A DNA stretch of 64,000 nucleotides, taken from Planctomycetota bacterium. GTDB lineage: Bacteria; Planctomycetota; Brocadiia; Brocadiales; Brocadiaceae. Every line of letters starts with the position of its first letter. The first letter of the stretch is position 1. Positions 1 to 64,000 of this stretch are shown here, one piece after another. Below the pieces are notes generated by a model. That model saw only the letters and a program-made list of their open reading frames with translations. It did not search any database and was not told the origin of the DNA. Made by a program: the position numbers and the translations under genes. The stretch lies in the NCBI GenBank assembly GCA_016873165.1, contig VGXV01000019.1, forward strand, positions 1 through 64,000. Reading direction: 5' to 3'.

Positions 1-131
1 ACAAAAATTACATTTTGTACTCATAGTTATCCCCGTTCATATGGATTTTTAAATTTAGGTGGTGTTGGAATATACACCGTAATGATAACGATTTTCTTAT
101 TCCTTTCACCACACACAACATGTATAGCTGG

Positions 132-221
132 GTAGGGTGGATAAAGGCGCTGGTTTTTTGCGCCGTATCCACCAACGATTATCGCATGAATGGCGGATTC
201 GCTCCGCTTAATCCACCCTAC
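132..221. repeat. 90-bp inverted-repeat element
   Basis: Perfect 11-bp arms GTAGGGTGGAT (132-142) and ATCCACCCTAC (211-221) enclose a GC-richer core with a second small hairpin (GGCGC...GCGCC type). No coding potential is seen. Its compact palindromic form resembles the short interspersed palindromes scattered through this window. It directly abuts the first copy of the 45-bp direct repeat at 225-269. Function unknown; mobile or REP-like origin is an inference. Confidence 0.6.
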
Positions 222-224
222 AAG

Positions 225-269
225 GCTACCATTTTTATGAAAATAAATAGTCGCTGTCCCTGTTTATCC
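225..269. repeat. 45-bp direct repeat, copy 1 (downstream of RT gene)
   Basis: This 45-bp stretch, starting GCTACCATTTTTATG and ending CTGTTTATCC, is identical base for base to 2090-2134. The two copies bracket the reverse transcriptase gene. This copy contains the gene's TAA stop (264-266), so the end of the protein is set by the repeat. It also contains the palindrome-like AATAGTCGCTGTCCCT motif, which looks like a REP half-site. Confidence 0.85.
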
Positions 270-1784
270 TTTGCATCTGTCAAAGACAGCCAGTCTTTTG
301 ACAAGACTTTCGCCACGACATTCCTTTGGCTTTATGAATAAAGCTATCTTTGAGTCAGTATAAACCTTTTGCTGACTTGTAATCATAGATGTCAAAAATA
401 GGTTTGTCATATTTTCACTTGATATTAAGGCGGCGAAATCCGTAATGCCTAAACCAATGTATCGAGAAAAGAAAACGAGCCACACTAGTTCAAAGACAGA
501 GCGCTTATCGGATGCTTTTTTTATCTCTGATTCCACAAGTTCTCTGATTTGTTTCTGTAATAACTTGGTTTTATATTCGTTGTAAATAGCTTCACATACT
601 GCTAACACATGACAAATAACCTTTTCAGATTCTCTTTTCAAAAGCATTAGCAGACTCATAGTCTTGAGAAGCTGTTTTCGTCGCGTGTTAGCGTCGGCCG
701 AAAACTCAATTTTCAGCTCCTGATTATCAGTATATAATTCGGAAAAGAATTTTTCTAAAATACTTGTTCCCGGAAATGCTTTATGAATATCAAGTGCCTT
801 TAATAAAGTCAGTTCAAACGTCTTGAATGGAACAGTAGCTTTATCTCTTAAAGAATGCGGGTGATATTCTCTGTCGTGGTGGCGATAAAGACCTTCGGGT
901 AGAGTTAGCACTTTTGTTTTATGTTCGTTAATCAAGAGATTAAAGCTTACGAGTTCATCCGCAAGCTCTTTGAGAATTATTTTTGCGTCCTCTTCTTTAT
1001 TGCATAGAATACGGTAATCGTCTTTGAACCGGCTGCCAACAAAATCAATCTTTTTAAGTTTGCGCGAGACTTTTCTGTCTATACTCGCCAAAATAATTTC
1101 TGCAATTAAGTCACTCAACGCTGAACCCACAGGGATGCCATTTGTCCGCCCATCATTGGCATACTGGATTAAGCGGTCAAGTTTATTGCCGGTCAATGAA
1201 CAGTCTTTGTCTGCAAATGCCTTTTCGCGGCCATGAATCGCCCAGCCAATACTATGCGTGTAAACAGAATTATAAAAGTTTGTAATGTCGGCACGAATAA
1301 GTAAGCTAAATTTGTGCGCCTCTGCGACCATGTCCTTTTCAGCCATCTCTATCCACTCGTAGATCATTCTGCCAGAACGTAATGGGCCTAACTGCCCGGT
1401 TTCTTTAGCATTCACCGGTATAGGCAGACTATATGAAAATATTTTCAAGTCTGAATGAAATAGATGGCCAATTATCGTTTCCCAATCATTAACAAGCCAA
1501 TAAACGATGTCATGATAATTGCATGGATGTTGAATGCCGAAGACCCTTGAGGTTAGCAAAGACTTCGGATAGGAAATTGAAACTAATTGTCGTCTTGCGA
1601 GGTCTCTCAAATCCTTAACATAAGGCTTGCGCCTTAATTTAAAGTCAGACACGCTGAAGGAAGGGGGGAGCACATATTGTTCGGGGTAATAACCGTGATT
1701 CAATAACCAATGGGCAACTTCGTCTTTATCTAATGCTCGAAGTAGTCTTGCGGTTGCTCTGAAATGTTTTTTGGGTAATGACAT
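264..1784 (-). CDS. Solitary reverse transcriptase (unknown-group / DRT- or Abi-like)
   Basis: RNA-directed DNA polymerase of 506 residues. The palm motifs are visible: RADITNFYNSV with the first catalytic Asp at about residue 166, the TNGIPVGSALSD stretch at about 214-225 (motif B region), and FKDDY at about 253-257 supplying the Asp pair in place of YADD. The roughly 160 residues before the palm and 240 after it match no group II intron maturase domain: I see no HNH endonuclease or X/thumb maturase signature. No intron RNA is evident around it. This layout suits the bacterial unknown-group and abortive-infection reverse transcriptases, several of which are phage-defence proteins (DRT systems). 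I cannot place it in a specific DRT class. The gene lies alone between two 45-bp direct repeats, and its stop codon falls inside one of them. No strong ribosome binding site precedes the ATG. Retron or DGR reverse transcriptase is less likely, because no msr/msd or template repeat pair was seen. Confidence 0.85.
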   Translation of the reverse strand: MSLPKKHFRATARLLRALDKDEVAHWLLNHGYYPEQYVLPPSFSVSDFKLRRKPYVKDLRDLARRQLVSISYPKSLLTSRVFGIQHPCNYHDIVYWLVNDWETIIGHLFHSDLKIFSYSLPIPVNAKETGQLGPLRSGRMIYEWIEMAEKDMVAEAHKFSLLIRADITNFYNSVYTHSIGWAIHGREKAFADKDCSLTGNKLDRLIQYANDGRTNGIPVGSALSDLIAEIILASIDRKVSRKLKKIDFVGSRFKDDYRILCNKEEDAKIILKELADELVSFNLLINEHKTKVLTLPEGLYRHHDREYHPHSLRDKATVPFKTFELTLLKALDIHKAFPGTSILEKFFSELYTDNQELKIEFSADANTRRKQLLKTMSLLMLLKRESEKVICHVLAVCEAIYNEYKTKLLQKQIRELVESEIKKASDKRSVFELVWLVFFSRYIGLGITDFAALISSENMTNLFLTSMITSQQKVYTDSKIALFIKPKECRGESLVKRLAVFDRCKG

Positions 1785-2399
1785 AAAGAATCTTTTTGCG
1801 ATTTGTCTAATACCTTATCTTCAATGGTAGAAACTTTTCAACTGAGAATGCCATATAGTTCATTATGCCGTTATTTATATTTGCCCCCAAAAAAAACATG
1901 GGGTCAAACCTAATCTATTGACAATAAAGAGTTTTTCCCTTTAAAAAGATTATACATTTAACAGTTTTGATTACAAGGATATATTGGGGATTGATTACAA
2001 TTCAGGTAAATCATTTTACCTGCATAGTAACTATTCGCCGGAGAGCGTTTTATTGCACTGGTTATAGAGGAACCTCGATAATAGGGACAGCTACCATTTT
2101 TATGAAAATAAATAGTCGCTGTCCCTGTTTATCCGTATTTATCTCAGGTTGAACTTAAGCCGTTTATCAGCTAACAAGTTATTATACAGTTTCTGCCTTT
2201 TATCAAAGAAAAATTTAAATATCAATACAAAACTATAAATTATTGGCAAAGATACACCTATTATTTCATGATACCATTACTTTTTGCATGATAGGCAGAA
2301 AAGGGGATATTTCTTACATAATCAATATCCTTTTTGGGCATAAAATGTAACCTCCCGGTATTCTGAAAAAAAAGTTACCGTATTTTAATACACACACCA
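1785..2399. other. 615-bp intergenic region upstream of the RT gene
   Basis: No convincing gene. It contains a RAYT-style tail motif GGGGTCAAACCTAATC followed by ATTGACAATAAA (about 1900-1927), the second copy of the 45-bp direct repeat, and AT-rich sequence up to the carboxyltransferase stop. Because DRT-type reverse transcriptases can use a nearby noncoding RNA, the stretch just upstream of the RT start (1785-2080) is the place to look for one. I see no clear long hairpin there. Confidence 0.5.
2083..2134. repeat. 45-bp direct repeat, copy 2, within a REP-like hairpin
   Basis: Positions 2090-2134 repeat 225-269 exactly. Here the flank extends the sequence to AGGGACAGC (2083-2091), which pairs perfectly with GCTGTCCCT (2118-2126), giving a 9-bp-arm hairpin. 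The first copy lacks the left arm, so copy 2 looks like the fuller version. Such GGGACAG palindromes recall the REP sequences mobilised by RAYT transposases, remnants of which occur elsewhere in the window. Confidence 0.8.
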
Positions 2400-3950
2400 T
2401 TACAATGGCATATTTCCATGTTTCTTCGGGGGAAGTGTTGCGCGTTTTGAAAGGGTGTTGTGTAATGCGATTGCTACTTTGTATCGTGTACACGATGGTT
2501 CTATGACGTCAGAAATCAACACGTTGGCAGCCGCCTGATAGGGTGAGGCAAACCTTTGATGATATTCTGAAATTAATTTTGCCTCCGCGGCTTTTTGGTC
2601 TTCGGCGTTTTTCAGTTCATGCCGGTAGAGAATCTTCACTGCCCCTTCAGCGCCCATTACGGCGATTTCCGCTGTCGGCCATGCAAATACAATATCCGCC
2701 CCCATATCGCTGCTGCACATGGCAAGATAGGCTCCGCCGTATGCCTTGCGAAGGATTACGGTGATTTTCGGAACGGTGGCTTCGGCGTACGCATACAGCA
2801 TTTTTGCCCCATGCCGGATAATGCCCCCTTGCTCCTCCGCCACTCCCGGCAAAAAACCGGGCACGTCCACTAACGTTACCAGTGGAATATTAAACATGTC
2901 GCAGAAACGGATAAACCTGCTTGCCTTATCCGATGCGTCAATATCAATGGTTCCAGCCTTTTCCATTGACTGATTGGCAACCAGCCCCACAACGATCCCT
3001 TCAATCCTTGCAAACCCAATAACAATATTTTTTGCCCACTCTTTCTGTACTTCCAGGAATGAATCATTATCGACGAGCCTTTTAATAACTTCCAGTACAT
3101 TCATTGGTTCTCTGTTGTCCGCAGGAACGAGTATATTCATTTCCTCATCTTTATTAAGCGAAATGTTTTGTGCCGGCCGGTGGGGAGGATCAAGGACATT
3201 GTTAGAGGGGAAATAGGAGAGCAATTTTCGGACAAGTTCGATGGCATGTTCATCGTTTTCAGCGACAAAATGAATGTTGCCACTTACCGAGGCATGAACT
3301 GCCGTGTTCCCTATCTCATCCATCGTTATATCTTTTCCGGTGACAGACCGGATAACATCCGGTCCGCAAATAAACATGTAGGAATTATGCCTTGTCATAA
3401 TGATAAAATCCATAAGCGCCGGTGAATATGACGCCCCGCCGGCACAGGGGCCTGCAATGACGGCGATTTGCGGTACCACACCAGACAGCATTACATTTTT
3501 TGAAAATACCTGTCCGTAACCCGATAATGAGTCCACACCCTCCTGGATTCTTGCCCCTCCCGAATCATTAAACCCGATTACCGGTATGCCTGTTTTCATG
3601 GCGTAGTCCATTACATCACATATTTTTCTGGCGTGTATCCTGCCCAACGATCCGCCGCTTACCATAAAATCCTGGCTAAAAGCGGCAACGGGTTTTCCGG
3701 CAATGTGTCCGATTCCTGTTATTACCCCGTCGCAGGGCAGGGTTTTCTTTTCCATGCCGAAATCGTGGCAGGCATGCTGTGCGTGCATTCCCGTTTCCTG
3801 AAAAGTATGCGGGTCGAAAAGGTTAATAAGGCGTTCCCGTGCCGTCATCAAACCTTGTTCATGTCTTGCGCTTGTTTTATCAGTCCCGGAAGCGAGAATC
3901 TGATTTTTTCGCCTTTCCAGTTCTTCAGTAAGTTTTTGTGAGATAGTCAT
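2400..3950 (-). CDS. pccB: Acyl-CoA (propionyl/methylmalonyl-CoA) carboxyltransferase subunit
   Basis: Biotin-dependent carboxyltransferase of 516 residues, the usual length for propionyl-CoA carboxylase beta or methylmalonyl-CoA decarboxylase alpha (MmdA). It moves carboxyl groups between carboxybiotin and an acyl-CoA in the cytoplasm. The N-terminal crotonase-fold half shows the acyl-CoA oxyanion region (FNDSGGARIQEGVDSL, AGPCAGGASYSPAL), and the C-terminal half has VDVPGFLPGVAQE-like and AYGGAYLAM motifs. It is the last gene of the minus-strand methylmalonyl-CoA cluster, separated from the epimerase by 219 bp carrying a stable hairpin. Neither biotin carboxylase nor biotin carrier protein is encoded nearby, so its partners must lie elsewhere. 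Direction (propionyl-CoA carboxylation or methylmalonyl-CoA decarboxylation) cannot be read from sequence alone. Confidence 0.93.
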   Translation of the reverse strand: MTISQKLTEELERRKNQILASGTDKTSARHEQGLMTARERLINLFDPHTFQETGMHAQHACHDFGMEKKTLPCDGVITGIGHIAGKPVAAFSQDFMVSGGSLGRIHARKICDVMDYAMKTGIPVIGFNDSGGARIQEGVDSLSGYGQVFSKNVMLSGVVPQIAVIAGPCAGGASYSPALMDFIIMTRHNSYMFICGPDVIRSVTGKDITMDEIGNTAVHASVSGNIHFVAENDEHAIELVRKLLSYFPSNNVLDPPHRPAQNISLNKDEEMNILVPADNREPMNVLEVIKRLVDNDSFLEVQKEWAKNIVIGFARIEGIVVGLVANQSMEKAGTIDIDASDKASRFIRFCDMFNIPLVTLVDVPGFLPGVAEEQGGIIRHGAKMLYAYAEATVPKITVILRKAYGGAYLAMCSSDMGADIVFAWPTAEIAVMGAEGAVKILYRHELKNAEDQKAAEAKLISEYHQRFASPYQAAANVLISDVIEPSCTRYKVAIALHNTLSKRATLPPKKHGNMPL

Positions 3951-4063
3951 AGATTAGACATTATTGTATTAATTTAGTTTTTTAAATGCCGCACATATGA
4001 TAGCGCCATGTATATTGTAAAAGGTTTGATTCCTTAAAACACACCCCGTCAGCCATGCTGCCA

Positions 4064-4107
4064 CCCCTCTCAAGAGGGGAATTATAAAAGTCCCCTCTTG
4101 AGAGGGG
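4064..4107. repeat. Perfect 17-bp-arm inverted repeat (CCCCTC family)
   Basis: Arms at 4064-4080 and 4091-4107 are perfectly complementary (CCCCTCTCAAGAGGGGA and its complement) around a 10-bp loop, followed by TTTAGGGGTGGG. The same family recurs at 29361-29426 with longer arms. In transcripts it would form a very stable hairpin between the epimerase and carboxyltransferase genes and could attenuate transcription. It lacks an adjacent run of T on the minus-strand exit, so a classical terminator is not supported. Confidence 0.75.
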
Positions 4108-4169
4108 ATTTAGGGGTGGGTAAATAAAAGTCATTGATTTTTTTTAATCCCAACCGAATTGATCCATGA

Positions 4170-4592
4170 TCAATCAGGTTTTTTCTGCTCGCTTTCCATA
4201 GAGCAAAATTCCGTAAGCACCCCGTGAGTGGATTTCGGGTGGAGAAAGGCAACGTTCCTGCCTCCCGCTCCTTTTATGGGAATTTCATGAATCAGATGGC
4301 AACCCGCGTTTTTTGCCTTTGATAATTGTTCATCAATGTTGTTTGTGGAAAATGCAACATGATGTATTCCCTCTCCGTGTTTCTCAAGGAACTGCGCGAC
4401 AGGGCTTTCAAGAGAAGCAGGCTCAAGAAGTTCAAGACGAACGTCTCCTACCTGAAAAAAAGCGATTTTTACTTTTTGTAAAGGCACCTCTTCCCTCCCG
4501 CCGCATTTTAGCCCAAGCGCTTGCTCATAATATTGAACTGCCTCGTCAAGCGACCGCACCGCAATTCCCAAATGGTCAATTTTTTGTATCAT
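4170..4592 (-). CDS. mce: Methylmalonyl-CoA epimerase
   Basis: Vicinal-oxygen-chelate (glyoxalase-fold) protein of 140 residues, normal for the family. It interconverts (S)- and (R)-methylmalonyl-CoA, linking carboxyltransferase and mutase. The N-terminal strand IDHLGIAVRSLDEAVQYY carries the first metal-binding His, GEGIHHVAFSTNNI another, and FLHPKSTHGVLTEF the C-terminal His/Glu metal ligands. It starts 3 bp after the mutase large-subunit stop, so the two are certainly co-transcribed and probably translationally coupled. Confidence 0.95.
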   Translation of the reverse strand: MIQKIDHLGIAVRSLDEAVQYYEQALGLKCGGREEVPLQKVKIAFFQVGDVRLELLEPASLESPVAQFLEKHGEGIHHVAFSTNNIDEQLSKAKNAGCHLIHEIPIKGAGGRNVAFLHPKSTHGVLTEFCSMESEQKKPD

Positions 4593-4595
4593 ATT

Positions 4596-6251
4596 TTAGT
4601 ATCCTTTTGCTTCCTCATAAACGCCAAATACACTACGCAGGACGTCACAGATTTCACCTAATGTTGTATAACAACGCACTGCTTCAATAATGTAAGGCAT
4701 TACATTCTCTTTTCCCCGGGCAACGTCTTCAAGGCGCGCCAATGCCTTCCTGACTCTTTGATTATCACGTTTGGCGCGTATATTCGCTAATTTCATTATC
4801 TGGTTTTCTTCAGTAAACTTATTGATTTGAAATACAGGCGGGGATACTTCTTCCGACTCCTGATATTTGTTCAGCCCGATAACAACTCGTTCGCCGCTTT
4901 CTATTTGTTTTTGGTACGCGTATGATGAGTCTTCGATTTGACGCTGAACAAAACCCGACTCTATTGCCGCAATCATGCCTCCTGCAGCATCAATTCTGCC
5001 GATCAGCGCAGAAATTTCCTGCTCCATTCTGTCCGTCATGTTTTCAATGCAGTACGATCCGGCGAAGGGATCAACGGTATTACATACCCCCGACTCGTAT
5101 GCTATGATCTGTTGCGTGCGCAGGGCTGTTCGGACTGAGTCTTCCGTGGGAAGAGTAATGGCCTCATCGCGGGAATTAGTGTGCAAAGATTGCGTTCCTC
5201 CGAGCACGGCGGCAAGGGCCTGCAATGTTACCCGGACAATGTTATTATCGACCTGCTGAGCCGTCAGTGAATAACCGGCAGTTTGCGTATGAAACCGGAG
5301 TTTCTGTGCGCCGGGATCTTTTGCCCTGAATCGTTCCTTCATCAGCTTTGCCCAGAGCCGCCGGGCAGCCCTGAACTTTGCTATTTCCTCCAGAAAGTCG
5401 GATGACGCGTTAAAGAAAAACGTCATGTGTGGGGCAAATACGTCAACATTTAATCCCGCGCTTACTGCCGCTTCCACATACGTGCAGGCATTGGCGAAAG
5501 CAAACGCTATTTCCTGCACTGCCGTAGAGCCTGCTTCTCTGATATGATACCCTGAAACGGAAACCGTGTTAAATTGCGGCATTTCCCTGCTGCACCATTC
5601 TATTATGTCTGTCATTAAACGTATGCTCGGATGCGGCGGGAAAATATATGTTCCGCGGGCAATGTACTCTTTCAGTATATCATTTTGTACCGTTCCGCCC
5701 AACTGAGCGGGCTTTAATCCCTGTTTTTCCGCCGCCACAACATACATGGCAAGAAGTATTGCCGCGGGAGAATTGATTGTCATAGAAGTGGAAACTTTAT
5801 CCAGCGGAATGCCGTTAAAAAGAGCCTCCATATCGTCAAATGTGTCTATAGCAGCTCCGACTCTTCCTACCTCGCCCCGGCTGAGTTTATGATCGGAGTC
5901 ATAGCCGATCTGAGTCGGCAGGTCAAATGCCACAGAAAGTCCGGTTGTTCCCTGTTCCAGCAGGTAGCGGTATCTCTTATTGGATTCTTCAGCGGAAGAG
6001 AATCCCGCATACTGCCTCATCGTCCAGAGGCGGCCCCGGTACATCGTGGGCTGCACTCCCCTTGTAAACGGATATTGACCGGGAAATCCTATTTTTGAGA
6101 GGTATTTTTCATCAGGCGTCTCCGGCAGCGCAAGCCGTTCCGCGGGAAGACCGGAGTCTGTTTTAAATTCCTTCTGTCGTTCCGGAAATCGTTCCAGTGT
6201 TTTTTTGAGCACCCTTTCCTTCCACTCAACGAATGCGGGATGTTCATTCAT
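4596..6251 (-). CDS. mcmA1: Methylmalonyl-CoA mutase, large (catalytic) subunit
   Basis: TIM-barrel subunit of the B12-dependent mutase that interconverts (R)-methylmalonyl-CoA and succinyl-CoA. Motifs include [52 protein letters not shown] and [15 protein letters not shown]. About 551 residues with no B12-binding domain; that domain is a separate gene two positions upstream, as in archaeal-type split mutases. An ATG further upstream is possible, but the ATG at 6251 has GGAGG at 6259-6263 and forms an ATGA overlap with the MeaB stop, so I choose it. Gene order mutase B12 subunit, meaB, mutase large subunit, epimerase argues for one transcript and for assembly of the holoenzyme with its chaperone. 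Confidence 0.95.
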
Positions 6252-7201
6252 GAAAACACCTCCGGGCGCTTTCTTTTTAACATATCTAATTCGGTTACGC
6301 AAATGTCGTCAATTAACTTGCGCGCAATTGCGCGCGGGTCTCCCGTATAATTTCCCGGACATTCTTGTAAGCGGCTTCTGATCTCATCACGCATCATCTC
6401 AATGGCACAGTCGATTATTTCCGTTTCTCGTATTTGTTTCCGTTTCCCTGTAAATTGTCCGCTTTTGCGTCGTTCCCGGTCGATTTTCCCAATTGCAGTT
6501 GCAAGGTTTTCTATTCCATACGCTTCCCTGGCAATAACGCGACAGACAGCGCAATTTCTTTGATGGAGCACGTTTTCCAGTTCCATAATAAGGGAGTCTG
6601 CTCCCGGACACTCCGCTTTATTTACCACTACGATATCCGCTATTTCGATAATGCCGGCTTTCATCACTTGTATCTCATCACCGGCGCCGGGGGCTAATAC
6701 CAAAACGGTAATATCCGCAAGTCCGACAACATCGATCTCCGCCTGGCCAACGCCTACGGTTTCTATGATGACAGGATTGCACCCCGAACAGATCATTATC
6801 CTGACAGCAGCGGCAGCGGAGGCGCATAATCCTCCCTGTTTTCCCCTGGTTGCCATCGAACGTATCACTACATCTTTATCCATAGCATGCCGCATCATTC
6901 GGATGCGGTCTCCCAGCAAGGCTCCGCCGGATACAGGGGAAGAAGGGTCTATCGCCACAATTCCGACTCTGCCTCCCTGTGTGCGATAATGGGCAATCAG
7001 TTGGTTGATTATTGTTGACTTTCCTGTTCCTATAGGCCCGGTAATGCCCACTATCGTTGAGTCCTGAATGCTTTTCGCGTTTATTTGCTTCAGGATTGCG
7101 CCGGCCCTTTGGTCGCCATCTTCGATTATCGAAATAGCGCGGCCAATCGCACGCGGTTCTTTTAAATAAATTCCCTTCACAATTTCATCAATATCATTCA
7201 T
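6248..7201 (-). CDS. meaB: MeaB/ArgK-type G-protein chaperone of methylmalonyl-CoA mutase
   Basis: SIMIBI-class GTPase that protects and reactivates methylmalonyl-CoA mutase and gates cobalamin loading. Walker A is [12 protein letters not shown], with switch region [21 protein letters not shown] and the [13 protein letters not shown] motif; VVVNKAE is the base-recognition NKxD-like element. Starting at the ATG giving MNDIDEIV the protein is 317 residues, typical for the family. A GTG 42 bp earlier is also open, but its extra 14 residues look non-homologous. It ends in a 4-bp overlap with the mutase large-subunit start, implying coupled translation. Confidence 0.93.
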
Positions 7202-7292
7202 GCTGTCTGAAACGCATCCTCTTGTGCGTATTTTACGCCACACACAACCTGATTATTTTTTATCAACGTTTATTTTTCATACGCATTTGCCG

Positions 7293-7724
7293 CTACGGTA
7301 TTTTATGTTTTTTCTGACGATATCTTTCCGTGGCTTCTCTGAATGTGTTCAGGATTGTTTGGACCGGTGTGCCGGTGGTAAATATCTCATACATTCCCAG
7401 TTCCTTTAAATGCTGAATATCTTCCCTGGGAATGATGCCTCCGCCTATTACGGGTATATCACCTCCTTTTGCCTGATGAAGGGCCCTCAACACTTCAGGA
7501 AAAAGTTCGTTATGGGCGCCGGAAAGGACGGAAAGTCCGACAGCATCCACATCTTCCTGTATTGCCGTTAACGCGATTTCTTCAGGCGTCCGGCGAATGC
7601 CCGTGTAAATGACTTCAAATCCATCATCACGAAGACTGCGGGCAATAATTTTTGCCCCCCGGTCATGACCATCCAGGCCGGGTTTTCCTATCAAAACTCT
7701 TCCACGGCATCGTTGTATATCCAT
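7293..7724 (-). CDS. mcmA2: Methylmalonyl-CoA mutase, small (B12-binding) subunit
   Basis: Cobalamin-binding Rossmann-type domain encoded alone in 143 residues. It shows the DxHxxG signature (GLDGHDRGAKI), whose His replaces the dimethylbenzimidazole base of the cofactor. Also visible are the VGLSVLSGAHNEL segment and VIGGGIIPREDIQHL, both characteristic of mutase C-terminal domains. It pairs with the large subunit encoded after meaB. As the first gene of the compact cluster, its promoter probably lies in the 200-bp gap before the SLC13 transporter gene's end. Confidence 0.94.
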   Translation of the reverse strand: MDIQRCRGRVLIGKPGLDGHDRGAKIIARSLRDDGFEVIYTGIRRTPEEIALTAIQEDVDAVGLSVLSGAHNELFPEVLRALHQAKGGDIPVIGGGIIPREDIQHLKELGMYEIFTTGTPVQTILNTFREATERYRQKKHKIP

Positions 7725-7924
7725 ACAAACGGACTTTCTCTCTTTGTTGTTTAAAAAGTATTTCCAATGTCGGCAAGTTGTGTATCTTTTTGCATCGGAA
7801 TCTCAACTCTACGACCATTCAACCATCAAAGGGGAAAATGCGCAAGCGGAATTTTTGCTGCTGAAAAGACCTCAACCTCCTGATGTTTCTTTATTAACCG
7901 GCAGCGAATGGTTGCCATATTTTC

Positions 7925-9493
7925 TTACTTTTTCATTACCCATGCCGGCAATTCCGTCAGCGCTATGCCAAAAACAGGAACCGCTACGAAATAGATAAGC
8001 GCAGTGACCAATGCCACGCCGAAGATGTTGAGGATAAGGCCGGTTCGGGCCATTACAGGTATGGTGACATAACCGCTGCTGAATATGATAGCATTTGGCG
8101 GCGTTGCAACAGGAAGCATAAACGCGCACGATGCGGAGAGTGTTGCGGGGAGCATTAAAGCGAGAGGATGTATGTTGAGTGTGCCGGACAAAGCTGCAAG
8201 GATTGGCAGGATCATTGCAGAGGTTGCTGTATTTGACGTAATTTCCGTCAGGAAAGTTATCAACAAACAGATAGAGATAATTATTACTATGGGGTGGAGA
8301 GCGCCTAATCCCGCGATACTACGGCCAATCCAATCGGAAAGGCCGGAAACCATAAATCCCTTCGCCAATGTGAAACCTCCGCCAAAGAGGATTAAAATTC
8401 CCCATGGTATCTTTACCGCAGAATCCCAGTCGAGCACAAATGCTCTTTTTTTAAGATCTACGGGGATAATGAACAGGAGGATTGCGGCAGCAATTGCAAT
8501 TGTCGAATCATGCACGGAATTTTCCAACCCCAGGAAGTTTGTCCAGCCGGGAATTTTCATGGAGCCAATGACAATATTCTGCCGAAATATCCATGCGAAA
8601 CAGGTAAGAGCAAACACAAGCAACGTATATTTTTCTCCCGTGTTAAAATTTCCTAATGATGCAATCTCTTTGTCTATAATGGCCGTATTATCGCTGCCCG
8701 TTTCTTGTTCAGGGGGAAAAGCCCGGAAGGTAAGATACCACCATGTGAGGGGAAGAAATGCAAACACGAGGGGAATCCCTATTTTCAACCATTGAAAAAA
8801 ACCTACCTCCGGCGCATCCGGGAAGAGTATTTTTAGTTGACCGGCAAAGACAAGATTCGTGGGAGTGCCTATGAGCGTTCCTATCCCCCCAATGCTTGCG
8901 CTGTAAGCAATGCCCAACATCAGTGAAGCGCCGAACTTCGTGTTGTGTTTTTTGTCATGTTCGTTGCCGCAAAAATGCGCAATCAATGCCATTCCGATGG
9001 GTAACATCATCATAGTTGTGGCGGTATTGGATATCCACATTGACAGGAAGGCGGTGGCTATCATAAAACCGAGCACCAGTTGTCTCGGTTTGTTGCCGAT
9101 TGCCTTTATAATAAAAAGAGCAATACGCCGGTGGAGGTTCCATCTTTCCATGGATATTGCAATACAGAATCCTCCAAGGAAAAGGAATACTGCATCTTCC
9201 GCATAGGGCATTGCAGCTTCCTTGCCATCCATAATCCCAAGGATCGGAAACAGCGCCAAAGGCGCCAATGCGGTGACAGGAATGGGAAGCGCCTCCGATA
9301 TCCACCAGCACACCATTAAAAGCGTTGCTGCCGCCGTTTTTTGTGCCAGAGGGGGCATACCTTCCGGCGCCGGAATAATGAGCATGGTAAAGAAAAAGAG
9401 AAACCCAAGCCCAAAACCAATGATGCGTTTGAACGGATAAGAATTATTGCCTTCTTTTTTTTGCTTCATTCTGTCTGAAAAGTATTTTTTCAT
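7925..9493 (-). CDS. SLC13/DASS-family sodium:dicarboxylate or sulfate symporter
   Basis: Polytopic inner-membrane transporter of about 522 residues. It has the two SNT-type hairpin motifs of the divalent anion:sodium symporter family (SNTATTMMMLPIG near residue 160 and TSNTATSAMILPI near 430) and the pattern SEALPIPVTALAPLALFPILG of SLC13 proteins. Substrates in this family are C4-dicarboxylates, citrate, sulfate or phosphate; the sequence does not decide. It lies upstream of, and in the same direction as, the methylmalonyl-CoA genes. Import or export of succinate, product of that pathway, would make sense but is inference. Several in-frame starts (9514, 9493, 9469) exist without a clear ribosome binding site. 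Confidence 0.88.
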   Translation of the reverse strand: MKKYFSDRMKQKKEGNNSYPFKRIIGFGLGFLFFFTMLIIPAPEGMPPLAQKTAAATLLMVCWWISEALPIPVTALAPLALFPILGIMDGKEAAMPYAEDAVFLFLGGFCIAISMERWNLHRRIALFIIKAIGNKPRQLVLGFMIATAFLSMWISNTATTMMMLPIGMALIAHFCGNEHDKKHNTKFGASLMLGIAYSASIGGIGTLIGTPTNLVFAGQLKILFPDAPEVGFFQWLKIGIPLVFAFLPLTWWYLTFRAFPPEQETGSDNTAIIDKEIASLGNFNTGEKYTLLVFALTCFAWIFRQNIVIGSMKIPGWTNFLGLENSVHDSTIAIAAAILLFIIPVDLKKRAFVLDWDSAVKIPWGILILFGGGFTLAKGFMVSGLSDWIGRSIAGLGALHPIVIIISICLLITFLTEITSNTATSAMILPILAALSGTLNIHPLALMLPATLSASCAFMLPVATPPNAIIFSSGYVTIPVMARTGLILNIFGVALVTALIYFVAVPVFGIALTELPAWVMKK

Positions 9494-9523
9494 ACAAAAA
9501 CAGGCGCATACCACAACCGGAGG

Positions 9524-9721
9524 TTATGCATAAATATCTATATTTCCTCCAACACCTTTTTCATTGCCTGCCTTTGAATTGGTTTCTTCCCGAATATTTT
9601 CAGAATCTTCCATAAGTTTCTGAATAATCTCGCCTTCATTCTTCATTGATTCCATGGCCTGCTTTACCGCAAAAATGTTACCCGTCATACTCGTTGCAAC
9701 ACCTGTTAATGAATTATTCAT
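9524..9721 (-). CDS. Small YjfB-like putative motility protein
   Basis: Short acidic/helical protein of 65 residues with an N-terminal Ser/Thr/Val segment, a central amphipathic helix (VKQAMESMKNEGEIIQKLME) and the ending GGNIDIYA. The G-x-NIDI tail and overall plan resemble the YjfB family of putative motility proteins (Pfam YjfB_motility); this is a pattern match, not an alignment. The ATG at 9721 is preceded by AAAAAGGTG at good spacing, so I prefer it over the GTG nine bases earlier. No flagellar gene is in the window. Moderately sure it is a real gene, less sure of the family. Confidence 0.6.
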   Translation of the reverse strand: MNNSLTGVATSMTGNIFAVKQAMESMKNEGEIIQKLMEDSENIREETNSKAGNEKGVGGNIDIYA

Positions 9722-9754
9722 AACAATCACCTTTTTATAATTTAACGGAGGAAA

Positions 9755-10123
9755 TCAGCCGCTGTGCTTTTTACAGTCGGCTGGATTTTTCTTTTTAGGA
9801 ATTTTTATCCTTCCTTTAAGCCATTTATTAAGAGAGTTCTGGCTTTCTCCAGAACGTCTGCCAGCCAATATACCCTCGACGCTAATATCTTCATCGATAT
9901 CCGGCCAATGGATTCCTTCTCCATCCCCAATTAGTTCATAGTTTTCTCGTTCTTGTTTATTGCTATTTAACAATCGAGGATACCAAACAATAGGCACTGA
10001 TATATTTCTCCCATCGTTAAGATAAACGATAAAAGAATCCTTTGTAAAAACAACTTTTTGGGCCAAACATTCATGTTCAGGCACTAAAGTACTCATCCCA
10101 CTTCTTCTGAAATATTTTTTCAT
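9755..10123 (-). CDS. DUF2442 domain protein
   Basis: Protein of 122 residues whose central part matches the DUF2442 layout: FIVYLNDGRNISVPIVWYPRL followed after a variable segment by YELIGDGEGIHWPDIDEDISVEGILAGR. DUF2442 proteins are small, poorly characterised, and often neighbours of DUF4160 or toxin-antitoxin genes; no such partner is here. The basic C-terminal tail is rich in Lys. An alternative start at 10096 (MSTLVPEHE) would remove nine residues. It lies between the YjfB-like gene and mnmA on the same strand. Confidence 0.75.
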   Translation of the reverse strand: MKKYFRRSGMSTLVPEHECLAQKVVFTKDSFIVYLNDGRNISVPIVWYPRLLNSNKQERENYELIGDGEGIHWPDIDEDISVEGILAGRRSGESQNSLNKWLKGRIKIPKKKNPADCKKHSG

Positions 10124-10186
10124 ACAGAGTAATTCATATAAGAGTCTGAAGGTTTTTTTGCCTTTTGGCGACGTAATCGATTTGCG

Positions 10187-11263
10187 CTACTGATCTTTTC
10201 TCTCAATCCATCCGCCACCCACAACAGTATCATTATCATAAAAGACCACTGCCTGGCCTGGGGTAATGGCTTTTTGGGGTTCTTTGAATTGTACATGAAC
10301 TTTGTCGGTTCCGCAGGGGGATACGATGGCTGGCGCAGGTGTGTGGTGGTAACGAATCTTTGCCTGCACTTCTAACGGGGATTCCAGCGATTCGATGGAT
10401 ATCCAGTTTACCATTGAAGCAATCAGTTCGGTTTCCCTGAGTTCTTCATCTGTGCCGATTACCACAGCGTTTTCTTTCGGGTTGATATCGACTACGTATC
10501 GCGGGGCGCCTAGCGCGATGCCAAGACCTTTTCGCTGTCCGATGGTAAAGAAAGGCGCTCCCTGATGTTCTCCCAGTATCTTTCCTTTACGGTCTTTAAT
10601 GGGGCCGGGAGTGATACGGCTGCCATACCGCTCATAGAGCAGTGAATGGTAATTATTATCGAGAACGAAACAAATATCCTGACTTTCGGGCTTGTCTTTT
10701 GTTTTCAGATTTAAATCTTTTGCAATCTGGCGGACGGTTTCTTTTGTCAGCGTTCCCAGCGGAAAAAGGGTTTTTGAGAGTTGTTCCTGATTAAGGGAAA
10801 AGAGGACATACGATTGTTCTTTATTGCGGTCATCGCCTTTTTTCAACAAAAATCTGCCATTGTGTTTTTCTGCCTTTGCGTAATGCCCCGTAGCGACAAA
10901 CTCCGCGTTGAGCATTTGGGCAAAGTTCAGCAGTTTGCCGAATTTCAGTTCCTGATTGCACATAATGCAGGGGTTGGGCGTTCTCCCGTTCAGGTATTCG
11001 GTGCAAAAATGGTCGATGATGCGGTCAAATGCCTCTTTAAAATTCAGGACATGAAACTGGATGCCTAGCTGGTTTGCAACGGTTCGGGCGTCCTCTGCGT
11101 CTTCAAGACTGCAGCAGACCTTTGTCTTTGTTAACGTATCCAGTTTTTCCAGCCCTAAGCGCATGAAGAGTCCAACGACTTCATACCCGTGTTCCACCAG
11201 CAGATGTGCCGCGACACTGCTGTCAACACCTCCGCTCATGGCGATAACAACCTTTGTCTTCAT
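10187..11263 (-). CDS. mnmA: tRNA-specific 2-thiouridylase
   Basis: Cytoplasmic enzyme that uses ATP and persulfide sulfur to 2-thiolate U34 of Lys, Glu and Gln tRNAs. At 358 residues it is full length. The PP-loop SGGVDSSVAAHLL is at residues 10-22, the catalytic pair is in NPCIMCNQELKFG (first Cys) and SQDICFVLD (second Cys), and the C-terminal beta-barrel carries TPGQAVVFYDNDTVVGGGWI. The gene encoding one of its substrates, tRNA-Gln(UUG), is also in this window. It sits just downstream of the exported thioredoxin gene on the same strand, with a 36-bp gap. Confidence 0.97.
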   Translation of the reverse strand: MKTKVVIAMSGGVDSSVAAHLLVEHGYEVVGLFMRLGLEKLDTLTKTKVCCSLEDAEDARTVANQLGIQFHVLNFKEAFDRIIDHFCTEYLNGRTPNPCIMCNQELKFGKLLNFAQMLNAEFVATGHYAKAEKHNGRFLLKKGDDRNKEQSYVLFSLNQEQLSKTLFPLGTLTKETVRQIAKDLNLKTKDKPESQDICFVLDNNYHSLLYERYGSRITPGPIKDRKGKILGEHQGAPFFTIGQRKGLGIALGAPRYVVDINPKENAVVIGTDEELRETELIASMVNWISIESLESPLEVQAKIRYHHTPAPAIVSPCGTDKVHVQFKEPQKAITPGQAVVFYDNDTVVGGGWIERKDQ

Positions 11264-11299
11264 GGGATTTTTTTTAAAGAAGGCGATTGCCGGTGTAGT

Positions 11300-11791
11300 C
11301 TATTTTTTCAGCAGTGTGGCAATTTCCTGATCGAATGCGTCTTCAGGGACATAGCCGATGTGTTTGCTTGCCACATTGCCGTTTTTATCATAAATGATGG
11401 TGGTGGGGTACGCCCTGAGATCATAGGAAGCATCGATTCCATTTCCCGCGAGATACACAGGGTAATTGATGCCAATGCTTTTCACGAATTCAGGCACAAC
11501 TTCGGAACCATTTTCGTCAAAGGCAATGCCGATAATCTCCACTCCGCTATCTTTATATTTTTTATAGAGATTGATAAATCCCGGTATTTCTTTTCTGCAG
11601 GGAGGACACCATGTTGCCCACAGATCCACCACCACGACTTTTCCCTTGTTATTTTCCAGAATAGCGGTTAATTCAGACGCTGTTACCGGTTTTATGGCAT
11701 CGGTTGTTGCAAAAGATGTTTTAAATACCGGAAAAATAATTGTCATACAAACTATGACGGCGCAGACATAGTTCCATTTTTGTTTGTTCAT
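11300..11791 (-). CDS. Exported TlpA/ResA-like thioredoxin-fold protein
   Basis: A 163-residue protein with an N-terminal hydrophobic signal or anchor (residues about 8-28) and a thioredoxin fold with active site WATWCPPCRKEIPGF. The C-x-x-C with two prolines is typical of TlpA/ResA-type reductases acting outside the cytoplasmic membrane, for example in cytochrome c maturation. The cis-Pro region AYPTTIIYDKNG is present. AGGA lies about 7 bp before the ATG. A role in haem-protein maturation would suit a cytochrome-rich organism but is not shown by neighbours. Confidence 0.9.
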   Translation of the reverse strand: MNKQKWNYVCAVIVCMTIIFPVFKTSFATTDAIKPVTASELTAILENNKGKVVVVDLWATWCPPCRKEIPGFINLYKKYKDSGVEIIGIAFDENGSEVVPEFVKSIGINYPVYLAGNGIDASYDLRAYPTTIIYDKNGNVASKHIGYVPEDAFDQEIATLLKK

Positions 11792-11887
11792 TCATTCCTG
11801 CTCCCTGATTACTTTATTACCGTTTTAACGTAAAAAATACACTGTAAATTTACTTTAATGTATGATGATGTGAGATTCAATACTTTT

Positions 11888-11916
11888 TTGACAATAGCAA
11901 AAGAATACATTAAAAT
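11888..11916 (+). promoter_or_regulatory. Predicted sigma-70 promoter upstream of the 11997 gene
   Basis: TTGACA (11888-11893) and TAAAAT (11911-11916) with 17-bp spacing, in the divergent gap between the thioredoxin gene (minus) and the small membrane protein gene (plus). A second TTGACA at 11925 has no good -10 partner. Confidence 0.6.
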
Positions 11917-11996
11917 AACAACGTTTGACAATAGCATGCGTGTGTGGATGAAAGTAGAATGGATAAAAGAAAATATAGTTTTCGGGTTTTTAAATC

Positions 11997-12410
11997 ATGC
12001 CAATATACAGACAAAAAGAACGGTATAAAGATATTGCAATAATAGGCGGGGCAATAGCGCTCATCACGGTAATAATTTTTATTTTGGCTTTTGTGCGCAA
12101 AGGAATGTTTCTTTACAATGAAATTGGCTCTCCATCACTGCAGGAAATCTTAACAACGGTGGAAAACAGGGAAGAGTTTGTTGCATTGCTCCAGAATAAA
12201 ATAGCGGAACAGGGTTATGACGTTTATTTATCTATCCCTGAGGGTGAATGTGAAGATGAAGACTGTGTGAAAGTGGAGTGGAAATATATGAGGCGTTTTG
12301 CCGTTTCATTGATTGAACAGCAGGATGATATGATGTCGGCATTAAGAAAACTGGGGATAAAAAAGGTGATACTCTCCAATGGGGAGGATAGCTGGGATGT
12401 ATTTCCCTGA
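11997..12410 (+). CDS. Hypothetical single-span membrane protein
   Basis: Unrecognised protein of 137 residues. A basic N-terminus (PIYRQKERYKD) precedes one transmembrane helix (about residues 13-34, IAIIGGAIALITVIIFILAF). A mostly acidic extracytoplasmic or cytoplasmic domain of about 100 residues follows. That domain has two close cysteines (GECEDEDCVKVEW) and ends SNGEDSWDVFP. The positive N-terminus suggests the soluble domain is outside. It precedes sppA by 71 bp on the same strand and may be co-transcribed from the promoter at 11888. Confidence 0.75.
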   Translation: MPIYRQKERYKDIAIIGGAIALITVIIFILAFVRKGMFLYNEIGSPSLQEILTTVENREEFVALLQNKIAEQGYDVYLSIPEGECEDEDCVKVEWKYMRRFAVSLIEQQDDMMSALRKLGIKKVILSNGEDSWDVFP

Positions 12411-12481
12411 ATAAAGTAGTTCTGTTTGAATGTACAGCATACGCAGGTGTTGCAAATCTCACCATAAGATCATAGTCATTT

Positions 12482-13468
12482 ATGAAAAACAATTTCTCTC
12501 AAAAATTTCCCCTTTTTTTTCTCTCCTGTTTCATGCTTCTGGCTACCGGCTGTAGTTTCATATCTGTTTCCCTTGGCCCCGCCGCGGGACCTCTTGAAGA
12601 AAAGACGGTTTCCGGGAAAGGCAAAGATAAAATACTCATGGTTGATATTTCCGGAATTATTACTGACGAAAAAAAGACCGGGTTTTCCGTTCTGACAGGA
12701 GAGGCTGATATGGTTTCCCGCATTAAAGAAGAATTGGTGCGGGCGAAAAAAGACGAGCGTGTAAAGTCCCTTATCCTGCGCATAAACAGCCCGGGTGGCA
12801 CAGTTACCGCATCGGACGTGATTTACCATGAGATTATGCAGTTCAGGAAGGAGACGGGGAAAAAGGTTATTGCCTGTATTATGGATCTCGGCACATCCGG
12901 CGGTTATTATATTGCGGCTTCCGCCGATACAATTATCGCGCATCCGACAACGGTGACGGGAAGCATAGGCGTTATCATGTTGAATCTCAGTATAGAAGGT
13001 CTTTTGCAGAAGATAGGAATTGCCGATACGTCAATCAAAACCGGGGAACACAAGGATATGGGTTCCCCGTTGAAAATGATGACCGAGGAGGAGAGGAAAA
13101 TATTTTTAGATATCCTCAATGCTATGTATGAAAGATTCCTTTGCGCTATTGAGGAAAACAGGGCGGGGCTTTCGATGGAGAAAATAAGGGCTCTTGCGGA
13201 CGGAAGGATTTATTCCGCCCGGCAGGCATTAGAGAACGGATTGGTTGATCAAATCGGGTATCTGGATGACGCGGTTTTAATTGCAAAAAAAGAAGCGGGC
13301 ATTGAGGAAGCGCGGGTTGTTCTTTATCACAGACCGGGGGCATATAAAAATAACATATACTCGCAACTCGGCAACGCCGGCGGCGGTGATATTAATCTCT
13401 TTAACATTGACGTAAAAACGCTTATCCATTCCGGCGCTCCTTCGTTTATGTATCTTTGGATGCCGTAG
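12482..13468 (+). CDS. sppA: Signal peptide peptidase SppA (S49), lipoprotein form
   Basis: Serine protease of the S49 family that cleaves residual signal peptides in the membrane. At 328 residues it is the short, single-domain (SppA 36K-type) version. The N-terminus is a lipoprotein signal with lipobox LLATGC, so it is probably lipid-anchored rather than spanning the membrane. Catalytic Ser lies in GTSGGYYIAASAD, preceded by the substrate strand LRINSPGGTVTASD, and the Lys general base is in the GEHKDMGSPLKMM region. The HPTTVTGSIGVIM stretch is diagnostic. The gene lies between the small membrane protein gene and hemB. Confidence 0.94.
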   Translation: MKNNFSQKFPLFFLSCFMLLATGCSFISVSLGPAAGPLEEKTVSGKGKDKILMVDISGIITDEKKTGFSVLTGEADMVSRIKEELVRAKKDERVKSLILRINSPGGTVTASDVIYHEIMQFRKETGKKVIACIMDLGTSGGYYIAASADTIIAHPTTVTGSIGVIMLNLSIEGLLQKIGIADTSIKTGEHKDMGSPLKMMTEEERKIFLDILNAMYERFLCAIEENRAGLSMEKIRALADGRIYSARQALENGLVDQIGYLDDAVLIAKKEAGIEEARVVLYHRPGAYKNNIYSQLGNAGGGDINLFNIDVKTLIHSGAPSFMYLWMP

Positions 13469-13615
13469 AATTATGCCGTTTGTTGGGAGCGGGGAGAAAT
13501 ATGAATTTTACAGACAGGAATCAGAGAAAATACTTTTTAATTCTTTTTTATTATGGTATTTATTTAATACGATGCAGTTTTATACTTTCTATAGGCAATT
13601 TATAAGGAATGAAAA

Positions 13616-14608
13616 ATGGGGTTTCCAGTACAAAGGTTGCGAAGATTACGTCAGAATGAAAACATAAGAAGGCTGGTGAGAGAAACTCATCTCTCTGTAA
13701 ATGATTTGATTATGCCTCTTTTTGTAAGACCGGGCAAAGGTATTAAGCAACCTATACCTTCCATGCCGGGCAACTATCAGATGTCTGTTGACGTCCTTAC
13801 AAAAGAAGTAAAAGAATTGGAATCAATGGGGCTTCCGGGAATAATTCTCTTTGGCATTCCCGAAGAAAAGGATGCGCTGGGTTCTGACGCATATTCTGAC
13901 ACAGGCATTATACAAAAAGCGATTACGTCAATAAAAAAAGAGACAAAAAATATACTGGTGATTACGGATGTCTGCATGTGTGAGTACACGAATCACGGGC
14001 ACTGCGGATTTCTCAAAGCGGACGAACACACCGGGCACTTCGAAATCGACAATGATAAGACCCTGGAACTCCTGACAAAGGAGGCTGTTTCGCACGCGAA
14101 GGCAGGAGCGGACATTATAGCGCCGAGCGATATGATGGATGGACGTATCGGCGCGATACGAGAAGCGCTCGACAGGCAGGGTTTCAGCCAAATACCCATT
14201 ATGGCATACTCGGCGAAATATGCTTCAGGATTTTACGGGCCTTTTCGGGAGGCAGCGGAATCTACCCCGGGAATGGGAGACCGTTCTTCATATCAGATGG
14301 ACCCTCACAATGCCAGGGAAGCGTTACGGGAGGTTTCGCTGGATATTGAAGAAGGCGCAGACATTGTTATGGTAAAACCTGCCCTTGCGTATCTGGATAT
14401 CATCCGCGACCTGAAAGCAAACTTTGACTATCCTATCGCGGCATATAATGTGAGCGGAGAATTTTCCGTAGTTAAGGCAGCCGCAGAAAAAGGATGGATT
14501 GATGAAAAGCGTGTTGCTCTTGAAATTTTGACAGGAATAAAACGTGCGGGCGCGGACATTATTCTTACCTACTGGGCGAAAGATGCCGTACGATGGTTAA
14601 AGGGATAA
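13616..14608 (+). CDS. hemB: Delta-aminolevulinic acid dehydratase (porphobilinogen synthase)
   Basis: Condenses two 5-aminolevulinate molecules to porphobilinogen in tetrapyrrole synthesis. Full length at 330 residues. The metal-binding cysteines are in [14 protein letters not shown], indicating the zinc-dependent class, and the Schiff-base lysines are in [15 protein letters not shown] and [11 protein letters not shown]. Its AAGGAATGAAAA leader gives a reasonable ribosome binding site. Haem and cobalamin supply fits the B12-dependent mutase and c-type haem context. A short overlapping reading frame upstream is not credible. Confidence 0.97.
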
Positions 14609-15086
14609 TTCGTGGCAGATTTGTATAAAATATTGAACCAAACAAGCACTCACCGGCTCAATATTTCCGGAAACCAGGAGGAAAATAGCGCTTTTTTAAT
14701 GTCTTTTTCAAAGAAGAAATGATGAAAAAACTCTTGCTTTCATACGTTATTCATCCGATTATTTTGTTATAGGAATCATATTCGGCTTTAAATCGAAACG
14801 TACTCCATATGATAATCTGCAAAACGACATAGGTTTGTTGCTGTCGTAACTCTTTTAAATATATTAGTTAATGAATTATTTTTTATTTGTGCTTTTATTC
14901 TGATGTTATGAAAATGTGCGTTCTCTTTGTTATATTCAATGGAAGTTAAGAATCTTTGCCGGCCATCAGATCGTTTTTTTCTGATAGGGACGTCTTTTGT
15001 GGTATTATAATTGCTCTAAATTTCTATACATAGTTTAACTAATAATGCGTAAATTCTCCTAAATTTTACAGAGGGAGGGAAATGTT
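14609..15086 (+). other. 478-bp intergenic region between hemB and the transglutaminase-like gene
   Basis: No open reading frame of interest. ATATTGAACC (about 14630) and GGCTCAATAT (about 14654) form a nearly perfect 10-bp-arm inverted repeat just after hemB, without a T-run. TATAAT at 15006-15011 could be a -10 box for the next gene, although no matching -35 is clear. GGGAGGGAAATGTT before 15087 is a good ribosome binding site. Confidence 0.45.
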
Positions 15087-15857
15087 ATGAAGTATTTCAT
15101 ATCATTAGTTGCTTTCGTAGCGATTGCAATTTCTTTTTGCGCAGATGTAGTTGCCGATATTTCGTATGCAGATTTATTTTTAAACGGAAAAGGGTATAAA
15201 CCGGTAAATGATACATGGGAAATAAATACATTTTCCCTGAATGAAGAGAACAAAGGCTGCCTGCCTGAAAGCATACTTTACAGAGAGTGGTGCTCAAATA
15301 CATTTGCCAATGGTGAGCAAATATATGAAGCGTATAAAGAAATAGCTTTTGCACTGGAATATCATTCCGAGCCCCCAAAAACGGATTATTGGCAGACGCC
15401 CATAGAAACAATACAATGCAGACAAGGTGATTGCGAGGATTCTGTTTTTCTCTTCTTTTCAAAATTGGCAGAACTTGATATTGACGGGGAAATTGTATGG
15501 GGGTGGGTAATTGATAAGACCAATTCAACCGCCTTTGCGCATGTGTGGTATCAATTATTTGATAAACACGGATTGCCCTATATCGTAGAAGGATTTTCCC
15601 GGGAATGGAACGGAATCATTCCTGTTGTATCTCTCAATAATAATGAAGAACGCATTCCCACATTCAGACTAAATCACACCATGGTACAAAAATTTGCGGA
15701 AAATGGGGAAGATGCGGAAGATTTCTTCCGGCCTGTCCAACAATTCCAATATTCGTGGAATTTATACGCCATGAATTTTATCCCTGTTAAAGATATTTTC
15801 TTTAAACTGCAGGATATGTTTCACCGATACAAAGAACAATTAGTAAGTTATAATTGA
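15087..15857 (+). CDS. Secreted transglutaminase-like cysteine protein
   Basis: A 256-residue protein with a clear signal peptide (about residues 1-24, ending CADVVADIS). The core follows the transglutaminase/papain-like order: Cys in QCRQGDCEDSVFLF, His in FAHVWYQLFD about 40 residues later, then an acidic residue near IVEGFSREW. This Cys-His-Asp/Glu order supports a hydrolase or transamidase fold acting outside the cytoplasm. Substrate unknown; related bacterial proteins act as peptidases or in surface-protein processing. It stands alone with its own ribosome binding site, convergent to the giant surface protein gene. A role in maturing that protein is possible but speculative. Confidence 0.72.
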   Translation: MKYFISLVAFVAIAISFCADVVADISYADLFLNGKGYKPVNDTWEINTFSLNEENKGCLPESILYREWCSNTFANGEQIYEAYKEIAFALEYHSEPPKTDYWQTPIETIQCRQGDCEDSVFLFFSKLAELDIDGEIVWGWVIDKTNSTAFAHVWYQLFDKHGLPYIVEGFSREWNGIIPVVSLNNNEERIPTFRLNHTMVQKFAENGEDAEDFFRPVQQFQYSWNLYAMNFIPVKDIFFKLQDMFHRYKEQLVSYN

Positions 15858-15970
15858 TGTTTAATCTAAATTCTGCAACAGGCAGCAGATAAGCGTATGT
15901 AAATACCCAATGGCAAGTATTAATTCAAATGACCTATTGCTTTAGTATTTTGAAAAATTCCAATAATAAT

Positions 15971-16043
15971 GTAGGGACGAAGCATTCGCTCGTTTGGGGA
16001 TGAACGCGTTTAAACCAATTTATAGCAAATGCTTCGCCCCTAC
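15971..16043. repeat. 73-bp inverted-repeat element (GTAGGGACGAAGCATT)
   Basis: Left arm GTAGGGACGAAGCATT (15971-15986) and right arm AATGCTTCGCCCCTAC (16028-16043) are complementary at 15 of 16 positions. This type of sequence recurs in many environmental genomes as a short palindrome, from memory of the pattern rather than a search. It is non-coding. Confidence 0.65.
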
Positions 16044-16179
16044 TTTTTCAAAAGACTAAAGTGTTACAAATATTTTGGGAGAAAAGTTCACGCCTTTTTG
16101 AATCCCTTTGTATGCTCATTGCTTACAGATATAGTCAAACAACGAAATATCAAATAAGTTTTTACTCAGAAACACAACA

Positions 16180-16253
16180 CTTCGACGGAGTTTACACTGA
16201 GTGTGCGAATGTGCTCAGGAAGACAGATTCGTCATGCTGAGCGGAGTCGAAGC
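16180..16253. repeat. Imperfect inverted repeat with CTGAGCGGAGTCGAAG end
   Basis: CTTCGACGGAGTTTACACTGAG at the left partly pairs with CATGCTGAGCGGAGTCGAAG (16233-16252) at the right. The right arm is a sharply recognisable interspersed-repeat motif; the left arm looks decayed. Non-coding. Confidence 0.45.
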
Positions 16254-16313
16254 ATTAAAAGGCTAATCGAAAACCAGATTTGTTTGACTATGACTCACCG
16301 GTCATAGATACCG

Positions 16314-19300
16314 CTATTTTACAACCTTTATTTTTACGGTTACCTTTAGATCACCTGATTTAAACTTTACTTTTGCTTCCCCTGTTTTTTTCTTAGCTGT
16401 AATGTCAAATACTGTTTGACCATTATCGTCAGTAATTGCGCTCGCCGGGGACACAGAGACGTATTTTTCCCCCTCTACAACCTTCGCCTTTACTGTCTCC
16501 CCTTCCACCGGACAATCTTCTTCACCAGTCAATGTCACCGTTACTCTATCATCCTCTTTCTTCTTAATCGTCAGCTTTTTTTGGGACACTGCGATCTGCC
16601 CGGCGCTGCACACGCCTGGAGTCGAAACTGCCGATGGTGTTGGCGACGGTGCTGGCGTTGCTATTTCTTCTGCCACACGAGCCGTATCCGTCACCGTCCT
16701 TGGAAATCCAGTCGTATTAATCTCATCGTTATAGGTAATCGTTAATGTTTCACCGGCATATGCCTGGATATGTTCAAATTCCAGCGTGCCGCCGCTCGCC
16801 ACAATTTGAATCGAACCCATGAAGGTGCCGGCATCGGCGCCTGATTCAATCATCCTAACCTTCGTACTATTGAGGGAGGACGTCTCAATATACACATCAT
16901 TCAAGAGGGACTCCACATCTGTATGAATTCTGTTTTGCTCTGCGTCTGCCAGTATTATTTTCGCATAAGACCCGACAAAATAGTCATCGGCATCAAAGGA
17001 GAGCGCTGCATCAAAACTGCTGAATGTTATTGTCTTTGAGAGTGACGATGCATAGGGAATAGTATCGGTGTAAGTGACAGTGGCTATGCCGCCCTGAACC
17101 GTCTTTATGGTTCCAATATTTGACCTGACGTTTAAACTTGCGCTGCCGGCGGTGGCCGTACCTGTTTTAATGGTTGCAAGGAAAGTGCCGCTATTTATGC
17201 CTTCCTCATTAAGGTCTAGCAAGAGATATGGAGCAATAAAATAATTGTATCCTGTCGCTTTAAGTGCAGTGTTGAGAATGTCTGCGGATATTATACTCGT
17301 GTTCCTGTCAGCATCCACCACGGTTGTAACAATCGTATCTCCGGACAGATATGCCACCTCTTTGCTCAGATTTAATCTGCTAACTGGCGTCGGTATCAAT
17401 GAAGGCATTGGCGATGGTGCAGCCGTTGGTAGTATGGTCGGCGTTGGAGCTAATGTCGGCATCGGTATTGGTGTTGGTGCCGGTGTTGGCGTTATCGTTG
17501 GTGTTGGAATCAGCGCAGGCGTAAGTGTTGGAGTCGGCTCTGGTGTTGGCAACAATGTTTGGGTGGGTATTGACGTCAGCATTGGTGTCGTTGTGATAGG
17601 AGCCGGCTCGGTAGTAAAACTCCAGGTATAGTCTTTGTCTAACGTTGTCCCTGCATAATTTGCCGCTTGAGCTCCCGTCGTAATCCCGGCCGTATAAATA
17701 GTATTGTAATTAAGATTGGTTAATGGGGTAAAAGTGGCGACGGCGCCATTCGTAGTCACTGAACCGGCAACCGCATCCCCTCCGGCGCTTAACTTAAAGG
17801 TATCAGTCGTAAGTGTTGAACCATTCATATTCATTGAAAAGGTTGCAGACACAGTTGTATCTATTGCCACACTAACAGATCCATTGATCGGTTTTGTCGA
17901 ATTTATTGTGAGGGTTACTCCCGGAGGAGGCAAAGGCGGCTCCGGCGCTGAAACAGTGGTAAAGCTCCATGCAAAAGTTGAGGCCATCGCATTTCCCGCC
18001 AGGTCTTTCGCTCCTGTGGTAATCGTTGCTGTATAGGTGGTAGAATAAGATAAATTACTCAATGGAGTAAATGCAGCAGTCTCGCCGCCAGAGGATACCG
18101 CGCCGCTGATATTGCCACTTCCGTCACTCACGGTAAATGTAGCGATGGTGATGGTGGATGCATTCATTGTCTCGCTGAACGTGGCAGTAATAGCAGTATT
18201 TATGGCCACACCGGTTGCGCCATTGGCAGGGTTTGTGGAACTGACGGCGGGCAATGTTGCGTCCGTTGCCGTCCCTGTGGTAAAACTCCACGTGTAATTG
18301 GATGTCATTGCATTCCCGGCCAGGTCTCTTGCACCTGTGGTAATAGTCGCCGTATAGGTAGCGGAAGGCGACAGATTGCTCAACGGAGCAAATATGGCAG
18401 TTGTTCCGCTGTAGGATACTGCCCCGTTAATGCTGCCGCTGCTATCGCTCATGGTAAACGTGGCCGTGCTTATGGTAGAAATACCCATCGCTTCGCTGAA
18501 CGTGGCAGTAATAGCAGTATTTGTGGCCACACCGGTTGTGCCATTGGCAGGGTTTGTGGAACTGACGGCAGGCAATGTTGCGTCCGCTGCCGTCCCTGTG
18601 GTAAAACTCCACGTGTAATTGGACGCCATTGTATTTCCTGCCAGGTCTTTCGCCCCTGTGGCAATCGTTGCCGTATAGGTGGTAGAATAAGATAAATTAC
18701 TCGACGGAGTAAATGTAGCAGTCGCGCCGCCAGAGGACACCGCGCCGCTGACATTGCCACTTCCGTCGCTCACGGTAAATGTGGCGGTGGTGATGGCGGA
18801 TGCATTCATTGTCTCGCTGAACGTGGCAGTAATAGCAGTATTTGTGGCCATACCGGTTGCGCCATTGGCAGGGTTTGTGGAGCTGACGGCAGGCAATGTT
18901 GTGTCCGTTGCCGTTCCTGTGGCAAAGTTCCAGGTGTAAGCAGCAGCCATTGAATTTCCCACGAGGTCTTTTGCTCCCGTGGTAATCGTTGCCGTGTATG
19001 TAGCAGACGGAGACAGGTTGCCTGATGGAATAAACGTGGCAGTCGTACCGGCGTAGGACACCACACCGACAATATTTTCGCTGCCGTCACTCACAGTAAA
19101 CGTAGCTGTGGTGATGGTAGAGGCATCCATTGCTTCGGTAAATGTGGCAACGATAGATCTATTGATCTCCACACCGGTTTCATTATTGGCTGGACTTGTC
19201 ACACTTACTCCGGCAGTCACCGTCAAGGTTCCGGAATTTGTCGCAGCCAAACTCCCTGACGTTGCTTTGATTTCAGCAGTCCCTCCGAAATGCCCGGTAA

Positions 19301-22300
19301 ATACGGCGCTCTTATTGTCTCCTCCAGGAACAAGGTCTCCGGAGACCACACCATTCGTGGCGCTTTCAAGCGACCATGCATCGGCTGCCACATTGGCTAC
19401 AAAATTGTCCAGCGCATCCCGTGTAATAGCATACACGGCAATCAAACTACCTGCGGCAATACTCTGTGAGGATACCACGTTTCCGCTGCCATCTGCCACA
19501 GTTTCGACTCGTACTTTTGCCGCAGTTCCTGCAGTTATGTCAAATGAATTGCTCACGGCTGACGCTAATCCGGCGCTTGATGCTGTCAGATTCTTTGAGC
19601 CTGCAAGATCGATGCTCAAATCGTTAAATGTTGCAAGTCCGCTGGCGCTCGTTGTTTTCAGTGTTGTTCCGCTGAGTATCCCTGTCCCGGAAGATAATGA
19701 CATTGCGATTGAAACACCTGAAGATGACACATTATTTCCATAGGCATCCTGCAACCGCACCGTTATAGTCGGGAGGATTGCATTTCCCGCCGTCGTATCC
19801 GAAGGTTGTTGGATAAAAACTATTTTTACGGCAGATCCCGCCGATATGGTAAATGTGTTGCTGACAGCGGATGATAATCCATCGCCTGATGCCGTCAGAT
19901 TCTTTGAGCCTGCAAGATCGATGCTTAAATCATTAAATGTTGCAAGTCCGCCTGAATTTGTTGTTTGCAGCGTAGTTCCGCTGAGAGTCCCTGTCCCGGA
20001 AGATAATGACATTGCGATTGAAACACCTGAAGATGACACATTATTTCCATAGGCATCCTGTAGCTGAACTGTGACCGACGGGTTGATCGCAGCCCCTGCC
20101 GTTGCATTCGTCGGCTGTTGAGCAAATACCACCTTTGTTGCCGTTCCTGCCATAGTTGTGAAGCTACTGCTCGTGCCTGTTATATTGTCAGCATCGGTTG
20201 CCGTTGCGGTATGAACAGTTCCTGCAGTAGCGCTTGTAGTAAAAACTACCGTGGCGATTCCGCCGGCATCTGTTATGCTTGTGGGCGACGCGAATGATCC
20301 ACCGTTTGAGCTGCTCCATGTGACTACCTTGCCGGCCATTCCGATTGCGTTATTTCCGGCATCAGCAAGCTGCGCTGTGATAGTCACATTGCTTCCTGCC
20401 GCCGGACTGCTATCGCTTGAACTCACAATATACCTGATAGCAAAAGGCCCGGCAGTCCATTTTGATAATTCGTTTATGCCGGTCAGTGTTAGTGTATTAG
20501 CGCCAGTATCTCTCGCGGGAATATGCCGGCTGGGCCAGGTTGTTCCTCCATCGGTTGATCTTGCACAGATCGTATTTGTCTCGTTTGCCCCATTCAATTC
20601 GCTGTCTGCGTATTTCAAGACCAATGTGGCGTTCAATCCGGCGTTTGTTGTCGGCGTAATATCGAATGTTCTTTTTATTCCAGCTACTCCGTCAATGGTC
20701 TGCGCAGTCCCTGTACCTGTTCTTCTTAAAACAACCGTAGAACCGGGCGCTGAACCGGCTGCATTTATCTGAACTCCTAAACCGCCGAAAGTTTCATTCA
20801 CTCCTGCAGTCAATGTGCGTGTTGTTTGAATATTTCCCACAACAATAGTATCATTTGTTGTGTTTCCGTCAGCATCGTTCAATTCAGATAGGGTTCCTGA
20901 CGAACCGAGCGTCAGAGCAGCGCTGCTTTCCGTTGTAAGTATTCCGCTCGAAACCGTAAGTGTCCCGTTAACATTGGCAGCGCCGCCAAGCGTAGTTCCA
21001 TTAGCGTTGTTGACTTTGAGGTTTCCATAAGTAAGGGCGCTGATTCCCTGGGTTGCTGTGCCCTTATATTCTACAGTCAAATCTGTAAGGGTCTTGTTTG
21101 AAATGGTATACTGGGAACTGAAATCTGCAGTAACCGCTGTTCGGGTTACCTGGACTGTGCCATTCCCCGTTAAAGAGCCGCTTCCGCCTAATACAACCGG
21201 TGCATTCGGACACAAAACTGCATTCAAATCCACATTCAAAGTTCCGCCCACTGTAAAGTTTACATTCGCGGAAATGGCAGCGCTGGCATTTGAAATCGTC
21301 AGGTTGTTAAATGCTGAAGCTGTTGTTCCATCTATTGTTTGCGCAGCAGTTCCATTCAGCGTTATTGTGCTTGTCGAAGAAGTAAAGGCGCCGTTATTGG
21401 CAAAGTCTCCTCCAATAGAGTGGCTAAAACTGCTCGCGTCGAATGTGGCGCCAGAACCAATGGCAAAGTTGCCGTTAACGGTTAATGCGGATCCTGCGGT
21501 TGCAGAAGCGGTTCCTGACATCGAAAAGTTTCCGGCAATGGTCAATGCCGATGCGGGCATGGTCTTTGTGCCGGTACCGCTCAGTATGAGATGCTGGTAA
21601 CCCCCCGATCCCCCGTTTGGATTCAATACCGTCTGATTTCCGCCATTATATTCGACCGTATTTACCAGAGACCTTGCGCGCCACAAACCATTATTGGAGA
21701 CCGCGCCGGCAATTCTGGCGATATTATTAGTACTCATCGTCAGCTCTGCGCCAGTGTCGATGGTGATATTGTAGAAATTCGTTTCTCCTGCCATTGAAGC
21801 AGATGCATTAGTGAAAATTACCGTGCTTGTATCGGGATTGAAAGTTCCGTTATTTACCCAACAACCCGTGCCGCCGGCAATAGTAAGCTGTGCGCCTGCG
21901 CTTCCGTTCAAGATACCGCCGCTCTGAATTGTCATGCTATTGATGGTAACGCCGGAGGGCAATGCCGGGGAGTAGTTGCCGGAGGGAGGAGAAGGAATTA
22001 TAACGTTGTCGGCTGCTCCCGGCACTCCCCCCGTCCAATTCAACGGGTCAGACCAATCCGTACTATAACCACCATTCCAGACTATGCTTGTCGTTACCCT
22101 ATTGGAAATCGTCCATTCAAATGTTCCAAAACCCGAATCAAAAACGGCAATGCCCACATTGGAAAGTTCAATCCAGTTGTCTGTTGCATTATAATTCGAT
22201 CTGCCGTATTCCCCGACTACGCTGCCACTGGCCTGATAGCGCCAGAAACTCAGGTTGTCCTCTGTATTCCCATTAAGCTCAGAGTCTCGGTAATGCAGTT

Positions 22301-25300
22301 TCAACGTGGCGATAGAGCCGCTTCCCCCGGTCTGAATAATGTCGTAATATCTCGTAATAGCATCTGTTTTCCAGGAAGGGGCTGAGCCTATGGTGATTTT
22401 TACGCTCATTTCTGTTGGGAGTGTTCCTGCAAGGGTAAAGGTTATCGTGGTAAACTGATTGCCGAAGCTATATGCAATATTCGGGTTAATCGTTGTTCGC
22501 TTGACAATTCCTGCTACATCACCGGTTCCAGCCGTAGTCGCCGAAGCGCCCATTGTCAGCGTGTTAGAACCCATGGCAAGGTTGCCCGTCAAAGTCAAAG
22601 TCGAATTCACTATAAGGTTAGTCGTTGCTGATGGAGTAACACTTGTATTGGAAATCGTTAAGTCATTAAATGTTGTTATACTCGTACCGCTAATGGTTTG
22701 CCCCGATGTGCCATTAAACGTTATCGTGCTTGTGCCGGCGATAAAGGTACTGTTGTTCGTCCAGTTGCCGGTCAGGCTCAGGGCGCTCGAATTAGCGTCA
22801 AGCGTGCCTGCGGTGAGCGTTACGTTGCCATTGATGGTGTGGGATAACGAAGTGCCAAGGTTTAACGTCCCACCACTCCCATTCATCGTCAGCGATGCAG
22901 CCGTAACGTTGCCGGTGAGTGTGGCCGTGCTTGCCGTCCGCACGAAGGAAAGCCCACCTGTTGTTGAGAAACCTGCAATATTCGGCGTTGAACTCGTTCC
23001 CCCAATGGTTATAGGAGAACCATTAGCTGAAAATGTGGCGCTATTGACAAAGCTTCCGTTTAACGTCAGATCAAAGTTGCTTGTGGAAGTGCTGAATGCC
23101 CCCCCTGATATGGTTAACGTTCCGTTTACAACCGCTGCTGCGCCCAACGTGCCCGTTCCAGCCCCTGATTTCGTAAGGTTGTTAAATGTGGTTGCAGTGT
23201 TTGTAATTGTTTGTGCGCCGCTTCCGCTAAAATTGACCGTGCCAGTGCCGGCTGTATACGTTGCTGAACCTGTCCAGTTGCCGGTAAGGCTCAGGGAGCT
23301 CGAATTAGCATCAAGTGTGCCCGCAGTGAGCGTCACATTGCCGTTGATGGTGTGAGATAATCCGATGCCGAGGTTTAACGTTCCGCCGCTTCCGTTCATC
23401 GTTAACGACGCGGCAGTAATATTGCCTGCAATGGTTGCCGTGCTTGCGGTCCGCGTGAATGAAAGATTTCCTGTAGTAGAGAAGCCGGCAATGCCTGGCG
23501 TTGCGCTTGTCCCGCTGATAATTATATTGGAACCGTTGGCCGTAAATGTGCCGCTGTTCATAAAACTTCCGTTCAGCGTTAAAGAGAAGTTGCTTCCTGA
23601 TGTATTAAGCATTCCTGCCGTGATGGTAAGATCGCCATTCACCGTAACAGCGTCGCCCAGCGTTGCGGTCTGTCCGGATTTGTCGATGGTAAGGTGATGA
23701 TAGATAGTCCCTTTTACCGTTTGCGAAGCCGTAGTACTGGTGTAATTTACCGTATTGGGATTGGCCGTTGCCGTAAGCGTGGTAATGGCAGAGGTTCCGT
23801 TAATGTTTAATACTGAGCCATTGCCTTGAAGCAGTATTCCTGTGCCGCTTAAGGCGGTTCCTACCGTCAGGGTCGTATTGTTGGTGAGGGCAACGCCCGT
23901 GACGGTTATGCTGGGGATGGAGATTGCCGCTGTTCCTCCGATTGACTGGCTGTTTGTGTCAAAGGTCTGCACCCCCGTTCCCGCAGTAAAAGCCGCGCCG
24001 TTGTGGGTGATTCCCCCCCGGAAGGTCACTGCATAATTTGCCGAATTGTTCCAGACGCCCCCTGCGTTAATTGTGACCATACCCACGAATATTTTTGCAT
24101 TGGTACCTCCGGTAATACCAAGTGTACCGGTAATATTTGTAGTGCCGTTTGCTGTTAAGGCAAGGGTGCTTGTATTGAGCGTCCCGGCCGTAACGGTAAG
24201 ATTTCCATTTACGGTGGTTGAAGCGCCAAGCGTTGCGGTCTGTCCGGATTTGTCAATGGTAAGGTGGTGATAGGTAGTCCCCTTTACCGTTTGCGAAGCC
24301 GTAGTACTGGTGTAGTTTACCGTATTGGGATTGGCCGTTGCCGTAAGCGTGGTAATGGCAGAGGTTCCGTTAATGTTTAATGCTGAGCCACTGCCCTGAA
24401 GCAATATTCCCGTGCCGCTGAGCGCTGTGGATACGGTAAGCGCGGCATTGTTCGTGAGCGTTATACTGGCGCCGGTAACGGTTACTGTTGCAATCGTAAA
24501 GTCGCTATTAACCGAGTAATTTGTAGTAAAGGTGGCTGCGGTAAGGGATTTCGAACTTGCCGTGCCGCTGAGCGTTCCGCCGCCTCCGGGTTTCTGGAAC
24601 GTCCATGTGCCCTGAGTTCCCGTGATTGATCCTGTTCCGTCGATCTGCAGATTGCCATTCATTGTGACAGCTTCTGCAGCGGTAAAGCTCATGACGCCTC
24701 CGCTGTTAATTACGATGTCGCCAAAGGTTTTTGTCCCTGTCGCTGAAGTGATGTTTATGGTGCCATCTATATTTGTTGACCCGGCAACAGTGACGGTATA
24801 AGCCCCTATGCCAAGCGTTCCCGCGGTAATGGCAAGATTGCCGTTTATTGTGGCATTTGCCCCGAACGATGCGGTATTTGACGCCTTATTAATAGTAAGG
24901 TGATTAAATGTGGTCGCAGCGTTTCCAATTGTTTGTGCGCTCGTCCCTGTAAACACTATTGTGCCGGCGCTTGCCGTAAATGTCCCTGAACCTGTCCAGT
25001 TCCCGGAAAGAGTTAAAGCGCTCGATCCTCCATTCAGCGTGCCTGCTGTCAAAATTACGTTGCCGCTGACGGTATGACTGAACGCCGTTCCAAGATTGAA
25101 TGTTCCTCCGGAAGCATTTACGGTAAGGTTTCCCGTGATAGTGAGAGAGGAATCAGGCGTTTTTGTTCCGGCGCCTGAGATTGTCAGGTTTTGATATCCC
25201 GGCGTTGCGGACACCGTTTGAGTTGTTCCTGACGCATATTCAACCGTTGTGCCGGAAGCGATATTTAATGTGGTAAATGACGGAAACGCAGTTCCTACGC

Positions 25301-28300
25301 CAGCAGAGCCGAGTTTATATGTGCCGGATGTGAGGTTGAGCGCGCTTGAACCTGACAAGGTGATTACAAAACCCCCGTCGCTGAAAATACTGTTTGCCGT
25401 TGCGTCGCCGATAGTAAGTGTGGCAAGCGACACTGCCCCGCCAAGCGTTCCTCCTGCGGTATTGTTGACCTTCAGCGTCACGTATGTCCCCGCATGTATC
25501 GTCTGGGCAGAAGAGCCGTTATAATTGACCGTATTTCCGCTCGCGGATGCCGTCAATGTAGCAATGCCCGAAGTGCTGCCGATGTTTAACACGGCATTGC
25601 TGCCTTGGGCAAGCTCTCCCGTGCCGCTTAAGGCAGCGCCAACCGTTAAGGTCGTGTTGTTCGTGAGGGTGACCCCCGTGACGGTCATGCTGGGGATGGA
25701 GATTGCCGTTGTTCCCCCGATTGACTGGCTGTTTGTGTCAAAAGTCTGCGCCCCAGTTCCGGCGGTAAAAGTTGACCCGTTGTGGGTGATTCCCCCCCGG
25801 AAAGTAACTGCCTCGTTTGCTGAATTATTCCAGACACCGCCGGAATTGATTGTGACCATTCCGGCAAACGTCTTTGTTCCTGTTGTGCTTGTGATGCCTA
25901 ATGTGCCTGTAATACTCGTGATGCCGTTTGCCGTTAAGGTGTTAGCGCCTGTATTGAGCGTCCCGGCCGTAATGGTGAGATTGCCATTCACTATGGTGGC
26001 AGCGCCAAGCGTTGCGGTCTGCCCGGATTTGTTAATGGCAAGATGATGATAGGTAGTCCCCTTTACCGTCTGGCCTGCAGTGGTGCTGGTGTAATTGACC
26101 GTGTTGGGATTGACCGTAGCGGTCAGGGTGGTAATGTCCGAAGTGCCGCCGATATTTAAAATAGCGCCATTGCTCTGGGTAAGCCCGCCCGTGCCGCTTA
26201 AGGCAGTGCCAACCGTTAAGGTCGTATTGTTAGTGAGGGTGACTCCCGTGACGGTTATGCTGGGAATAGAAATCGCCGTTGTTCCTCCGATTGACTGGCT
26301 GTTTGTATCAAAGGTATGTACTCCCGTTCCCGCGGTAAAGGTCGTTCCGTTATGGGTGATTCCGCCCCGGAATGTTACAGCGAAGTTTGCAGAATTATTC
26401 CACGTTCCTCCTTCATTGATGGTTACCAAACCCACAAACAGTTTCGCTCCGGTTCCGCCCGTGATACCCAAGGTGCCCGTAATGTCGGTGGTACCGTTTG
26501 CAGTTAAGGCAAGGGTGCTTGTATTGAGCGTCCCGGCCGTAATAGTGAGATTACCATTCACTATGGTGGCAGCGCCGAGTGTTGCTATATTCGATGCCTT
26601 GTTAATCGTAAGATGATTGAATGTGGTTGCAGCACTTCCTATTGTTTGTGCACTTGTCCCTGTAAACACTACGGTACCGGTGTTTGCTGTAAATGTCCCT
26701 GCGCCTGTCCAGTTGCCGGTAAGATTGAGGGTGCTCGATCCTCCATTCAGCGTGCCAGCAGTTAGTGTCACATTACCGTTAACGGTATGATTGAACGCCG
26801 TTCCAAGATTGAATGTTCCGCCTGTGGCGTTTATGGTGAGGTTGCCCGCTATAGTGAGTGAGGAACCAGGTGTTTTTGTTCCGGCGCCTGAGATTGTCAG
26901 GTTTTGATAGCTGGGCGTTGCAGACACAGTCTGCACCACTCCTGATGCGTAGTTCACTGTCGTTCCAGAGGCGATAGTTATTGTGCCAAAGGAGGGAAAC
27001 GTGGTGCCTGCGGTAGCAGAGCCAAGCGTAAACGTTCCGGATGTAAGGTTAAGTACGCTGGAGCCTGACAACGTGATTACGAAGCCCCCATCGCTAAAAA
27101 TACTGCTCGCCGTTACATCCCCGATGGTAAGTGTTGTGAGTGTTGTTGCGCCTCCAAGAGTTGCCCCGGCGGTGTTGTTTGTCTTCAGCGTTACGTAAGT
27201 CGCCGCTTTAATCGTCTGCGCCACTGTGCCGTTATAATTGACTGTGTTCCCGCTTGCAGATGCATTGAGCGTACCAGTTGCCAGTACCGGGCCAGTTACG
27301 TTGAGAGTGGAGTTTTCGTCGTTGAGCCATGTGGACCCCGCAACCGTTCCGGTGATACCGCCGGCGGCCGTAGTGGTCACCGTCTTCTTGTTCGTCACCG
27401 TGATCGCTCCTGTGATTGCGATTGTCCCGGTAAAGGTGATCGGTGTGGTTGTTCCGTCAATCGCCTGGCTGTTTGTATCAAAGGTACACACACCAGTTCC
27501 AGAGCTAAAAGTCGTGCCGTTGTGGGTGATTCCCCCTTGAAAGGTTACCGCCTCGTTAGCTGAATTATTCCACGTTCCACCGGTATCAATCGTGACCAAT
27601 CCGGTAAACGTCTTTGTTCCGGTTGTTGACGTGATGTTTATCGTGCCAGTTATATTTGTTGCCCCAGTGACGGCAGATGTAACACCCCCTAGATTAAGCG
27701 TACCGGTTCCATTGATGGAAAGGGTTCCTCCAATGGTTAGTGTCCCGCTATTTACCGTTGTTGCGCCACCGACGACCAGACTTCCAAATGTCATGCTGGT
27801 AGTCGGGGTGATGGTAGTAGTTGCGGCAAGAGTGGTAGTAGAATTTGACAGATTAAAGGAAGTGCCTCTTGTGTTGGTAATGTTTCCGCCAAAAGAGATT
27901 GTTGCCGCCCCGCTGGAGGTCAGATCGGAGCCGGCGCCGTTCTTGGTATAATCGCCTGAAAACGTTAATGTACCGGTTGAAACCGTGATGTCGCAATTTC
28001 GCTGCTGAGTTGTAGCTGCCCCTTGCAGGGTAGTACCGCCGACATAAAATGTGCCTGTACCCACCGTGAGGGTAATATTTGTAGTAGCAGCGGTGGGCTG
28101 GGCGGTAAAATTGCCACTGCACGAAAACGTGCCGCCATTAAAGGTGATAGTCATATTTGCAGCGGCTACAGCGGGACTAAGGTTTGCATTGACGCATGAG
28201 AGGGTAACGCCGGAGGCAAGGTTTATATTATGCACCCTGGCTGTTGTGGTAATGGTATTGGTAATATCGCCTGATATGGTTAAATTTCCATTTATTGTCA

Positions 28301-28577
28301 ACGTCGATGCGGCTGAATTGCCATACGTAAGCGAAGCGATTGTAGTGGGATTTGTTATTGCAGGCTGGTTGGTAATAGCGCCAGTGCCTATCTGCACTGC
28401 ATCGTCCGATCCGGGCGGAAGGTTAGGAGTGCCGCTAACGGTAGTCCAGTTTGACGCCGTTTCCCATGCGGAGCTTGTGGCGCCGGACCAGCGTACGGTT
28501 CCTGCCGCAAGCGCTTCTGTTCCCCATACAAGCAGGATTGTAAACAGAAACAACCTTAAGAATGTAAATTTTTTCAA
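16314..28577 (-). CDS. Giant exported repeat protein (4087 aa), putative surface adhesin or envelope protein
   Basis: Signal peptide about residues 1-24 (WGTEALA|AG). Residues about 25-2150 are low-complexity beta-strand repeats rich in Thr, Ser, Gly and Asn, built from units such as GNLTITAGTLNTS, SGNWTGSGTF and TFNHLTINKA, as in beta-helical surface proteins. A second WNGGYSTDWSDPLNWTGGVPG module opens near 2160, echoing the N-terminal WSGATSSAWETASNWTT. Then come an invasin-type Ig domain (about 2716-2806) and two near-identical repeats with QQPxxxTAG and SGLATFNDLSIDLAGSKNL (about 2806-3017). Five Big_5-like Ig repeats (SSTNPANGATGVATN..., about 3126-3646) and a Pro/Thr linker (about 3660-3730) follow. 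The C-terminal part ends in a Lys-rich Ig-like domain (about 3976-4087). No beta-barrel, LPXTG or PEP-CTERM anchor is visible. TTG start with AAAAAGGCC upstream. Adhesion or matrix role is inference. Long frames on the opposite strand are compositional shadows. Confidence 0.88.
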   Translation of the reverse strand: MKKFTFLRLFLFTILLVWGTEALAAGTVRWSGATSSAWETASNWTTVSGTPNLPPGSDDAVQIGTGAITNQPAITNPTTIASLTYGNSAASTLTINGNLTISGDITNTITTTARVHNINLASGVTLSCVNANLSPAVAAANMTITFNGGTFSCSGNFTAQPTAATTNITLTVGTGTFYVGGTTLQGAATTQQRNCDITVSTGTLTFSGDYTKNGAGSDLTSSGAATISFGGNITNTRGTSFNLSNSTTTLAATTTITPTTSMTFGSLVVGGATTVNSGTLTIGGTLSINGTGTLNLGGVTSAVTGATNITGTINITSTTGTKTFTGLVTIDTGGTWNNSANEAVTFQGGITHNGTTFSSGTGVCTFDTNSQAIDGTTTPITFTGTIAITGAITVTNKKTVTTTAAGGITGTVAGSTWLNDENSTLNVTGPVLATGTLNASASGNTVNYNGTVAQTIKAATYVTLKTNNTAGATLGGATTLTTLTIGDVTASSIFSDGGFVITLSGSSVLNLTSGTFTLGSATAGTTFPSFGTITIASGTTVNYASGVVQTVSATPSYQNLTISGAGTKTPGSSLTIAGNLTINATGGTFNLGTAFNHTVNGNVTLTAGTLNGGSSTLNLTGNWTGAGTFTANTGTVVFTGTSAQTIGSAATTFNHLTINKASNIATLGAATIVNGNLTITAGTLNTSTLALTANGTTDITGTLGITGGTGAKLFVGLVTINEGGTWNNSANFAVTFRGGITHNGTTFTAGTGVHTFDTNSQSIGGTTAISIPSITVTGVTLTNNTTLTVGTALSGTGGLTQSNGAILNIGGTSDITTLTATVNPNTVNYTSTTAGQTVKGTTYHHLAINKSGQTATLGAATIVNGNLTITAGTLNTGANTLTANGITSITGTLGITSTTGTKTFAGMVTINSGGVWNNSANEAVTFRGGITHNGSTFTAGTGAQTFDTNSQSIGGTTAISIPSMTVTGVTLTNNTTLTVGAALSGTGELAQGSNAVLNIGSTSGIATLTASASGNTVNYNGSSAQTIHAGTYVTLKVNNTAGGTLGGAVSLATLTIGDATANSIFSDGGFVITLSGSSALNLTSGTYKLGSAGVGTAFPSFTTLNIASGTTVEYASGTTQTVSATPGYQNLTISGAGTKTPDSSLTITGNLTVNASGGTFNLGTAFSHTVSGNVILTAGTLNGGSSALTLSGNWTGSGTFTASAGTIVFTGTSAQTIGNAATTFNHLTINKASNTASFGANATINGNLAITAGTLGIGAYTVTVAGSTNIDGTINITSATGTKTFGDIVINSGGVMSFTAAEAVTMNGNLQIDGTGSITGTQGTWTFQKPGGGGTLSGTASSKSLTAATFTTNYSVNSDFTIATVTVTGASITLTNNAALTVSTALSGTGILLQGSGSALNINGTSAITTLTATANPNTVNYTSTTASQTVKGTTYHHLTIDKSGQTATLGASTTVNGNLTVTAGTLNTSTLALTANGTTNITGTLGITGGTNAKIFVGMVTINAGGVWNNSANYAVTFRGGITHNGAAFTAGTGVQTFDTNSQSIGGTAAISIPSITVTGVALTNNTTLTVGTALSGTGILLQGNGSVLNINGTSAITTLTATANPNTVNYTSTTASQTVKGTIYHHLTIDKSGQTATLGDAVTVNGDLTITAGMLNTSGSNFSLTLNGSFMNSGTFTANGSNIIISGTSATPGIAGFSTTGNLSFTRTASTATIAGNITAASLTMNGSGGTLNLGIGLSHTINGNVTLTAGTLDANSSSLSLTGNWTGSATYTAGTGTVNFSGSGAQTITNTATTFNNLTKSGAGTGTLGAAAVVNGTLTISGGAFSTSTSNFDLTLNGSFVNSATFSANGSPITIGGTSSTPNIAGFSTTGGLSFVRTASTATLTGNVTAASLTMNGSGGTLNLGTSLSHTINGNVTLTAGTLDANSSALSLTGNWTNNSTFIAGTSTITFNGTSGQTISGTSITTFNDLTISNTSVTPSATTNLIVNSTLTLTGNLAMGSNTLTMGASATTAGTGDVAGIVKRTTINPNIAYSFGNQFTTITFTLAGTLPTEMSVKITIGSAPSWKTDAITRYYDIIQTGGSGSIATLKLHYRDSELNGNTEDNLSFWRYQASGSVVGEYGRSNYNATDNWIELSNVGIAVFDSGFGTFEWTISNRVTTSIVWNGGYSTDWSDPLNWTGGVPGAADNVIIPSPPSGNYSPALPSGVTINSMTIQSGGILNGSAGAQLTIAGGTGCWVNNGTFNPDTSTVIFTNASASMAGETNFYNITIDTGAELTMSTNNIARIAGAVSNNGLWRARSLVNTVEYNGGNQTVLNPNGGSGGYQHLILSGTGTKTMPASALTIAGNFSMSGTASATAGSALTVNGNFAIGSGATFDASSFSHSIGGDFANNGAFTSSTSTITLNGTAAQTIDGTTASAFNNLTISNASAAISANVNFTVGGTLNVDLNAVLCPNAPVVLGGSGSLTGNGTVQVTRTAVTADFSSQYTISNKTLTDLTVEYKGTATQGISALTYGNLKVNNANGTTLGGAANVNGTLTVSSGILTTESSAALTLGSSGTLSELNDADGNTTNDTIVVGNIQTTRTLTAGVNETFGGLGVQINAAGSAPGSTVVLRRTGTGTAQTIDGVAGIKRTFDITPTTNAGLNATLVLKYADSELNGANETNTICARSTDGGTTWPSRHIPARDTGANTLTLTGINELSKWTAGPFAIRYIVSSSDSSPAAGSNVTITAQLADAGNNAIGMAGKVVTWSSSNGGSFASPTSITDAGGIATVVFTTSATAGTVHTATATDADNITGTSSSFTTMAGTATKVVFAQQPTNATAGAAINPSVTVQLQDAYGNNVSSSGVSIAMSLSSGTGTLSGTTLQTTNSGGLATFNDLSIDLAGSKNLTASGDGLSSAVSNTFTISAGSAVKIVFIQQPSDTTAGNAILPTITVRLQDAYGNNVSSSGVSIAMSLSSGTGILSGTTLKTTSASGLATFNDLSIDLAGSKNLTASSAGLASAVSNSFDITAGTAAKVRVETVADGSGNVVSSQSIAAGSLIAVYAITRDALDNFVANVAADAWSLESATNGVVSGDLVPGGDNKSAVFTGHFGGTAEIKATSGSLAATNSGTLTVTAGVSVTSPANNETGVEINRSIVATFTEAMDASTITTATFTVSDGSENIVGVVSYAGTTATFIPSGNLSPSATYTATITTGAKDLVGNSMAAAYTWNFATGTATDTTLPAVSSTNPANGATGMATNTAITATFSETMNASAITTATFTVSDGSGNVSGAVSSGGATATFTPSSNLSYSTTYTATIATGAKDLAGNTMASNYTWSFTTGTAADATLPAVSSTNPANGTTGVATNTAITATFSEAMGISTISTATFTMSDSSGSINGAVSYSGTTAIFAPLSNLSPSATYTATITTGARDLAGNAMTSNYTWSFTTGTATDATLPAVSSTNPANGATGVAINTAITATFSETMNASTITIATFTVSDGSGNISGAVSSGGETAAFTPLSNLSYSTTYTATITTGAKDLAGNAMASTFAWSFTTVSAPEPPLPPPGVTLTINSTKPINGSVSVAIDTTVSATFSMNMNGSTLTTDTFKLSAGGDAVAGSVTTNGAVATFTPLTNLNYNTIYTAGITTGAQAANYAGTTLDKDYTWSFTTEPAPITTTPMLTSIPTQTLLPTPEPTPTLTPALIPTPTITPTPAPTPIPMPTLAPTPTILPTAAPSPMPSLIPTPVSRLNLSKEVAYLSGDTIVTTVVDADRNTSIISADILNTALKATGYNYFIAPYLLLDLNEEGINSGTFLATIKTGTATAGSASLNVRSNIGTIKTVQGGIATVTYTDTIPYASSLSKTITFSSFDAALSFDADDYFVGSYAKIILADAEQNRIHTDVESLLNDVYIETSSLNSTKVRMIESGADAGTFMGSIQIVASGGTLEFEHIQAYAGETLTITYNDEINTTGFPRTVTDTARVAEEIATPAPSPTPSAVSTPGVCSAGQIAVSQKKLTIKKKEDDRVTVTLTGEEDCPVEGETVKAKVVEGEKYVSVSPASAITDDNGQTVFDITAKKKTGEAKVKFKSGDLKVTVKIKVVK
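17640..19200 (-). repeat. Tandem 321-bp repeats encoding Big_5-like Ig domains
   Basis: Five consecutive copies of an Ig-like unit lie within the giant gene. The middle copies recur every 321 bp (107 codons), as judged from GCAGTAATAGCAGTATTT at about 18828, 18507 and 18186, with long stretches identical at DNA level. That implies recent duplication or gene conversion. The outer copies have diverged. Confidence 0.8.
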
Positions 28578-29263
28578 AAAAAAGGCCTTTTTATAGTATT
28601 CTGCAAACTGTTGTGCTGCGCCATATTACAAGTGTTTATGATATATTATCACAACAGAAAAAATAAGGTTGTTTTGTGCTAACTCTATATTGCTTAAATG
28701 GTTATCCGCTATTTTGCGATAAATCACCAGAGCCATATATCGATAAGTATAAGGTGTCATAGTAGTGTTGGCGTTGTTTTCCTTATTTTTTCCCTACAAT
28801 GTCATTTACTATCTTTATTAATTGAGTGGTTGGAAATGGTTAGAGATTGATTTAATCTTTTCGTAACTATTCAGCGAAAATATTTACAATATGTTGTTTA
28901 AAAACGGAGCTAATATTGTACCAAGCTAATCGGTGGCAGAAATATTTATCTTCTATATATCAATAAACAGGACACTTAAGATGTTTAATATTTAAATAGA
29001 CATTTTCTGTTAATAAAGAAGATATATTAAAAAAGGCAAAATATGGCAAGAACACCATAATCTTTGAAATATTTTTATGGCAGTAAAACCTAAAATGAGT
29101 AAAGAGAGGAATTAAGATAGTTGGAATATTTTATGAGATTGCCGCAGGTGAAGTGTTTGACAATTTGGTTATGGATAATTTGTTCGGCATAAAATTGTCC
29201 AACTATAGGGCTTTCACGGGAGCAAACCCCAGCAGGAAGCCATTTCATGTTATTGGAAACCGG

Positions 29264-29283
29264 ATTCCCGTTTACACGGGAAT
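29264..29283. repeat. Short palindrome ATTCCCGT-TTAC-ACGGGAAT
   Basis: Perfect 8-bp arms with a 4-bp loop, preceded by CCGG and followed by GATAG. It matches the general form of interspersed repeats with CGGATTCCCG...CGGGAATGA. Non-coding. Confidence 0.55.
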
Positions 29284-29360
29284 GATAGAGAAAATAGAGT
29301 TGCCGAAGGCATAATTAAATGTATAGGGATTTCAATATTTTTAGTTAAGCAATGAACAAA

Positions 29361-29426
29361 CCCACCCCTAACCCCTCCCAAGAGGGGAATTTGATATGTC
29401 CCCTCTTGGGAGGGGTTAGGGGTGGG
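29361..29426. repeat. Perfect 28-bp-arm inverted repeat (CCCACCCCTAACCCCTCC family)
   Basis: Arms at 29361-29388 and 29399-29426 are fully complementary around a 10-bp loop. The inner part matches the inverted repeat at 4064-4107 (CCCCTC...AAGAGGGGA core and GGGGTGGGTAAA exit), so both belong to one interspersed family. Arms this long and free of mismatches suggest recent mobility or selection for the hairpin. Confidence 0.8.
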
Positions 29427-29464
29427 TAAAAATGAATGACGTTGGGGAAAACCCAACTTAATTT

Positions 29465-29493
29465 AAGCCACAGTGTTTGTCTTGTGGCTTTTT
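29465..29493 (+). terminator. Hairpin with T-tail resembling a rho-independent terminator
   Basis: AAGCCACA (29465-29472) pairs with TGTGGCTT (29483-29490) around a 10-nt loop and is followed by TTTTT. It would terminate plus-strand transcription, yet no plus-strand gene precedes it for more than 13 kb. It could end an unannotated small RNA from the 28.6-29.4 kb gap, or be incidental. Confidence 0.45.
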
Positions 29494-29647
29494 AATTTTA
29501 TGGTCAGGAGAGATATTTGCCATACTTCTGTTTGCTACGCAAAATCAATGCATACTTTTTGTTGAAATACAATAGTATGTGCCTTATAATCAACATCTAT
29601 TGTAATTTTTTTACGGATATTTTCAGCCAGAAGCAGGGATTTATAAG

Positions 29648-30424
29648 TTGCCAGGACGTAATAACAGGGACACAATAATAAATTTAGCAATAAAGGATTT
29701 GGGGTTAAGCGCGCTATTTACCTTCATTGGCGTCAATCTCCGTTTTTTTACGGAAAATACCTTAACAGCCCTGGTTTTCTTTAATGTAATCCAGACAGAT
29801 GATCCCGCAAGCAGGTTTGACATTCATTCTCCAAGTCCCCCTGATATGACCGGAGATGTGGTTACAACAATCACTTTTACTATCGCGTATCTTTTTTTTA
29901 CAACCTTTAACGTCAGAACTGCGCTTACCTACACAATTGGCGATAAAGATACCATGAATAATCAATACACACATGCAATCAAACATTTAAAAAATTGTCA
30001 TACATGGGTAAAAAACTTTATTATTGTGGTTTTGACAGGGTATGGGATTAATTTTTTCTCAAAATACATTCTTTCGATGGGGTTGGAAGCGGCCTATATT
30101 GAAAACAATGCTCTTTCAAATATGATGGGAATAATAAGCAATGGCATTCAAATTTGTTACCCTTTTATTTTTGTTTACGCGTACTGTAAATATGTATATC
30201 CAAATGCTGTGATAGCCTTGTTGCTCTACATCTTTTTTCTGGTGAGAAATCTTTTTGCAACGGGTGTCGTGGGATTTGTCGGCGTTTATGATCTGCATGT
30301 GACAGCCCCATTTTTAGACTGGCTAACGTTTCTTATATTCTTTTACTCCATAGGATGTATAAGTATGCATCATAGCGCTTTAAAATTATTCAGAAAAGTT
30401 GATTTTAATAAAAATAACCAATGA
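29648..30424 (+). CDS. Unrecognised integral membrane protein, coupled to the MscS-type gene
   Basis: Protein of 258 residues with about six hydrophobic segments (for example LALSALFTFIGVNL-like residues 15-30, TITFTIAYLFFTTF near 75, FIIVVLTGYGINFF near 120, ICYPFIFVYAYCKYVY near 170, ALLLYIFFLVRNLF near 190, LTFLIFFYSIGC near 230). It matches no family I can name. The start is TTG with AGCAGGG upstream. Its stop overlaps the start of the large mechanosensitive channel gene as ATGA, so the two are translationally coupled. A partner or regulator of the channel is the natural guess, but nothing in the sequence proves it. Confidence 0.75.
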   Translation: MPGRNNRDTIINLAIKDLGLSALFTFIGVNLRFFTENTLTALVFFNVIQTDDPASRFDIHSPSPPDMTGDVVTTITFTIAYLFFTTFNVRTALTYTIGDKDTMNNQYTHAIKHLKNCHTWVKNFIIVVLTGYGINFFSKYILSMGLEAAYIENNALSNMMGIISNGIQICYPFIFVYAYCKYVYPNAVIALLLYIFFLVRNLFATGVVGFVGVYDLHVTAPFLDWLTFLIFFYSIGCISMHHSALKLFRKVDFNKNNQ

Positions 30425-33400
30425 AAACCTTTAAAAAAATTACCATTGCAACAACTGCGTGCCTTGCTGTTTGTTTCTTGTGGATGGTTGCGTATTCACA
30501 TGCACAGCCCCAGACTGTCACCGTAGAAAAAAAGGAGGAAGATGTAAAACTTACCGGACAGCGGACGGTAGTAAAAAGTGAAGACGTTGAAAACGCAAAG
30601 AAGAAACGCGACGAAATTAAGGCCAACGCGGAAAAAATTATTGCCGAGAAAGAAGCCTTGATAGTGAAATTTGAAAGCGACGTGAAATCAACGTCTGCCC
30701 ATCTCGGAAAATTATCGGAAGAAAAAGACACCTTTCCTGCGGAAGAACCATACGCAAAATATGTGGAATTATTAGATAAGGAAATAAGCGTCATAAAGGA
30801 AAAGATTGGCACAAGCAATGAACAGATAGAGGAGTGCAAAGATTATATTGCAGCCATTCAAAATCAGGCAAAGACATATAAAGACTACGCTTCGTTATTA
30901 TCTTCGGCATTAAAGATTAAAAAAACTATTGAGGCAACCCCTTCCGATCAGGCGCCACTTGTGAGGAAAGAAGCAGATATCGCAAAGGGATACATCAAAG
31001 CGGCGCATGCAGGTATGAAAGAAAAAGAGTCTTTAATCGCCATTGCTACGAAAGAATTGGAGGATTATAAGCTCAAAGAACCCGGCAAGAGAAGGCAGGA
31101 AATTGTTAAAACCCTGGAATTGCTAAAAACAGGCATCAAAGACCCCGCATTGGAGAATTTGGCGCAGGGAAAGGCAAATGGTATTTTATTCTGGCAAAAG
31201 GAGATAAGCGACCGGTGGATTTCCATTTATGAAACAAGGCTGGAAACAGCAAAAATTCAATATGATGATGCAGTTCTGGTGGCAAAGCATGCCGAACTCA
31301 ATGCGGAGGTCTTGGCCGAAAAAGCAAACCTTCTTGAGGAAAAACAAAAAGCCGAAGAATTAAGAAAGAAGCAGGAAGAGCTGGAGGCTGCCAAAAAAAT
31401 TGAAGAAGTGACGAAAAAAGCCGCGGAAGCTACCAGAGCCGAGGCGGAAAAGACCATTCAGGAGGCAGCGAAAAAAAGCGAAGAAATTGTTCAGCAGCAA
31501 ATGATAACCACCTCTCCGGAAAAAAAGAGGGTGCTGGAATTAGAGGCAGAAGTCCACAAACAGGTAGGTTCGGTGGCAAAGAAGAAAGACGATCTTATTA
31601 CGGAAGGCACACAACGGTCTAAAGGACGCACCGAACTTAAAAAATTGCAGACAGAAATCAGCGCTTTTCTGAGCAAAGGCGGCACTGCAAAAGATATTGA
31701 AGAAATGGATAAAAAAGTTGCCGTGGAGGAAAAACGATACTCAGAGGCGATCAATTCCATAAAAAGCCTTATTGCCTCCCTCGAACAGGAGAAAAAACTC
31801 CTTTCAGACAAACTGGCCCTTTCCGGCGAAGATGCATCAAATATCAAACAGGAAGTTTCCTCTTTTGCCGATAAGGAACTGGCACAACAGGCCATTCAGC
31901 ACGTATCACAAAGAATCAAGGCGCAGGAAGAACAACTTTCTTACGTTATGGAAAGATTAAATACTTTGCAGGAACGGCTGGAAATACGAGAAGTCGGCAT
32001 AAAGGCACTTGCAACTATTAAAGAAACGCTTATTAACATGAAGGCGGAAAACGTCTGGAAGAGGGTCAGGGTGCTGATAACCACCCAAACGTTCAAATCA
32101 ATATACGTTGATATTCTTAGCATCCCTTCTTATGTACGCCATCTTCTTGAAATAGCCAGAAGCCATATAAAAAGTGCGACAGCATATGTTGTTTACGGGA
32201 AATATACGTTTCTCTTCTGGTTGCGATGTTTCGGGCTGGCATTACTCCTTGCCGTATTTTATTTTTCCAACAGATATATCCATCGTTGGTGCGCAAAAAT
32301 ACTGCATCGTATGCTTGAATCGATAACCTTTACGTATTTTAATTCACGCCTGCTTCCCAGCTTGCTGGTAGTGCTCAAAAACAGTATTACCTCATTATGG
32401 ATTGCCGTTCTTTGCATATTAATACGCGCTATTTTCCCCATCAAAATACCTTCGGTAACATCAGCAATGTATATACTATTATATATTGCTTTATATAAAG
32501 TGCTGAAGAGGTTTCTCGTTGAATCTTTCGGACCGGAAAAGGGTCACAAAAAACTTGTAGTCTCGCTTGCCTATATATCGCCGAAACATATCTACAAGTC
32601 ATTAAACACTATTTTATCGTTTTCCCTCATCTCTTTGTCGGTAATTACGGCGCTTACCGTCTTTCAATACAAGAGAGATGCCATCGATTTGCTCTGGTTT
32701 ATTTATCGGATAGGAATGTTGCTGCTGCTTTTATGGCTTGCAACGCAAAGATCCCTGTTTTTCAAGTTGTTGCCGGGAACGGGCAGCCAGTTGGGAAGAC
32801 TTATCCGGCGCATTATCGGCGTCATTTATCCGGTGTTTGTGGTATTTGTTGTCTCGCTCTTCGCAATACGAAGCTTAGGGTATCCCATGCTGACGTATGT
32901 ATTGCTGAAAACATGCATAAAAAGTTTTATTGTCGCTTTTATTGCCTTATGGATATTGAGAATAGTGCATTCCAGAATAAATAGCATAAGAGCAAAACTT
33001 TTTGATGCGCAAAAAATAGCGAAAGATACGCCCGAAGAAAAAAGATTTCAATCTCTTTCGGCGTTCTATCATGTCTCAGCAAATTATATTACCGCAATTA
33101 TCGGCGTAATAATCATTGCCCGCATATGGACCGGAACCTTTCGCGATGCGGTCGGTTCTCCGGCAGCCCCTTATCTTGTTCAAAAGATATTTTCGCAAAT
33201 CGGCATGGTTTTCAAAGCCATTGGCAACGGTTTGATGTATCGTTTTACCTTTCAGGAAGGACGCTATACAACGCCGTTAAAAATTATCATTGCAATAATG
33301 GTATTGATCGCATTTTTCTTCCTGGCGCGTTATGTGAAAAAACTGCTGGAAGATAAGGTGTTTTCCTCGATGGGAATAGAACGCGGGCTAAAACACACAT

Positions 33401-34131
33401 TTTCCAACCTTACCAGATATTGTATCATCAGCATTGCCGTGCTCATAGGATTCAATCTTGCGGGAATCCCTTTGCGCAGCCTCGCCTTCTTTGCGGGCGC
33501 ATTCGGTATCGGTATCGGGTTTGGCATGCAGAATATTATCAGTAATTTTGTCAGCGGCATCATACTTTTGTTTGAACGGCCAATGCGTGTGGGCGATATA
33601 ATAACCCTTGACGACGGAACATTAGGCACTATTGACAAAATCAGCACCCGAACCACTACAATACTTACTCCTGACAATATCAATTTAATCATACCCAATT
33701 CAAAGTTTGTCGAAGGAAAAGTGACAAACTGGTCTTTGCCTGACGCTGTAATGAGAGGCAGCATTCAGGTAGGGGTGGCATATGGCTCCGATGTAATTCT
33801 TGTAAAAAAATGTCTGTTGGAAGTCGCAGCGCAGAATCCTGAGGTAAGAAAATCCCCGGAACCGTATGTCCGGTTTGATGATTTCGGCGACAGTGCGCTT
33901 ATCTTCAAGTTATTCTACTGGGCGGATGATCCGGGAAAACGGTGGTCGGCTATGAGCGAAATGCGTTTTGCCATCGATGCAATATTCCGCAAGAATAAAA
34001 TTGAAATTGCTTTCCCGCAAAGGGATATTCATATCCGCTCCTATGTGCCTTTTCCCGGAAATATCGTGCAACAAAATAATATACAGCCGGAAACGTCAGG
34101 AGCGCCGGATGGAAAACCCGATGCTTCGTAG
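30421..34131 (+). CDS. Large MscS-family mechanosensitive channel (MscK/MscM-like)
   Basis: A 1236-residue protein built like the long MscS relatives. Signal peptide at about 1-29 (ending YSHAQPQ), then a long charged coiled-coil exported region (about 35-560) very rich in Lys and Glu, including runs such as KAEELRKKQEELEAAKK. Several transmembrane helices follow (about 595-1015), then the MscS core: pore helix SLAFFAGAFGIGIGFGMQN (about 1027-1045) with its Gly/Ala packing pattern, and the beta domain with ERPMRVGDIITLDDGTLG and LIIPNSKFVEGKVTNWS. Such channels open on membrane tension under hypo-osmotic shock. It lacks any cytoplasmic nucleotide-binding domain. The preceding membrane protein gene overlaps its start codon. 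Confidence 0.93.
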   Translation: MKTFKKITIATTACLAVCFLWMVAYSHAQPQTVTVEKKEEDVKLTGQRTVVKSEDVENAKKKRDEIKANAEKIIAEKEALIVKFESDVKSTSAHLGKLSEEKDTFPAEEPYAKYVELLDKEISVIKEKIGTSNEQIEECKDYIAAIQNQAKTYKDYASLLSSALKIKKTIEATPSDQAPLVRKEADIAKGYIKAAHAGMKEKESLIAIATKELEDYKLKEPGKRRQEIVKTLELLKTGIKDPALENLAQGKANGILFWQKEISDRWISIYETRLETAKIQYDDAVLVAKHAELNAEVLAEKANLLEEKQKAEELRKKQEELEAAKKIEEVTKKAAEATRAEAEKTIQEAAKKSEEIVQQQMITTSPEKKRVLELEAEVHKQVGSVAKKKDDLITEGTQRSKGRTELKKLQTEISAFLSKGGTAKDIEEMDKKVAVEEKRYSEAINSIKSLIASLEQEKKLLSDKLALSGEDASNIKQEVSSFADKELAQQAIQHVSQRIKAQEEQLSYVMERLNTLQERLEIREVGIKALATIKETLINMKAENVWKRVRVLITTQTFKSIYVDILSIPSYVRHLLEIARSHIKSATAYVVYGKYTFLFWLRCFGLALLLAVFYFSNRYIHRWCAKILHRMLESITFTYFNSRLLPSLLVVLKNSITSLWIAVLCILIRAIFPIKIPSVTSAMYILLYIALYKVLKRFLVESFGPEKGHKKLVVSLAYISPKHIYKSLNTILSFSLISLSVITALTVFQYKRDAIDLLWFIYRIGMLLLLLWLATQRSLFFKLLPGTGSQLGRLIRRIIGVIYPVFVVFVVSLFAIRSLGYPMLTYVLLKTCIKSFIVAFIALWILRIVHSRINSIRAKLFDAQKIAKDTPEEKRFQSLSAFYHVSANYITAIIGVIIIARIWTGTFRDAVGSPAAPYLVQKIFSQIGMVFKAIGNGLMYRFTFQEGRYTTPLKIIIAIMVLIAFFFLARYVKKLLEDKVFSSMGIERGLKHTFSNLTRYCIISIAVLIGFNLAGIPLRSLAFFAGAFGIGIGFGMQNIISNFVSGIILLFERPMRVGDIITLDDGTLGTIDKISTRTTTILTPDNINLIIPNSKFVEGKVTNWSLPDAVMRGSIQVGVAYGSDVILVKKCLLEVAAQNPEVRKSPEPYVRFDDFGDSALIFKLFYWADDPGKRWSAMSEMRFAIDAIFRKNKIEIAFPQRDIHIRSYVPFPGNIVQQNNIQPETSGAPDGKPDAS

Positions 34132-34220
34132 TTTCAAATATCCCGGGAAAATGGGTTTCATATTTTGCCCGCGATCTGATTTTGAATAATCCTGGCATGG
34201 AACCATTCTTCTTTTACATT

Positions 34221-35615
34221 TTATATTTTAATAACTTCCATACGAAGCGGTGCGTAAGTATCAATATTTAGTCGCTCCTTAATGACATTTACAAAACCGA
34301 TAGCCGTTTCTTCTTCCCCGTGTATCACGAAGATACGGCGGGGTTTTCTTTTGAATTTATTGAGCCAGTCCATAAGCCCTTCCCGATCTGCGTGCGCCGA
34401 AAGGCCGCCAATCGTATAAATCTTCGATTTTACGGCAATTTCCTCACCAAAGAGTTTTACCATCCCGGCGCCTTCTATAATTTTTCTTCCCAGCGTGCCA
34501 TACGCCTGATATCCCACAAAAATAACGCTGCATTCCGGGCGCCATACATTGTGTTTTAAATGGTGGCGAACCCTGCCTGCATTGCACATTCCACTGGCGG
34601 AAATGATAATAGCCCCGTGTTTTATCTTGTTTAATTCCATCGATTCTTCCACAGTTTCTATGTACTTTAACGAAAGATTGCTTCCGGAAAATTTCCCTCC
34701 CCTGATAAGATTAAGGGTTTCCTCGTCAAGGTATTCAGGATGGTTTAACGTAATCCTCGTAGCATGTATTGCCATAGGGCTGTCAACAAAGACCTGAAGG
34801 TGATTTAATTTCCCCGCAACAGATAATTGTTTTAAAAGGTAGAGGATATTTTGTGTTCGACCGACGGCAAAGGCGGGGATAATAATATTCCCTCCTCTTT
34901 TCAATGATTCTGTTACTGCCTGTCTGAATTCTTCTGTTGTTTCGTTTATTCCTTTGTGATTTCGGTTGGCGTATGTGGATTCTATGAATACATAGTCCGC
35001 ATCTTCTATAGGAGCCGGATCATTTACGATAGGTATGTTTTTTTGTCCGAGGTCGCCGGAGAAAACGAGCTTTTTTTCTCCATCATCATTTTCTCTTATC
35101 CATAATTCAACAATCGCAGACCCTAAAATATGCCCGGCATCCTGAAATCTCAGTTTTATCCCGGCTCCAAGCTCTACTATTTCTCCGTATTCCGCACCCT
35201 GAAAATAGTCCAGGCTGTCAGTAGCTTCTTCGACCGTATACAGGGGTTTTAATAAAGGCTTCCCTGCCCGGAGTCTTTTCTTATTGTCCCATTCCGTATC
35301 ACGTTCCTGTATGTATGCCGAATCCAGAAGCATAATACGGCACAATTCAACCGTTGCGTTTGTGGCAAGGATTTTCCCTTTGAAACCGTCTCTTACCAGT
35401 TTTGGAATAAGACCTGAATGATCAAGATGAGCATGGGTTAACAAAAGGCATTGCACCCCGGAAGGATTGAAAGGAAAAGGCTCTGCGTTTCGGTCTTCGT
35501 TCTCCTTTGCGCCCTGGAAAAAACCGCAATCAACAAGCAGAGTTGTCCCTTCCGTCTGGATATAAAAACAAGAACCGGTAACCATTCTCGCTGCGCCAAT
35601 AAATGTTATCTTCAT
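34221..35615 (-). CDS. Beta-CASP metallo-beta-lactamase ribonuclease (CPSF-like)
   Basis: Cytoplasmic RNA-processing nuclease family, 464 residues. Zinc ligands are in LTHAHLDHSGLIPKL, the aspartate motif in VFSGDLG, and the beta-CASP elements include IIPAFAVGRTQNILYLL and SASGMCNAGRVRHHL. The C-terminal LSAHADREGLMDWLNKF and FVIHGEEETAIGF segments hold the last ligands. This bacterial CPSF73/Ysh1-like group (YsiC-type) is related to, but shorter than, RNase J. It ends 86 bp from the mechanosensitive channel gene in convergent orientation. Substrate unknown. Confidence 0.94.
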   Translation of the reverse strand: MKITFIGAARMVTGSCFYIQTEGTTLLVDCGFFQGAKENEDRNAEPFPFNPSGVQCLLLTHAHLDHSGLIPKLVRDGFKGKILATNATVELCRIMLLDSAYIQERDTEWDNKKRLRAGKPLLKPLYTVEEATDSLDYFQGAEYGEIVELGAGIKLRFQDAGHILGSAIVELWIRENDDGEKKLVFSGDLGQKNIPIVNDPAPIEDADYVFIESTYANRNHKGINETTEEFRQAVTESLKRGGNIIIPAFAVGRTQNILYLLKQLSVAGKLNHLQVFVDSPMAIHATRITLNHPEYLDEETLNLIRGGKFSGSNLSLKYIETVEESMELNKIKHGAIIISASGMCNAGRVRHHLKHNVWRPECSVIFVGYQAYGTLGRKIIEGAGMVKLFGEEIAVKSKIYTIGGLSAHADREGLMDWLNKFKRKPRRIFVIHGEEETAIGFVNVIKERLNIDTYAPLRMEVIKI

Positions 35616-35631
35616 TGTTTAAAGAATATCC

Positions 35632-36150
35632 TCACCTGTCTCCCAACAGATTGTATCCTCTCTGATTGGCAAATCCCAGTTTAAAGATTTTATCAATAAG
35701 CACGTCCTTTGTCAGTTTAGGATTGGCGGTTATATTTAATCTTGATGATAGTTCGAGAAGGATATTTTTCTTCTGCTTCGAAAGTTCCGTCATAATCTTG
35801 TCCGACTGCAATTCCTCCAATTGTTTGAGCAAATCGTCGATATTAACAGGACGAACGCTTGTTTTTCTCGCCTTTTTTTGTTTTGGAAAGAGTATTTCGG
35901 CAAGGAGGGGTTTGTTCTTTACTGAATCAAAAAAGGATGAAACCGTATGGATTGCCTGCAACACACGGTTTTTTTCTGATTCGTCGGGAACGCGGGAGAT
36001 GCTTTCTTTAAAAGACTCCAGTTTCATGATTAATTCATGAATGGCCTGTACCATCCTTTGCTGTTCTTCTTTTCCGGGCAGCAGGTCAATACATTCCTTC
36101 ATTTTTAACAATACGTCTTGTATATTCAGATTTTTTTTTGCTTTAGCCAT
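35632..36150 (-). CDS. Helical protein coupled to a ParA-like ATPase
   Basis: Unrecognised 172-residue protein, rich in Lys, Leu and Glu and predicted helical throughout, with no signal or membrane segment. Two similar helices are suggested by QQRMVQAIHELIMKLESF and KNRVLQAIHTVSSFFDSV, an internal near-repeat about 30 residues apart. The C-terminal LTKDVLIDKIFKLGF part looks like a small helical domain. Its ATG lies 2 bp after the ParA-like stop, so it is almost certainly co-translated with it. It sits where a ParB or adaptor would be but shows no ParB, ribbon-helix-helix or HTH motif that I recognise. Confidence 0.75.
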   Translation of the reverse strand: MAKAKKNLNIQDVLLKMKECIDLLPGKEEQQRMVQAIHELIMKLESFKESISRVPDESEKNRVLQAIHTVSSFFDSVKNKPLLAEILFPKQKKARKTSVRPVNIDDLLKQLEELQSDKIMTELSKQKKNILLELSSRLNITANPKLTKDVLIDKIFKLGFANQRGYNLLGDR

Positions 36151-36152
36151 GT

Positions 36153-37172
36153 TTAATTACCGATTTTTGCTAAAAATTCTTCCGTCACTTTTCTGTATTG
36201 CCCGGCAACGCGCAGGGAGTTATCGTCTTTCAGCAGGAAAACCGGAACCGCCTGGGCTGCCGCCTCGGTATATCCCGCCGCCCATGAAATATAATTCTCA
36301 AAACACAGTTCACTGTATTCTTTGCGTAGTGCGGTCATTTTGTCTTTGTGGGTATTGACTATTCCCTGACCAACGGTGCGCACCATGGTAAATACCATGC
36401 CTTTCAGCAGGATGTCATGTGGCTCTGTGCCTGCCAGGCGACATTTCTCACGCATGGTAGTGTTCAGTTCCCTGATTTTCTTTGTGAGGATATTTATTCC
36501 GATGGTTGACATGTGATCGGGTATCGTTGTGATTATATAAAAATCACTTGCGGCGAGGGCATTTTGGGTTGCGAGGTAAAGGTTTGGAGGACAATCGATA
36601 AGAATGTAGTCATAGTCGCTGCTGACCGTTTCAATAAAATTTCTGAGAATATGGCGCTGTTCAACATAAAAAAGGGCGTCCCGTATATCGTTTGAGATAT
36701 TGAGTCCGATAGATTCTTTAATCCTCCTGAATGTTCTTTTAAAAATAAAAAGTTGTTCCTGAAACAAACCCGACTCTATTTTTCTCCATATTTTCGCGGC
36801 CAGATCAATATCGATACCCAGCAAGTCAATATCGGAAGGTATCATGTCCAGGTTCTTTACCACATCTTTTGCGATTTTTCCATTCGCAAACAGTTCTATG
36901 GGTGATTTCCATATTATATGGTTTGCCGGATACGTCTCGAAGCGGTCTTTTAAATACGACTCAAAAAGTCCGGCAATCGTTCCGTTCGTATCCTTAAACA
37001 CCTCCCACCGTTCGGGCACGACACAAAGGAACGTCATATTTGTTTGGGGATCAACATCAATAAGCAAAACTTTTTTATCATGATAAAGGGCAAGGGCACA
37101 GCCGATATGATAGGTAGTTGTGGTTTTGCCCACTCCGCCTTTATAGTTAATGAATGAAATAATCTTTCCCAT
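36153..37172 (-). CDS. ParA/Soj-type AAA ATPase
   Basis: MinD/ParA-superfamily ATPase. It has the deviant Walker A KGGVGKTTTTYHIG with signature lysine at the extreme N-terminus, Walker A' LLIDVDPQTNMTFL, and Walker B YILIDCPPNLYLATQNAL. About 340 residues, somewhat long because of an insertion (about residues 80-175) with KRTFRRIKESIG. Family members position DNA, protein clusters or carboxysome-like cargo. Here it has no ParB or parS beside it, only the coupled helical protein, so cargo positioning or plasmid-derived partition are both open. The ATG at 37172 has AAAGG at good spacing; an ATG at 37190 overlaps the pepF stop as ATGA and is an alternative. Confidence 0.9.
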   Translation of the reverse strand: MGKIISFINYKGGVGKTTTTYHIGCALALYHDKKVLLIDVDPQTNMTFLCVVPERWEVFKDTNGTIAGLFESYLKDRFETYPANHIIWKSPIELFANGKIAKDVVKNLDMIPSDIDLLGIDIDLAAKIWRKIESGLFQEQLFIFKRTFRRIKESIGLNISNDIRDALFYVEQRHILRNFIETVSSDYDYILIDCPPNLYLATQNALAASDFYIITTIPDHMSTIGINILTKKIRELNTTMREKCRLAGTEPHDILLKGMVFTMVRTVGQGIVNTHKDKMTALRKEYSELCFENYISWAAGYTEAAAQAVPVFLLKDDNSLRVAGQYRKVTEEFLAKIGN

Positions 37173-37186
37173 GGTTTTGCCTTTGT

Positions 37187-38965
37187 TCATAACGATTTGT
37201 ATTCTTTCAATAACTTCCTTAATTTGTCTGCCGTTGCTTCGTACGCCTTTTTCCCCGCAAGGTCAATCCCTGCGTCTTTCAGGATTTCCAGAGGTTCTTT
37301 GTGTGATCCGGCGCCCAGGAATTTTATATAATCATCAATCGCATCTTTCCCTTCTGAAACGACACGTTCGGACAAGGCAATCGCGGCGGACAGGCTGGTG
37401 GCGTATTTATAGACGTAAAACGCATGGTAAAAATGAGGGATTCTCGCCCACTCGTAATGCAACTGCTCGTCAATCGTCATTCCCTCTCCGAGATATGCCT
37501 CAAGATTTTTCCGGTAAATATCCGTAATACTTTTCGCGGTCAGCGCCTTTCCGGCTTCCGCCGCCTCATGGATATCCTTTTCAAAATTCGCGAACATAGT
37601 CTGCCTGAAGAAGGTGGCTTCTATCCGTTTCATATTATGATACAGGAAGAATTTTTTCTCCTCAGCGGATTCCGCAATCTTTGACATATGATCAAACAGC
37701 AATGCCTCATTGAATGTCGAGGCGATCTCCGCAAGAAAGATCGGATTCTGATAATAAATGTATGGCTGATTTTCAATGGAATAATCCCGGTGCAGGCAAT
37801 GGCCGAATTCATGGGCAAACGTAGCAACGTCGGAGAATTTTTCCGTGTAATTCATAAAAATAATCCCCCTGCTCATATAGCTCCCCCATGAGAATGCCCC
37901 CGATCTCTTTCCGGGAGTTTCAAACACATCGATTACTCGCGCGTTGATGGTGGCATCGTATTTTTTGAGATATTCACTGCCGAGGGGTTTGAGCGCGGTA
38001 CGCACCAGACCAATGGCATCTTCATAGGAATAGTTTTTGTCAATTTCTTTAACGAGGGGCACATAATTATCATAGAAGTGTAATTCTTCCACTTCCAATT
38101 CCTTCCGTTTCAGGGCATTGAACTCGCTGATCACATCGATATTTTCCTTTGCGACCTCGATAAGATTACTGAGCACGGCGGGGGGCAGGTAATCAGGAAA
38201 CAAGGCCATTTCCGTCATCGACGGATAGTTGCGCGCCTTTGCCAGCTTAATATTGGAAAGCACGCTCGCGGCATAGGTATTTGCTATTACATCGATATTC
38301 TGCCGGTAAGGCCGGTAGTAGCAGTCAAACGCCTTTTGCCGGAGTTCACGGTCGGGAGATTCCAGCAGTTGGGCATATTTTGCGTGAGAAAGGACGATCT
38401 TTTCTCCCTTATGTTCAACTTCGCCGAACGAAATATTGTTATTGTTGAAGGCCGAAAAAATGTCTTCCGGTTTACCCAGTGCAATATCCAGTTCTGCTAA
38501 AACGGTTTCCGTTTCTTCGGAAAGGATATGGGGATTGTACCGGGCGTAATTTTTCAGAAAAAACCGGTATCCCGCCAGTTGAGGATTTTCCCTGAGCATG
38601 CGTTCGATATCATCCGGCGACAGAGAAGACAGTTCTTTTTTTATAAAAACCGTCGCGGCGGAAATTTTTGACGCGAGCAGTTCGATGCGCCCCTTCATTT
38701 CTTCGTATACCGCATTTCTGGTATCTTCAAAAAAGCGGGCATTGGCGTAGACATGGAGATTTTCTCTGACGACAGAATAATCAATATAAAATCCCATGAA
38801 TTGCTCAAGCTTGCGTGGATCAGCAAGCGCGCCTTTGAAGCCGATAAGCCGGGGAAGTTCCTTCTCCGTCTTTTGAAAATCTTCTTCCCACGTGCCGTCC
38901 GAAGCGTACAAAGCCGAGAGATTCCATTTGTATTTGCCTGCTATTTGATTTCGGTTTTCGTACAT
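37187..38965 (-). CDS. pepF: Oligoendopeptidase F (M3B metallopeptidase)
   Basis: Cytoplasmic zinc peptidase of 592 residues, normal family length, degrading short peptides. The zinc motif is FAHEFGHCLHRDYS (HExxH) with the third ligand Glu in EIASTFNEALL, and KRSGAFSWGSYMSRGIIFMN precedes it as usual for PepF. AAGGTG stands 8 bp before its ATG. It overlaps the ParA-like gene, so the three genes form one transcript; I see no functional tie between a peptidase and a ParA, and the arrangement may be chance. Confidence 0.96.
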   Translation of the reverse strand: MYENRNQIAGKYKWNLSALYASDGTWEEDFQKTEKELPRLIGFKGALADPRKLEQFMGFYIDYSVVRENLHVYANARFFEDTRNAVYEEMKGRIELLASKISAATVFIKKELSSLSPDDIERMLRENPQLAGYRFFLKNYARYNPHILSEETETVLAELDIALGKPEDIFSAFNNNNISFGEVEHKGEKIVLSHAKYAQLLESPDRELRQKAFDCYYRPYRQNIDVIANTYAASVLSNIKLAKARNYPSMTEMALFPDYLPPAVLSNLIEVAKENIDVISEFNALKRKELEVEELHFYDNYVPLVKEIDKNYSYEDAIGLVRTALKPLGSEYLKKYDATINARVIDVFETPGKRSGAFSWGSYMSRGIIFMNYTEKFSDVATFAHEFGHCLHRDYSIENQPYIYYQNPIFLAEIASTFNEALLFDHMSKIAESAEEKKFFLYHNMKRIEATFFRQTMFANFEKDIHEAAEAGKALTAKSITDIYRKNLEAYLGEGMTIDEQLHYEWARIPHFYHAFYVYKYATSLSAAIALSERVVSEGKDAIDDYIKFLGAGSHKEPLEILKDAGIDLAGKKAYEATADKLRKLLKEYKSL

Positions 38966-38969
38966 AGGA

Positions 38970-39787
38970 TCACACCTTGATTAGTGATTGTATGGTATCA
39001 AATCTTTTGGCAATGTTATTCTCTTTGGATATTTTTGATTTCATGGTCGTCACTCGCCTGCTTATGGATGAATAACCAAGTCCAGATAATCTCCCTATCT
39101 CCTGATTCGTGTACAATCCCGTACTCCATAAAAAAAGGAACAAATCACGATCCACTTTATATGAATCAGACACCCTCCGTGAATCTGCAAAATCCTTAAT
39201 TTCACATTGTAATATATTGGTAGCTTTACGCAATAAGATTTCTGTCGATATAGCAGGAAAGCCGTAGCAGATAGGTATCGTTCTCTACGAGAAAGTTCTT
39301 GAACCTTCCCTGAAAAAGGTGGCCGCGTCTTTTGTTTTTTACATTATACCTGCGAGTATATGTAGTTCCGAACGGGTGCATTCCCGATTTTTTGTAACAC
39401 CTCATTTCAGGATGGGTCAAAGCCTGTCCTGAGCTTGCCGAATGGACGAAGCAGACCCATCAATCATATTCTCCTTTATTTTGATGGGTGTGCTGGCGCT
39501 TCACCCATCCTACTCTGAATGTTACAAAAAATCGGGAATGCACCCGTTCCGAACCACTGCATGGCTCTGGAAAGATTGGGCTTGTTTGTTTTAAGGAGTA
39601 AATGGTAGTGGTTGTCCAAGAGGATATAGGCATAGATTTCTACCTCAAATCTCCTTGTTATTTTTCCCAATATTTCGAGAAATGAAATACAGTCGATATC
39701 ATCAGCAAAAATACCACACCTTTCGTTTCCCCTCGATAATACGTGATAATATGCGCCTTCAAATTCAATTCGCCACGGTCTCGTCAT
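38970..39787 (-). pseudogene. REP-associated tyrosine (RAYT, Y1) transposase, broken
   Basis: Reading on the minus strand, the start MTRPWRIEFEGAYYHVLSRGN and the HUH motif LLDNHYHLLLKT are intact. The frame is then split by a 172-bp MITE between GTGG and TTCGGAAC codons. After the insertion the frame resumes (TRRYNVKNKRRGHLFQGRF, the conserved RAYT motif) to a stop near 39226. A C-terminal piece follows in another frame with the TNQEIGRLSGLGYSSISRRV helix-turn-helix. So it has at least one insertion and one frameshift with probable deletion, and is inactive. RAYTs mobilise REP palindromes, which fits the palindrome-rich intergenic regions of this window. Confidence 0.9.
39374..39545. mobile_element. 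MITE-like element A (172 bp) inserted in a RAYT gene
   Basis: Perfect 26-bp terminal inverted repeats (39374-39399 and 39520-39545) beginning GGGTGCATTCCCGATTTT. The element is flanked by a 9-bp target duplication GTTCCGAAC at 39365-39373 and 39546-39554. The interior carries further short palindromes (AGGATGGGT...ACCCATCCT) and no reading frame. The same family occurs at 42817-42956. The autonomous transposase is not in the window, and I cannot assign an IS family from the ends. Confidence 0.92.
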
Positions 39788-39840
39788 AAAAGAAAAGCAG
39801 CAAACACACCGGATGCTGTCAAATAAATAATCACTGATCA

Positions 39841-39895
39841 AGGTGTGACCCCAAGCACCTCCCCCAAGCACCTCCCAAGGTGTGACCCCAAGCAC
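39841..39895. repeat. Short direct repeats AGGTGTGACCCCAAGCAC
   Basis: The 18-mer occurs at 39841-39858 and 39878-39895, with AAGCACCTCCC also doubled in between (39853 and 39866). It lies exactly between the RAYT remnant and the IS1182-like fragment and looks like debris from element junctions. Confidence 0.7.
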
Positions 39896-39896
39896 A

Positions 39897-40112
39897 CTAT
39901 TTTATCGCCTCATGCAACTTGTCGTATCCGAGTATGTTTTTAGTGCGATGCAGATTGTATGCCAGGTATATCAAACTGAACTCCCCTGTTATTTTCTTTT
40001 TCCCTTTCATCAGTGTGTAGGTGTAGCCCCAGCTGCGTTTCACCGTCCCGAAAATGTGCTCGATGATTTCCCCCTTTAGGATTCTGGTTGCAACCGACAT
40101 CGCCGCCCGCAC
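39897..40112 (-). pseudogene. C-terminal fragment of an IS1182-like DDE transposase
   Basis: About 70 residues with EHIFGTVKRSWGYTYTLMKG and GEFSLIYLAYNLHRTKNILG, the end of the DDE catalytic domain (the Glu of DDE lies in the EH...GTVKR motif) of IS1182/IS5-type transposases. The rest of the gene is missing upstream, where sequence past 40112 shows no continuing homology, so it is a scrap. It marks another transposition event at the left edge of the accessory island. Confidence 0.82.
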
Positions 40113-40187
40113 GGCTCAAACTGACTACCACGGAGAACGCCAGGATAGGAAAGGGCGCGGCAGAAAATCCCAGCCGGCAAAATAGGC

Positions 40188-40216
40188 TTGACACTACTGC
40201 CTGGAAAAATTAGGAT
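40188..40216 (+). promoter_or_regulatory. Candidate promoter of the three-gene cassette
   Basis: TTGACA at 40188-40193, 17 bp, then TAGGAT at 40211-40216 (four of six -10 bases). It lies 64 bp ahead of the first cassette gene, directly after the transposase scrap. Confidence 0.45.
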
Positions 40217-40280
40217 TATTATTCAGATGCAATGGGTTTTCTTGTATGCTTAATATTTAAATTTTTGTGGGTACTCTGTA

Positions 40281-41084
40281 ATGTTGATTAATGGCCGTCA
40301 ATCTATTTGCCATAAACTAGTTTATGAAGTGCGCTATAAATATGGATATGCTTATTTGGATCGATGTGGAAGCATTATCAATGAGATTATGAATAGTTAC
40401 CCCGCATGGACACAAGAAACCGTTCCGGACCCGCAGAATGCACCATTAATATGTTTGGAAAACGGCATGAAATTGAACTTTGGTGCGACAAAATATGACT
40501 TTTCTTTAGAACAGCCATTTGGAGATGAAGAGGATCTAACCTCGAGCGATATAGAAAGATTTATTGATCATGCCGATGGTATTTCTTCCCTGATAAATGA
40601 AAGGCTCGATTTAAGGATATTTACAAGGGTAGGATTTAGAATATGGTACATTTTTCGGGCAGAGACATTAACAGACGCCGAAAGTTGGATAAAACAGTTG
40701 CTAGGAATAATCCCTTTTGACGATCAAATCGCCAAAGCGCTAAATAACAGTAGCGTTGAAGCGAGAAACTATGCGGTGGTGATTGCTTCTTCCGACAGAA
40801 AATTCCGGATTTCAATAAATGGTGTGGAGAGTTATGCAAAACTAGACATACGAGGAAACATACTGGATGTCCGTGTAAGTAAACTACACAGAGAACAGGA
40901 TAAGTATCTTTTAAAACAACTAAAAGAAAAAAAGAGGGTTGCCAAAAACCCACATTTTGCCGGTATGCTTGATATTGATTCATTTGTTGAAACACCAAAT
41001 GGCGTAGATGCAAAAGACTTTATTACAGAATCTTTACGCCAGATTGAAGATGCATTGCCGAAAGTATCTAAAAAGGTAATTTAA
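40281..41084 (+). CDS. Unrecognised cassette protein 1 (267 aa; possibly TIGR04255-like)
   Basis: Soluble protein with no signal or membrane segment. The pattern of N-terminal VYEVRYKYGYAYLDRC and central RIFTRVGFRIWYIFRAETL faintly recalls the TIGR04255 family of sporadically distributed proteins of unknown function, in which a strand near the N-terminus and an R-x-G-x-R-x-x-Y motif recur. I cannot confirm this by eye. The C-terminus is helical and charged (DKYLLKQLKEKKRVAKN, ESLRQIEDALPKVSKK). It is the first of three same-strand genes with gaps of 9 and 45 bp, sitting between transposon remnants, which suggests an acquired accessory cassette. Confidence 0.7.
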   Translation: MLINGRQSICHKLVYEVRYKYGYAYLDRCGSIINEIMNSYPAWTQETVPDPQNAPLICLENGMKLNFGATKYDFSLEQPFGDEEDLTSSDIERFIDHADGISSLINERLDLRIFTRVGFRIWYIFRAETLTDAESWIKQLLGIIPFDDQIAKALNNSSVEARNYAVVIASSDRKFRISINGVESYAKLDIRGNILDVRVSKLHREQDKYLLKQLKEKKRVAKNPHFAGMLDIDSFVETPNGVDAKDFITESLRQIEDALPKVSKKVI

Positions 41085-41093
41085 AGGTGGTTT

Positions 41094-41666
41094 ATGGATA
41101 GTTATTGTAGTATTTTGAATGATTCATCGGAAGTAATCGTAAATCCTCGAAAATCTCCCGGATTTATCAATAATGCGGCAAGCCAGGAGGCAAGAAGTTC
41201 CGTGTATGATTTGCCTTATAACAAAACCGGCAGAGATGCAAGACCTATTCAGAAAAAAATTGCTAAAAACGGTTTTGAAGAAAAAACGGACAGCCAAATC
41301 GCCGCTTTAGAAGAAGTAAACAGGTTTCTTCGCAAGGCGTCTATGGCAGCAGCACAACTCATCGAAGAAGATAATCCCATAGAACAAGCCAATCTTGCTT
41401 TTGAATTCAAAGATTATTTGCAAGTCCTTTGGAGGCATAAAAACGTCAGAGAAAACAACTGGGGAGACCTCTTGAATATTACTCAGGCTGTGTTAGCGCA
41501 GGTAGAATTCGAGTTGCTTTCTAAGTCGCAAAAGGAGTGTATTAAAACAATCGTTGATGGATATCTTCGAAAACCGGCTATTGCAGATATAGATATGGAA
41601 AAATCGTTAGAAGTATTTTCCAACGCCGGTTTCGATCCGTGGTGTGGAATTAGTGGAAAATTCTGA
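41094..41666 (+). CDS. Unrecognised cassette protein 2 (190 aa)
   Basis: No family recognised. The first 60 residues look disordered and polar (SRKSPGFINNAASQEARS-like composition). The rest is helical, with QIAALEEVNRFLRKASMAAA and FEFKDYLQVLWRHKNVREN, and ends FDPWCGISGKF. The AAAGGTGG box 3-10 bp before the ATG is the strongest ribosome binding site in the cassette, and only 9 bp separate it from gene 1. A disordered N-terminus plus a small helical domain would suit an antitoxin-like or adaptor protein paired with the PIN-like product downstream. That is inference from position. Confidence 0.68.
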   Translation: MDSYCSILNDSSEVIVNPRKSPGFINNAASQEARSSVYDLPYNKTGRDARPIQKKIAKNGFEEKTDSQIAALEEVNRFLRKASMAAAQLIEEDNPIEQANLAFEFKDYLQVLWRHKNVRENNWGDLLNITQAVLAQVEFELLSKSQKECIKTIVDGYLRKPAIADIDMEKSLEVFSNAGFDPWCGISGKF

Positions 41667-41711
41667 AAACAATTTTAAGACATAAGAACAACATACCTTC
41701 ACACATATCTA

Positions 41712-42551
41712 ATGCCTTCCGGAACAGCAGTTTTCGCTGATACTTCTATTCATATCGCCAGGTTTTTAAGAGAACCTCAAATGAAAGAGGCTATTAACCG
41801 ACGCTTGGCTTCTTATGACATTGTCATTTCAAGTCCCGTTGTTATTCAAGAATTCAAACGACGCGTTATTCATGAAGCTGTGTATTTAATGAATCTGTTA
41901 AATACGAAAGGATCTTACGAAAAGGTAAAAAGGCATGTGTTGAATGTGCTTCCAGAGCAACAGAATAGAAAAAGAAATATTTGCTTAAATGTGTTGGAAG
42001 AAATATTTCATACAGGTGTTGATGACGCCGAGCTGACCGAAAGGGCAAAAAGCTACCTTCGCACACTCATAAAATTTGGTGTAAAGAAATTAAGGTCACA
42101 GATTGGCCATATAGTTGGAGGCACCGGTTGTTACTTGTCTACTTGTCCTGTAAAAGAAAAAATACCTTATAAACGCTACGAACTGGGTTCGAAAAAATGC
42201 AGCAACGTATGCCTTCAATGCCCTATCGTAAACTTTCTTAAAGAAAAAGAAGAATTATGTAAAGAGATATTACAATGTCTTTCGAGTATATCCAATAAAT
42301 CAAAAGAACTCGAAGTCGCATTAAAATTTTTACAGGATTCTTTATCAAGCACCGAGGCGATTCACCAAAAAGACCCGTGCTATACAGCCGGAGACCTCCT
42401 CATTGCTCTTGAAAGTCATGGGATTCCTGACTTTTACACGATGAATTATAAGGAAAGCAACGTGTATTGTGATGTCCTCAAACAAAAACTCATCGTGCGG
42501 CCTAATAACCCTGAAAACAAGGAAGAAGAATACGTATCACATTCTTTGTAA
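41712..42551 (+). CDS. PIN-like nuclease candidate with cysteine cluster (cassette protein 3, 279 aa)
   Basis: The N-terminus AVFADTSIHIARFL places an Asp at the end of strand 1 as in PIN/VapC ribonucleases. VISSPVVIQEFKRRV supplies the conserved Glu, and CYTAGDLLIALESHG an Asp; FYTMNYKES follows where PIN domains have the TxDxxF strand. Between these lies a long insertion (about residues 60-215) with a cysteine-rich part C-x4-C, then C-x3-C-x2-C (CYLSTCP, KKCSNVCLQC, also LCKEI), which may bind zinc or an iron-sulfur cluster. Twice the length of VapC toxins. Likely a metal-dependent ribonuclease or nuclease-fold effector; substrate unknown. No family name can be given with confidence. Confidence 0.68.
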   Translation: MPSGTAVFADTSIHIARFLREPQMKEAINRRLASYDIVISSPVVIQEFKRRVIHEAVYLMNLLNTKGSYEKVKRHVLNVLPEQQNRKRNICLNVLEEIFHTGVDDAELTERAKSYLRTLIKFGVKKLRSQIGHIVGGTGCYLSTCPVKEKIPYKRYELGSKKCSNVCLQCPIVNFLKEKEELCKEILQCLSSISNKSKELEVALKFLQDSLSSTEAIHQKDPCYTAGDLLIALESHGIPDFYTMNYKESNVYCDVLKQKLIVRPNNPENKEEEYVSHSL

Positions 42552-42763
42552 GGATATCGTAATGAAAAGTCCCTCCCATGTCCAACAACACTATGTATCG
42601 CGTGAAATCGCCGCTTCTCCCTCAACCGCTCGTGTCAAGGCGATGGGGTCGGTTGGGGTCACATCTTTATTCTTTAATATTGACATTTTGTGAAAGCGGT
42701 TTAACATGATTACAATAAGGGCTTATGCACGGATAAAACTTTTCTTTTTCAGCAGGTTTTTTC

Positions 42764-42990
42764 ATGGCAAGACCACTACGCATTGATTACCCCGGGGCAT
42801 ATTACCATATAACCGCGGGAGCATTCCCAATTTTTTGTAAATCAAAATAAAGCCGACCATAAAGGATCGGCGCTACCATGCAATATGTGTCGTAGCGCGG
42901 GTGGTTTATCCCCCGCATAATACCTCCACATTTTACAAAAAATTGGGAATGCTCCCTATAACCGCCAGAGGCGTTGGACGTCAAAAGGAT
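42764..42990 (+). pseudogene. 5' remnant of a second RAYT transposase, split by a MITE
   Basis: Removing the 140-bp element and one target copy restores an uninterrupted start MARPLRIDYPGAYYHIT joined to ARGVGRQKD, the canonical RAYT N-terminus. Homology stops after about 26 codons, so the body of the gene is gone. It is the counterpart, on the opposite strand, of the remnant at 38970-39787, and the two flank the three-gene cassette in inverted orientation. Confidence 0.85.
42817..42956. mobile_element. MITE-like element B (140 bp) inserted in a RAYT remnant
   Basis: Perfect 25-bp terminal inverted repeats (42817-42841 and 42932-42956) starting GGGAGCATTCCCAATTTT. A 9-bp target duplication TATAACCGC lies at 42808-42816 and 42957-42965. 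The ends agree with element A at 21 of the first 23 positions; the interior differs and carries its own palindromes (GCCGACC...GGATCGGC, GCGCTAC...GTAGCGC). No reading frame. Confidence 0.92.
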
Positions 42991-43134
42991 GGGGGGTCAC
43001 CCATTCATTTGTCAATTATCAGGGTTTTCCTTTCATAAGAAGAAACGGTGTCTCGCCTTTTGATGTTGCAGCATTTTTATTTCCCGGCAGCGCTACGATT
43101 TTACCATGGTTTTTTTCTGTTCGGGGAAGTTTGT

Positions 43135-43494
43135 TTAAAGTCCCAATACCTTTTTCAGGATAAAATCCACGTTCTTCAAAGTATCCGCATTTACCGTTCC
43201 CCACCGTTCTAAAAACCGTTGGATGGAAAGAGATTTCACCTGGTCACATCGTATAACGGAAGTTTGGTGAATACCTCCTTCCGGAGGAGATATGAGGATG
43301 TGGAGCCTAAACGGGGTATCCTTTCTGAAGGTTGTAACAGGGCAAACAACAATCAATCCCCACGGACTTCTGTTGAGTTCATCAACGGAAACAACGAGGG
43401 CAGGATGCCGGTCCTGTATCTCTGAACCGATGGAAGGGCTGAAATCAACGCGCCTGATTTCTCCTCTTTTTGGAAAGGGTTTTTCGTGCGCCAA
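43135..43494 (-). CDS. MazF/PemK-family endoribonuclease toxin
   Basis: Type II toxin of 119 residues. It shows the MazF core: KRGEIRRVDFSPSIGSEIQDRHPALVVS (first strand pair and the conserved R-P-A-LVVS), VCPVTTF, and TSVIRCDQVKSLSIQRF with the conserved D-Q-V-K-S. The start appears to be TTG within the last codons of the antitoxin gene, giving a 50-bp overlap typical of such operons. It would cut mRNA when the antitoxin is degraded. Confidence 0.93.
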   Translation of the reverse strand: MAHEKPFPKRGEIRRVDFSPSIGSEIQDRHPALVVSVDELNRSPWGLIVVCPVTTFRKDTPFRLHILISPPEGGIHQTSVIRCDQVKSLSIQRFLERWGTVNADTLKNVDFILKKVLGL

Positions 43495-43711
43495 TACCGT
43501 ATCCTAATGTATTTTCAAAGGTCTTCCGTGTTTTTACCTCTTCCTTATCGAGAAAAGACTTTGATTCCTCTTCAAATCCTTTCCAGAAAGACCTTTCATG
43601 CTCGTCCACGAGTTTGTCAACTAATTCCATAATGCTGATATGTTCAGCCGCGGAGATTTTTTTAAGTCTTGACTGTGTTGTCTTACGTACTCTGAGAGTT
43701 GTCGTTTCCAT
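43445..43711 (-). CDS. Ribbon-helix-helix antitoxin of the MazF-type toxin
   Basis: An 88-residue protein. METTTLRVRKTTQSRLKKIS forms the DNA-contacting strand and first helix, and EHISIMELVDKLVDEHERS the second helix of a ribbon-helix-helix domain. The basic C-terminal tail (KKRRNQAR) and linker would neutralise the toxin. GGAGG sits 7 bp before the ATG. It precedes and overlaps the toxin, the usual order for MazEF, and should autoregulate the operon. Confidence 0.85.
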   Translation of the reverse strand: METTTLRVRKTTQSRLKKISAAEHISIMELVDKLVDEHERSFWKGFEEESKSFLDKEEVKTRKTFENTLGYGIGARKTLSKKRRNQAR

Positions 43712-43815
43712 AATAGTCCTCCATCTATTTGTCTACAAGTATATCATTTAAACAGGGTTCTTCACCTTTGATCTAGGCAGGAGTGGTTTGAGGTTGGAGT
43801 CCGGAAGGTTGCATC

Positions 43816-43968
43816 TTAAATCTTAAATATTGATATTTTCTGTATTACGTAAAGCAGGAATTCTTTTATTGCCTTTGTGTAAAGTTTACTACGGGATATT
43901 CCTGGTTCTTTGGCGGCTCGCTCCGCCGAATTGAAAATCGGGTTCGGGATCGATATTGCTGTTTTCAT
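43816..43968 (-). CDS. Truncated orphan ribbon-helix-helix (MazE/CopG-like) antitoxin
   Basis: Fifty residues starting MKTAISIPNPIFNSAERAAKEPG, the unmistakable N-terminal DNA-binding part of MazE/CopG-type antitoxins (I-S-I-P-x-x-x-F...RSKLYTKAIKEFL). The toxin-binding C-terminal half is replaced by unrelated YVIQKISIFKI and a stop. No toxin gene follows downstream. It is probably a decayed antitoxin that may still bind DNA. A start 36 bp upstream is open, but its residues (MTVTMTLVILTV) are translations of the operator palindrome and not homologous. Confidence 0.72.
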   Translation of the reverse strand: MKTAISIPNPIFNSAERAAKEPGISRSKLYTKAIKEFLLYVIQKISIFKI

Positions 43969-44005
43969 GACAGTTAGTATTACCAAGGTCATAGTAACTG
44001 TCATG
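43966..44005. promoter_or_regulatory. Palindromic operator over the orphan antitoxin start
   Basis: Perfect 11-bp arms CATGACAGTTA (43966-43976) and TAACTGTCATG (43995-44005) separated by 18 bp. They cover the antitoxin start codon and its upstream region. Two facing half-sites of this size are what a ribbon-helix-helix dimer pair binds, so autoregulation is the simplest reading. Confidence 0.65.
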
Positions 44006-44059
44006 AAAAATCTCTGCCTTTAGGGAATATATCAGGTCACTTTGTGGCAAAGGGGGTAT

Positions 44060-45169
44060 TTATGTGCTTAAATATTCCACAACCTTGTCGCCCATCTGGG
44101 AAGTTGAGAGAATTTTTTCTTTTTGGGTAGCTTTATTCGCAAGATCGCCCGTTCGGTATCCGTCTTCCAGCACTTTCATTATCGCCTGCTCAATGGCCTT
44201 TGATTCTGCATTGAGTCCAAAGGCATATTTAAGCATCATTGCTCCTGAGAGTATCTGGGCTAATGGGTTTGCCTTGTTTTGTCCGGCGATGTCGGGGGCC
44301 GAGCCGTGAATGGGCTCGAAGAGTCCGAAGCCTGTTTTTGAAAGACTCGCGCTCGGCAGCATTCCGATTGAACCGGTAATGGCAGACGCAAGGTCAGACA
44401 ATATGTCTCCAAACATATTCTCGGTGACTATCACGTCAAATTGTTTCGGATTTGTTGCCAGTTGCATGGCTGCATTGTCCACATACAGGTGGTTCAGTTG
44501 TATCTGGGGAAAGCGGGTTTGGACATAGTCGGTGACCACTTTTCTCCATAATTTTGAACTTTCAAGGACGTTTGCTTTATCGACGGAGGTGAGTTTTTTG
44601 CTGCGTTTCATGGCCGCATCGCAGGCGACGGCGGCAATTCTTTCGATTTCAGGAACGGAATAAATCATGTAATCTACCGCGTAATTTCCCTGTACGGCTC
44701 CTTCGTGGAGGGTAAGGGATTTTACCTTGTTTCTCCCAAAGTATATTCCTCCTGTAAGTTCCCGGACAATCAGAACGTCAAGGCCGCCTTCGAGCCGTTC
44801 TGATTTTAATGATGCCGAATCGGCCAGCGGGCCGAAGATTATTGCGGGACGTAAATTTGCAAACAGATGATACATGCCCCTTAAAGGAAGAAGGGCTCCG
44901 CGTTCAGGGGTAAGTTCCGGGGGTAAATTTTCCCATTTTGAACCGCCGACTGCGCCAAAATAGATAGCATCCGAATTGTTGCAAATTTCTTTGGTTTCAT
45001 CGGGTAACGGATGCCCGTATTTATCATAGGCACAACCGCCTACCAGCGCTTCTTTGTAAGTAAATGTATGGTTGAAGTGTTTTGCTATCGTACCCAATAC
45101 CTTCAAACCCTCTTTCATTATTTCAGGGCCTATTCCGTCCCCTGCAAGTACCGCAATGCGTTTTTTCAT
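44060..45169 (-). CDS. leuB: 3-isopropylmalate dehydrogenase
   Basis: NAD-dependent oxidative decarboxylase of leucine synthesis, 369 residues, full length. Substrate and metal motifs include LRPAIIFGPLADSASLK (LeuB-specific arginine loop), RELTGGIYFGRNK, and the Mg/NAD segment TENMFGDILSDLASAITGSIGMLPSASL, with GLFEPIHGSAPDIAGQNKANP. It stands alone on the minus strand. ilvD, another branched-chain amino acid gene, is 3 kb away on the plus strand. Confidence 0.97.
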   Translation of the reverse strand: MKKRIAVLAGDGIGPEIMKEGLKVLGTIAKHFNHTFTYKEALVGGCAYDKYGHPLPDETKEICNNSDAIYFGAVGGSKWENLPPELTPERGALLPLRGMYHLFANLRPAIIFGPLADSASLKSERLEGGLDVLIVRELTGGIYFGRNKVKSLTLHEGAVQGNYAVDYMIYSVPEIERIAAVACDAAMKRSKKLTSVDKANVLESSKLWRKVVTDYVQTRFPQIQLNHLYVDNAAMQLATNPKQFDVIVTENMFGDILSDLASAITGSIGMLPSASLSKTGFGLFEPIHGSAPDIAGQNKANPLAQILSGAMMLKYAFGLNAESKAIEQAIMKVLEDGYRTGDLANKATQKEKILSTSQMGDKVVEYLST

Positions 45170-45256
45170 GTATCAGTCTCCAGGTCGTCGACAAATATTT
45201 TTCAAAGTAAACTTCTATTTTGATGTTTAGTTAGAAATTTCAAATATAAAATATGT

Positions 45257-45808
45257 TTACCGAACTTCTTTGATTATTTCAACGGTAAAAGTATAAATTT
45301 CTATGTTACCGTGCTTCCATGCATTTGCGGATATTCCCACCTTGCCGGAGCAGCAGTGAGAAAGAAATTCTTCTTTCGTCCAGCCGGTTTCTGTTGCCAC
45401 CTGAGGAAGAAAACATCCTGTTTGGTCATCTTTCCTGATATATATACCGTGTTTGCCCAGTTCAAAATCAAGCGGGTTCGTGATACGTTTTAAGGAGGAT
45501 AGTATGGAAAGTTCAATGTTCAGTTGGTCAAGTTCAGAGGGTGTGATCGGATCGTCGAAAAAACGGGAGTCTTCCGTTGCCGATGAAATAGCTATCTCGG
45601 AAACAAGTTTGTAGAGGGGTATATCTGATACGAATCGGCCTATGCAGCCCCGAAGCTGACCACGGTTTTTTAGTGTAACAAAAACCCCCTGATGTGACTG
45701 TATGTCCGGATTATCACAGGAGAATGTTGGGTTGGGTTCACTTTTTACCGCAGACTCAACGCTTTTTCTGGCAATATCCAGAAGAATTTTTTTTGCAGAA
45801 TCATCCAA
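45257..45808 (-). CDS. AMMECR1-domain protein (AmmeMemoRadiSam protein A)
   Basis: Stand-alone AMMECR1 domain of 183 residues without signal peptide, hence cytoplasmic. The signature GQLRGCIGRF is present, with GVFVTLKNRG before it and LPQVATETGWTKEEFLSHCC after. These proteins co-occur with MEMO1 homologs and a radical SAM enzyme in the poorly understood AmmeMemoRadiSam system. The start is TTG with GGAG 8 bp upstream. The neighbouring gene encodes an exported MEMO1-AMMECR1 fusion, so two AMMECR1 copies lie side by side. Confidence 0.9.
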   Translation of the reverse strand: MDDSAKKILLDIARKSVESAVKSEPNPTFSCDNPDIQSHQGVFVTLKNRGQLRGCIGRFVSDIPLYKLVSEIAISSATEDSRFFDDPITPSELDQLNIELSILSSLKRITNPLDFELGKHGIYIRKDDQTGCFLPQVATETGWTKEEFLSHCCSGKVGISANAWKHGNIEIYTFTVEIIKEVR

Positions 45809-45891
45809 ATAATTTACTCCACAGTAAGGAAGAAAAACGGTTTTAACAAGAAATCATACAATAGAATAATCAATTCCGGCTGATGAAACGG

Positions 45892-47487
45892 CTACAGTTT
45901 TTTTACTTCGTGAAATACGTCTGCTGTGAAAACAAAGAACTCCATATCATTGTCTTGCCATGCATCTACGGGTAATCCGGCTTTTCTGCAAAGATGCTGT
46001 AGTGTTGCTGTTTTATCCCATCCCTGTTCGGTGGCGACATGGGGAAGAAATACGGCGTTTGCATATCCTTTGCGAATTACAATGCCTTCTTTGCCAACGA
46101 TAAACTCATCGGGGCCGGTTATTTTTTTTGGCTGACTCAATACGGAAATTTCTATGTCAATATCATTTATTTCTTCACGATTTACGGGAATAAATCTATT
46201 ATCGTTTGCTGATGAGTTAATGGTGTTTTCGACTACCGCCTGATAGAGCGGTTTTTTGGGGAGAATATACCCGATGCATCCGCGCAGTTGCCCCTGTTTC
46301 TTTAATGTTACAAACACGCCATATTTTTCCAAAAGCCTTGGGGTTTGCGTAAAAAGCAGTATATCAATTTTGGGAGAAGCGCCTGTGTTTGTATATGTTT
46401 CCAGAGTGTTTCGGGCAAGCGACAGCAGTATATTTTTTTCTTTTTCTGAAAAATTAAGGGCAAGTTCGTCTGTTTGTGAATTTTGCTGCGGGCGATATTC
46501 GCCTGATTTGATCTCAGTGTTTTTTGTAAAGAGAATGGAAGCATAGCTGACGGAATAGACAAAATTGTTTGTTTGATGCCCTGAGGTATCGTAATTGAGA
46601 ATGTGTCCTTTTGCGTTATCCGGTAAGAGTTTTAAAAGAATAGAAATGGGTAAAATACCGCATGCATTTATTCCCGTTTGTTTTCTGTAGTCTCTCAGTC
46701 CGTTAAAATCTTTGTTAAGAATCTTTTCAAAAGCCCCGTAGTCAAGGTTTTTTATGTTTTCCTCCACCTTTTCTCTGAAGGGAACATATTGGTAAGCGTC
46801 TCCATAATGGGTAAAGTCGGAACTGACGACGAGCAATGTTCTATCATCCAGTAATGGTCGTATAGTTTCTGCTATTTTTTCCAAATCATCATTTATCAAT
46901 ACGCCCACCATAAGGGGCACCAACTGAAAATCTTCCAACGTCATTTGTAAAAAAGGCAGTTGAGTCTCCAAGGAATGTTCTCCCCTGTATGCGCCCTCAT
47001 ATGCCCCAAATAACGTTAAAGGGCTGGTATTGCGGGTATTTTTCGATTCAGGTTCAAAAGTGGTGCTGAGCAAACGGTCACATGTTTCTTGATCTACGGG
47101 AATTTCGCCTAAAGGTGTTTTAAAGCTTTTTGCTTTCAGAACAGATACACCCCGATATCTTCTTCCGCTGTGGCTGGGGGCAAGCGCTATTACCCGTTTA
47201 AATCCATTATCCTTAATAACGCTATACCCATAGGCAGCTACCTGCCCAGAATAAACATAACCAGCATGAGGAGTTATGATTGCAATTGGCCTTCCTTCCG
47301 GTTTCAGAACGGGGACATTCTTTAAAAAGCCATTTATCTGGTCTTTTAATGCTGTCTCGTTGCCCGGATAAAACCTCCCTGCCACTTGTGGTTCCCACGA
47401 CTGGGATTGTTCCGTTTCTGCGAATAATGATAAGGAAGATATGAAAGTAAATATAAAAAAGGTGAATATAAATAGTATATGCTTCAT
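45892..47487 (-). CDS. Exported MEMO1-AMMECR1 fusion protein (AmmeMemoRadiSam B+A)
   Basis: A 531-residue two-domain protein. A signal peptide (about residues 1-24, ending SLSLFAETE) is followed by a MEMO1/extradiol-dioxygenase-like domain (about 30-320). That domain carries VAGRFYPGN, ITPHAGYVYSG, LAPSHSGRRY, VSSDFTHYGDAY and the H-E pair in GEHSLETQLPFLQ, so metal-ligand positions are retained. The C-terminal AMMECR1 domain (about 350-531) has KQGQLRGCIGYI and PHVATEQGW. The ATG at 47487 has AAGGA at good spacing; an upstream frame extension overlaps the DedA gene and lacks one. No radical SAM partner is adjacent. Export of both domains on one chain is unusual, as homologs are normally cytosolic. 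Confidence 0.9.
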   Translation of the reverse strand: MKHILFIFTFFIFTFISSLSLFAETEQSQSWEPQVAGRFYPGNETALKDQINGFLKNVPVLKPEGRPIAIITPHAGYVYSGQVAAYGYSVIKDNGFKRVIALAPSHSGRRYRGVSVLKAKSFKTPLGEIPVDQETCDRLLSTTFEPESKNTRNTSPLTLFGAYEGAYRGEHSLETQLPFLQMTLEDFQLVPLMVGVLINDDLEKIAETIRPLLDDRTLLVVSSDFTHYGDAYQYVPFREKVEENIKNLDYGAFEKILNKDFNGLRDYRKQTGINACGILPISILLKLLPDNAKGHILNYDTSGHQTNNFVYSVSYASILFTKNTEIKSGEYRPQQNSQTDELALNFSEKEKNILLSLARNTLETYTNTGASPKIDILLFTQTPRLLEKYGVFVTLKKQGQLRGCIGYILPKKPLYQAVVENTINSSANDNRFIPVNREEINDIDIEISVLSQPKKITGPDEFIVGKEGIVIRKGYANAVFLPHVATEQGWDKTATLQHLCRKAGLPVDAWQDNDMEFFVFTADVFHEVKKL

Positions 47488-47497
47488 GGTATTTTCC

Positions 47498-48127
47498 TTA
47501 TTTGAGTATCTTGATAACAAAAAAACCAGCAATAATTAATACGACAAAGGCGATAGAAAGGATGTTAAAATATTTGTCGATAAAATGTTTTATTTTCGGC
47601 CCGAAAAAATAAATAAGCCCGGCAACCATGAAGAATCTGCCTGAACGGCTGATTACCGAGGCGATAAAGAATGTCCATAAATCAACTTTGCAAACCCCGG
47701 CGCCAATGGTAAAGACTTTATACGGGATGGGGGTAAATCCTGCGATGGCAACGGCAGAAAAAGCGTTGGTGTTGTACTGTTCTTTTACATAATCAAATTT
47801 TTCCATGAGTCCGAGGGTGTTAAGAATGGGTATTCCGACAAGATCAAACATCTCGTAACCGATAAAATATCCAAAACCACCTCCTAAAACAGACCCAACT
47901 GAACAAATAGCGGCATATTTGAATGATTTTCTTGCAATTGAAAACGCGAGTGCCATCAAAAGGACGTCGGGTGGGATTGGAAAGAAAGATGATTCACAAA
48001 ATGCCAGTATAAATAAAGCAATGGAACCGTATGGGGTATGCGCCCAATGCAATGTCCAATCGTAAAGTCTTCTGTGCAAACCGGCTTTTTTTATTTGTGA
48101 TAATTCTAATTGCTCAGTATGGTTCAT
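47498..48127 (-). CDS. DedA/VTT-domain (YqaA-like) membrane protein
   Basis: Inner-membrane protein of 209 residues with about five hydrophobic segments and the VTT/SNARE-associated pattern: PPDVLLMALAFSIARKSFKYA, GSVLGGGFGYFIGYE (the G-x-x-x-G re-entrant stretch) and FTPIPYKVFTIGAGV. Family members are linked to lipid carrier recycling or envelope homeostasis. It is the first gene of the minus-strand group with the MEMO1 fusion, which starts 10 bp after it ends. GAGGAG precedes its ATG. Confidence 0.9.
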   Translation of the reverse strand: MNHTEQLELSQIKKAGLHRRLYDWTLHWAHTPYGSIALFILAFCESSFFPIPPDVLLMALAFSIARKSFKYAAICSVGSVLGGGFGYFIGYEMFDLVGIPILNTLGLMEKFDYVKEQYNTNAFSAVAIAGFTPIPYKVFTIGAGVCKVDLWTFFIASVISRSGRFFMVAGLIYFFGPKIKHFIDKYFNILSIAFVVLIIAGFFVIKILK

Positions 48128-48476
48128 AAAAACTCCTCGATCTTTTTAAAGAAAGGAAAAAATATTATTGTTGCTAAGGCTTTATTGCTAAAGATTTAAC
48201 ATAAAAATTCAAAAGAAAAAAAGATTCTTGTTTCATAAGAGTTTAAACAGGGTGTCCTCGATAAGTCAAGCGAAAATCCATCTTCAGGATTGTATAGTAT
48301 TTTTGTTAATATACGCGGGTAAAAAAAGAATAAAAAAGATGATTTTTATATTGTTTTAGGGGGTATCTATGCTTGCCATACACAATGCAGTTTTGATTTG
48401 ACAATAGTAAGCTTTTCGCTATAATGAAAAATCACGATATTATAGACAGATAAAGGTTTACATAGATAGGAATAAA
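48128..48476. other. 349-bp divergent intergenic region, promoter region of ilvD
   Basis: Divergent between the DedA-type gene (minus) and ilvD (plus). Besides the consensus promoter at 48398-48425 it is AT-rich, and I see no reading frame, no leader peptide with branched-chain codons and no T-box. Regulation by attenuation is therefore not supported. Confidence 0.5.
48398..48425 (+). promoter_or_regulatory. Consensus sigma-70 promoter of ilvD
   Basis: TTGACA (48398-48403) and TATAAT (48420-48425), both perfect consensus hexamers, with 16-bp spacing, 51 bp before the ilvD ATG. It is the strongest promoter-like sequence in the window. Confidence 0.85.
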
Positions 48477-50141
48477 ATGGGATTGCGAAGTGATAAGATT
48501 ACCAAAGGTCTTGAGCGTGTTCCTGCCCGGGCGCTTTTATACGCAACTGGCTTAAGTAAAGAGGACTTAGATAAACCGTTCATTGGAATAGCGAGCAGTT
48601 TTACCGATCTTATTCCCGGTCACGTTCACATGCGTCCTTTAGAGAGGGCAATAGAAAAAGGTGTTCACGCGGGCGGCGGGGTTAGTTTTATTTTCGGTAT
48701 ACCGGGTATTTGCGACGGAATTGCAATGGGGCACAGCGGAATGCATTATTCTCTCGTATCAAGAGATCTTATTGCAGATATGATAGAGTGTGTAGTAAGT
48801 GCCCATTGTTTGGATGGTTTGGTTATGTTGACAAACTGTGATAAAATAACTCCCGGAATGTTAATGGCGTGTGCGAGACTGGACATCCCGGGAATTGTAG
48901 TTACTGCAGGCCCTATGATTTCCGGCCGCTATGGAAAGCAAAAATTATCCCTGGTAAAAGATACTTTTGAGGCTGTGGGAAGAAGGCGCAAGGGTGAAAT
49001 TGACGATAAAGAGTTGTCATGTTTAGAGAAAGATGCTTGTCCGGGCGCAGGGTCGTGCCAGGGATTATATACCGCCAATACTATGGCGTGTGTATCGGAG
49101 GCGCTGGGTATGTCGTTGCCAGGATGTGCCGCTACACTTGCAATTTCTGCGGAGAAGGAACGCATTGCTTATAAAAGTGGCCAACGGGTTGTAGAACTTG
49201 TGAGAAAAGATATTACTTCGGGAAAGATTATGACGCGTAAATCATTTGAAAATGCGATTATGATCGATATGGCCCTTGGAGGGTCAACGAATTCATGTTT
49301 GCATATCCCTGCTATTGCAAATGAAGCGAGAGTTGAAATAAATTTGAAATTAATTGATGAAATCAGCGCCAGAACGCCCCATATAGCAAGTTTGCAACCA
49401 GGGGGTGAATATTTGCTGGAAGATTTGTATTATGCGGGCGGCATTCCCGCCGTAATGAATCGCCTGCAGGATGACTTGCACGATTGTATTACCGTAAGTG
49501 GTTTAAATACAAAGGAGATAGCGAAATCTGCTGCGATTGTTGATGGCGAGGTAATAAGGGCAAAAGGAGATGCATATCACAAAGAAGGGGGAATAGCTAT
49601 TTTATATGGCAGTTTATCTCCCAATGGGTCGGTAATAAAGCAGAGCGCTGTATCTGAAAAAATGATGAAGTTTACCGGAAAGGCAAAGGTTTTTGAAAGC
49701 GAAGAAACTGCAATGAATGCAATTATGGCTTCCCGGATCAGCGAAGGGATGGTAGTCGTAATACGTTATGAAGGGCCGCGGGGAGGACCTGGGATGAGGG
49801 AGATGCTGGCTCCCACGGCAGCTTTAGTGGGATTAGGATTGGGGGAATCTGTTGCCTTAATCACTGATGGTCGTTTTTCCGGGGGCACACAAGGTCCCTG
49901 TATCGGGCATGTGTCGCCGGAAGCAATGGATGGAGGGCCTATTGCTTTAATAGAGGATGGAGATGAGATAACGATAGATATTCCTAATCGGACATTAGAT
50001 ATTAATGTTTCGAAGGAAGTTCTTGCCTGCCGGAAAGAAAAATGGAAACCGCCAAAACCAAAAATAACGCAAGGGGTGTTGTCCCGGTATGCGAAATGTG
50101 TTACATCGGCGGATAAGGGCGCAGTGTTAAGAGCGGAATAA
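48477..50141 (+). CDS. ilvD: Dihydroxy-acid dehydratase
   Basis: Iron-sulfur dehydratase of valine, isoleucine and leucine synthesis, 554 residues, full length. Cluster cysteines are in [13 protein letters not shown] and [18 protein letters not shown], and an early Cys in [17 protein letters not shown]. The C-terminal domain has [19 protein letters not shown] with the catalytic Ser region. AGGA lies about 8 bp before the ATG. It makes a branched-chain function pair with leuB nearby, though the two genes are on different strands. Confidence 0.97.
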
Positions 50142-50195
50142 ACAACGGCGTGCAGGTATAAAGAGTAGTGTTGTATAAAACATAGAGTAGAATGC

Positions 50196-50269
50196 TACCC
50201 GGTGGTGTAATGGTAACACTAGAGATTTTGGTTCTCTCATTGGAGGTTCGAGTCCTCCCCGGGTAGCCA
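50196..50269 (+). tRNA. tRNA-Gln (anticodon UUG)
   Basis: Cloverleaf read directly: acceptor TACCCGG/CCGGGTA, D stem GTG/CAC with loop TAATGGTAA, anticodon stem AGAGA/TCTCT around loop TTTTGGT giving anticodon TTG, variable loop CATT, T stem GGAGG/CCTCC with TTCGAGT, discriminator G and an encoded CCA. It lies alone between ilvD and glmU. Confidence 0.95.
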
Positions 50270-50329
50270 TTCTATTTATTAGGGAATAGGTACGTTGCAG
50301 ATTCATGATTTTGTGTGCTGATACAAAAG

Positions 50330-51277
50330 ATGAAAAAGATTACAGCAGTTATTCTGGCTGCCGGCAAAGGTACGCGAATGCGTTCCCCGTTGCCAAAGGT
50401 TTTGCATAAGGTATGTGGCGCCACTCTTCTGGAATGTGTTATCAGGTCGGTGCAAAAGGCGGATATCTCCCAGATTATTGTAGTGGTGGGTGATAAGAGA
50501 GAAGAAGTAGAAGATAGCTTAAAAGGGCTGTCCGTTGAAATAGTAGAACAACATGAGCAATTAGGAACGGCTCATGCCGTGGTTGCGGCAAAAGATCGTA
50601 TCAGCAGTTCAGCAGATATGGTTTTAATTTTAAACGGCGATGCCCCTCTTATTAAACCGCAGACCCTGAAAAGACTGACAGGGATATATAATGAGACGGG
50701 CACTGATGTTGTTTTATTAACTGCACGCATACAAAATCCAAAAGGGTATGGGCGTATTTCCAGAGATAAGAACGGATGCGTAAGGGAAATTGTAGAAGAA
50801 AGCGAAGCTAACGACGAAGTATTGAGGATTAATGAAATAAATGCCGGCATTTATGCTTTAAAAAGGGAAGCTCTTTTGGACGGTCTGTCTGAAATAGCGC
50901 CACGCAACAAAAAACGGGAATTTTATTTAACCGATATTGTCTCGATATTATACAACAAGGGCAAAAAAATAAAAGGAATTGAAGTGCATGATAGTTCTGA
51001 GGTGTTAGGGATAAATACTCAACAAGAGTTGGCAATCGTTAACAGAATAAGATATGATGAAATACTTCAGGATTTTATGGAGAGAGGGGTAACTATAGTA
51101 GATACGGGAAGCACATTTATAGAAAATGATGTGGAAATAGGGATGGGAACCAAAATCTATCCTTTTTCATACATTAGCAGAAATGCGATTATTGGTCAAA
51201 GATGCAGCATCGGCCCTTTTGCATATGTAGAAGCCGGTACGAAAATGAATGATGGTTCTGAGATAAGAAATAGTTAG
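50330..51277 (+). CDS. glmU: UDP-GlcNAc pyrophosphorylase (GlmU N-terminal part, short form)
   Basis: Nucleotidyltransferase with the GlmU signature VILAAGKGTRMRSPLPKVLHKVCG, QLGTAHAVVAA and LNGDAPLIKPQTL, making UDP-N-acetylglucosamine for peptidoglycan and lipid A. At about 315 residues it stops after only one or two hexapeptide turns (GQRCSIGPFAYVEAGTKMND). It therefore lacks most of the left-handed beta-helix acetyltransferase domain found in 450-residue GlmU; acetylation of glucosamine-1-phosphate must come from another protein. The ATG at 50330 matches family starts; a GTG at 50315 is also open. It leads into prs with a 31-bp gap. Confidence 0.92.
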   Translation: MKKITAVILAAGKGTRMRSPLPKVLHKVCGATLLECVIRSVQKADISQIIVVVGDKREEVEDSLKGLSVEIVEQHEQLGTAHAVVAAKDRISSSADMVLILNGDAPLIKPQTLKRLTGIYNETGTDVVLLTARIQNPKGYGRISRDKNGCVREIVEESEANDEVLRINEINAGIYALKREALLDGLSEIAPRNKKREFYLTDIVSILYNKGKKIKGIEVHDSSEVLGINTQQELAIVNRIRYDEILQDFMERGVTIVDTGSTFIENDVEIGMGTKIYPFSYISRNAIIGQRCSIGPFAYVEAGTKMNDGSEIRNS

Positions 51278-51308
51278 GGAGGGAAGAATAGTTTTTTAAG
51301 GGAGAGAA

Positions 51309-52277
51309 ATGGACAAAAAAAGAAGGATTGAAGAATTAGACCAGTTAAAGATTTTTTCCGGAAATGCAAACCGTGATTTAGCGGAAAAAATTTGCGCACA
51401 CCTGTCGATCGAACTGGGAGATGCGTATGTTGGTCGTTTTCCTGACGGTGAAATTGACCTGAAAGTCAATGAGGATGTTCGGGGAGCCGATGTATTTTTA
51501 GTACAACCTACATGCGCTCCTGTTAATGAAAACTTAGCGGAACTTCTTATATTTATAGACTGTTTAAAGCGGGCATCTGCCGCACGTATTACTGCGGTGC
51601 TCCCGTATTATGGCTATGCCCGAAAGGATAGAAAGGATGAAGGGCGTGTGCCGATAACGGCAAAATTGGTAGCAAATCTCATAACGATAGCAGGCGCCGA
51701 CAGGGTGCTTACCCTTGATTTGCATGCTGCTCAGATTCAGGGTTTTTTTGATATTCCTGTGGATCATTTGCTGGCATTTCCTGTAATGATGAAATATTTT
51801 GAACAGTTAAAGACAGAAGATTTGGTGGTAGTTACCCCCGATGTCGGAGGCATAAAACTCGCCAGGAATTATTCAAAAGGTTTGGGAGTAAAAATGGCAA
51901 TTGTTGACAAAAGGAGGGTAGGGCCTGAAGAGACAGAGGTGGGATTTATAATAGGAGAAGTGGCAAATAAAAATGTGATCATGATCGACGATTTAATAGC
52001 AACGGGTGGATCTATTGCGCAAGCTGCACATGTGCTGAAAGAAAAAGGAGCCAAGGATATTTACGTGGGGGCGACTCATCCGGTTTTTTGCGGTTCGGCA
52101 GTAGAAAAGTTGTCTGCCGCCCCGATAAAAGAAATAGTGATAACCGATTCAATTCCACTTTCTGAAAAAGCAAAAGAGATGGGTGGTAAATTTAAAGTAC
52201 TTTCTATTTCAAGTCTTTTGGGAGATGCGATCATGAGGATACACCATCATGAATCGGTAAGCTCCTTATTTGGTTAA
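51309..52277 (+). CDS. prs: Ribose-phosphate pyrophosphokinase
   Basis: Makes PRPP from ribose 5-phosphate and ATP. 322 residues with a short N-terminal extension (KKRRIEELDQLK) before the conserved IFSGNANRDLAEKI. Motifs: YYGYARKDRKDEGRVPI (flexible loop), DLHAAQIQGFFDIPVDHL, and the PRPP-binding loop MIDDLIATGGSIAQA. GGGAGAG precedes the ATG. It follows glmU, the standard order in many bacteria, and leads to rplY and pth. Confidence 0.97.
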   Translation: MDKKRRIEELDQLKIFSGNANRDLAEKICAHLSIELGDAYVGRFPDGEIDLKVNEDVRGADVFLVQPTCAPVNENLAELLIFIDCLKRASAARITAVLPYYGYARKDRKDEGRVPITAKLVANLITIAGADRVLTLDLHAAQIQGFFDIPVDHLLAFPVMMKYFEQLKTEDLVVVTPDVGGIKLARNYSKGLGVKMAIVDKRRVGPEETEVGFIIGEVANKNVIMIDDLIATGGSIAQAAHVLKEKGAKDIYVGATHPVFCGSAVEKLSAAPIKEIVITDSIPLSEKAKEMGGKFKVLSISSLLGDAIMRIHHHESVSSLFG

Positions 52278-52304
52278 TGTTTTATTTTTAGGAGTTGTAA
52301 AGCG

Positions 52305-52943
52305 ATGGAAATTTTAGAATTAAAAGCGGAAAAAAGAACACTGAAAAGAAGCAAGGCTGTGAAAAAATTAAGAGATACGGGATATATACCGGCAGTAATT
52401 TACGGCCACAAAGAAGATAATATTATTTTGAGCGTTAATGAGAGAGAATTTGAACGCATATTGCATGCTGGGGCACGGATGGTTAACTTGATGTATAACA
52501 ATAAAAAAGAGCCTGTTCTTATAAAAGACGTTCAATATGATAATGTTTTGGATAGCGTGTTACATGTGGATTTTGCGCGGGTTTCTTTGGATGAAAGAGT
52601 TACCTTAAAGGTGTCGATAATACTATTGGGAAATGCTGTGGGCGTAAAAGCCGGCGGTGTGTTAACACAGACAATGAAAAATATAGAGATAGAATGCCTT
52701 CCTACTTCAGTTCCTGAGGATATTAAGGTAAATGTATCTGACCTTGAAATAGGCAAGGCAATACATGTGAGGGAATTGCCTGTGTTAGAGGGTGTTAAAT
52801 ATTTATCCGATGCAGAAGTGGTTGTTGCTTCTGTCCATCACGCAGTTGAGGTGAAGGCCGTGTCGGAAGAAGAATTGCTTGCCGGACCGGAAGTGATTTC
52901 TAAGAAGCCGAAAGAAGAAGCAGCTACTTCTCAAGAGTCTTAA
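52305..52943 (+). CDS. rplY: 50S ribosomal protein L25/Ctc (long, with TL5 domain)
   Basis: 5S rRNA-binding protein of 212 residues. The N-terminal L25 domain (RTLKRSKAVKKLRDTGYIPAVIYG) is followed by the beta-rich C-terminal TL5/Ctc domain (GVKAGGVLTQTMKNIEIECLP, DIKVNVSDLEIGKAIHV). It ends in an acidic tail. The Ctc form is general in bacteria other than enterics. AGGAG lies 10 bp upstream. The prs-rplY-pth order is widely conserved. Confidence 0.96.
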   Translation: MEILELKAEKRTLKRSKAVKKLRDTGYIPAVIYGHKEDNIILSVNEREFERILHAGARMVNLMYNNKKEPVLIKDVQYDNVLDSVLHVDFARVSLDERVTLKVSIILLGNAVGVKAGGVLTQTMKNIEIECLPTSVPEDIKVNVSDLEIGKAIHVRELPVLEGVKYLSDAEVVVASVHHAVEVKAVSEEELLAGPEVISKKPKEEAATSQES

Positions 52944-52957
52944 TATGGAATTTATTA

Positions 52958-53512
52958 ATGAAGTTAATAGTTGGTTTGGGAAATCCTGGTGAGAAATATG
53001 TGAAGACGAGGCATAATTTGGGTTTTATGGTGATTAATAAACTTTCCCAACAACTGGAAATGGAGTGCAGTCAAAATAAATTCCAGTCTCTGTTCTGCAA
53101 GAAAAAGGTAGAACAGGAAGAAATTATACTGTTGAAACCGCAGACCTTTATGAATTTAAGTGGCGCAGCAGTTAAAGAGGCAGCAAGTATGTATAAATGT
53201 CAGGTTCAGGATATCATGGTCGTGTGCGATGATTTGGATCTTCCTTTAGGTAAATTGCGTATTCGGCGTACGGGGGGGTGCGGGGGGCATCGTGGTTTGG
53301 AATCAGTTGCGGCATATTTAGGAACCACTGATTTTTCTCGTTTGAGAATAGGCATCGGGCGCCCGAAATCTAATGATACGAGTAGTTTTGTTCTTTCCAT
53401 GTTTTCAGAGGAGGAAGATGGTGTGATTGCAGAGTCGCTTGAAGATGCATGCCAGGCATTGAAAACATGGATTTATGATGGGATGGAAAGTTGTATGAAT
53501 AAATATAACTAA
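52958..53512 (+). CDS. pth: Peptidyl-tRNA hydrolase
   Basis: Recycles peptidyl-tRNA released from stalled ribosomes. 184 residues. The active-site pattern is complete: IVGLGNPGEKYVKTRHNLGFMV (catalytic His in TRHNLG), LLKPQTFMNLSG, CDDLDLPLGKLRIR and GGHRGLESV. Only 14 bp separate it from rplY, so the two are co-transcribed. Confidence 0.97.
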   Translation: MKLIVGLGNPGEKYVKTRHNLGFMVINKLSQQLEMECSQNKFQSLFCKKKVEQEEIILLKPQTFMNLSGAAVKEAASMYKCQVQDIMVVCDDLDLPLGKLRIRRTGGCGGHRGLESVAAYLGTTDFSRLRIGIGRPKSNDTSSFVLSMFSEEEDGVIAESLEDACQALKTWIYDGMESCMNKYN

Positions 53513-53566
53513 TTTTTCGTTTTATGTCATATTTTTTATTTATAAGTAATGTAGGAGGAAGAAAAT

Positions 53567-53983
53567 TTGAGATTATATGAAGGTTTGTTTCTGATCGATA
53601 ATATGCCTGCCAGCACTGATTGGGACGGAGTGGTAAAAAATATTCACGCTATTTTGCAGAAGAATGGAGCGGAGGTTTTAAAGTCTGAAAAATGGGGAGA
53701 AAAGAAATTGGCGTATAAAATTAAAGGGCACAAACGCGGCACCTATTTCCTGGTACATTTTAATGCCGAAAATACGTCCATTCCCACCATGAAGAGGGAT
53801 TTTCAGTTGTCCGATTTTCTTATTCGCTTTTTAATACTAAGAGATACTGTTATAGAAGAGTTATCTGCTGTTGCTACTGATGAAGGTCTTGGAGAAAAAG
53901 AAACGGGAAAAGTATTTGCCGCGGAAGAAGAACTATTGCCAGAAGAAAAATCTGAACCTCTGTTAACTGCCGGTGAAGGTTAA
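53567..53983 (+). CDS. rpsF: 30S ribosomal protein S6
   Basis: Primary rRNA-binding small-subunit protein, 138 residues including an acidic extension of about 40. Core: YEGLFLIDN, WGEKKLAYKIKGHKRGTYFLVHF. The start is TTG at 53567, with AGGAGGAAG 8 bp upstream deciding it. It heads the classic rpsF-ssb-rpsR-rplI cluster, where S6 pairs with S18 on the ribosome. Confidence 0.96.
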   Translation: MRLYEGLFLIDNMPASTDWDGVVKNIHAILQKNGAEVLKSEKWGEKKLAYKIKGHKRGTYFLVHFNAENTSIPTMKRDFQLSDFLIRFLILRDTVIEELSAVATDEGLGEKETGKVFAAEEELLPEEKSEPLLTAGEG

Positions 53984-54084
53984 TGAAAATTCAGACCTCA
54001 TGACAAAATAAATCATTTTGCATAATAAGTACCGGCGATCGTTTAAATAGAAAAAATTTTAGCAAGAGATAAAAGGAGTAAGGG

Positions 54085-54519
54085 ATGGCAAGCCTTAATA
54101 AAGTATTCCTCATGGGAAACCTTACAAGAGATCCTGAATTGAGATACACCCCGGGGGGATTGGCGGTTGCAAGTTTTGGGATTGCAGTGAATCGAACATG
54201 GACAGCTAAAACGGGAGAACAAAAAGACGAAGTATGTTACGTGGATATAAACATATTTGGCCGGAGAGCCGAAGTCATTGGTGAATACTTTAGTAAGGGG
54301 AGTCCTATCTTTATCGAAGGCCGTTTGCAGTTTAGCCAGTGGGAAACAAAGGAAGGGCAAAAGCGGAACACGTTGCGTGTGATTGCCGAAAATTTCCAGT
54401 TTATTGGCGGAGGGAAACGGATGGATAACGATTTGGGACAATCACTGGATAGTTCAAATTTGGATGCGATGTCGGAAAATATTGCTCCGGATATAAATGG
54501 TGAAGATATACCATTTTAA
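54085..54519 (+). CDS. ssb: Single-stranded DNA-binding protein
   Basis: OB-fold SSB of 144 residues: NKVFLMGNLTRDPELRYTPGG, VDINIFGRRAEVIGEYFSKGSPIFIEGRL. It ends with the acidic interaction tip DINGEDIPF, the docking peptide for SSB partner proteins. AAGGAG precedes its ATG. It sits between the S6 and S18 genes as in most bacteria and coats ssDNA for the DnaB helicase encoded downstream. Confidence 0.97.
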   Translation: MASLNKVFLMGNLTRDPELRYTPGGLAVASFGIAVNRTWTAKTGEQKDEVCYVDINIFGRRAEVIGEYFSKGSPIFIEGRLQFSQWETKEGQKRNTLRVIAENFQFIGGGKRMDNDLGQSLDSSNLDAMSENIAPDINGEDIPF

Positions 54520-54557
54520 AGTAATTTTATAAATTTTTTTAAAGAAGGTTAAATACT

Positions 54558-54779
54558 ATGACAAGAAGGATATTTAATAAAACAAGCAAGTGTCGGTTTT
54601 GTAGAATGGGGGTTGAGGAGGTTGATTATAAGGACATTCAAAATTTACAGAAACTTGCAACTACCAGAGGAAAACTATTTTCAAGAAAACGATCGGGAAA
54701 TTGTGCCCGGCATCAACGGTCCGTTAAAATTTCTATCAAGAGAGCAAGGTTTATGGCTTTGCTCCCGTACGTAACGTAG
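54558..54779 (+). CDS. rpsR: 30S ribosomal protein S18 (zinc-binding form)
   Basis: 73 residues. CRFCRMG near the N-terminus and NCARHQRSVKISIKRARFMALLP at the C-terminus give the four-ligand C-x2-C...C-x2-H arrangement of zinc-containing S18, the C+ form. The signature IKRARFMALLPY is complete. It binds next to S6 on the platform of the small subunit. Confidence 0.96.
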   Translation: MTRRIFNKTSKCRFCRMGVEEVDYKDIQNLQKLATTRGKLFSRKRSGNCARHQRSVKISIKRARFMALLPYVT

Positions 54780-54793
54780 GAGGTTGGTTTTAC

Positions 54794-55249
54794 ATGGAAT
54801 TATTATTGAAAAAAAATGTGGATAAGCTTGGTAAAGTAGGTGACGTTGTTAACGTAAAGAAGGGATATGCAAGGAATTATTTGCTGCCGCGAGGGATGGC
54901 TATCTATGTAACTGAGGGAAATTTAAAACAGCTTGAGAAAGCAAGAAAGAAAATTGAAATAGAACTGAAAGAAGAGCGGGTAAGATTACAGGGAATTTTG
55001 GAAATGATTTCCAATGCCGCTTGCAGGATTTCAGCAAAGGCAAATGAAGAAGGAAGACTGTTTGGTTCTGTTACTTCCGCTCATATTGCTGATTTGCTGA
55101 AGAAACAGGGAATATCGATTGAAGAGAATATGATCAAACTGGAGAGTCCAATAAAGGAATGCGGAGAGTATCGTGTCGAAATTTCATTAAACTCTGAAAT
55201 GAAGACGACATGTAGCGTGCAGATAGTAAACGAAGAAGAAGGTGTCTGA
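54794..55249 (+). CDS. rplI: 50S ribosomal protein L9
   Basis: 151 residues, two domains joined by a long helix: N-terminal MELLLKKNVDKLGKVGDVVNVKKGYARNYLLPRG-type start (shown here in part), then a helical linker KQLEKARKKIEIELKEE, then a C-terminal domain (EEGRLFGSVTSAHIADLL). GGAGG is 10 bp before the ATG. The short 14-bp gap after rpsR indicates co-transcription. Confidence 0.96.
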   Translation: MELLLKKNVDKLGKVGDVVNVKKGYARNYLLPRGMAIYVTEGNLKQLEKARKKIEIELKEERVRLQGILEMISNAACRISAKANEEGRLFGSVTSAHIADLLKKQGISIEENMIKLESPIKECGEYRVEISLNSEMKTTCSVQIVNEEEGV

Positions 55250-55270
55250 TTTTTTACGGGGATTAATATT

Positions 55271-56614
55271 ATGGCAGTAGAATCTGTACTTGAACGTACG
55301 TTACCCCAGAGTATCGATGCGGAAATGAGCGTTCTTGGCGCCATGTTGCTTGACAATGAGGTTATAAGCATAATAATACCGATATTGAATAAGCATAGTT
55401 TTTATAAAACAGCCCACCAGAACATATATCAGGCCATAATAGATTTGTATGACAAGGGACAGGCAATCGATCTGGTTCTTTTGAGAGAAGAGTTGAAAAA
55501 GAGGTCGGTGCTTGAAAATGTTGGTGGTACAGAGTATTTAATGGAACTGGAGGAGGCGGTTCCTACTATAGGAAATGTAGAATATTATGCTAATATAGTA
55601 CGGGAAAATGCCATTAAAAGAAACCTTATCGAAGTTGCCGCAAATATCCAGAAACAGGCTTTTGAAGGCGCAGTTGATACTGAATTTTTGCTGGATTCTT
55701 CCGAGAGGGCGATCTTTGAAATCACACAGAAAAAATTTAATGCATCATCCATTAAATTAAATGAAATACTGAAAGAAACATTTAGCCGTATTGAAAACCT
55801 GCATGACAGGAAAAGCAGGTTGACAGGGATATCTACCGGTTTTTTTGATTTCGATGATCTTACCTGCGGATTGCAGCCTTCCGAACTTATCATTGTGGCG
55901 GCAAGGCCCAGTATGGGAAAAACAAGTTTTGTTATGAATATTATCGAACATATTGGGGTTGTGGAGAAAAAACCGGTAGCAATATTTTCTATGGAAATGT
56001 CTGCGCAACAATTGGCGCAAAATATGCTTTGTTCTCACTCAAAGATCGATGCACATAAATTAAGAAAAGGATTTCTGGATGATGATGACAGATTATGGAG
56101 CGCACTTTCAAATGGGTTAGGGTCTCTTTCCGAAGCTCCTATCTTTATTGAGGACACGCCCGGACTGACGGTATTGGAAGTGCGTGCAAAGGCAAGGAGA
56201 TTAAAAGCTCAATATGATATTCAATTAATTGCGGTGGATTATTTGCAGTTAATGGAAGCGCATCACGGAGAAAATCGCCAGCAAGAGATTTCGATAATTT
56301 CCCGCGGTTTAAAATCGCTTGCCAGAGAATTAACAATTCCGGTGATTGCGGTTTCCCAGCTAAACAGGTCTGTGGAATCAAGGGAAGGGCATAAACCCAG
56401 GATGTCGGACTTGCGTGAATCCGGGTCTATTGAGCAGGATGCGGACGTTATTGCTTTGTTACACAGGGAGGATTACTTTAATCCTGAAAAGAAGGATGGT
56501 ACGGCGGAGCTGATTATAGCAAAACAGCGTAATGGACCTACGGGAGTTATAAAATTGACTTTTCTTTCACATTGTATGCGATTTGAAAACTTCACGTCTT
56601 TGGGAATCGAATGA
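55271..56614 (+). CDS. dnaB: Replicative DNA helicase DnaB
   Basis: Hexameric 5'-3' helicase at the replication fork, 447 residues. The N-terminal domain has the typical SIDAEMSVLGAMLLDNEVI. The RecA-like motor shows Walker A ARPSMGKTSFVMNI, Walker B LIAVDYLQLM and the SRGLKSLARELTIPVIAVSQLNR segment with DLRESGSIEQDADVI. No intein is present. It follows rplI with 21 bp between them and overlaps the bamA start by 4 bp, tying replication, ribosome and envelope genes into one transcript. Confidence 0.97.
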   Translation: MAVESVLERTLPQSIDAEMSVLGAMLLDNEVISIIIPILNKHSFYKTAHQNIYQAIIDLYDKGQAIDLVLLREELKKRSVLENVGGTEYLMELEEAVPTIGNVEYYANIVRENAIKRNLIEVAANIQKQAFEGAVDTEFLLDSSERAIFEITQKKFNASSIKLNEILKETFSRIENLHDRKSRLTGISTGFFDFDDLTCGLQPSELIIVAARPSMGKTSFVMNIIEHIGVVEKKPVAIFSMEMSAQQLAQNMLCSHSKIDAHKLRKGFLDDDDRLWSALSNGLGSLSEAPIFIEDTPGLTVLEVRAKARRLKAQYDIQLIAVDYLQLMEAHHGENRQQEISIISRGLKSLARELTIPVIAVSQLNRSVESREGHKPRMSDLRESGSIEQDADVIALLHREDYFNPEKKDGTAELIIAKQRNGPTGVIKLTFLSHCMRFENFTSLGIE

Positions 56615-58989
56615 AACCGGACAAGGTTTTGTTGAATGCCGCAAAGGTAATTGTGGTGCTTGTCCTTGCCTTGCATTTTGCAGAGGTTAAGGTTTTTTGC
56701 GGTGAAACTCTCGATAAGAGCGCCCATATTATCAAAAAAATTGAAATCCGGGGAAATCAAAGGATCAGCGCCGCCGCGATAAGAAGCAGTATTCGATTAA
56801 AAGAAGGCGACCTGTACGATCCCAATCTGGTTAACCAGGATGTGGATGCTATTTGGTCGTTAGGGTTCTTTGACAATATAGAGGTGGAAATAGAAGAAAT
56901 AAAGGATGGTTTAAACCTGATTTTTCTTGTTTCCGAACGGGCTGTAATTGACAAAATTCAGTTTTCCGGTAATAAAAAAATCAAATCCAAGAAATTGGCG
57001 AAAGAAATTGCGATAAAAGAGGCAGATGCCTTAAAGTACCATTTGCTGAAGCTGGATGAAGATAAGATACGGGAGTTATATCGGAAAAAATGTTACCCCA
57101 GGGTGCAAGTGCATGCGGAGAGCAAGATAATAAATGGGGAAACTGTGGTGGTTTTTAATATAGATGAAGGACCTCGTATCCGCATTGCGTCTATTAAATT
57201 TGAGGGAAATACTAATTTAAAATCCAGAAAACTTCTCAAACAGATGGAATCCCGCAAGAAGCGTTTCCCGAAGTTTATTTTTCCGGGAAGATTTGAACAG
57301 GAAGTGTTTGAGACTGATATTGTAAAAGTAAAAGAATTTTACATGAATAACGGATGGCTGGATGTTGATGTAGGATGGGAAATTGCATATGAAAACGAAG
57401 ATACCGAAATGCATATAACCATTTATATAAAAGAAGGGGAAAGGTATTATGTTGATACGTTAAGTATAAGCGGAACAACAATATTTACCGAGGAGGAATT
57501 GAAGGTATCGTTGAAATTGAAAGACGGAGAACCTTTCTATTTGGATGCAGTGGAAAAGGACACATATCAACTCCGCCTGGCGTACGGTGCACAAGGATAT
57601 CTTGCAACCGTTGTTAATGAAAAACATACATTTGACGCTGAAGAACCTAAAGTAACAGTGTCCTTTGATATTGAAGAACAAGACAGATACTATATCGATA
57701 AAATAAAGATAACCGGAAATGATAAAACGAGAGATAATGTTATCCGCAGGCAGCTGACTTTCAATCCTGGTGAAAGGTTAAATGTGGAAAAAATACGTGA
57801 TAGCCAGAGGCGCTTAACGAATACCGGGTATTTTGATATGGAGTCGGGAATGCCTGCCGGAATCAGTTTTGAGGAAGGTTCAGAACCGAACAAAAAAAAT
57901 ATAATCGTGGAGGTAAAAGAAGGCAGAACCGGGATGTTAAGATTTGGCGGAGGATATGGCGCAAATGTCGGAGCCTTCGGTGATATTTCCTATACGGATA
58001 GAAATTTTGATATTTTTGATCTTCCCAAAAGCTGGAATGATTTTTTAAGCGGCAATGCTTTTCGCGGCGCGGGTGAAATTTTAACGTTACGCTTCAGCCC
58101 CGGCTTTGAAAGGACCGAAATTCTTATGTCGCTGACCAATCCTTCAGTATTTGACTCTCCTTACAGCGCAGGTGCAAGCATATTTAACTATATCAGGTGG
58201 TATAGTCTCTATGAGCAGAAAAGCACAGGATCGAGGATTTCCTTAGGGAGAGAACTGATGCGGGACACTTATGTGAGAGTAAGCCCTGCGTTTGAATTGA
58301 TTGGTATCGAAAGAAGGGAAGATGAGGATGATACCCCGCAGGATGTCTTAGATGCCGAGGGGAGTCATTTGAAGACGGGAATTACGTTCTCTGCTGAAAT
58401 AAATAAAACAGATAATATATTTGTGCCAACAAAAGGATATGCAATTGATACATCGGTGGAGTTTGCCGGCTTGGATGTGGATATAATGAAATATGATATA
58501 AGGGCAAAAAGATATACCCCGCTTTTTGACATACCTAAATGGGGAAAACACGTCGTGGCTTACGGGGGTACCTTTGGAATTGCCGAATCAACGTCGGGGG
58601 AGGATGTTCCGATTTTTGAAAGATATTATGCGGGAGGCTTTGGGTCTCTGAGAGGCTTTGAATACAGAGGCATATCGCCTCTTGATCGCAAAACAGAGGA
58701 ACAGGTGGGAGGCGATCTTTTAGTATTGATGAATACGGAGTATTTGATTCCTTTGTATAAAGATATTGTTCGTACTGCGGTATTTGTGGATGCTGGAAAG
58801 GCAGATAGATCGATAAGCGATTTCAGTTTTGAGCGTTTCAGGATGTCGAGCGGACTTGGATTAAGGTTGAATGTTCCGTTCCTTGGACAGTCAACTATTT
58901 CAGTTGATTACGGTGTTCCAATAATAAAAGAAAAAGGGGATGAAACCCAGGGATTTTCGTTTAACTTTGGAGGAGGCAGTAGCTTTTGA
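56611..58989 (+). CDS. bamA: Outer-membrane protein assembly factor BamA
   Basis: Omp85 protein of 792 residues. Signal peptide (about 1-30), five POTRA domains (about 40-430; each opens with patterns such as IRGNQRISAAAIRSSI, FSGNKKIKSKKLAKEI, FEGNTNLKSRKLLKQM), and a C-terminal 16-strand barrel with the GGFGSLRGFEYRGISPLD loop carrying the conserved (V/L)RGF motif. It ends in an aromatic signature FGGGSSF. It inserts beta-barrel proteins into the outer membrane, so this organism has one. The start overlaps the dnaB stop as ATGA, and the ompH-like gene follows at once. Confidence 0.96.
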   Translation: MKPDKVLLNAAKVIVVLVLALHFAEVKVFCGETLDKSAHIIKKIEIRGNQRISAAAIRSSIRLKEGDLYDPNLVNQDVDAIWSLGFFDNIEVEIEEIKDGLNLIFLVSERAVIDKIQFSGNKKIKSKKLAKEIAIKEADALKYHLLKLDEDKIRELYRKKCYPRVQVHAESKIINGETVVVFNIDEGPRIRIASIKFEGNTNLKSRKLLKQMESRKKRFPKFIFPGRFEQEVFETDIVKVKEFYMNNGWLDVDVGWEIAYENEDTEMHITIYIKEGERYYVDTLSISGTTIFTEEELKVSLKLKDGEPFYLDAVEKDTYQLRLAYGAQGYLATVVNEKHTFDAEEPKVTVSFDIEEQDRYYIDKIKITGNDKTRDNVIRRQLTFNPGERLNVEKIRDSQRRLTNTGYFDMESGMPAGISFEEGSEPNKKNIIVEVKEGRTGMLRFGGGYGANVGAFGDISYTDRNFDIFDLPKSWNDFLSGNAFRGAGEILTLRFSPGFERTEILMSLTNPSVFDSPYSAGASIFNYIRWYSLYEQKSTGSRISLGRELMRDTYVRVSPAFELIGIERREDEDDTPQDVLDAEGSHLKTGITFSAEINKTDNIFVPTKGYAIDTSVEFAGLDVDIMKYDIRAKRYTPLFDIPKWGKHVVAYGGTFGIAESTSGEDVPIFERYYAGGFGSLRGFEYRGISPLDRKTEEQVGGDLLVLMNTEYLIPLYKDIVRTAVFVDAGKADRSISDFSFERFRMSSGLGLRLNVPFLGQSTISVDYGVPIIKEKGDETQGFSFNFGGGSSF

Positions 58990-58991
58990 AT

Positions 58992-59627
58992 ATGAAATAT
59001 AGAAAGAATTTAAATGAGATGAAATATATATGTATGTGCATAGTGGTTGTTGTCGGTTTATGTCTTGCTTTGTCCGATAGCGTGTGGGCGCAAAATAGTA
59101 ATACTGCCTCAAATGGCCTAAAAATAGGGGTGGTAGATTTAAACAGTGTGTTTGAAAAATATGAAAAGCGAAAACAATATGATACTGATTTAAGAGAAGA
59201 AGAAAAATCGTATCAAACCAAAATAAATGATAAAAAGAAAGAACTGGTAAGTTTGAAGGACAAAATACAGATGTTGGATCTCGGGAGCCAGGATAGGAAA
59301 AAGTATGAAGAAGAATTTGAAAGAAAAAACATAGAGTTGGAATCCTATGCGAAAGTTGCGGAAAAGAGCCTGATGAGAAAGTACAAAGAGTCGTTCGAAC
59401 GTCTTTATTCGGAAGTATTAAAAGAGATAGAGGCAATAGGGAAACAGAATCGTTACGATTTGATTATTAAAAAAGAAGAGGCGGAATTGCAAAGCGGAGG
59501 TATTTCAGAAATGCAGTTTAAAGTAGGGATAAAAACCGTCTTATATCACTCTGATGCGGTAGATATTACAAATCAGGTAATAGATTCGTTAAACAAAAAA
59601 TATTCCAAAGCGGACAAAGGAAAGTAG
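58992..59627 (+). CDS. OmpH/Skp-family periplasmic chaperone
   Basis: About 211 residues. A signal peptide (ending SDSVWAQN) is followed by IGVVDLNSVFEKYEKRKQYD, the conserved opening of OmpH/Skp proteins. A long charged coiled coil (about 60-150) and a C-terminal strand follow. The trimeric, tentacled Skp fold shields unfolded outer-membrane proteins on the way to BamA, the product of the gene just upstream. A TTG six bases earlier overlaps the bamA stop and could be the true start; the ATG is the conservative choice. Confidence 0.9.
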   Translation: MKYRKNLNEMKYICMCIVVVVGLCLALSDSVWAQNSNTASNGLKIGVVDLNSVFEKYEKRKQYDTDLREEEKSYQTKINDKKKELVSLKDKIQMLDLGSQDRKKYEEEFERKNIELESYAKVAEKSLMRKYKESFERLYSEVLKEIEAIGKQNRYDLIIKKEEAELQSGGISEMQFKVGIKTVLYHSDAVDITNQVIDSLNKKYSKADKGK

Positions 59628-59630
59628 TTT

Positions 59631-60482
59631 TTGGGTAACTTGCAAAAAACAATTGGGCAGCCTGCAGAGTGTTCTGGCACAGGGATGTTTACAGGAGAAA
59701 GTGTCCGAATAAAATTTAAACCGGCCCCGCTGAATTCCGGAATAAATTTTGTATGTGTCGACATGCCACACCGGCCAAAAATACCAGCGAATGTTCACTT
59801 CTTATCCAGTACGGTAAAACGTGTTTTTCTCAAGAGGGATGATGCTGAAATTGAAGGGATAGAACATTTGATGGCTGCGCTTGCAGGATTAGGGATTGAT
59901 AATATCGAGATAGAAATTCATGGTCGTGAAATGCCTGCCGGAGATGGAAGCGCTAAGTACTTCATGGATATTCTGAGGAAAGCAAACATCATTAGTTTGG
60001 AAGGGGAAAAACGTTTTTTTAAAATTCAGGAACCAATTATGGTGAGTGGTGGAAATGCGAGCATTATGGCATTGCCGTATGATAAGGGATTATTGCTCTC
60101 TTATACGCTGGATTTTATAGGGGAACAGACGTACGAGATTGAATTCACTGAGGAGAATTTTTCCAAAGAGGTTGCTTCTGCCCGGACGTTTGGCCTGATC
60201 ACCTATGTTGAAGAATTTAAAAAACTGGGATTAGGGAAAGGCATCACGGATGAGAATAGCTTTGTCATACACAAAGATGGAAAAATCACAAAACCTCTTT
60301 CTATGAATCCTGCGGAATTACGATTCCCGAATGAACATGTACGGCATAAAATTCTGGATCTTATCGGAGATCTTTATCTGGCCAATGTTGTTATTCAGGG
60401 TCATATCGTGGCAAAAAGGTCTGGACATTCCTTGAATGTAGAATTAGCAAGAAAAATAGCGGATATCGCATCTAAAACGTAA
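59631..60482 (+). CDS. lpxC: UDP-3-O-acyl-N-acetylglucosamine deacetylase
   Basis: Zinc amidase for the committed step of lipid A synthesis, 283 residues. Zinc/catalytic motifs: IEGIEHLMAALAGLGIDN (first His), VRHKILDLIGDLYL (His and Asp ligands) and the catalytic His in AKRSGHSLN. It is unfused: some lineages join LpxC to FabZ, and this one does not. TTG start with AAGGAAAG upstream, 3 bp after the ompH-like stop. Together with lpxA and bamA it shows a true lipid A-bearing outer membrane or the remnant of that pathway. Confidence 0.96.
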   Translation: MGNLQKTIGQPAECSGTGMFTGESVRIKFKPAPLNSGINFVCVDMPHRPKIPANVHFLSSTVKRVFLKRDDAEIEGIEHLMAALAGLGIDNIEIEIHGREMPAGDGSAKYFMDILRKANIISLEGEKRFFKIQEPIMVSGGNASIMALPYDKGLLLSYTLDFIGEQTYEIEFTEENFSKEVASARTFGLITYVEEFKKLGLGKGITDENSFVIHKDGKITKPLSMNPAELRFPNEHVRHKILDLIGDLYLANVVIQGHIVAKRSGHSLNVELARKIADIASKT

Positions 60483-60534
60483 AGTATTAATAAAAAGCCG
60501 GATTATAGAGAATACAAAGAAAAGGGGAAACGTA

Positions 60535-61353
60535 ATGAAAATTCACCGATTGGCGCTTGTTCATCCCGGTGCTAAATTAGGTAATGATGTTGAAATTGGT
60601 CCTTTTTCTGTTATAGGTGAAAATGTTGCCATTGGCGACGAAACAGTAATAAAGAATAATGCAACAGTCGTTGGAGATACTACACTAGGGAAGAATAATA
60701 TTGTCCATCCCAATACAGTATTGGGCGCTGAACCGCAGGATTTTAAATTCCGCGGTGAAAAATCTTTACTTATCGTGGGAGATAACAATATTATAAGGGA
60801 AGGAGTTACCATTAACAGAGGGACTGCTGGCGGTGGCGGGAAAACAGTGGTAGGGAACAACAATTTTTTTATGGCATGTTCGCATGTAGCGCATGATTGC
60901 ATTATAGAAGATAATGTTCTCCTGGCGAACGGAGTATTGCTGGGCGGGCACGTAATGTTGGAAAAAGGGGTTAAACTTATGGGGTTGGTAGGTATACAAC
61001 CCTTTGTAACGATAGGACGTTATGCTTATGTTGGAGGACACACTAGAATTGTTCAGGATGTGCCGCCCTACATGATAATTGAAGGACATCCGGCGAAGAT
61101 CCGCCAGGTAAACGTAATAGGATTGGAAAGAGAAGGTTTTTCAAAAGAGCAGATAGATAAGATTAAAGAATCCTTTCGCGCGTTATTCCGTTCCGATGAA
61201 TTGAATAGAAATAAAATTTTGGAACAGTTTGAGAAACAAGAGAATGTTACTCCGGAAGTTGAATATCTGCTCGCTTTTCTGAGAAACATAGAGAAGGGGA
61301 AGCACGGACGATACAGGGAAGTTTTGAGGGCTTCACCCACAATTGTTCATTAG
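60535..61353 (+). CDS. lpxA: UDP-N-acetylglucosamine O-acyltransferase
   Basis: First acyl transfer of lipid A synthesis, a left-handed beta-helix trimer of 272 residues. Hexapeptide turns run through residues about 5-190, the catalytic His is in FMACSHVAHDCIIEDN, and the C-terminal helical domain carries GLEREGFSKEQIDKIKESFR. AAGGGG stands before the ATG. The following Gfo/Idh gene is on the same strand 100 bp away, an arrangement compatible with sugar modification of the lipid A precursor. Confidence 0.96.
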   Translation: MKIHRLALVHPGAKLGNDVEIGPFSVIGENVAIGDETVIKNNATVVGDTTLGKNNIVHPNTVLGAEPQDFKFRGEKSLLIVGDNNIIREGVTINRGTAGGGGKTVVGNNNFFMACSHVAHDCIIEDNVLLANGVLLGGHVMLEKGVKLMGLVGIQPFVTIGRYAYVGGHTRIVQDVPPYMIIEGHPAKIRQVNVIGLEREGFSKEQIDKIKESFRALFRSDELNRNKILEQFEKQENVTPEVEYLLAFLRNIEKGKHGRYREVLRASPTIVH

Positions 61354-61456
61354 GCGGAAGTATTTTTCAGAAGGTTATAGAGAAAAAGTATCCGGTGCGC
61401 ACAATTTTGTTTCATAATAGAAAAATAGTGTGCTGCGGTGATTTTAGAAAGTGAGT

Positions 61457-62485
61457 ATGAGCAAATTAAAGGTTGCCGTGATAGGCGTTGGACATCTGGG
61501 AAAAGAACATGCCAGGGTATTCACCGGGTTGCCAAGTGTGGAATTGGTTGGAGTTGTTGATGTACAAAGGAAACAGGCGGAAAAAATAGCACAACGTTAT
61601 AATACACAATGGTATGATAATTATAGAGATGTAATAGGTAAAGTTTCTGCAGTAAGTATTGCCGTTCCCACAAAATCTCATTATGCAATTGCAAAAGACT
61701 TCCTCACGCATGGCGTTCACGTACTTGTTGAAAAACCAATGACAGGTACCATTTCTGAGGCAAAAGAATTAATAAATTTAAGCAAAGAGAAAGGGCTTGT
61801 GCTTCAGGCAGGTTATATCGAGCGGTTTAACCCTGTTATCGTTGCAATGAGGAAACTTTCCACTAATCCGAGATTTATCGAATGTCATCGTTTAAGTCCC
61901 TTTACATTTCGGTCTGCTGATATAGGCGTTGTTTTGGATTTAATGATACATGACATAGATATCATATTGAATATGACAGGTTCAAAAGTGAAAAAAGTGG
62001 ATGCTATTGGCGTAAATGTCATTGGCGATAAGGAAGATATTGCAAATGCGCGCATTCAGTTTCAGAATGGTTGTGTGGCAAATATCACTGCCAGCAGGGT
62101 GTCAGTCCAGCCCATGAGGAAGGTACGATTATTTTCCGAAGATTCATATATTTCTATTGATTATCAGAAGAAAGAAGCTTTAATATATAAAAAATCTCCC
62201 AAACTAACACTTAGTGCATTAAATATTTCAGAGATGGATATTTCGACCATTGCGGATCTGAAAAGCTATGTGTTTGGTGATCTGTTAAAGGTCGAATATA
62301 TTAAAATGGATTATTATGAACCGCTGAAAAAGGAGCTCGAATCTTTTGTTACATGCATTTTGGAAGGCAGGGAACCTGAGGTTTCGGGAGAAGAAGGTTT
62401 AAAGGCAATAGAGGTTGCGAATGATATCTTGCGTGAGATAGAAAAAAATCTTGCGCAGTCACGCGCACAATGTAAGGAGGATTAA
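61457..62485 (+). CDS. Gfo/Idh/MocA-family NAD(P)-dependent oxidoreductase
   Basis: Sugar dehydrogenase family protein, 342 residues. The Rossmann loop is VAVIGVGHLGKEHARVF, the cofactor strand VGVVDVQRK, and the conserved VLVEKPMTG (EKP motif) and LDLMIHDIDIILNM (the H-D pair) are in place. Its position straight after lpxA recalls GnnA-type UDP-GlcNAc oxidases that work with an aminotransferase to give 3-amino lipid A precursors. No such aminotransferase is in view, so this is a guess. An in-frame GTG lies six bases upstream. Confidence 0.9.
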   Translation: MSKLKVAVIGVGHLGKEHARVFTGLPSVELVGVVDVQRKQAEKIAQRYNTQWYDNYRDVIGKVSAVSIAVPTKSHYAIAKDFLTHGVHVLVEKPMTGTISEAKELINLSKEKGLVLQAGYIERFNPVIVAMRKLSTNPRFIECHRLSPFTFRSADIGVVLDLMIHDIDIILNMTGSKVKKVDAIGVNVIGDKEDIANARIQFQNGCVANITASRVSVQPMRKVRLFSEDSYISIDYQKKEALIYKKSPKLTLSALNISEMDISTIADLKSYVFGDLLKVEYIKMDYYEPLKKELESFVTCILEGREPEVSGEEGLKAIEVANDILREIEKNLAQSRAQCKED

Positions 62486-62487
62486 AT

Positions 62488-63729
62488 ATGGAGTCATTTG
62501 ATTTTCTACACATCGATTCAGAGATTGTTGATGGCAGGATTGTCGGAAAAGCCGGGGGTATGCTGGGCCATATGTTGCAACCTTACGTTGATCAGTTCTT
62601 TGAAAAGGTGAATTCGCTTAAGGTGATTGCCAAAGTAAATGGCATGAATGTTTATAATCTTTATAACCCTCCGATGCCAAGCAAGGCAGGGATGCGATTC
62701 CTTGAAAGAAAGCTGCGGATGATGTTGAGCAAGATGGCATTTCCCGTTACTGCGAATCTTGCGATAACCCATAAATGCCAATGTCAATGTATTCACTGCA
62801 GCGCCGACCCATTTATTGATTATACAAAGAAAGAACTTACCGTTCAGGAGATTAAGACGGTAGTCGATGGCGCGTTGGACCTTGGCGCAAGCCTGATTAT
62901 TTATGTAGGCGGGGAACCGATGCTCAGGGAAGATCTTTATGATCTTATCCGGTATGTTGATAAGACAAAGGCAATTTCCATGATTTTTACAAACGGAATA
63001 ATGTTAACCGAGGAAAATGTAAAGAGGCTTGCAAAGGCAGGATTGTTTTCTTTGAATATTTCTATCGATAGCAGTGAACCTGAGTTGCATAATGAATTTC
63101 GCGCCGTTCCCGGCTGTTATCAAAAGGCATTTGAAGGGGCTGAACGCTGTCGGAAGGCGGGTATTTTAACGGGAATATCCACATATGCCACGAGTGAAAG
63201 CATTAAAAGCGGAAAGGTGGAAAAACTTTTAAAGATAGCGCAGGAACAGGGGTTTTCCGAGGTTACCATATTTGATTGCATTCCTTCCGGGCGGTTTTTA
63301 AAGGATACCTCAAAAATCTTAACGGCGGAAGACAGAAAACAACTGATCGCAATTACAAAGAAATACCATGAAATGGATCATCCGATGGGCATTAATTGCA
63401 TGTCAATTATCAATTCGCCAAGGGGTGTTGGTTGTTACGGGGCTCAGTCTCAATTCTATATGACCGCATATGGCGATATAAATCCTTGTGATTTTAATCC
63501 GATTAATTTCGGGAATGTTCGCGATATGTCCATTCAGGAAATATGGAAGAAGATGGTTTCTCATCCTGATTTTAGCAAGAGATACCCCACATGTCGAATG
63601 CAGAGCAAGGCATACCGAAAGAAATATATTGACCCGCTTCCCCACAATGTAAGATTGCCTGTAAGAATAGAAGATATTGCGCCCGTTGAAATGGCTGCGG
63701 ATAAAGAGGCTTCTCTTGTGGGTGTTTAA
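62488..63729 (+). CDS. Radical SAM protein with SPASM-like C-terminal cysteines
   Basis: 413 residues. The radical SAM cluster is CQCQCIHC (C-x3-C-x2-C, residues about 93-100), followed by VGGEPMLREDLYDLIRYV, NGIMLTEENVKRLAKAG and SLNISIDSSEPELHNEFR typical of the fold. The C-terminal part has GCYGAQSQFYMTAYGDINPCDFNPINFGN, a SPASM/twitch-like arrangement that may bind a second 4Fe-4S cluster. Such proteins modify peptides or small molecules. It begins 2 bp after the Gfo/Idh gene with AAGGAGG before the ATG, so it is the same operon. Substrate unknown; a part in lipid or cofactor modification is possible. Confidence 0.9.
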   Translation: MESFDFLHIDSEIVDGRIVGKAGGMLGHMLQPYVDQFFEKVNSLKVIAKVNGMNVYNLYNPPMPSKAGMRFLERKLRMMLSKMAFPVTANLAITHKCQCQCIHCSADPFIDYTKKELTVQEIKTVVDGALDLGASLIIYVGGEPMLREDLYDLIRYVDKTKAISMIFTNGIMLTEENVKRLAKAGLFSLNISIDSSEPELHNEFRAVPGCYQKAFEGAERCRKAGILTGISTYATSESIKSGKVEKLLKIAQEQGFSEVTIFDCIPSGRFLKDTSKILTAEDRKQLIAITKKYHEMDHPMGINCMSIINSPRGVGCYGAQSQFYMTAYGDINPCDFNPINFGNVRDMSIQEIWKKMVSHPDFSKRYPTCRMQSKAYRKKYIDPLPHNVRLPVRIEDIAPVEMAADKEASLVGV

Positions 63730-63845
63730 GAATAGGGTATCTGATAAATAAGCACTTTTGAAGGTAAAGGCAGAAAAAGCGATAAAATAATAGAGAGAAA
63801 AGTAGCAGATAGATTCGTTATCCGATTATTTTTGGGAGGTGAAAT

Positions 63846-64000
63846 ATGGATAAAGGAGTTCTCATTACAAAAAAAATGAGCACTGGGGAGGTAACAAAAA
63901 AATATCCGGCAACAAAGGCGGTTTTTACGAAATATTTTGGGAAGGGTTGTTTTGATTGTCCGTCTTTTGGCACCGAAGATATAAATCTTGCATGTATGAT
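63846..64000 (+). CDS. DUF1858-domain protein, N-terminal part (cut by window end)
   Basis: Only the first 51 codons are seen. MDKGVLITKKMSTGEVTKKY, then FGKGCFDCPSFGTEDINLACM, give the DUF1858 pattern with the conserved C-x2-C before S-x-G. These short cysteine-pair domains are frequent in anaerobes, alone or joined to hybrid-cluster or redox proteins. GGGAGGTG precedes the ATG. The remainder lies outside the window. Confidence 0.85.
   Translation, partial: MDKGVLITKKMSTGEVTKKYPATKAVFTKYFGKGCFDCPSFGTEDINLACM

Follow-up and report, generated by a model that had tools for sequence, protein, structure and literature searches.

A conserved three-gene cassette of Planctomycetota encoding a predicted PIN-fold protein: a putative mobile tripartite toxin module related to TIGR04255

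TIGR04255 is an NCBIfam family described as 'sporadically distributed', with no function assigned, and no mention of it was found in the literature searched. In CmdTAC, newly made capsid protein detaches the chaperone, and the antitoxin is then degraded (PMC11618068). In addition, the anti-phage PIN systems DS-3 and DS-5, encoded by one gene and two genes, respectively, and identified by DefensePredictor, are not classical toxin–antitoxin pairs (PMC13092281).

The cassette analysed here, P1-P2-P3, lies in a window of 64,000 nucleotides (the whole stretch of DNA under study) and resembles VapBC in that a small partner gene immediately precedes that of a predicted PIN nuclease, in the D/E/D(N) acidic residues and in a mobile, patchy distribution. 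It differs from VapBC in that P3, with its 279 aa, carries a cysteine-bearing helical insert and has no Pfam PIN match, in that P2 is not a recognisable VapB, and in that a third gene, P1, belongs to the module. With CmdTAC and the toxin–antitoxin–chaperone modules (PMC11618068, PMC5105189) it would share the combination of toxin, antitoxin and third component, and sensing through the third component is proposed here by analogy. However, the CmdTAC toxin is an ADP-ribosyltransferase, while that of P1-P2-P3 would be a PIN nuclease; moreover, P1 is TIGR04255-like with a predicted TBP-like fold and is not a recognised SecB, in a cassette known from sequence and models. DS-3 and DS-5, compared by description and not by sequence, also employ PIN nucleases as effectors, but they comprise one and two genes instead of three, and the DS-5 partner is DUF5830/AcrIF4-like. 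What may be new is a PIN-based tripartite toxin module, possibly within a wider class around TIGR04255. If this holds true, the uncharacterised TIGR04255 would gain an anatomy together with a role that can be tested, the PIN nucleases described would be joined by one that has a conserved cysteine insert and escapes current PIN models, and a toxin module common to planctomycetes (including the anammox Scalindua) and phage-associated contigs would fill a gap in current defence catalogues.

The original prediction proposed three tightly spaced same-strand genes of 267, 190 and 279 aa that match no nameable system. ORF calling located them as follows, with intergenic gaps of 9 nt (P1-P2) and 45 nt (P2-P3):

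40281..41084, + strand: P1, ORF of 267 aa, opening the cassette; putative sensor, chaperone or regulator
41094..41666, + strand: P2, ORF of 190 aa, directly upstream of P3; putative antitoxin/partner
41712..42551, + strand: P3, ORF of 279 aa, predicted PIN fold split by a helical insert; putative RNase toxin
40188..40216, + strand: candidate sigma-70-like promoter, TTGACA-17-TAGGAT, ahead of P1, based solely on the consensus, the number of such sites in the region being that expected by chance

The three proteins are indeed unrecognised: each alone gave no usable match in Pfam, NCBIfam and PADLOC, and scanning their homologues one by one against the same collections added nothing coherent. A search of Rfam returned no match.

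The three genes were found together, in the same order, in other genomes, as the original prediction would have them if they form a unit. Specifically, a search of 98 relatives identified P3 in 5 genomes, in all of which P1 and P2 precede it, and a scan of genome contigs retrieved 8 loci, all from planctomycetes and including the anammox genus Scalindua, with the same three genes at each (at one of them, L016, the P3 start is not in one frame). When 392 Planctomycetota genomes were searched independently with the two profiles, P3 matched 9 genomes and P1 matched 8, with 8 common to both; the ninth P3 genome holds a 94-aa fragment, and in one of the shared genomes (G213) P1 and P3 are on separate contigs. 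Treating the 392 genomes as independent, and thus ignoring kinship, the Fisher P for this co-occurrence is 7e-16. No complete copy departs from the order P1-P2-P3, even at identities as low as about 25%, and dN/dS values of 0.08-0.24 in all three genes, where synonymous sites are unsaturated, indicate purifying selection. P1-P2-P3 is a conserved module. Confinement of P3 to Planctomycetota is indicated by the genome-contig scan, and no P3 relative was found in the plasmid and phage collections searched.

The original prediction had noticed PIN/VapC-like acidic residues in the third gene and had suggested comparing its predicted structure with PIN folds. The AlphaFold2 model of P3 (mean pLDDT 88.7) was compared with known structures by VIA-align. 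The best match was the PIN structure 1o4w (Z 9.6), and FitB (8.8), VapC20 (8.7), HARP (7.0) and PRORP (6.3) were also retrieved. Nine of the ten best rows are proteins with an established PIN annotation, with Z from 9.6 down to 7.0 and an rmsd of 2.8-4.3 A across 113-139 residues; the remaining one, 8wmm chain G, was left unclassified, and unrelated folds enter the list from Z 6.9. Foldseek gave no significant match of the model to the PDB, and the Pfam PIN models (PF01850-type) had no match in 9 P3 members. The PIN positions of P3, with their conservation in an alignment of 16 sequences, are:

41739..41741, + strand: D10, first PIN acidic residue, in 15 of the 15 sequences covering it
41850..41852, + strand: E47, second PIN acidic residue, in 16 of 16
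42393..42395, + strand: D228, third PIN acidic residue, in 16 of 16
42444..42446, + strand: N245, fourth PIN position, N in 14 of 16 and D in 2 of 16

D10, E47 and D228 lie in the motifs FADTSIH, QEFKRR and GDLLIA, respectively, which the prediction had pointed out, and are invariant in all homologues covering them. Their places relative to the predicted strands are canonical, with a D following strand 1 and an E following strand 2, a D opening a late helix and D/N following strand 4, so that the structural check placed the acidic positions where a PIN fold has them. We call P3 a PIN protein because of the VIA-align scores, up to Z 9.6, together with the conserved residues. The computations show, at the level of the model, a PIN fold interrupted by a helical insert, and P3 would presumably act as a metal-dependent RNase, both activity and metal being assigned by analogy with the fold.

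No PADLOC system signature was found, the only matches being a weak Cmr5 match and a lone CARF-HEPN match. The former (E 2e-4 to 9e-4) occurs in 2 of the 16 P3 members and was rejected as a helical chance match, since the model is PIN. The latter (CARF1--CARF_HEPN, E 1.4e-6) comes from one P3 homologue in alignment A7, outside the ten members rescanned, and its close relatives have no match; it stands as an isolated hit.

A C-x3-C-x2-C cluster had also been predicted in P3. It exists in the copy of the window (C163, C167 and C170), but C167 is private to that copy, and the conserved set is a different one:

42129..42131, + strand: C140, in 16 of 16 sequences
42198..42200, + strand: C163, in 15 of 16
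42219..42221, + strand: C170, in 16 of 16
42378..42380, + strand: C223, in 16 of 16

C140, C163 and C170 lie inside the insert and C223 just ahead of the D228 helix. The four cysteines are conserved to the same degree as the acids, even though distant P3 members are only about 22-30% identical to the protein of the window. Judging from this pattern, the obvious candidate is a four-cysteine site holding structural zinc or an iron-sulphur cluster.

P2 stands directly upstream of P3 in all complete copies, which is the antitoxin position in VapBC, and it matches no antitoxin family model. Its C-terminal part is better conserved than its N-terminal 80 residues (mean top-residue frequency 0.41 vs 0.26). 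In a single case, on a phage contig, a P2'-P3' pair occurs without P1; the short P2' is a P2 homologue according to a profile built without it (E 1.7e-17 or better). This pair suggests, as a single case, that P2 and P3 may be the core of the module. An 86-aa ORF ahead of P3 in L065 was considered as another short P2, but its score was no better than that of shuffles and it was excluded from the count. We infer that P2 is a protein partner restraining P3, that is, a putative antitoxin.

P1 is related to TIGR04255 along its whole length. An hhalign comparison of P1 with 40 TIGR04255 proteins gave a probability of 91% and an E value of 1.1e-6 over 223 columns, aligning 8-271 with 24-266 from end to end. 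The score of 51.3 compares with at most 25.9 in 100 block shuffles and 20.2 for the reversed control. Shallower alignments gave E 0.035, and deeper ones raised the match to 1e-6. None of 10 P1 members reaches the NCBIfam cut-off for TIGR04255. On the basis of the full-length profile match, P1 is considered a divergent relative of TIGR04255 and is not filed as a member. The model of P1 (pLDDT 80) consists of repeated strand-helix-sheet-helix units, and TBP and AdoMetDC-like folds recur among its fold matches, in agreement with a predicted tandem alpha/beta (TBP-like) fold. Arginine-kinase rows (Z 8.5) were not accepted, as they superpose at 4 A rmsd and score close to many other folds. SecB is absent among the P1 fold matches listed, an absence compatible with a SecB-like third component. 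P1 is putatively either a stabiliser of P2 or an infection sensor.

The resemblance to TIGR04255 extends to the gene arrangement, as both P1 and TIGR04255 genes head tight multi-gene operons, some of the latter with PIN-type third genes. TIGR04255 was found in 66 of the same 392 Planctomycetota genomes. At most of 43 loci read by mechanical ORF calls, which are unreliable in GC-rich loci, two tightly packed genes follow it, often with a 4-bp overlap, and the third gene varies. A PF01850 PIN above the curated cut-off lies on the same strand within about 1 kb downstream of TIGR04255 six times (once each in G020, in G012, where there is one in-frame stop, in G214 and in G274, and twice in G153), whereas the PIN density of these five genomes would predict 0.16 cases among 85 genes. 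A PIN-like third gene seen beforehand was the reason for picking each of the five genomes, the second G153 case being unforeseen, so that this test confirms gene identity rather than measuring a rate. One PIN of these cassettes matches VapC (E 4e-4); elsewhere, one third gene is PemK/MazF-like (E 0.006), and one, on a Vibrio plasmid, is annotated as a zeta toxin. By eye, the second genes of the TIGR04255-PIN cassettes have a charged tail which we take to be like that of VapB-type antitoxins, and in another cassette group the second gene contains an HTH-like stretch. In contrast to the likeness of P1, P2 and P3 have no detectable sequence homology to the TIGR04255 partners compared: P2 showed no similarity to the second genes of four cassette groups, and P3 had no significant profile match to the small PINs.

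Several of these loci have further features. Unnamed families among the TIGR04255 cassettes include 'RQGD...TCD' (with an HTH-like second gene), 'NCIAWAA...WWEPDP' and a 125-aa family (L032-L051, L102-L124). At L039 (G020:C1, about 1162057-1163550), TIGR04255, a second gene and a PIN gene are followed 5 nt on by an apparent DUF1156-type DNA methylase (by eye), DUF1156-type methylases being a family known from defence loci. The plasmid pTB1 of Thermus brockianus (L125) has an annotated CopG-VapC pair with a TIGR04255 gene immediately downstream of it, near cas6.

We tentatively entertain, as a reading that is rather less than probable, a hitherto unrecognised class of toxin cassettes, each of three genes, of which TIGR04255 and its kin, P1 included, would be the hallmark. 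The first component would be shared and the toxins interchangeable (PIN, PemK-like, zeta and a number of unnamed families); P1 would be an infection sensor and P3 a PIN nuclease controlled via its four-cysteine insert.

As for the cassette itself, we judge it slightly more probable than not that P1, P2 and P3 make up a compact, mobile and tripartite toxin module of the toxin–antitoxin/abortive-infection kind. In such a module, P3 would be a metal-dependent PIN endoribonuclease whose insert is held by the four-cysteine metal site, P2 the protein partner keeping P3 off, and P1 the third component stabilising P2 or sensing infection. Disturbance of P1, by phage infection or when the element is lost, would lead to loss of P2; P3 would then be released and would cut host RNA (tRNA, by analogy with VapC), so that growth or phage replication would stop. 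The toxicity of P3, its neutralisation by P2 and the anti-phage function are all putative. The three-component nuclease system hypothesised in the original prediction is supported by the conserved gene linkage and by the PIN fold of P3, and its function is conjectural to the same extent. Some observations argue against a toxin–antitoxin module, namely that P3 has double the size of VapC and is missed by the Pfam PIN models, that P2 lacks an antitoxin family match, and that many copies lie outside defence islands.

Some of these observations would suit a nuclease complex dedicated to anti-phage defence and lacking a true antitoxin, in which P1 senses, P2 bridges and P3 is auto-inhibited, all three being needed, as reported for DS-3 and DS-5. 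Deletion of the DS-5 partner abolished defence without releasing toxicity (PMC13092281), P3 is likewise a split PIN with a large insert, and P2 belongs to no antitoxin family. However, P2 occupies the type II antitoxin position and pairs with P3 without P1, and the wider TIGR04255 cassettes hold classical toxin–antitoxin toxins (PIN/VapC, PemK-like and zeta). The observations fit either reading; because the related cassettes carry such toxins, the toxin–antitoxin-like one is favoured, and we regard the anti-phage complex as a serious but unlikely alternative.

The distribution of the module is patchy, as it occurs in 5 of 75 genomes of the class and is absent from both congeners of the source genome. 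It is also incongruent with rpoB. The source genome (G000) and G016, of the same family, are 86% identical in rpoB, yet the three proteins of G016 are nearer to their counterparts in G033 and G048, which belong to other families, than to those of the source genome; G048 and G041 share 82% in RpoB and only 28% in P3. The two lines of evidence together indicate that the module moves horizontally. DNA similarity ends at the module edges, short edge matches apart. In an empty-site comparison the flanking genes were without synteny in the congeners.

The mobile or defence setting claimed for the locus recurs in several relatives. On the viral contig L064/L075, a terminase gene and a capsid gene flank the full cassette, an ASCH-domain gene and a second P2'-P3' pair. 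Taken singly, the matches for terminase, ASCH and capsid are weak (E 5e-5 to 6e-4), but in combination they fit a tailed phage. In this stretch (L075:4752-8858), the ASCH-domain gene stands in P1's place at the second pair. P3 adjoins Mu-like phage genes on another viral contig, L065/L076, the module of L009 adjoins the filamentous-phage genes Zot and pIV and a Rep_1 initiator, and a truncated P1 in G115 adjoins a XhoI endonuclease and a DNA methylase. The claim does not hold throughout, as many of the remaining copies lie between ordinary chromosomal genes and not in defence islands.

Three contigs show peculiarities of their own. An ORF at L074:1124-1852, adjoined by a XhoI endonuclease and a methylase, runs from the N-terminal half of a P1 homologue into an apparent PurL C terminus, and reflects either an assembly chimera or a genuine insertion. 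On a short contig (L014:59-2883), the module is preceded by the gene of an HNH_5 protein and two unnamed genes. Just past P3 in L015 (10960-11202), the first ~60 carB codons occur a second time, and the complete carB lies on the opposite side, an arrangement suggestive of an element inserted at the carB start; the contig ends at the partial copy, so that an assembly artefact is possible.

Around the cassette of the window, transposon debris and a toxin–antitoxin pair were found as predicted. To the left of P1 are a Y1 transposase (RAYT-type) remnant at 39476-39895 (Y1_Tnp, E 4e-7) and an IS1182-like DDE scrap at 39897-40112 (DDE_Tnp_1_6, E 8e-6); to the right of P3, a transposase start, from about 42764, is broken by a palindromic element, and a PemK/MazF toxin at 43135-43494 (E 3e-25) is part of a PemK/MazF pair. 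No recognised defence gene was seen adjoining P1-P2-P3 in the part of the window examined, from about 36 to 47 kb.

Such surroundings could also mean selfish maintenance only, P1-P2-P3 being an addiction cassette for mobile DNA with no anti-phage role. Horizontal spread, the copies in prophage- and transposon-associated DNA and the adjoining PemK/MazF pair agree with this explanation, but the module also sits, stably fixed, among chromosomal genes with no element boundaries to be seen, and in some relatives the adjoining restriction, HNH and DNA-methylase genes are suggestive of defence; we consider it improbable. Least probable of all is a role in housekeeping or element-lifecycle RNA processing, for example RNase P-like (HARP/PRORP) or in phage RNA maturation, which the structural matches of P3 to HARP (Z 7.0) and PRORP (Z 6.3) and the one copy among phage structural genes would allow, but against which stand the few genomes holding the module, its absence from close congeners, the higher scores of small VapC/FitB-type PINs and the lack of any linkage to tRNA processing among the loci seen.

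The window contains two related palindromic elements (39374-39545 and 42817-42956) with matching ends, GGG(T/A)GCATTCCC(G/A)ATTTTTTGTAA. Both lie inside transposase remnants, one on each side of P1-P2-P3, and each is flanked by a perfect 9-bp duplication (GTTCCGAAC and TATAACCGC). The right-hand element (42817-42956) has >20 near-identical copies in the source genome.

Follow-up and report, generated by a model that had tools for sequence, protein, structure and literature searches.

MEMO and AMMECR1 proteins are conserved from archaea to humans, and to our knowledge no reaction is known for them. Together with a radical-SAM protein they make up the AmmeMemoRadiSam system (TIGR04335, TIGR04336, TIGR04337), and radical-SAM enzymes are thought to act in the cytoplasm, where SAM and strong reductants are found. 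The question raised by the locus described here is where a MEMO–AMMECR1 fusion that starts with an apparent export leader acts, and with which partners. The locus lies on a stretch of 64,000 nucleotides of a Planctomycetota bacterium of the order Brocadiales (contig VGXV01000019.1; hereafter, the window). The initial annotation had read it as an envelope-located version of the MEMO1/AMMECR1 system with no radical-SAM partner adjacent. The first half of this reading stands; the second holds only locally, since a radical-SAM paralogue with a twin-arginine (Tat) leader is encoded on another contig, C14.

The predicted exported MEMO–AMMECR1 fusion

The fusion gene (45892..47487, minus strand, ATG at 47487) encodes a predicted exported protein of 531 aa, whose two domains were assigned by profile searches against TIGR and Pfam. 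The MEMO domain (46528..47394, minus strand; residues 32-320) matches TIGR04336 with an E value of 8.6e-64 and 215 bits against a cut-off of 26, and in the alignment it retains the PHAG, PSH and CG motifs of the metal site of human MEMO1. The AMMECR1 domain (45913..46431, minus strand; residues 353-525), which includes the RGCIG motif, matches TIGR04335 with an E value of 4.7e-50 and 169 bits against a cut-off of 99, as well as PDB 1vaj (E 2.3e-35); the Pfam domain calls are consistent with the TIGR profiles. Judging by its N-terminus, MKHILFIFTFFIFTFISSLSLFA|ETEQ, the protein has a Sec-type signal peptide, predicted to cover residues 1–23 (47419..47487, minus strand), with the LFA|E cleavage site judged by eye. 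The initial description of a MEMO and an AMMECR1 protein fused behind a signal peptide is thus borne out.

The first alternative in-frame start of the gene is a GTG 34 codons further on, at residue 35 and within the MEMO domain, while an extension to a TTG start at 47532 would add 15 residues and overlap the upstream gene. Leaders were scored in relatives by a home-made rule with Sec and Tat forms, revised once after inspection of its misses. A leader was found in 40 of 41 fusions of the order versus 1 of 44 free AMMECR1 proteins, and at internal start codons, taken as background, the Sec form scored 35 of 888 and the Tat form 8 of 888; the leader of the fusion is therefore not a chance resemblance. 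The sole fusion that is negative by the rule (G020), like that of a named S. rubra record, has its signal peptide in an overlapping or other frame. It is most improbable that the leader is an artefact of annotation and the fusion cytosolic: the predictor is home-made and the fusion is known here from sequence alone, but this possibility was rejected because the next start codon falls inside the MEMO domain and leaders recur in relatives, which in other phyla (among the best 80 of 583 relatives) bear leaders of the Sec or lipoprotein type.

The proposed envelope location is well supported and recurs both throughout the order and in other phyla; the predicted position of the fusion is very likely outside the cytoplasm. 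The fusion itself was matched in 58 of 59 related genomes, with close relatives in named Brocadiaceae and Scalindua records, on which the assignment of the order to Brocadiales is based. A search for hydrazine synthase as a mark of anammox metabolism gave no match anywhere, controls included, and is therefore uninformative. The PHAG motif of MEMO and the RGCIG motif of AMMECR1 are each retained in 97 of 98 leader-bearing fusions.

Gene neighborhood of the fusion

The fusion is transcribed, on the minus strand, after a gene for a VTT/DedA-type membrane protein (47498..48127, minus strand; PF09335, E 4.3e-11), which lies immediately upstream across a gap of 10 nt, and before a free AMMECR1 gene (45257..45808, minus strand; TIGR04335, E 9e-47). 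The latter, placed 84 bp downstream by the initial annotation and 83 nt by our measurement, encodes a protein of 183 aa from a TTG start. It has no leader and, in agreement with the cytosolic role first suggested for it, is best read as a probable member of a second, cytosolic set. This three-gene order is retained across the order Brocadiales: the VTT gene is found 5' of the exported fusion in 39 of 53 genomes and the free AMMECR1 gene 3' of it in 47 of 53, some of the misses being contig ends. The gene leuB was also considered as a functional neighbor and discarded, as it is present in 3 of 53 genomes of the order. The match of the VTT protein to PF09335 is at domain level and does not fix a flippase subfamily; for the undecaprenyl-phosphate (UndP) flippase role that was considered for it, two of the three DedA/VTT subfamilies are described in PMC10127716 as unlikely UndP flippases.

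Other genes were observed in the window. A further radical-SAM-like ORF of 413 aa (62488-63729, plus strand) has a CxxxCxxC-type motif by eye and no match to TIGR04337. A repetitive ORF of 4087 aa with a leader-like N-terminus (16314-28577, minus strand) resembles a giant surface protein, and a MazF/PemK-type toxin-like gene (PF02452, E 2.6e-25) is found at 43135-43494 on the minus strand.

Partner genes elsewhere in the genome

The absence of a radical-SAM partner holds locally, as no match to TIGR04337 was found within the 64-kb window. Genome-wide it does not, and a genome devoid of this protein is ruled out by two full-length TIGR04337 copies, both encoded on contig C14 (384 and 355 bits against a cut-off of 220). 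One of them is a leaderless protein of 336 aa. The other, with 381.7 bits to TIGR04337, holds the N-terminal Tat leader MITRRRLIKASVLGACGLCFGNKLTAFAED, and genes of this kind adjoin exported fusions in other phyla; a candidate for the partner first reported as missing is present. The radical SAM has a PF04055 Radical_SAM domain (E 2.3e-20) with the CX3CX2C motif.

The remaining components could also be traced. AMMECR1 is represented in the whole genome only by the fusion and the free gene, and MEMO by the fusion and a free, leaderless protein of 269 aa encoded on C15. The genome has a TatC gene, a spermidine-synthase-like membrane protein encoded on C43, and two DUF362 proteins with twin-arginine leaders, at 39% and 34% to the operon type, one type being that encoded on C44. 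In the leaders of the radical SAM and of the DUF362 proteins, a mildly hydrophobic stretch comes after the twin-arginine motif, as expected of Tat substrates, and these leaders match the SRRxFLK motif given for the Tat pathway in PMC3712460. By the leader rule, a leader is present in 24 of 24 Tat-type radical SAM proteins of the order (23 by the Tat form, one by the Sec form with the RR seen by eye) and in 1 of 26 low-identity radical-SAM paralogues.

The MEMO, AMMECR1 and radical-SAM genes are scattered in this genome, the fusion lying apart from the Tat radical SAM, as it also does in the near-closed genomes G020 and G024. Gene adjacency in AmmeMemoRadiSam, which is frequent and optional, is seen in other Planctomycetota and in other phyla. 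The data fit two parallel sets, a cytosolic one formed by the free MEMO, the free AMMECR1 and the leaderless radical SAM, and an exported one formed by the fusion together with the Tat radical SAM, with the pairing suggested by the leaders. By sequence, both genes of the putative exported pair are under purifying selection and no relics. The dN/dS ratio is 0.04 for the Tat radical SAM (this genome against G002); for the fusion, all three same-genus pairs give 0.10–0.11. Of 78 Tat-type sequences, all 78 contain the radical-SAM cysteine pattern at some point of the ORF.

Joint presence and loss of the putatively exported components

Joint loss is the strongest sign that these scattered genes belong together. 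Across 56 genomes of the order, with states assigned by hand, G011, G029 and G036 excluded and G006 scored as DUF362-present from two contig-end pieces, 37 hold both the Tat radical SAM and a DUF362 protein of the C44 type, 3 only the radical SAM, 4 only DUF362 and 12 neither (p 1e-6). In the order genomes at least 90% complete, the corresponding numbers are 25, 0, 4 and 12. Corrected for kinship, 5.3 of 8 pairs are concordant and 0.3 discordant (median sign-test p 0.06). Of the 15 order genomes without the Tat radical SAM, 6 have a fusion whose AMMECR1 half is disrupted or missing, versus none of 33 with it (G036 and G039 excluded), which after the same correction leaves 2.6 concordant cases versus 0 (p 0.25). 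The kinship-corrected results are suggestive only.

The remains of such losses can be seen directly. In the single-contig genome G001, of the same genus, the Tat radical SAM gene and the DUF362 gene both survive as frameshifted remnants (L250, L291), and fragments of both are found in G017 and G026. The fusion is intact in 9 of the 15 order genomes without the Tat radical SAM, among them G001, where it is still constrained.

The association extends to Planctomycetota outside the order. Out of 356 genomes, 15 have a Tat-type radical SAM and a two-domain fusion, 3 the radical SAM alone, 16 the fusion alone and 322 neither (p 2e-15), in a table of hand counts over non-independent genomes, with the G313 fusion scored from two neighboring pieces and with cut-offs chosen after viewing the lists (for the fusion, at least 150 bits over the two domains; for the radical SAM, at least 49% identity). 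Of the 18 Tat-type genomes, 11 show a twin-arginine leader. The rest include a fused radical SAM (G268), one cut by the contig (G112), one with a membrane-type leader (G069), and four whose leader was left unread (G316, G168, G197 and G066). As a separate observation, two ORFs of G042 that by eye resemble a polyprenyl diphosphate synthase and a CDP-diglyceride synthase (L299:1414-2157 and 548-1444) lie about 2 kb from its DUF362 gene.

Tat and leaderless variants in other lineages

In three Planctomycetota genomes outside the order (G070, G119 and G154), a lipoprotein-type fusion is encoded directly 5' of the Tat radical SAM. An alignment of fusions, scanned against named genomes, returned 80 loci from many phyla, the best 80 of at least 583 confirmed relatives, in which exported forms are over-represented because the relatives were ranked against a lipoprotein fusion. 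A fusion and a separate radical SAM share a contig in 39 of these best 80 of 583. The radical SAM is of the Tat type in 23 of them and leaderless in 14, whereas in L197 it is truncated at the contig start and in L199 it lies beside a leaderless fusion. The fusions of the 23 Tat loci all bear a leader, 22 by the rule and that of L172 by eye; these loci, again among the best 80 of 583, belong to Planctomycetota (9), Myxococcota (4), Acidobacteriota (3), Omnitrophota (2), Fermentibacterota (2) and Spirochaetota (1), with two unassigned.

The two variants differ in their additional genes. A DUF362 gene is present in 16 of 23 Tat loci versus none of 14 leaderless loci (best 80 of 583). It often lies between the exported fusion and the Tat radical SAM, and several of its products carry a twin-arginine leader of their own. 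Conversely, an FMN_bind/Fer4_5-type membrane protein is encoded in 10 of 14 leaderless loci versus 1 of 23 Tat loci (best 80 of 583). According to domain checks on single members, the membrane parts of these proteins, which resemble DsbD or spermidine synthase, are joined to FMN and iron–sulfur domains, and the proteins may plausibly provide an electron route for the leaderless variant. In their domains they recall the NosR/RnfG-type FMN/iron–sulfur membrane proteins, but the NosR profile remains below its cut-off (54.5 of 1000 bits).

In a tree of 95 radical-SAM sequences, the Tat radical SAM of this genome is placed in a 42-row clade (SH-aLRT 99), consisting of 41 Tat-type proteins and one natural fusion. 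With the tree rooted at the midpoint, the exported state needs five changes and must therefore have been gained or lost more than once.

In L122 (4565-6868), MEMO, an AMMECR1 part reduced to profile positions 1–103 of 168 and a radical SAM are encoded as a single ORF behind a hydrophobic N-terminus. As proof of a shared location it is weakened by the shortened AMMECR1 and by its origin in a single MAG contig, and it could be a product of assembly; L098 (G268) agrees with it in coordinates and length and was counted as the same contig.

Further features of these loci were noted. A gene for a membrane-anchored coiled-coil protein is conserved directly 3' of the radical SAM in L100, L117, L119, L120, L121 and L122, of which L119 and L121 are apparently one contig; the members searched against Pfam gave no match. 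A conserved lipoprotein gene, also with no Pfam match, follows the Tat radical SAM in L100, L117 and L119. In a WOR-3 genome, two MEMO–AMMECR1 fusions are encoded in tandem (L194:9932-11407 and 11752-13140), one lipoprotein-like and one leaderless.

A proposed exported AmmeMemoRadiSam system and its alternatives

The fusion is likely to supply the MEMO–AMMECR1 part of an exported AmmeMemoRadiSam system, with a probable set of exported partners, next to which the same cell would operate a cytosolic system. Leaders, domains, metal and cluster motifs, the gene neighborhoods of relatives and joint loss are what the sequences give directly, and from them a further step can be proposed tentatively, at somewhat less than an even chance: a complete radical-SAM system outside the cytoplasm, formed by the Tat radical SAM, the Tat DUF362 protein and the exported fusion, to which SAM and electrons would be supplied across the membrane, with the cytosolic copy alongside. 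In the mechanism proposed for the exported system, Sec would thread the fusion out of the cytoplasm, while the radical SAM (C14) and DUF362 (C44) would be folded and loaded with their cofactors inside and then exported by Tat. Once outside, the three proteins would cooperate, probably on a membrane-bound, lipid-like substrate. The Tat pathway translocates folded, cofactor-loaded proteins (PMC3712460) and therefore suits an iron–sulfur enzyme.

The lipid substrate, suggested here, is the weakest step of the proposal, because it rests on the VTT/DedA neighbor and on a proposal that MEMO modifies isoprenoids: Burroughs 2019 (J Biol Chem) reportedly connected the gene contexts of MEMO with the modification of isoprenoids and of bases. 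DedA/VTT proteins are associated with lipid movement in PMC10127716. The main difficulty for radical chemistry at this site is the supply of SAM. Against one fixed system speak the intact exported fusions of genomes without the Tat radical SAM and the existence of the second variant, in which a membrane flavin/iron–sulfur protein and a radical SAM with no leader accompany the exported fusion. As for SAM itself, we know of none outside the cytoplasm.

The alternative that survives best, although unlikely, takes the radical SAM as a maturase that modifies or radicalizes the MEMO–AMMECR1 protein, for example at its invariant RGCIG loop, before Sec export if leaderless and after export if Tat-borne, and not as a metabolic enzyme of the envelope. 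This would account for exported fusions being accompanied by both leaderless and Tat radical SAM proteins, and on the chemistry it stands nearly level with the main proposal. Beyond TIGR04337, the radical SAM comes closest to the glycyl-radical activase families YjjW and PFLA, and its PDB sequence matches are limited to pyruvate formate-lyase activases. The similarity is weak, however, at about 57 bits, and the match to pyruvate formate-lyase activase (PDB 3c8f, E 2.5e-4) aligns only the radical-SAM core; the activase is not known to have an export leader or extra cysteine regions at both ends. The nine intact fusions in genomes without a Tat radical SAM also speak against a maturase, though the leaderless paralogue could serve in its place.

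It is rather unlikely, in turn, that the system is split by the membrane, with the radical SAM inside, the MEMO–AMMECR1 protein outside and a membrane flavin/iron–sulfur protein linking them, the Tat version being a later derivative. The distribution of the FMN_bind/Fer4_5-type proteins described above, often with a spermidine-synthase-like part, agrees with such an arrangement in leaderless loci. The genome of the window, however, carries a Tat radical SAM, and the midpoint-rooted tree gives no direction of change.

It is improbable that the fusion acts on its own as a metal-binding or redox protein outside the cytoplasm, with the Tat radical SAM and DUF362 serving another pathway. The intact, constrained fusions without a Tat radical SAM and the retained metal motifs of MEMO are in line with it, as is the binding of iron reported for human MEMO1 in PMC11081632. 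The operon-like adjacency in other phyla, the co-occurrence across Planctomycetota and the decay of the AMMECR1 half only where the Tat radical SAM is lost argue against it.

Relation to known systems and significance

The proposed system resembles AmmeMemoRadiSam in that all three families score far above their cut-offs and retain the metal and cluster motifs. It differs in that two of the three parts have export leaders, DUF362 joins them, and a leaderless set coexists. The MEMO half belongs to the same family as human MEMO1 (PDB 3bcz, 7kq8; E about 1e-24), and its PHAG, PSH and CG motifs align on those of MEMO1, whose metal ligands are given as H49, H81 and C244 (PMC11081632). Unlike the fused, leader-bearing protein described here, human MEMO1 is a single-domain protein, described in the same source as cytosolic. 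A phrase search of open-access literature found no paper that speaks of a periplasmic, exported, extracytoplasmic, secreted or Tat-dependent radical SAM, with prior notice possible in Burroughs 2019, and among open-access papers that name AmmeMemoRadiSam none is about the system, as judged by title.

An exported and separately inherited copy offers a handle on the reaction of MEMO and AMMECR1, as joint losses name its partners and the envelope narrows its substrate. If the proposal is true, a radical-SAM enzyme acting outside the cytoplasm would break the expectation that ties this chemistry to the sites of SAM and strong reductants.
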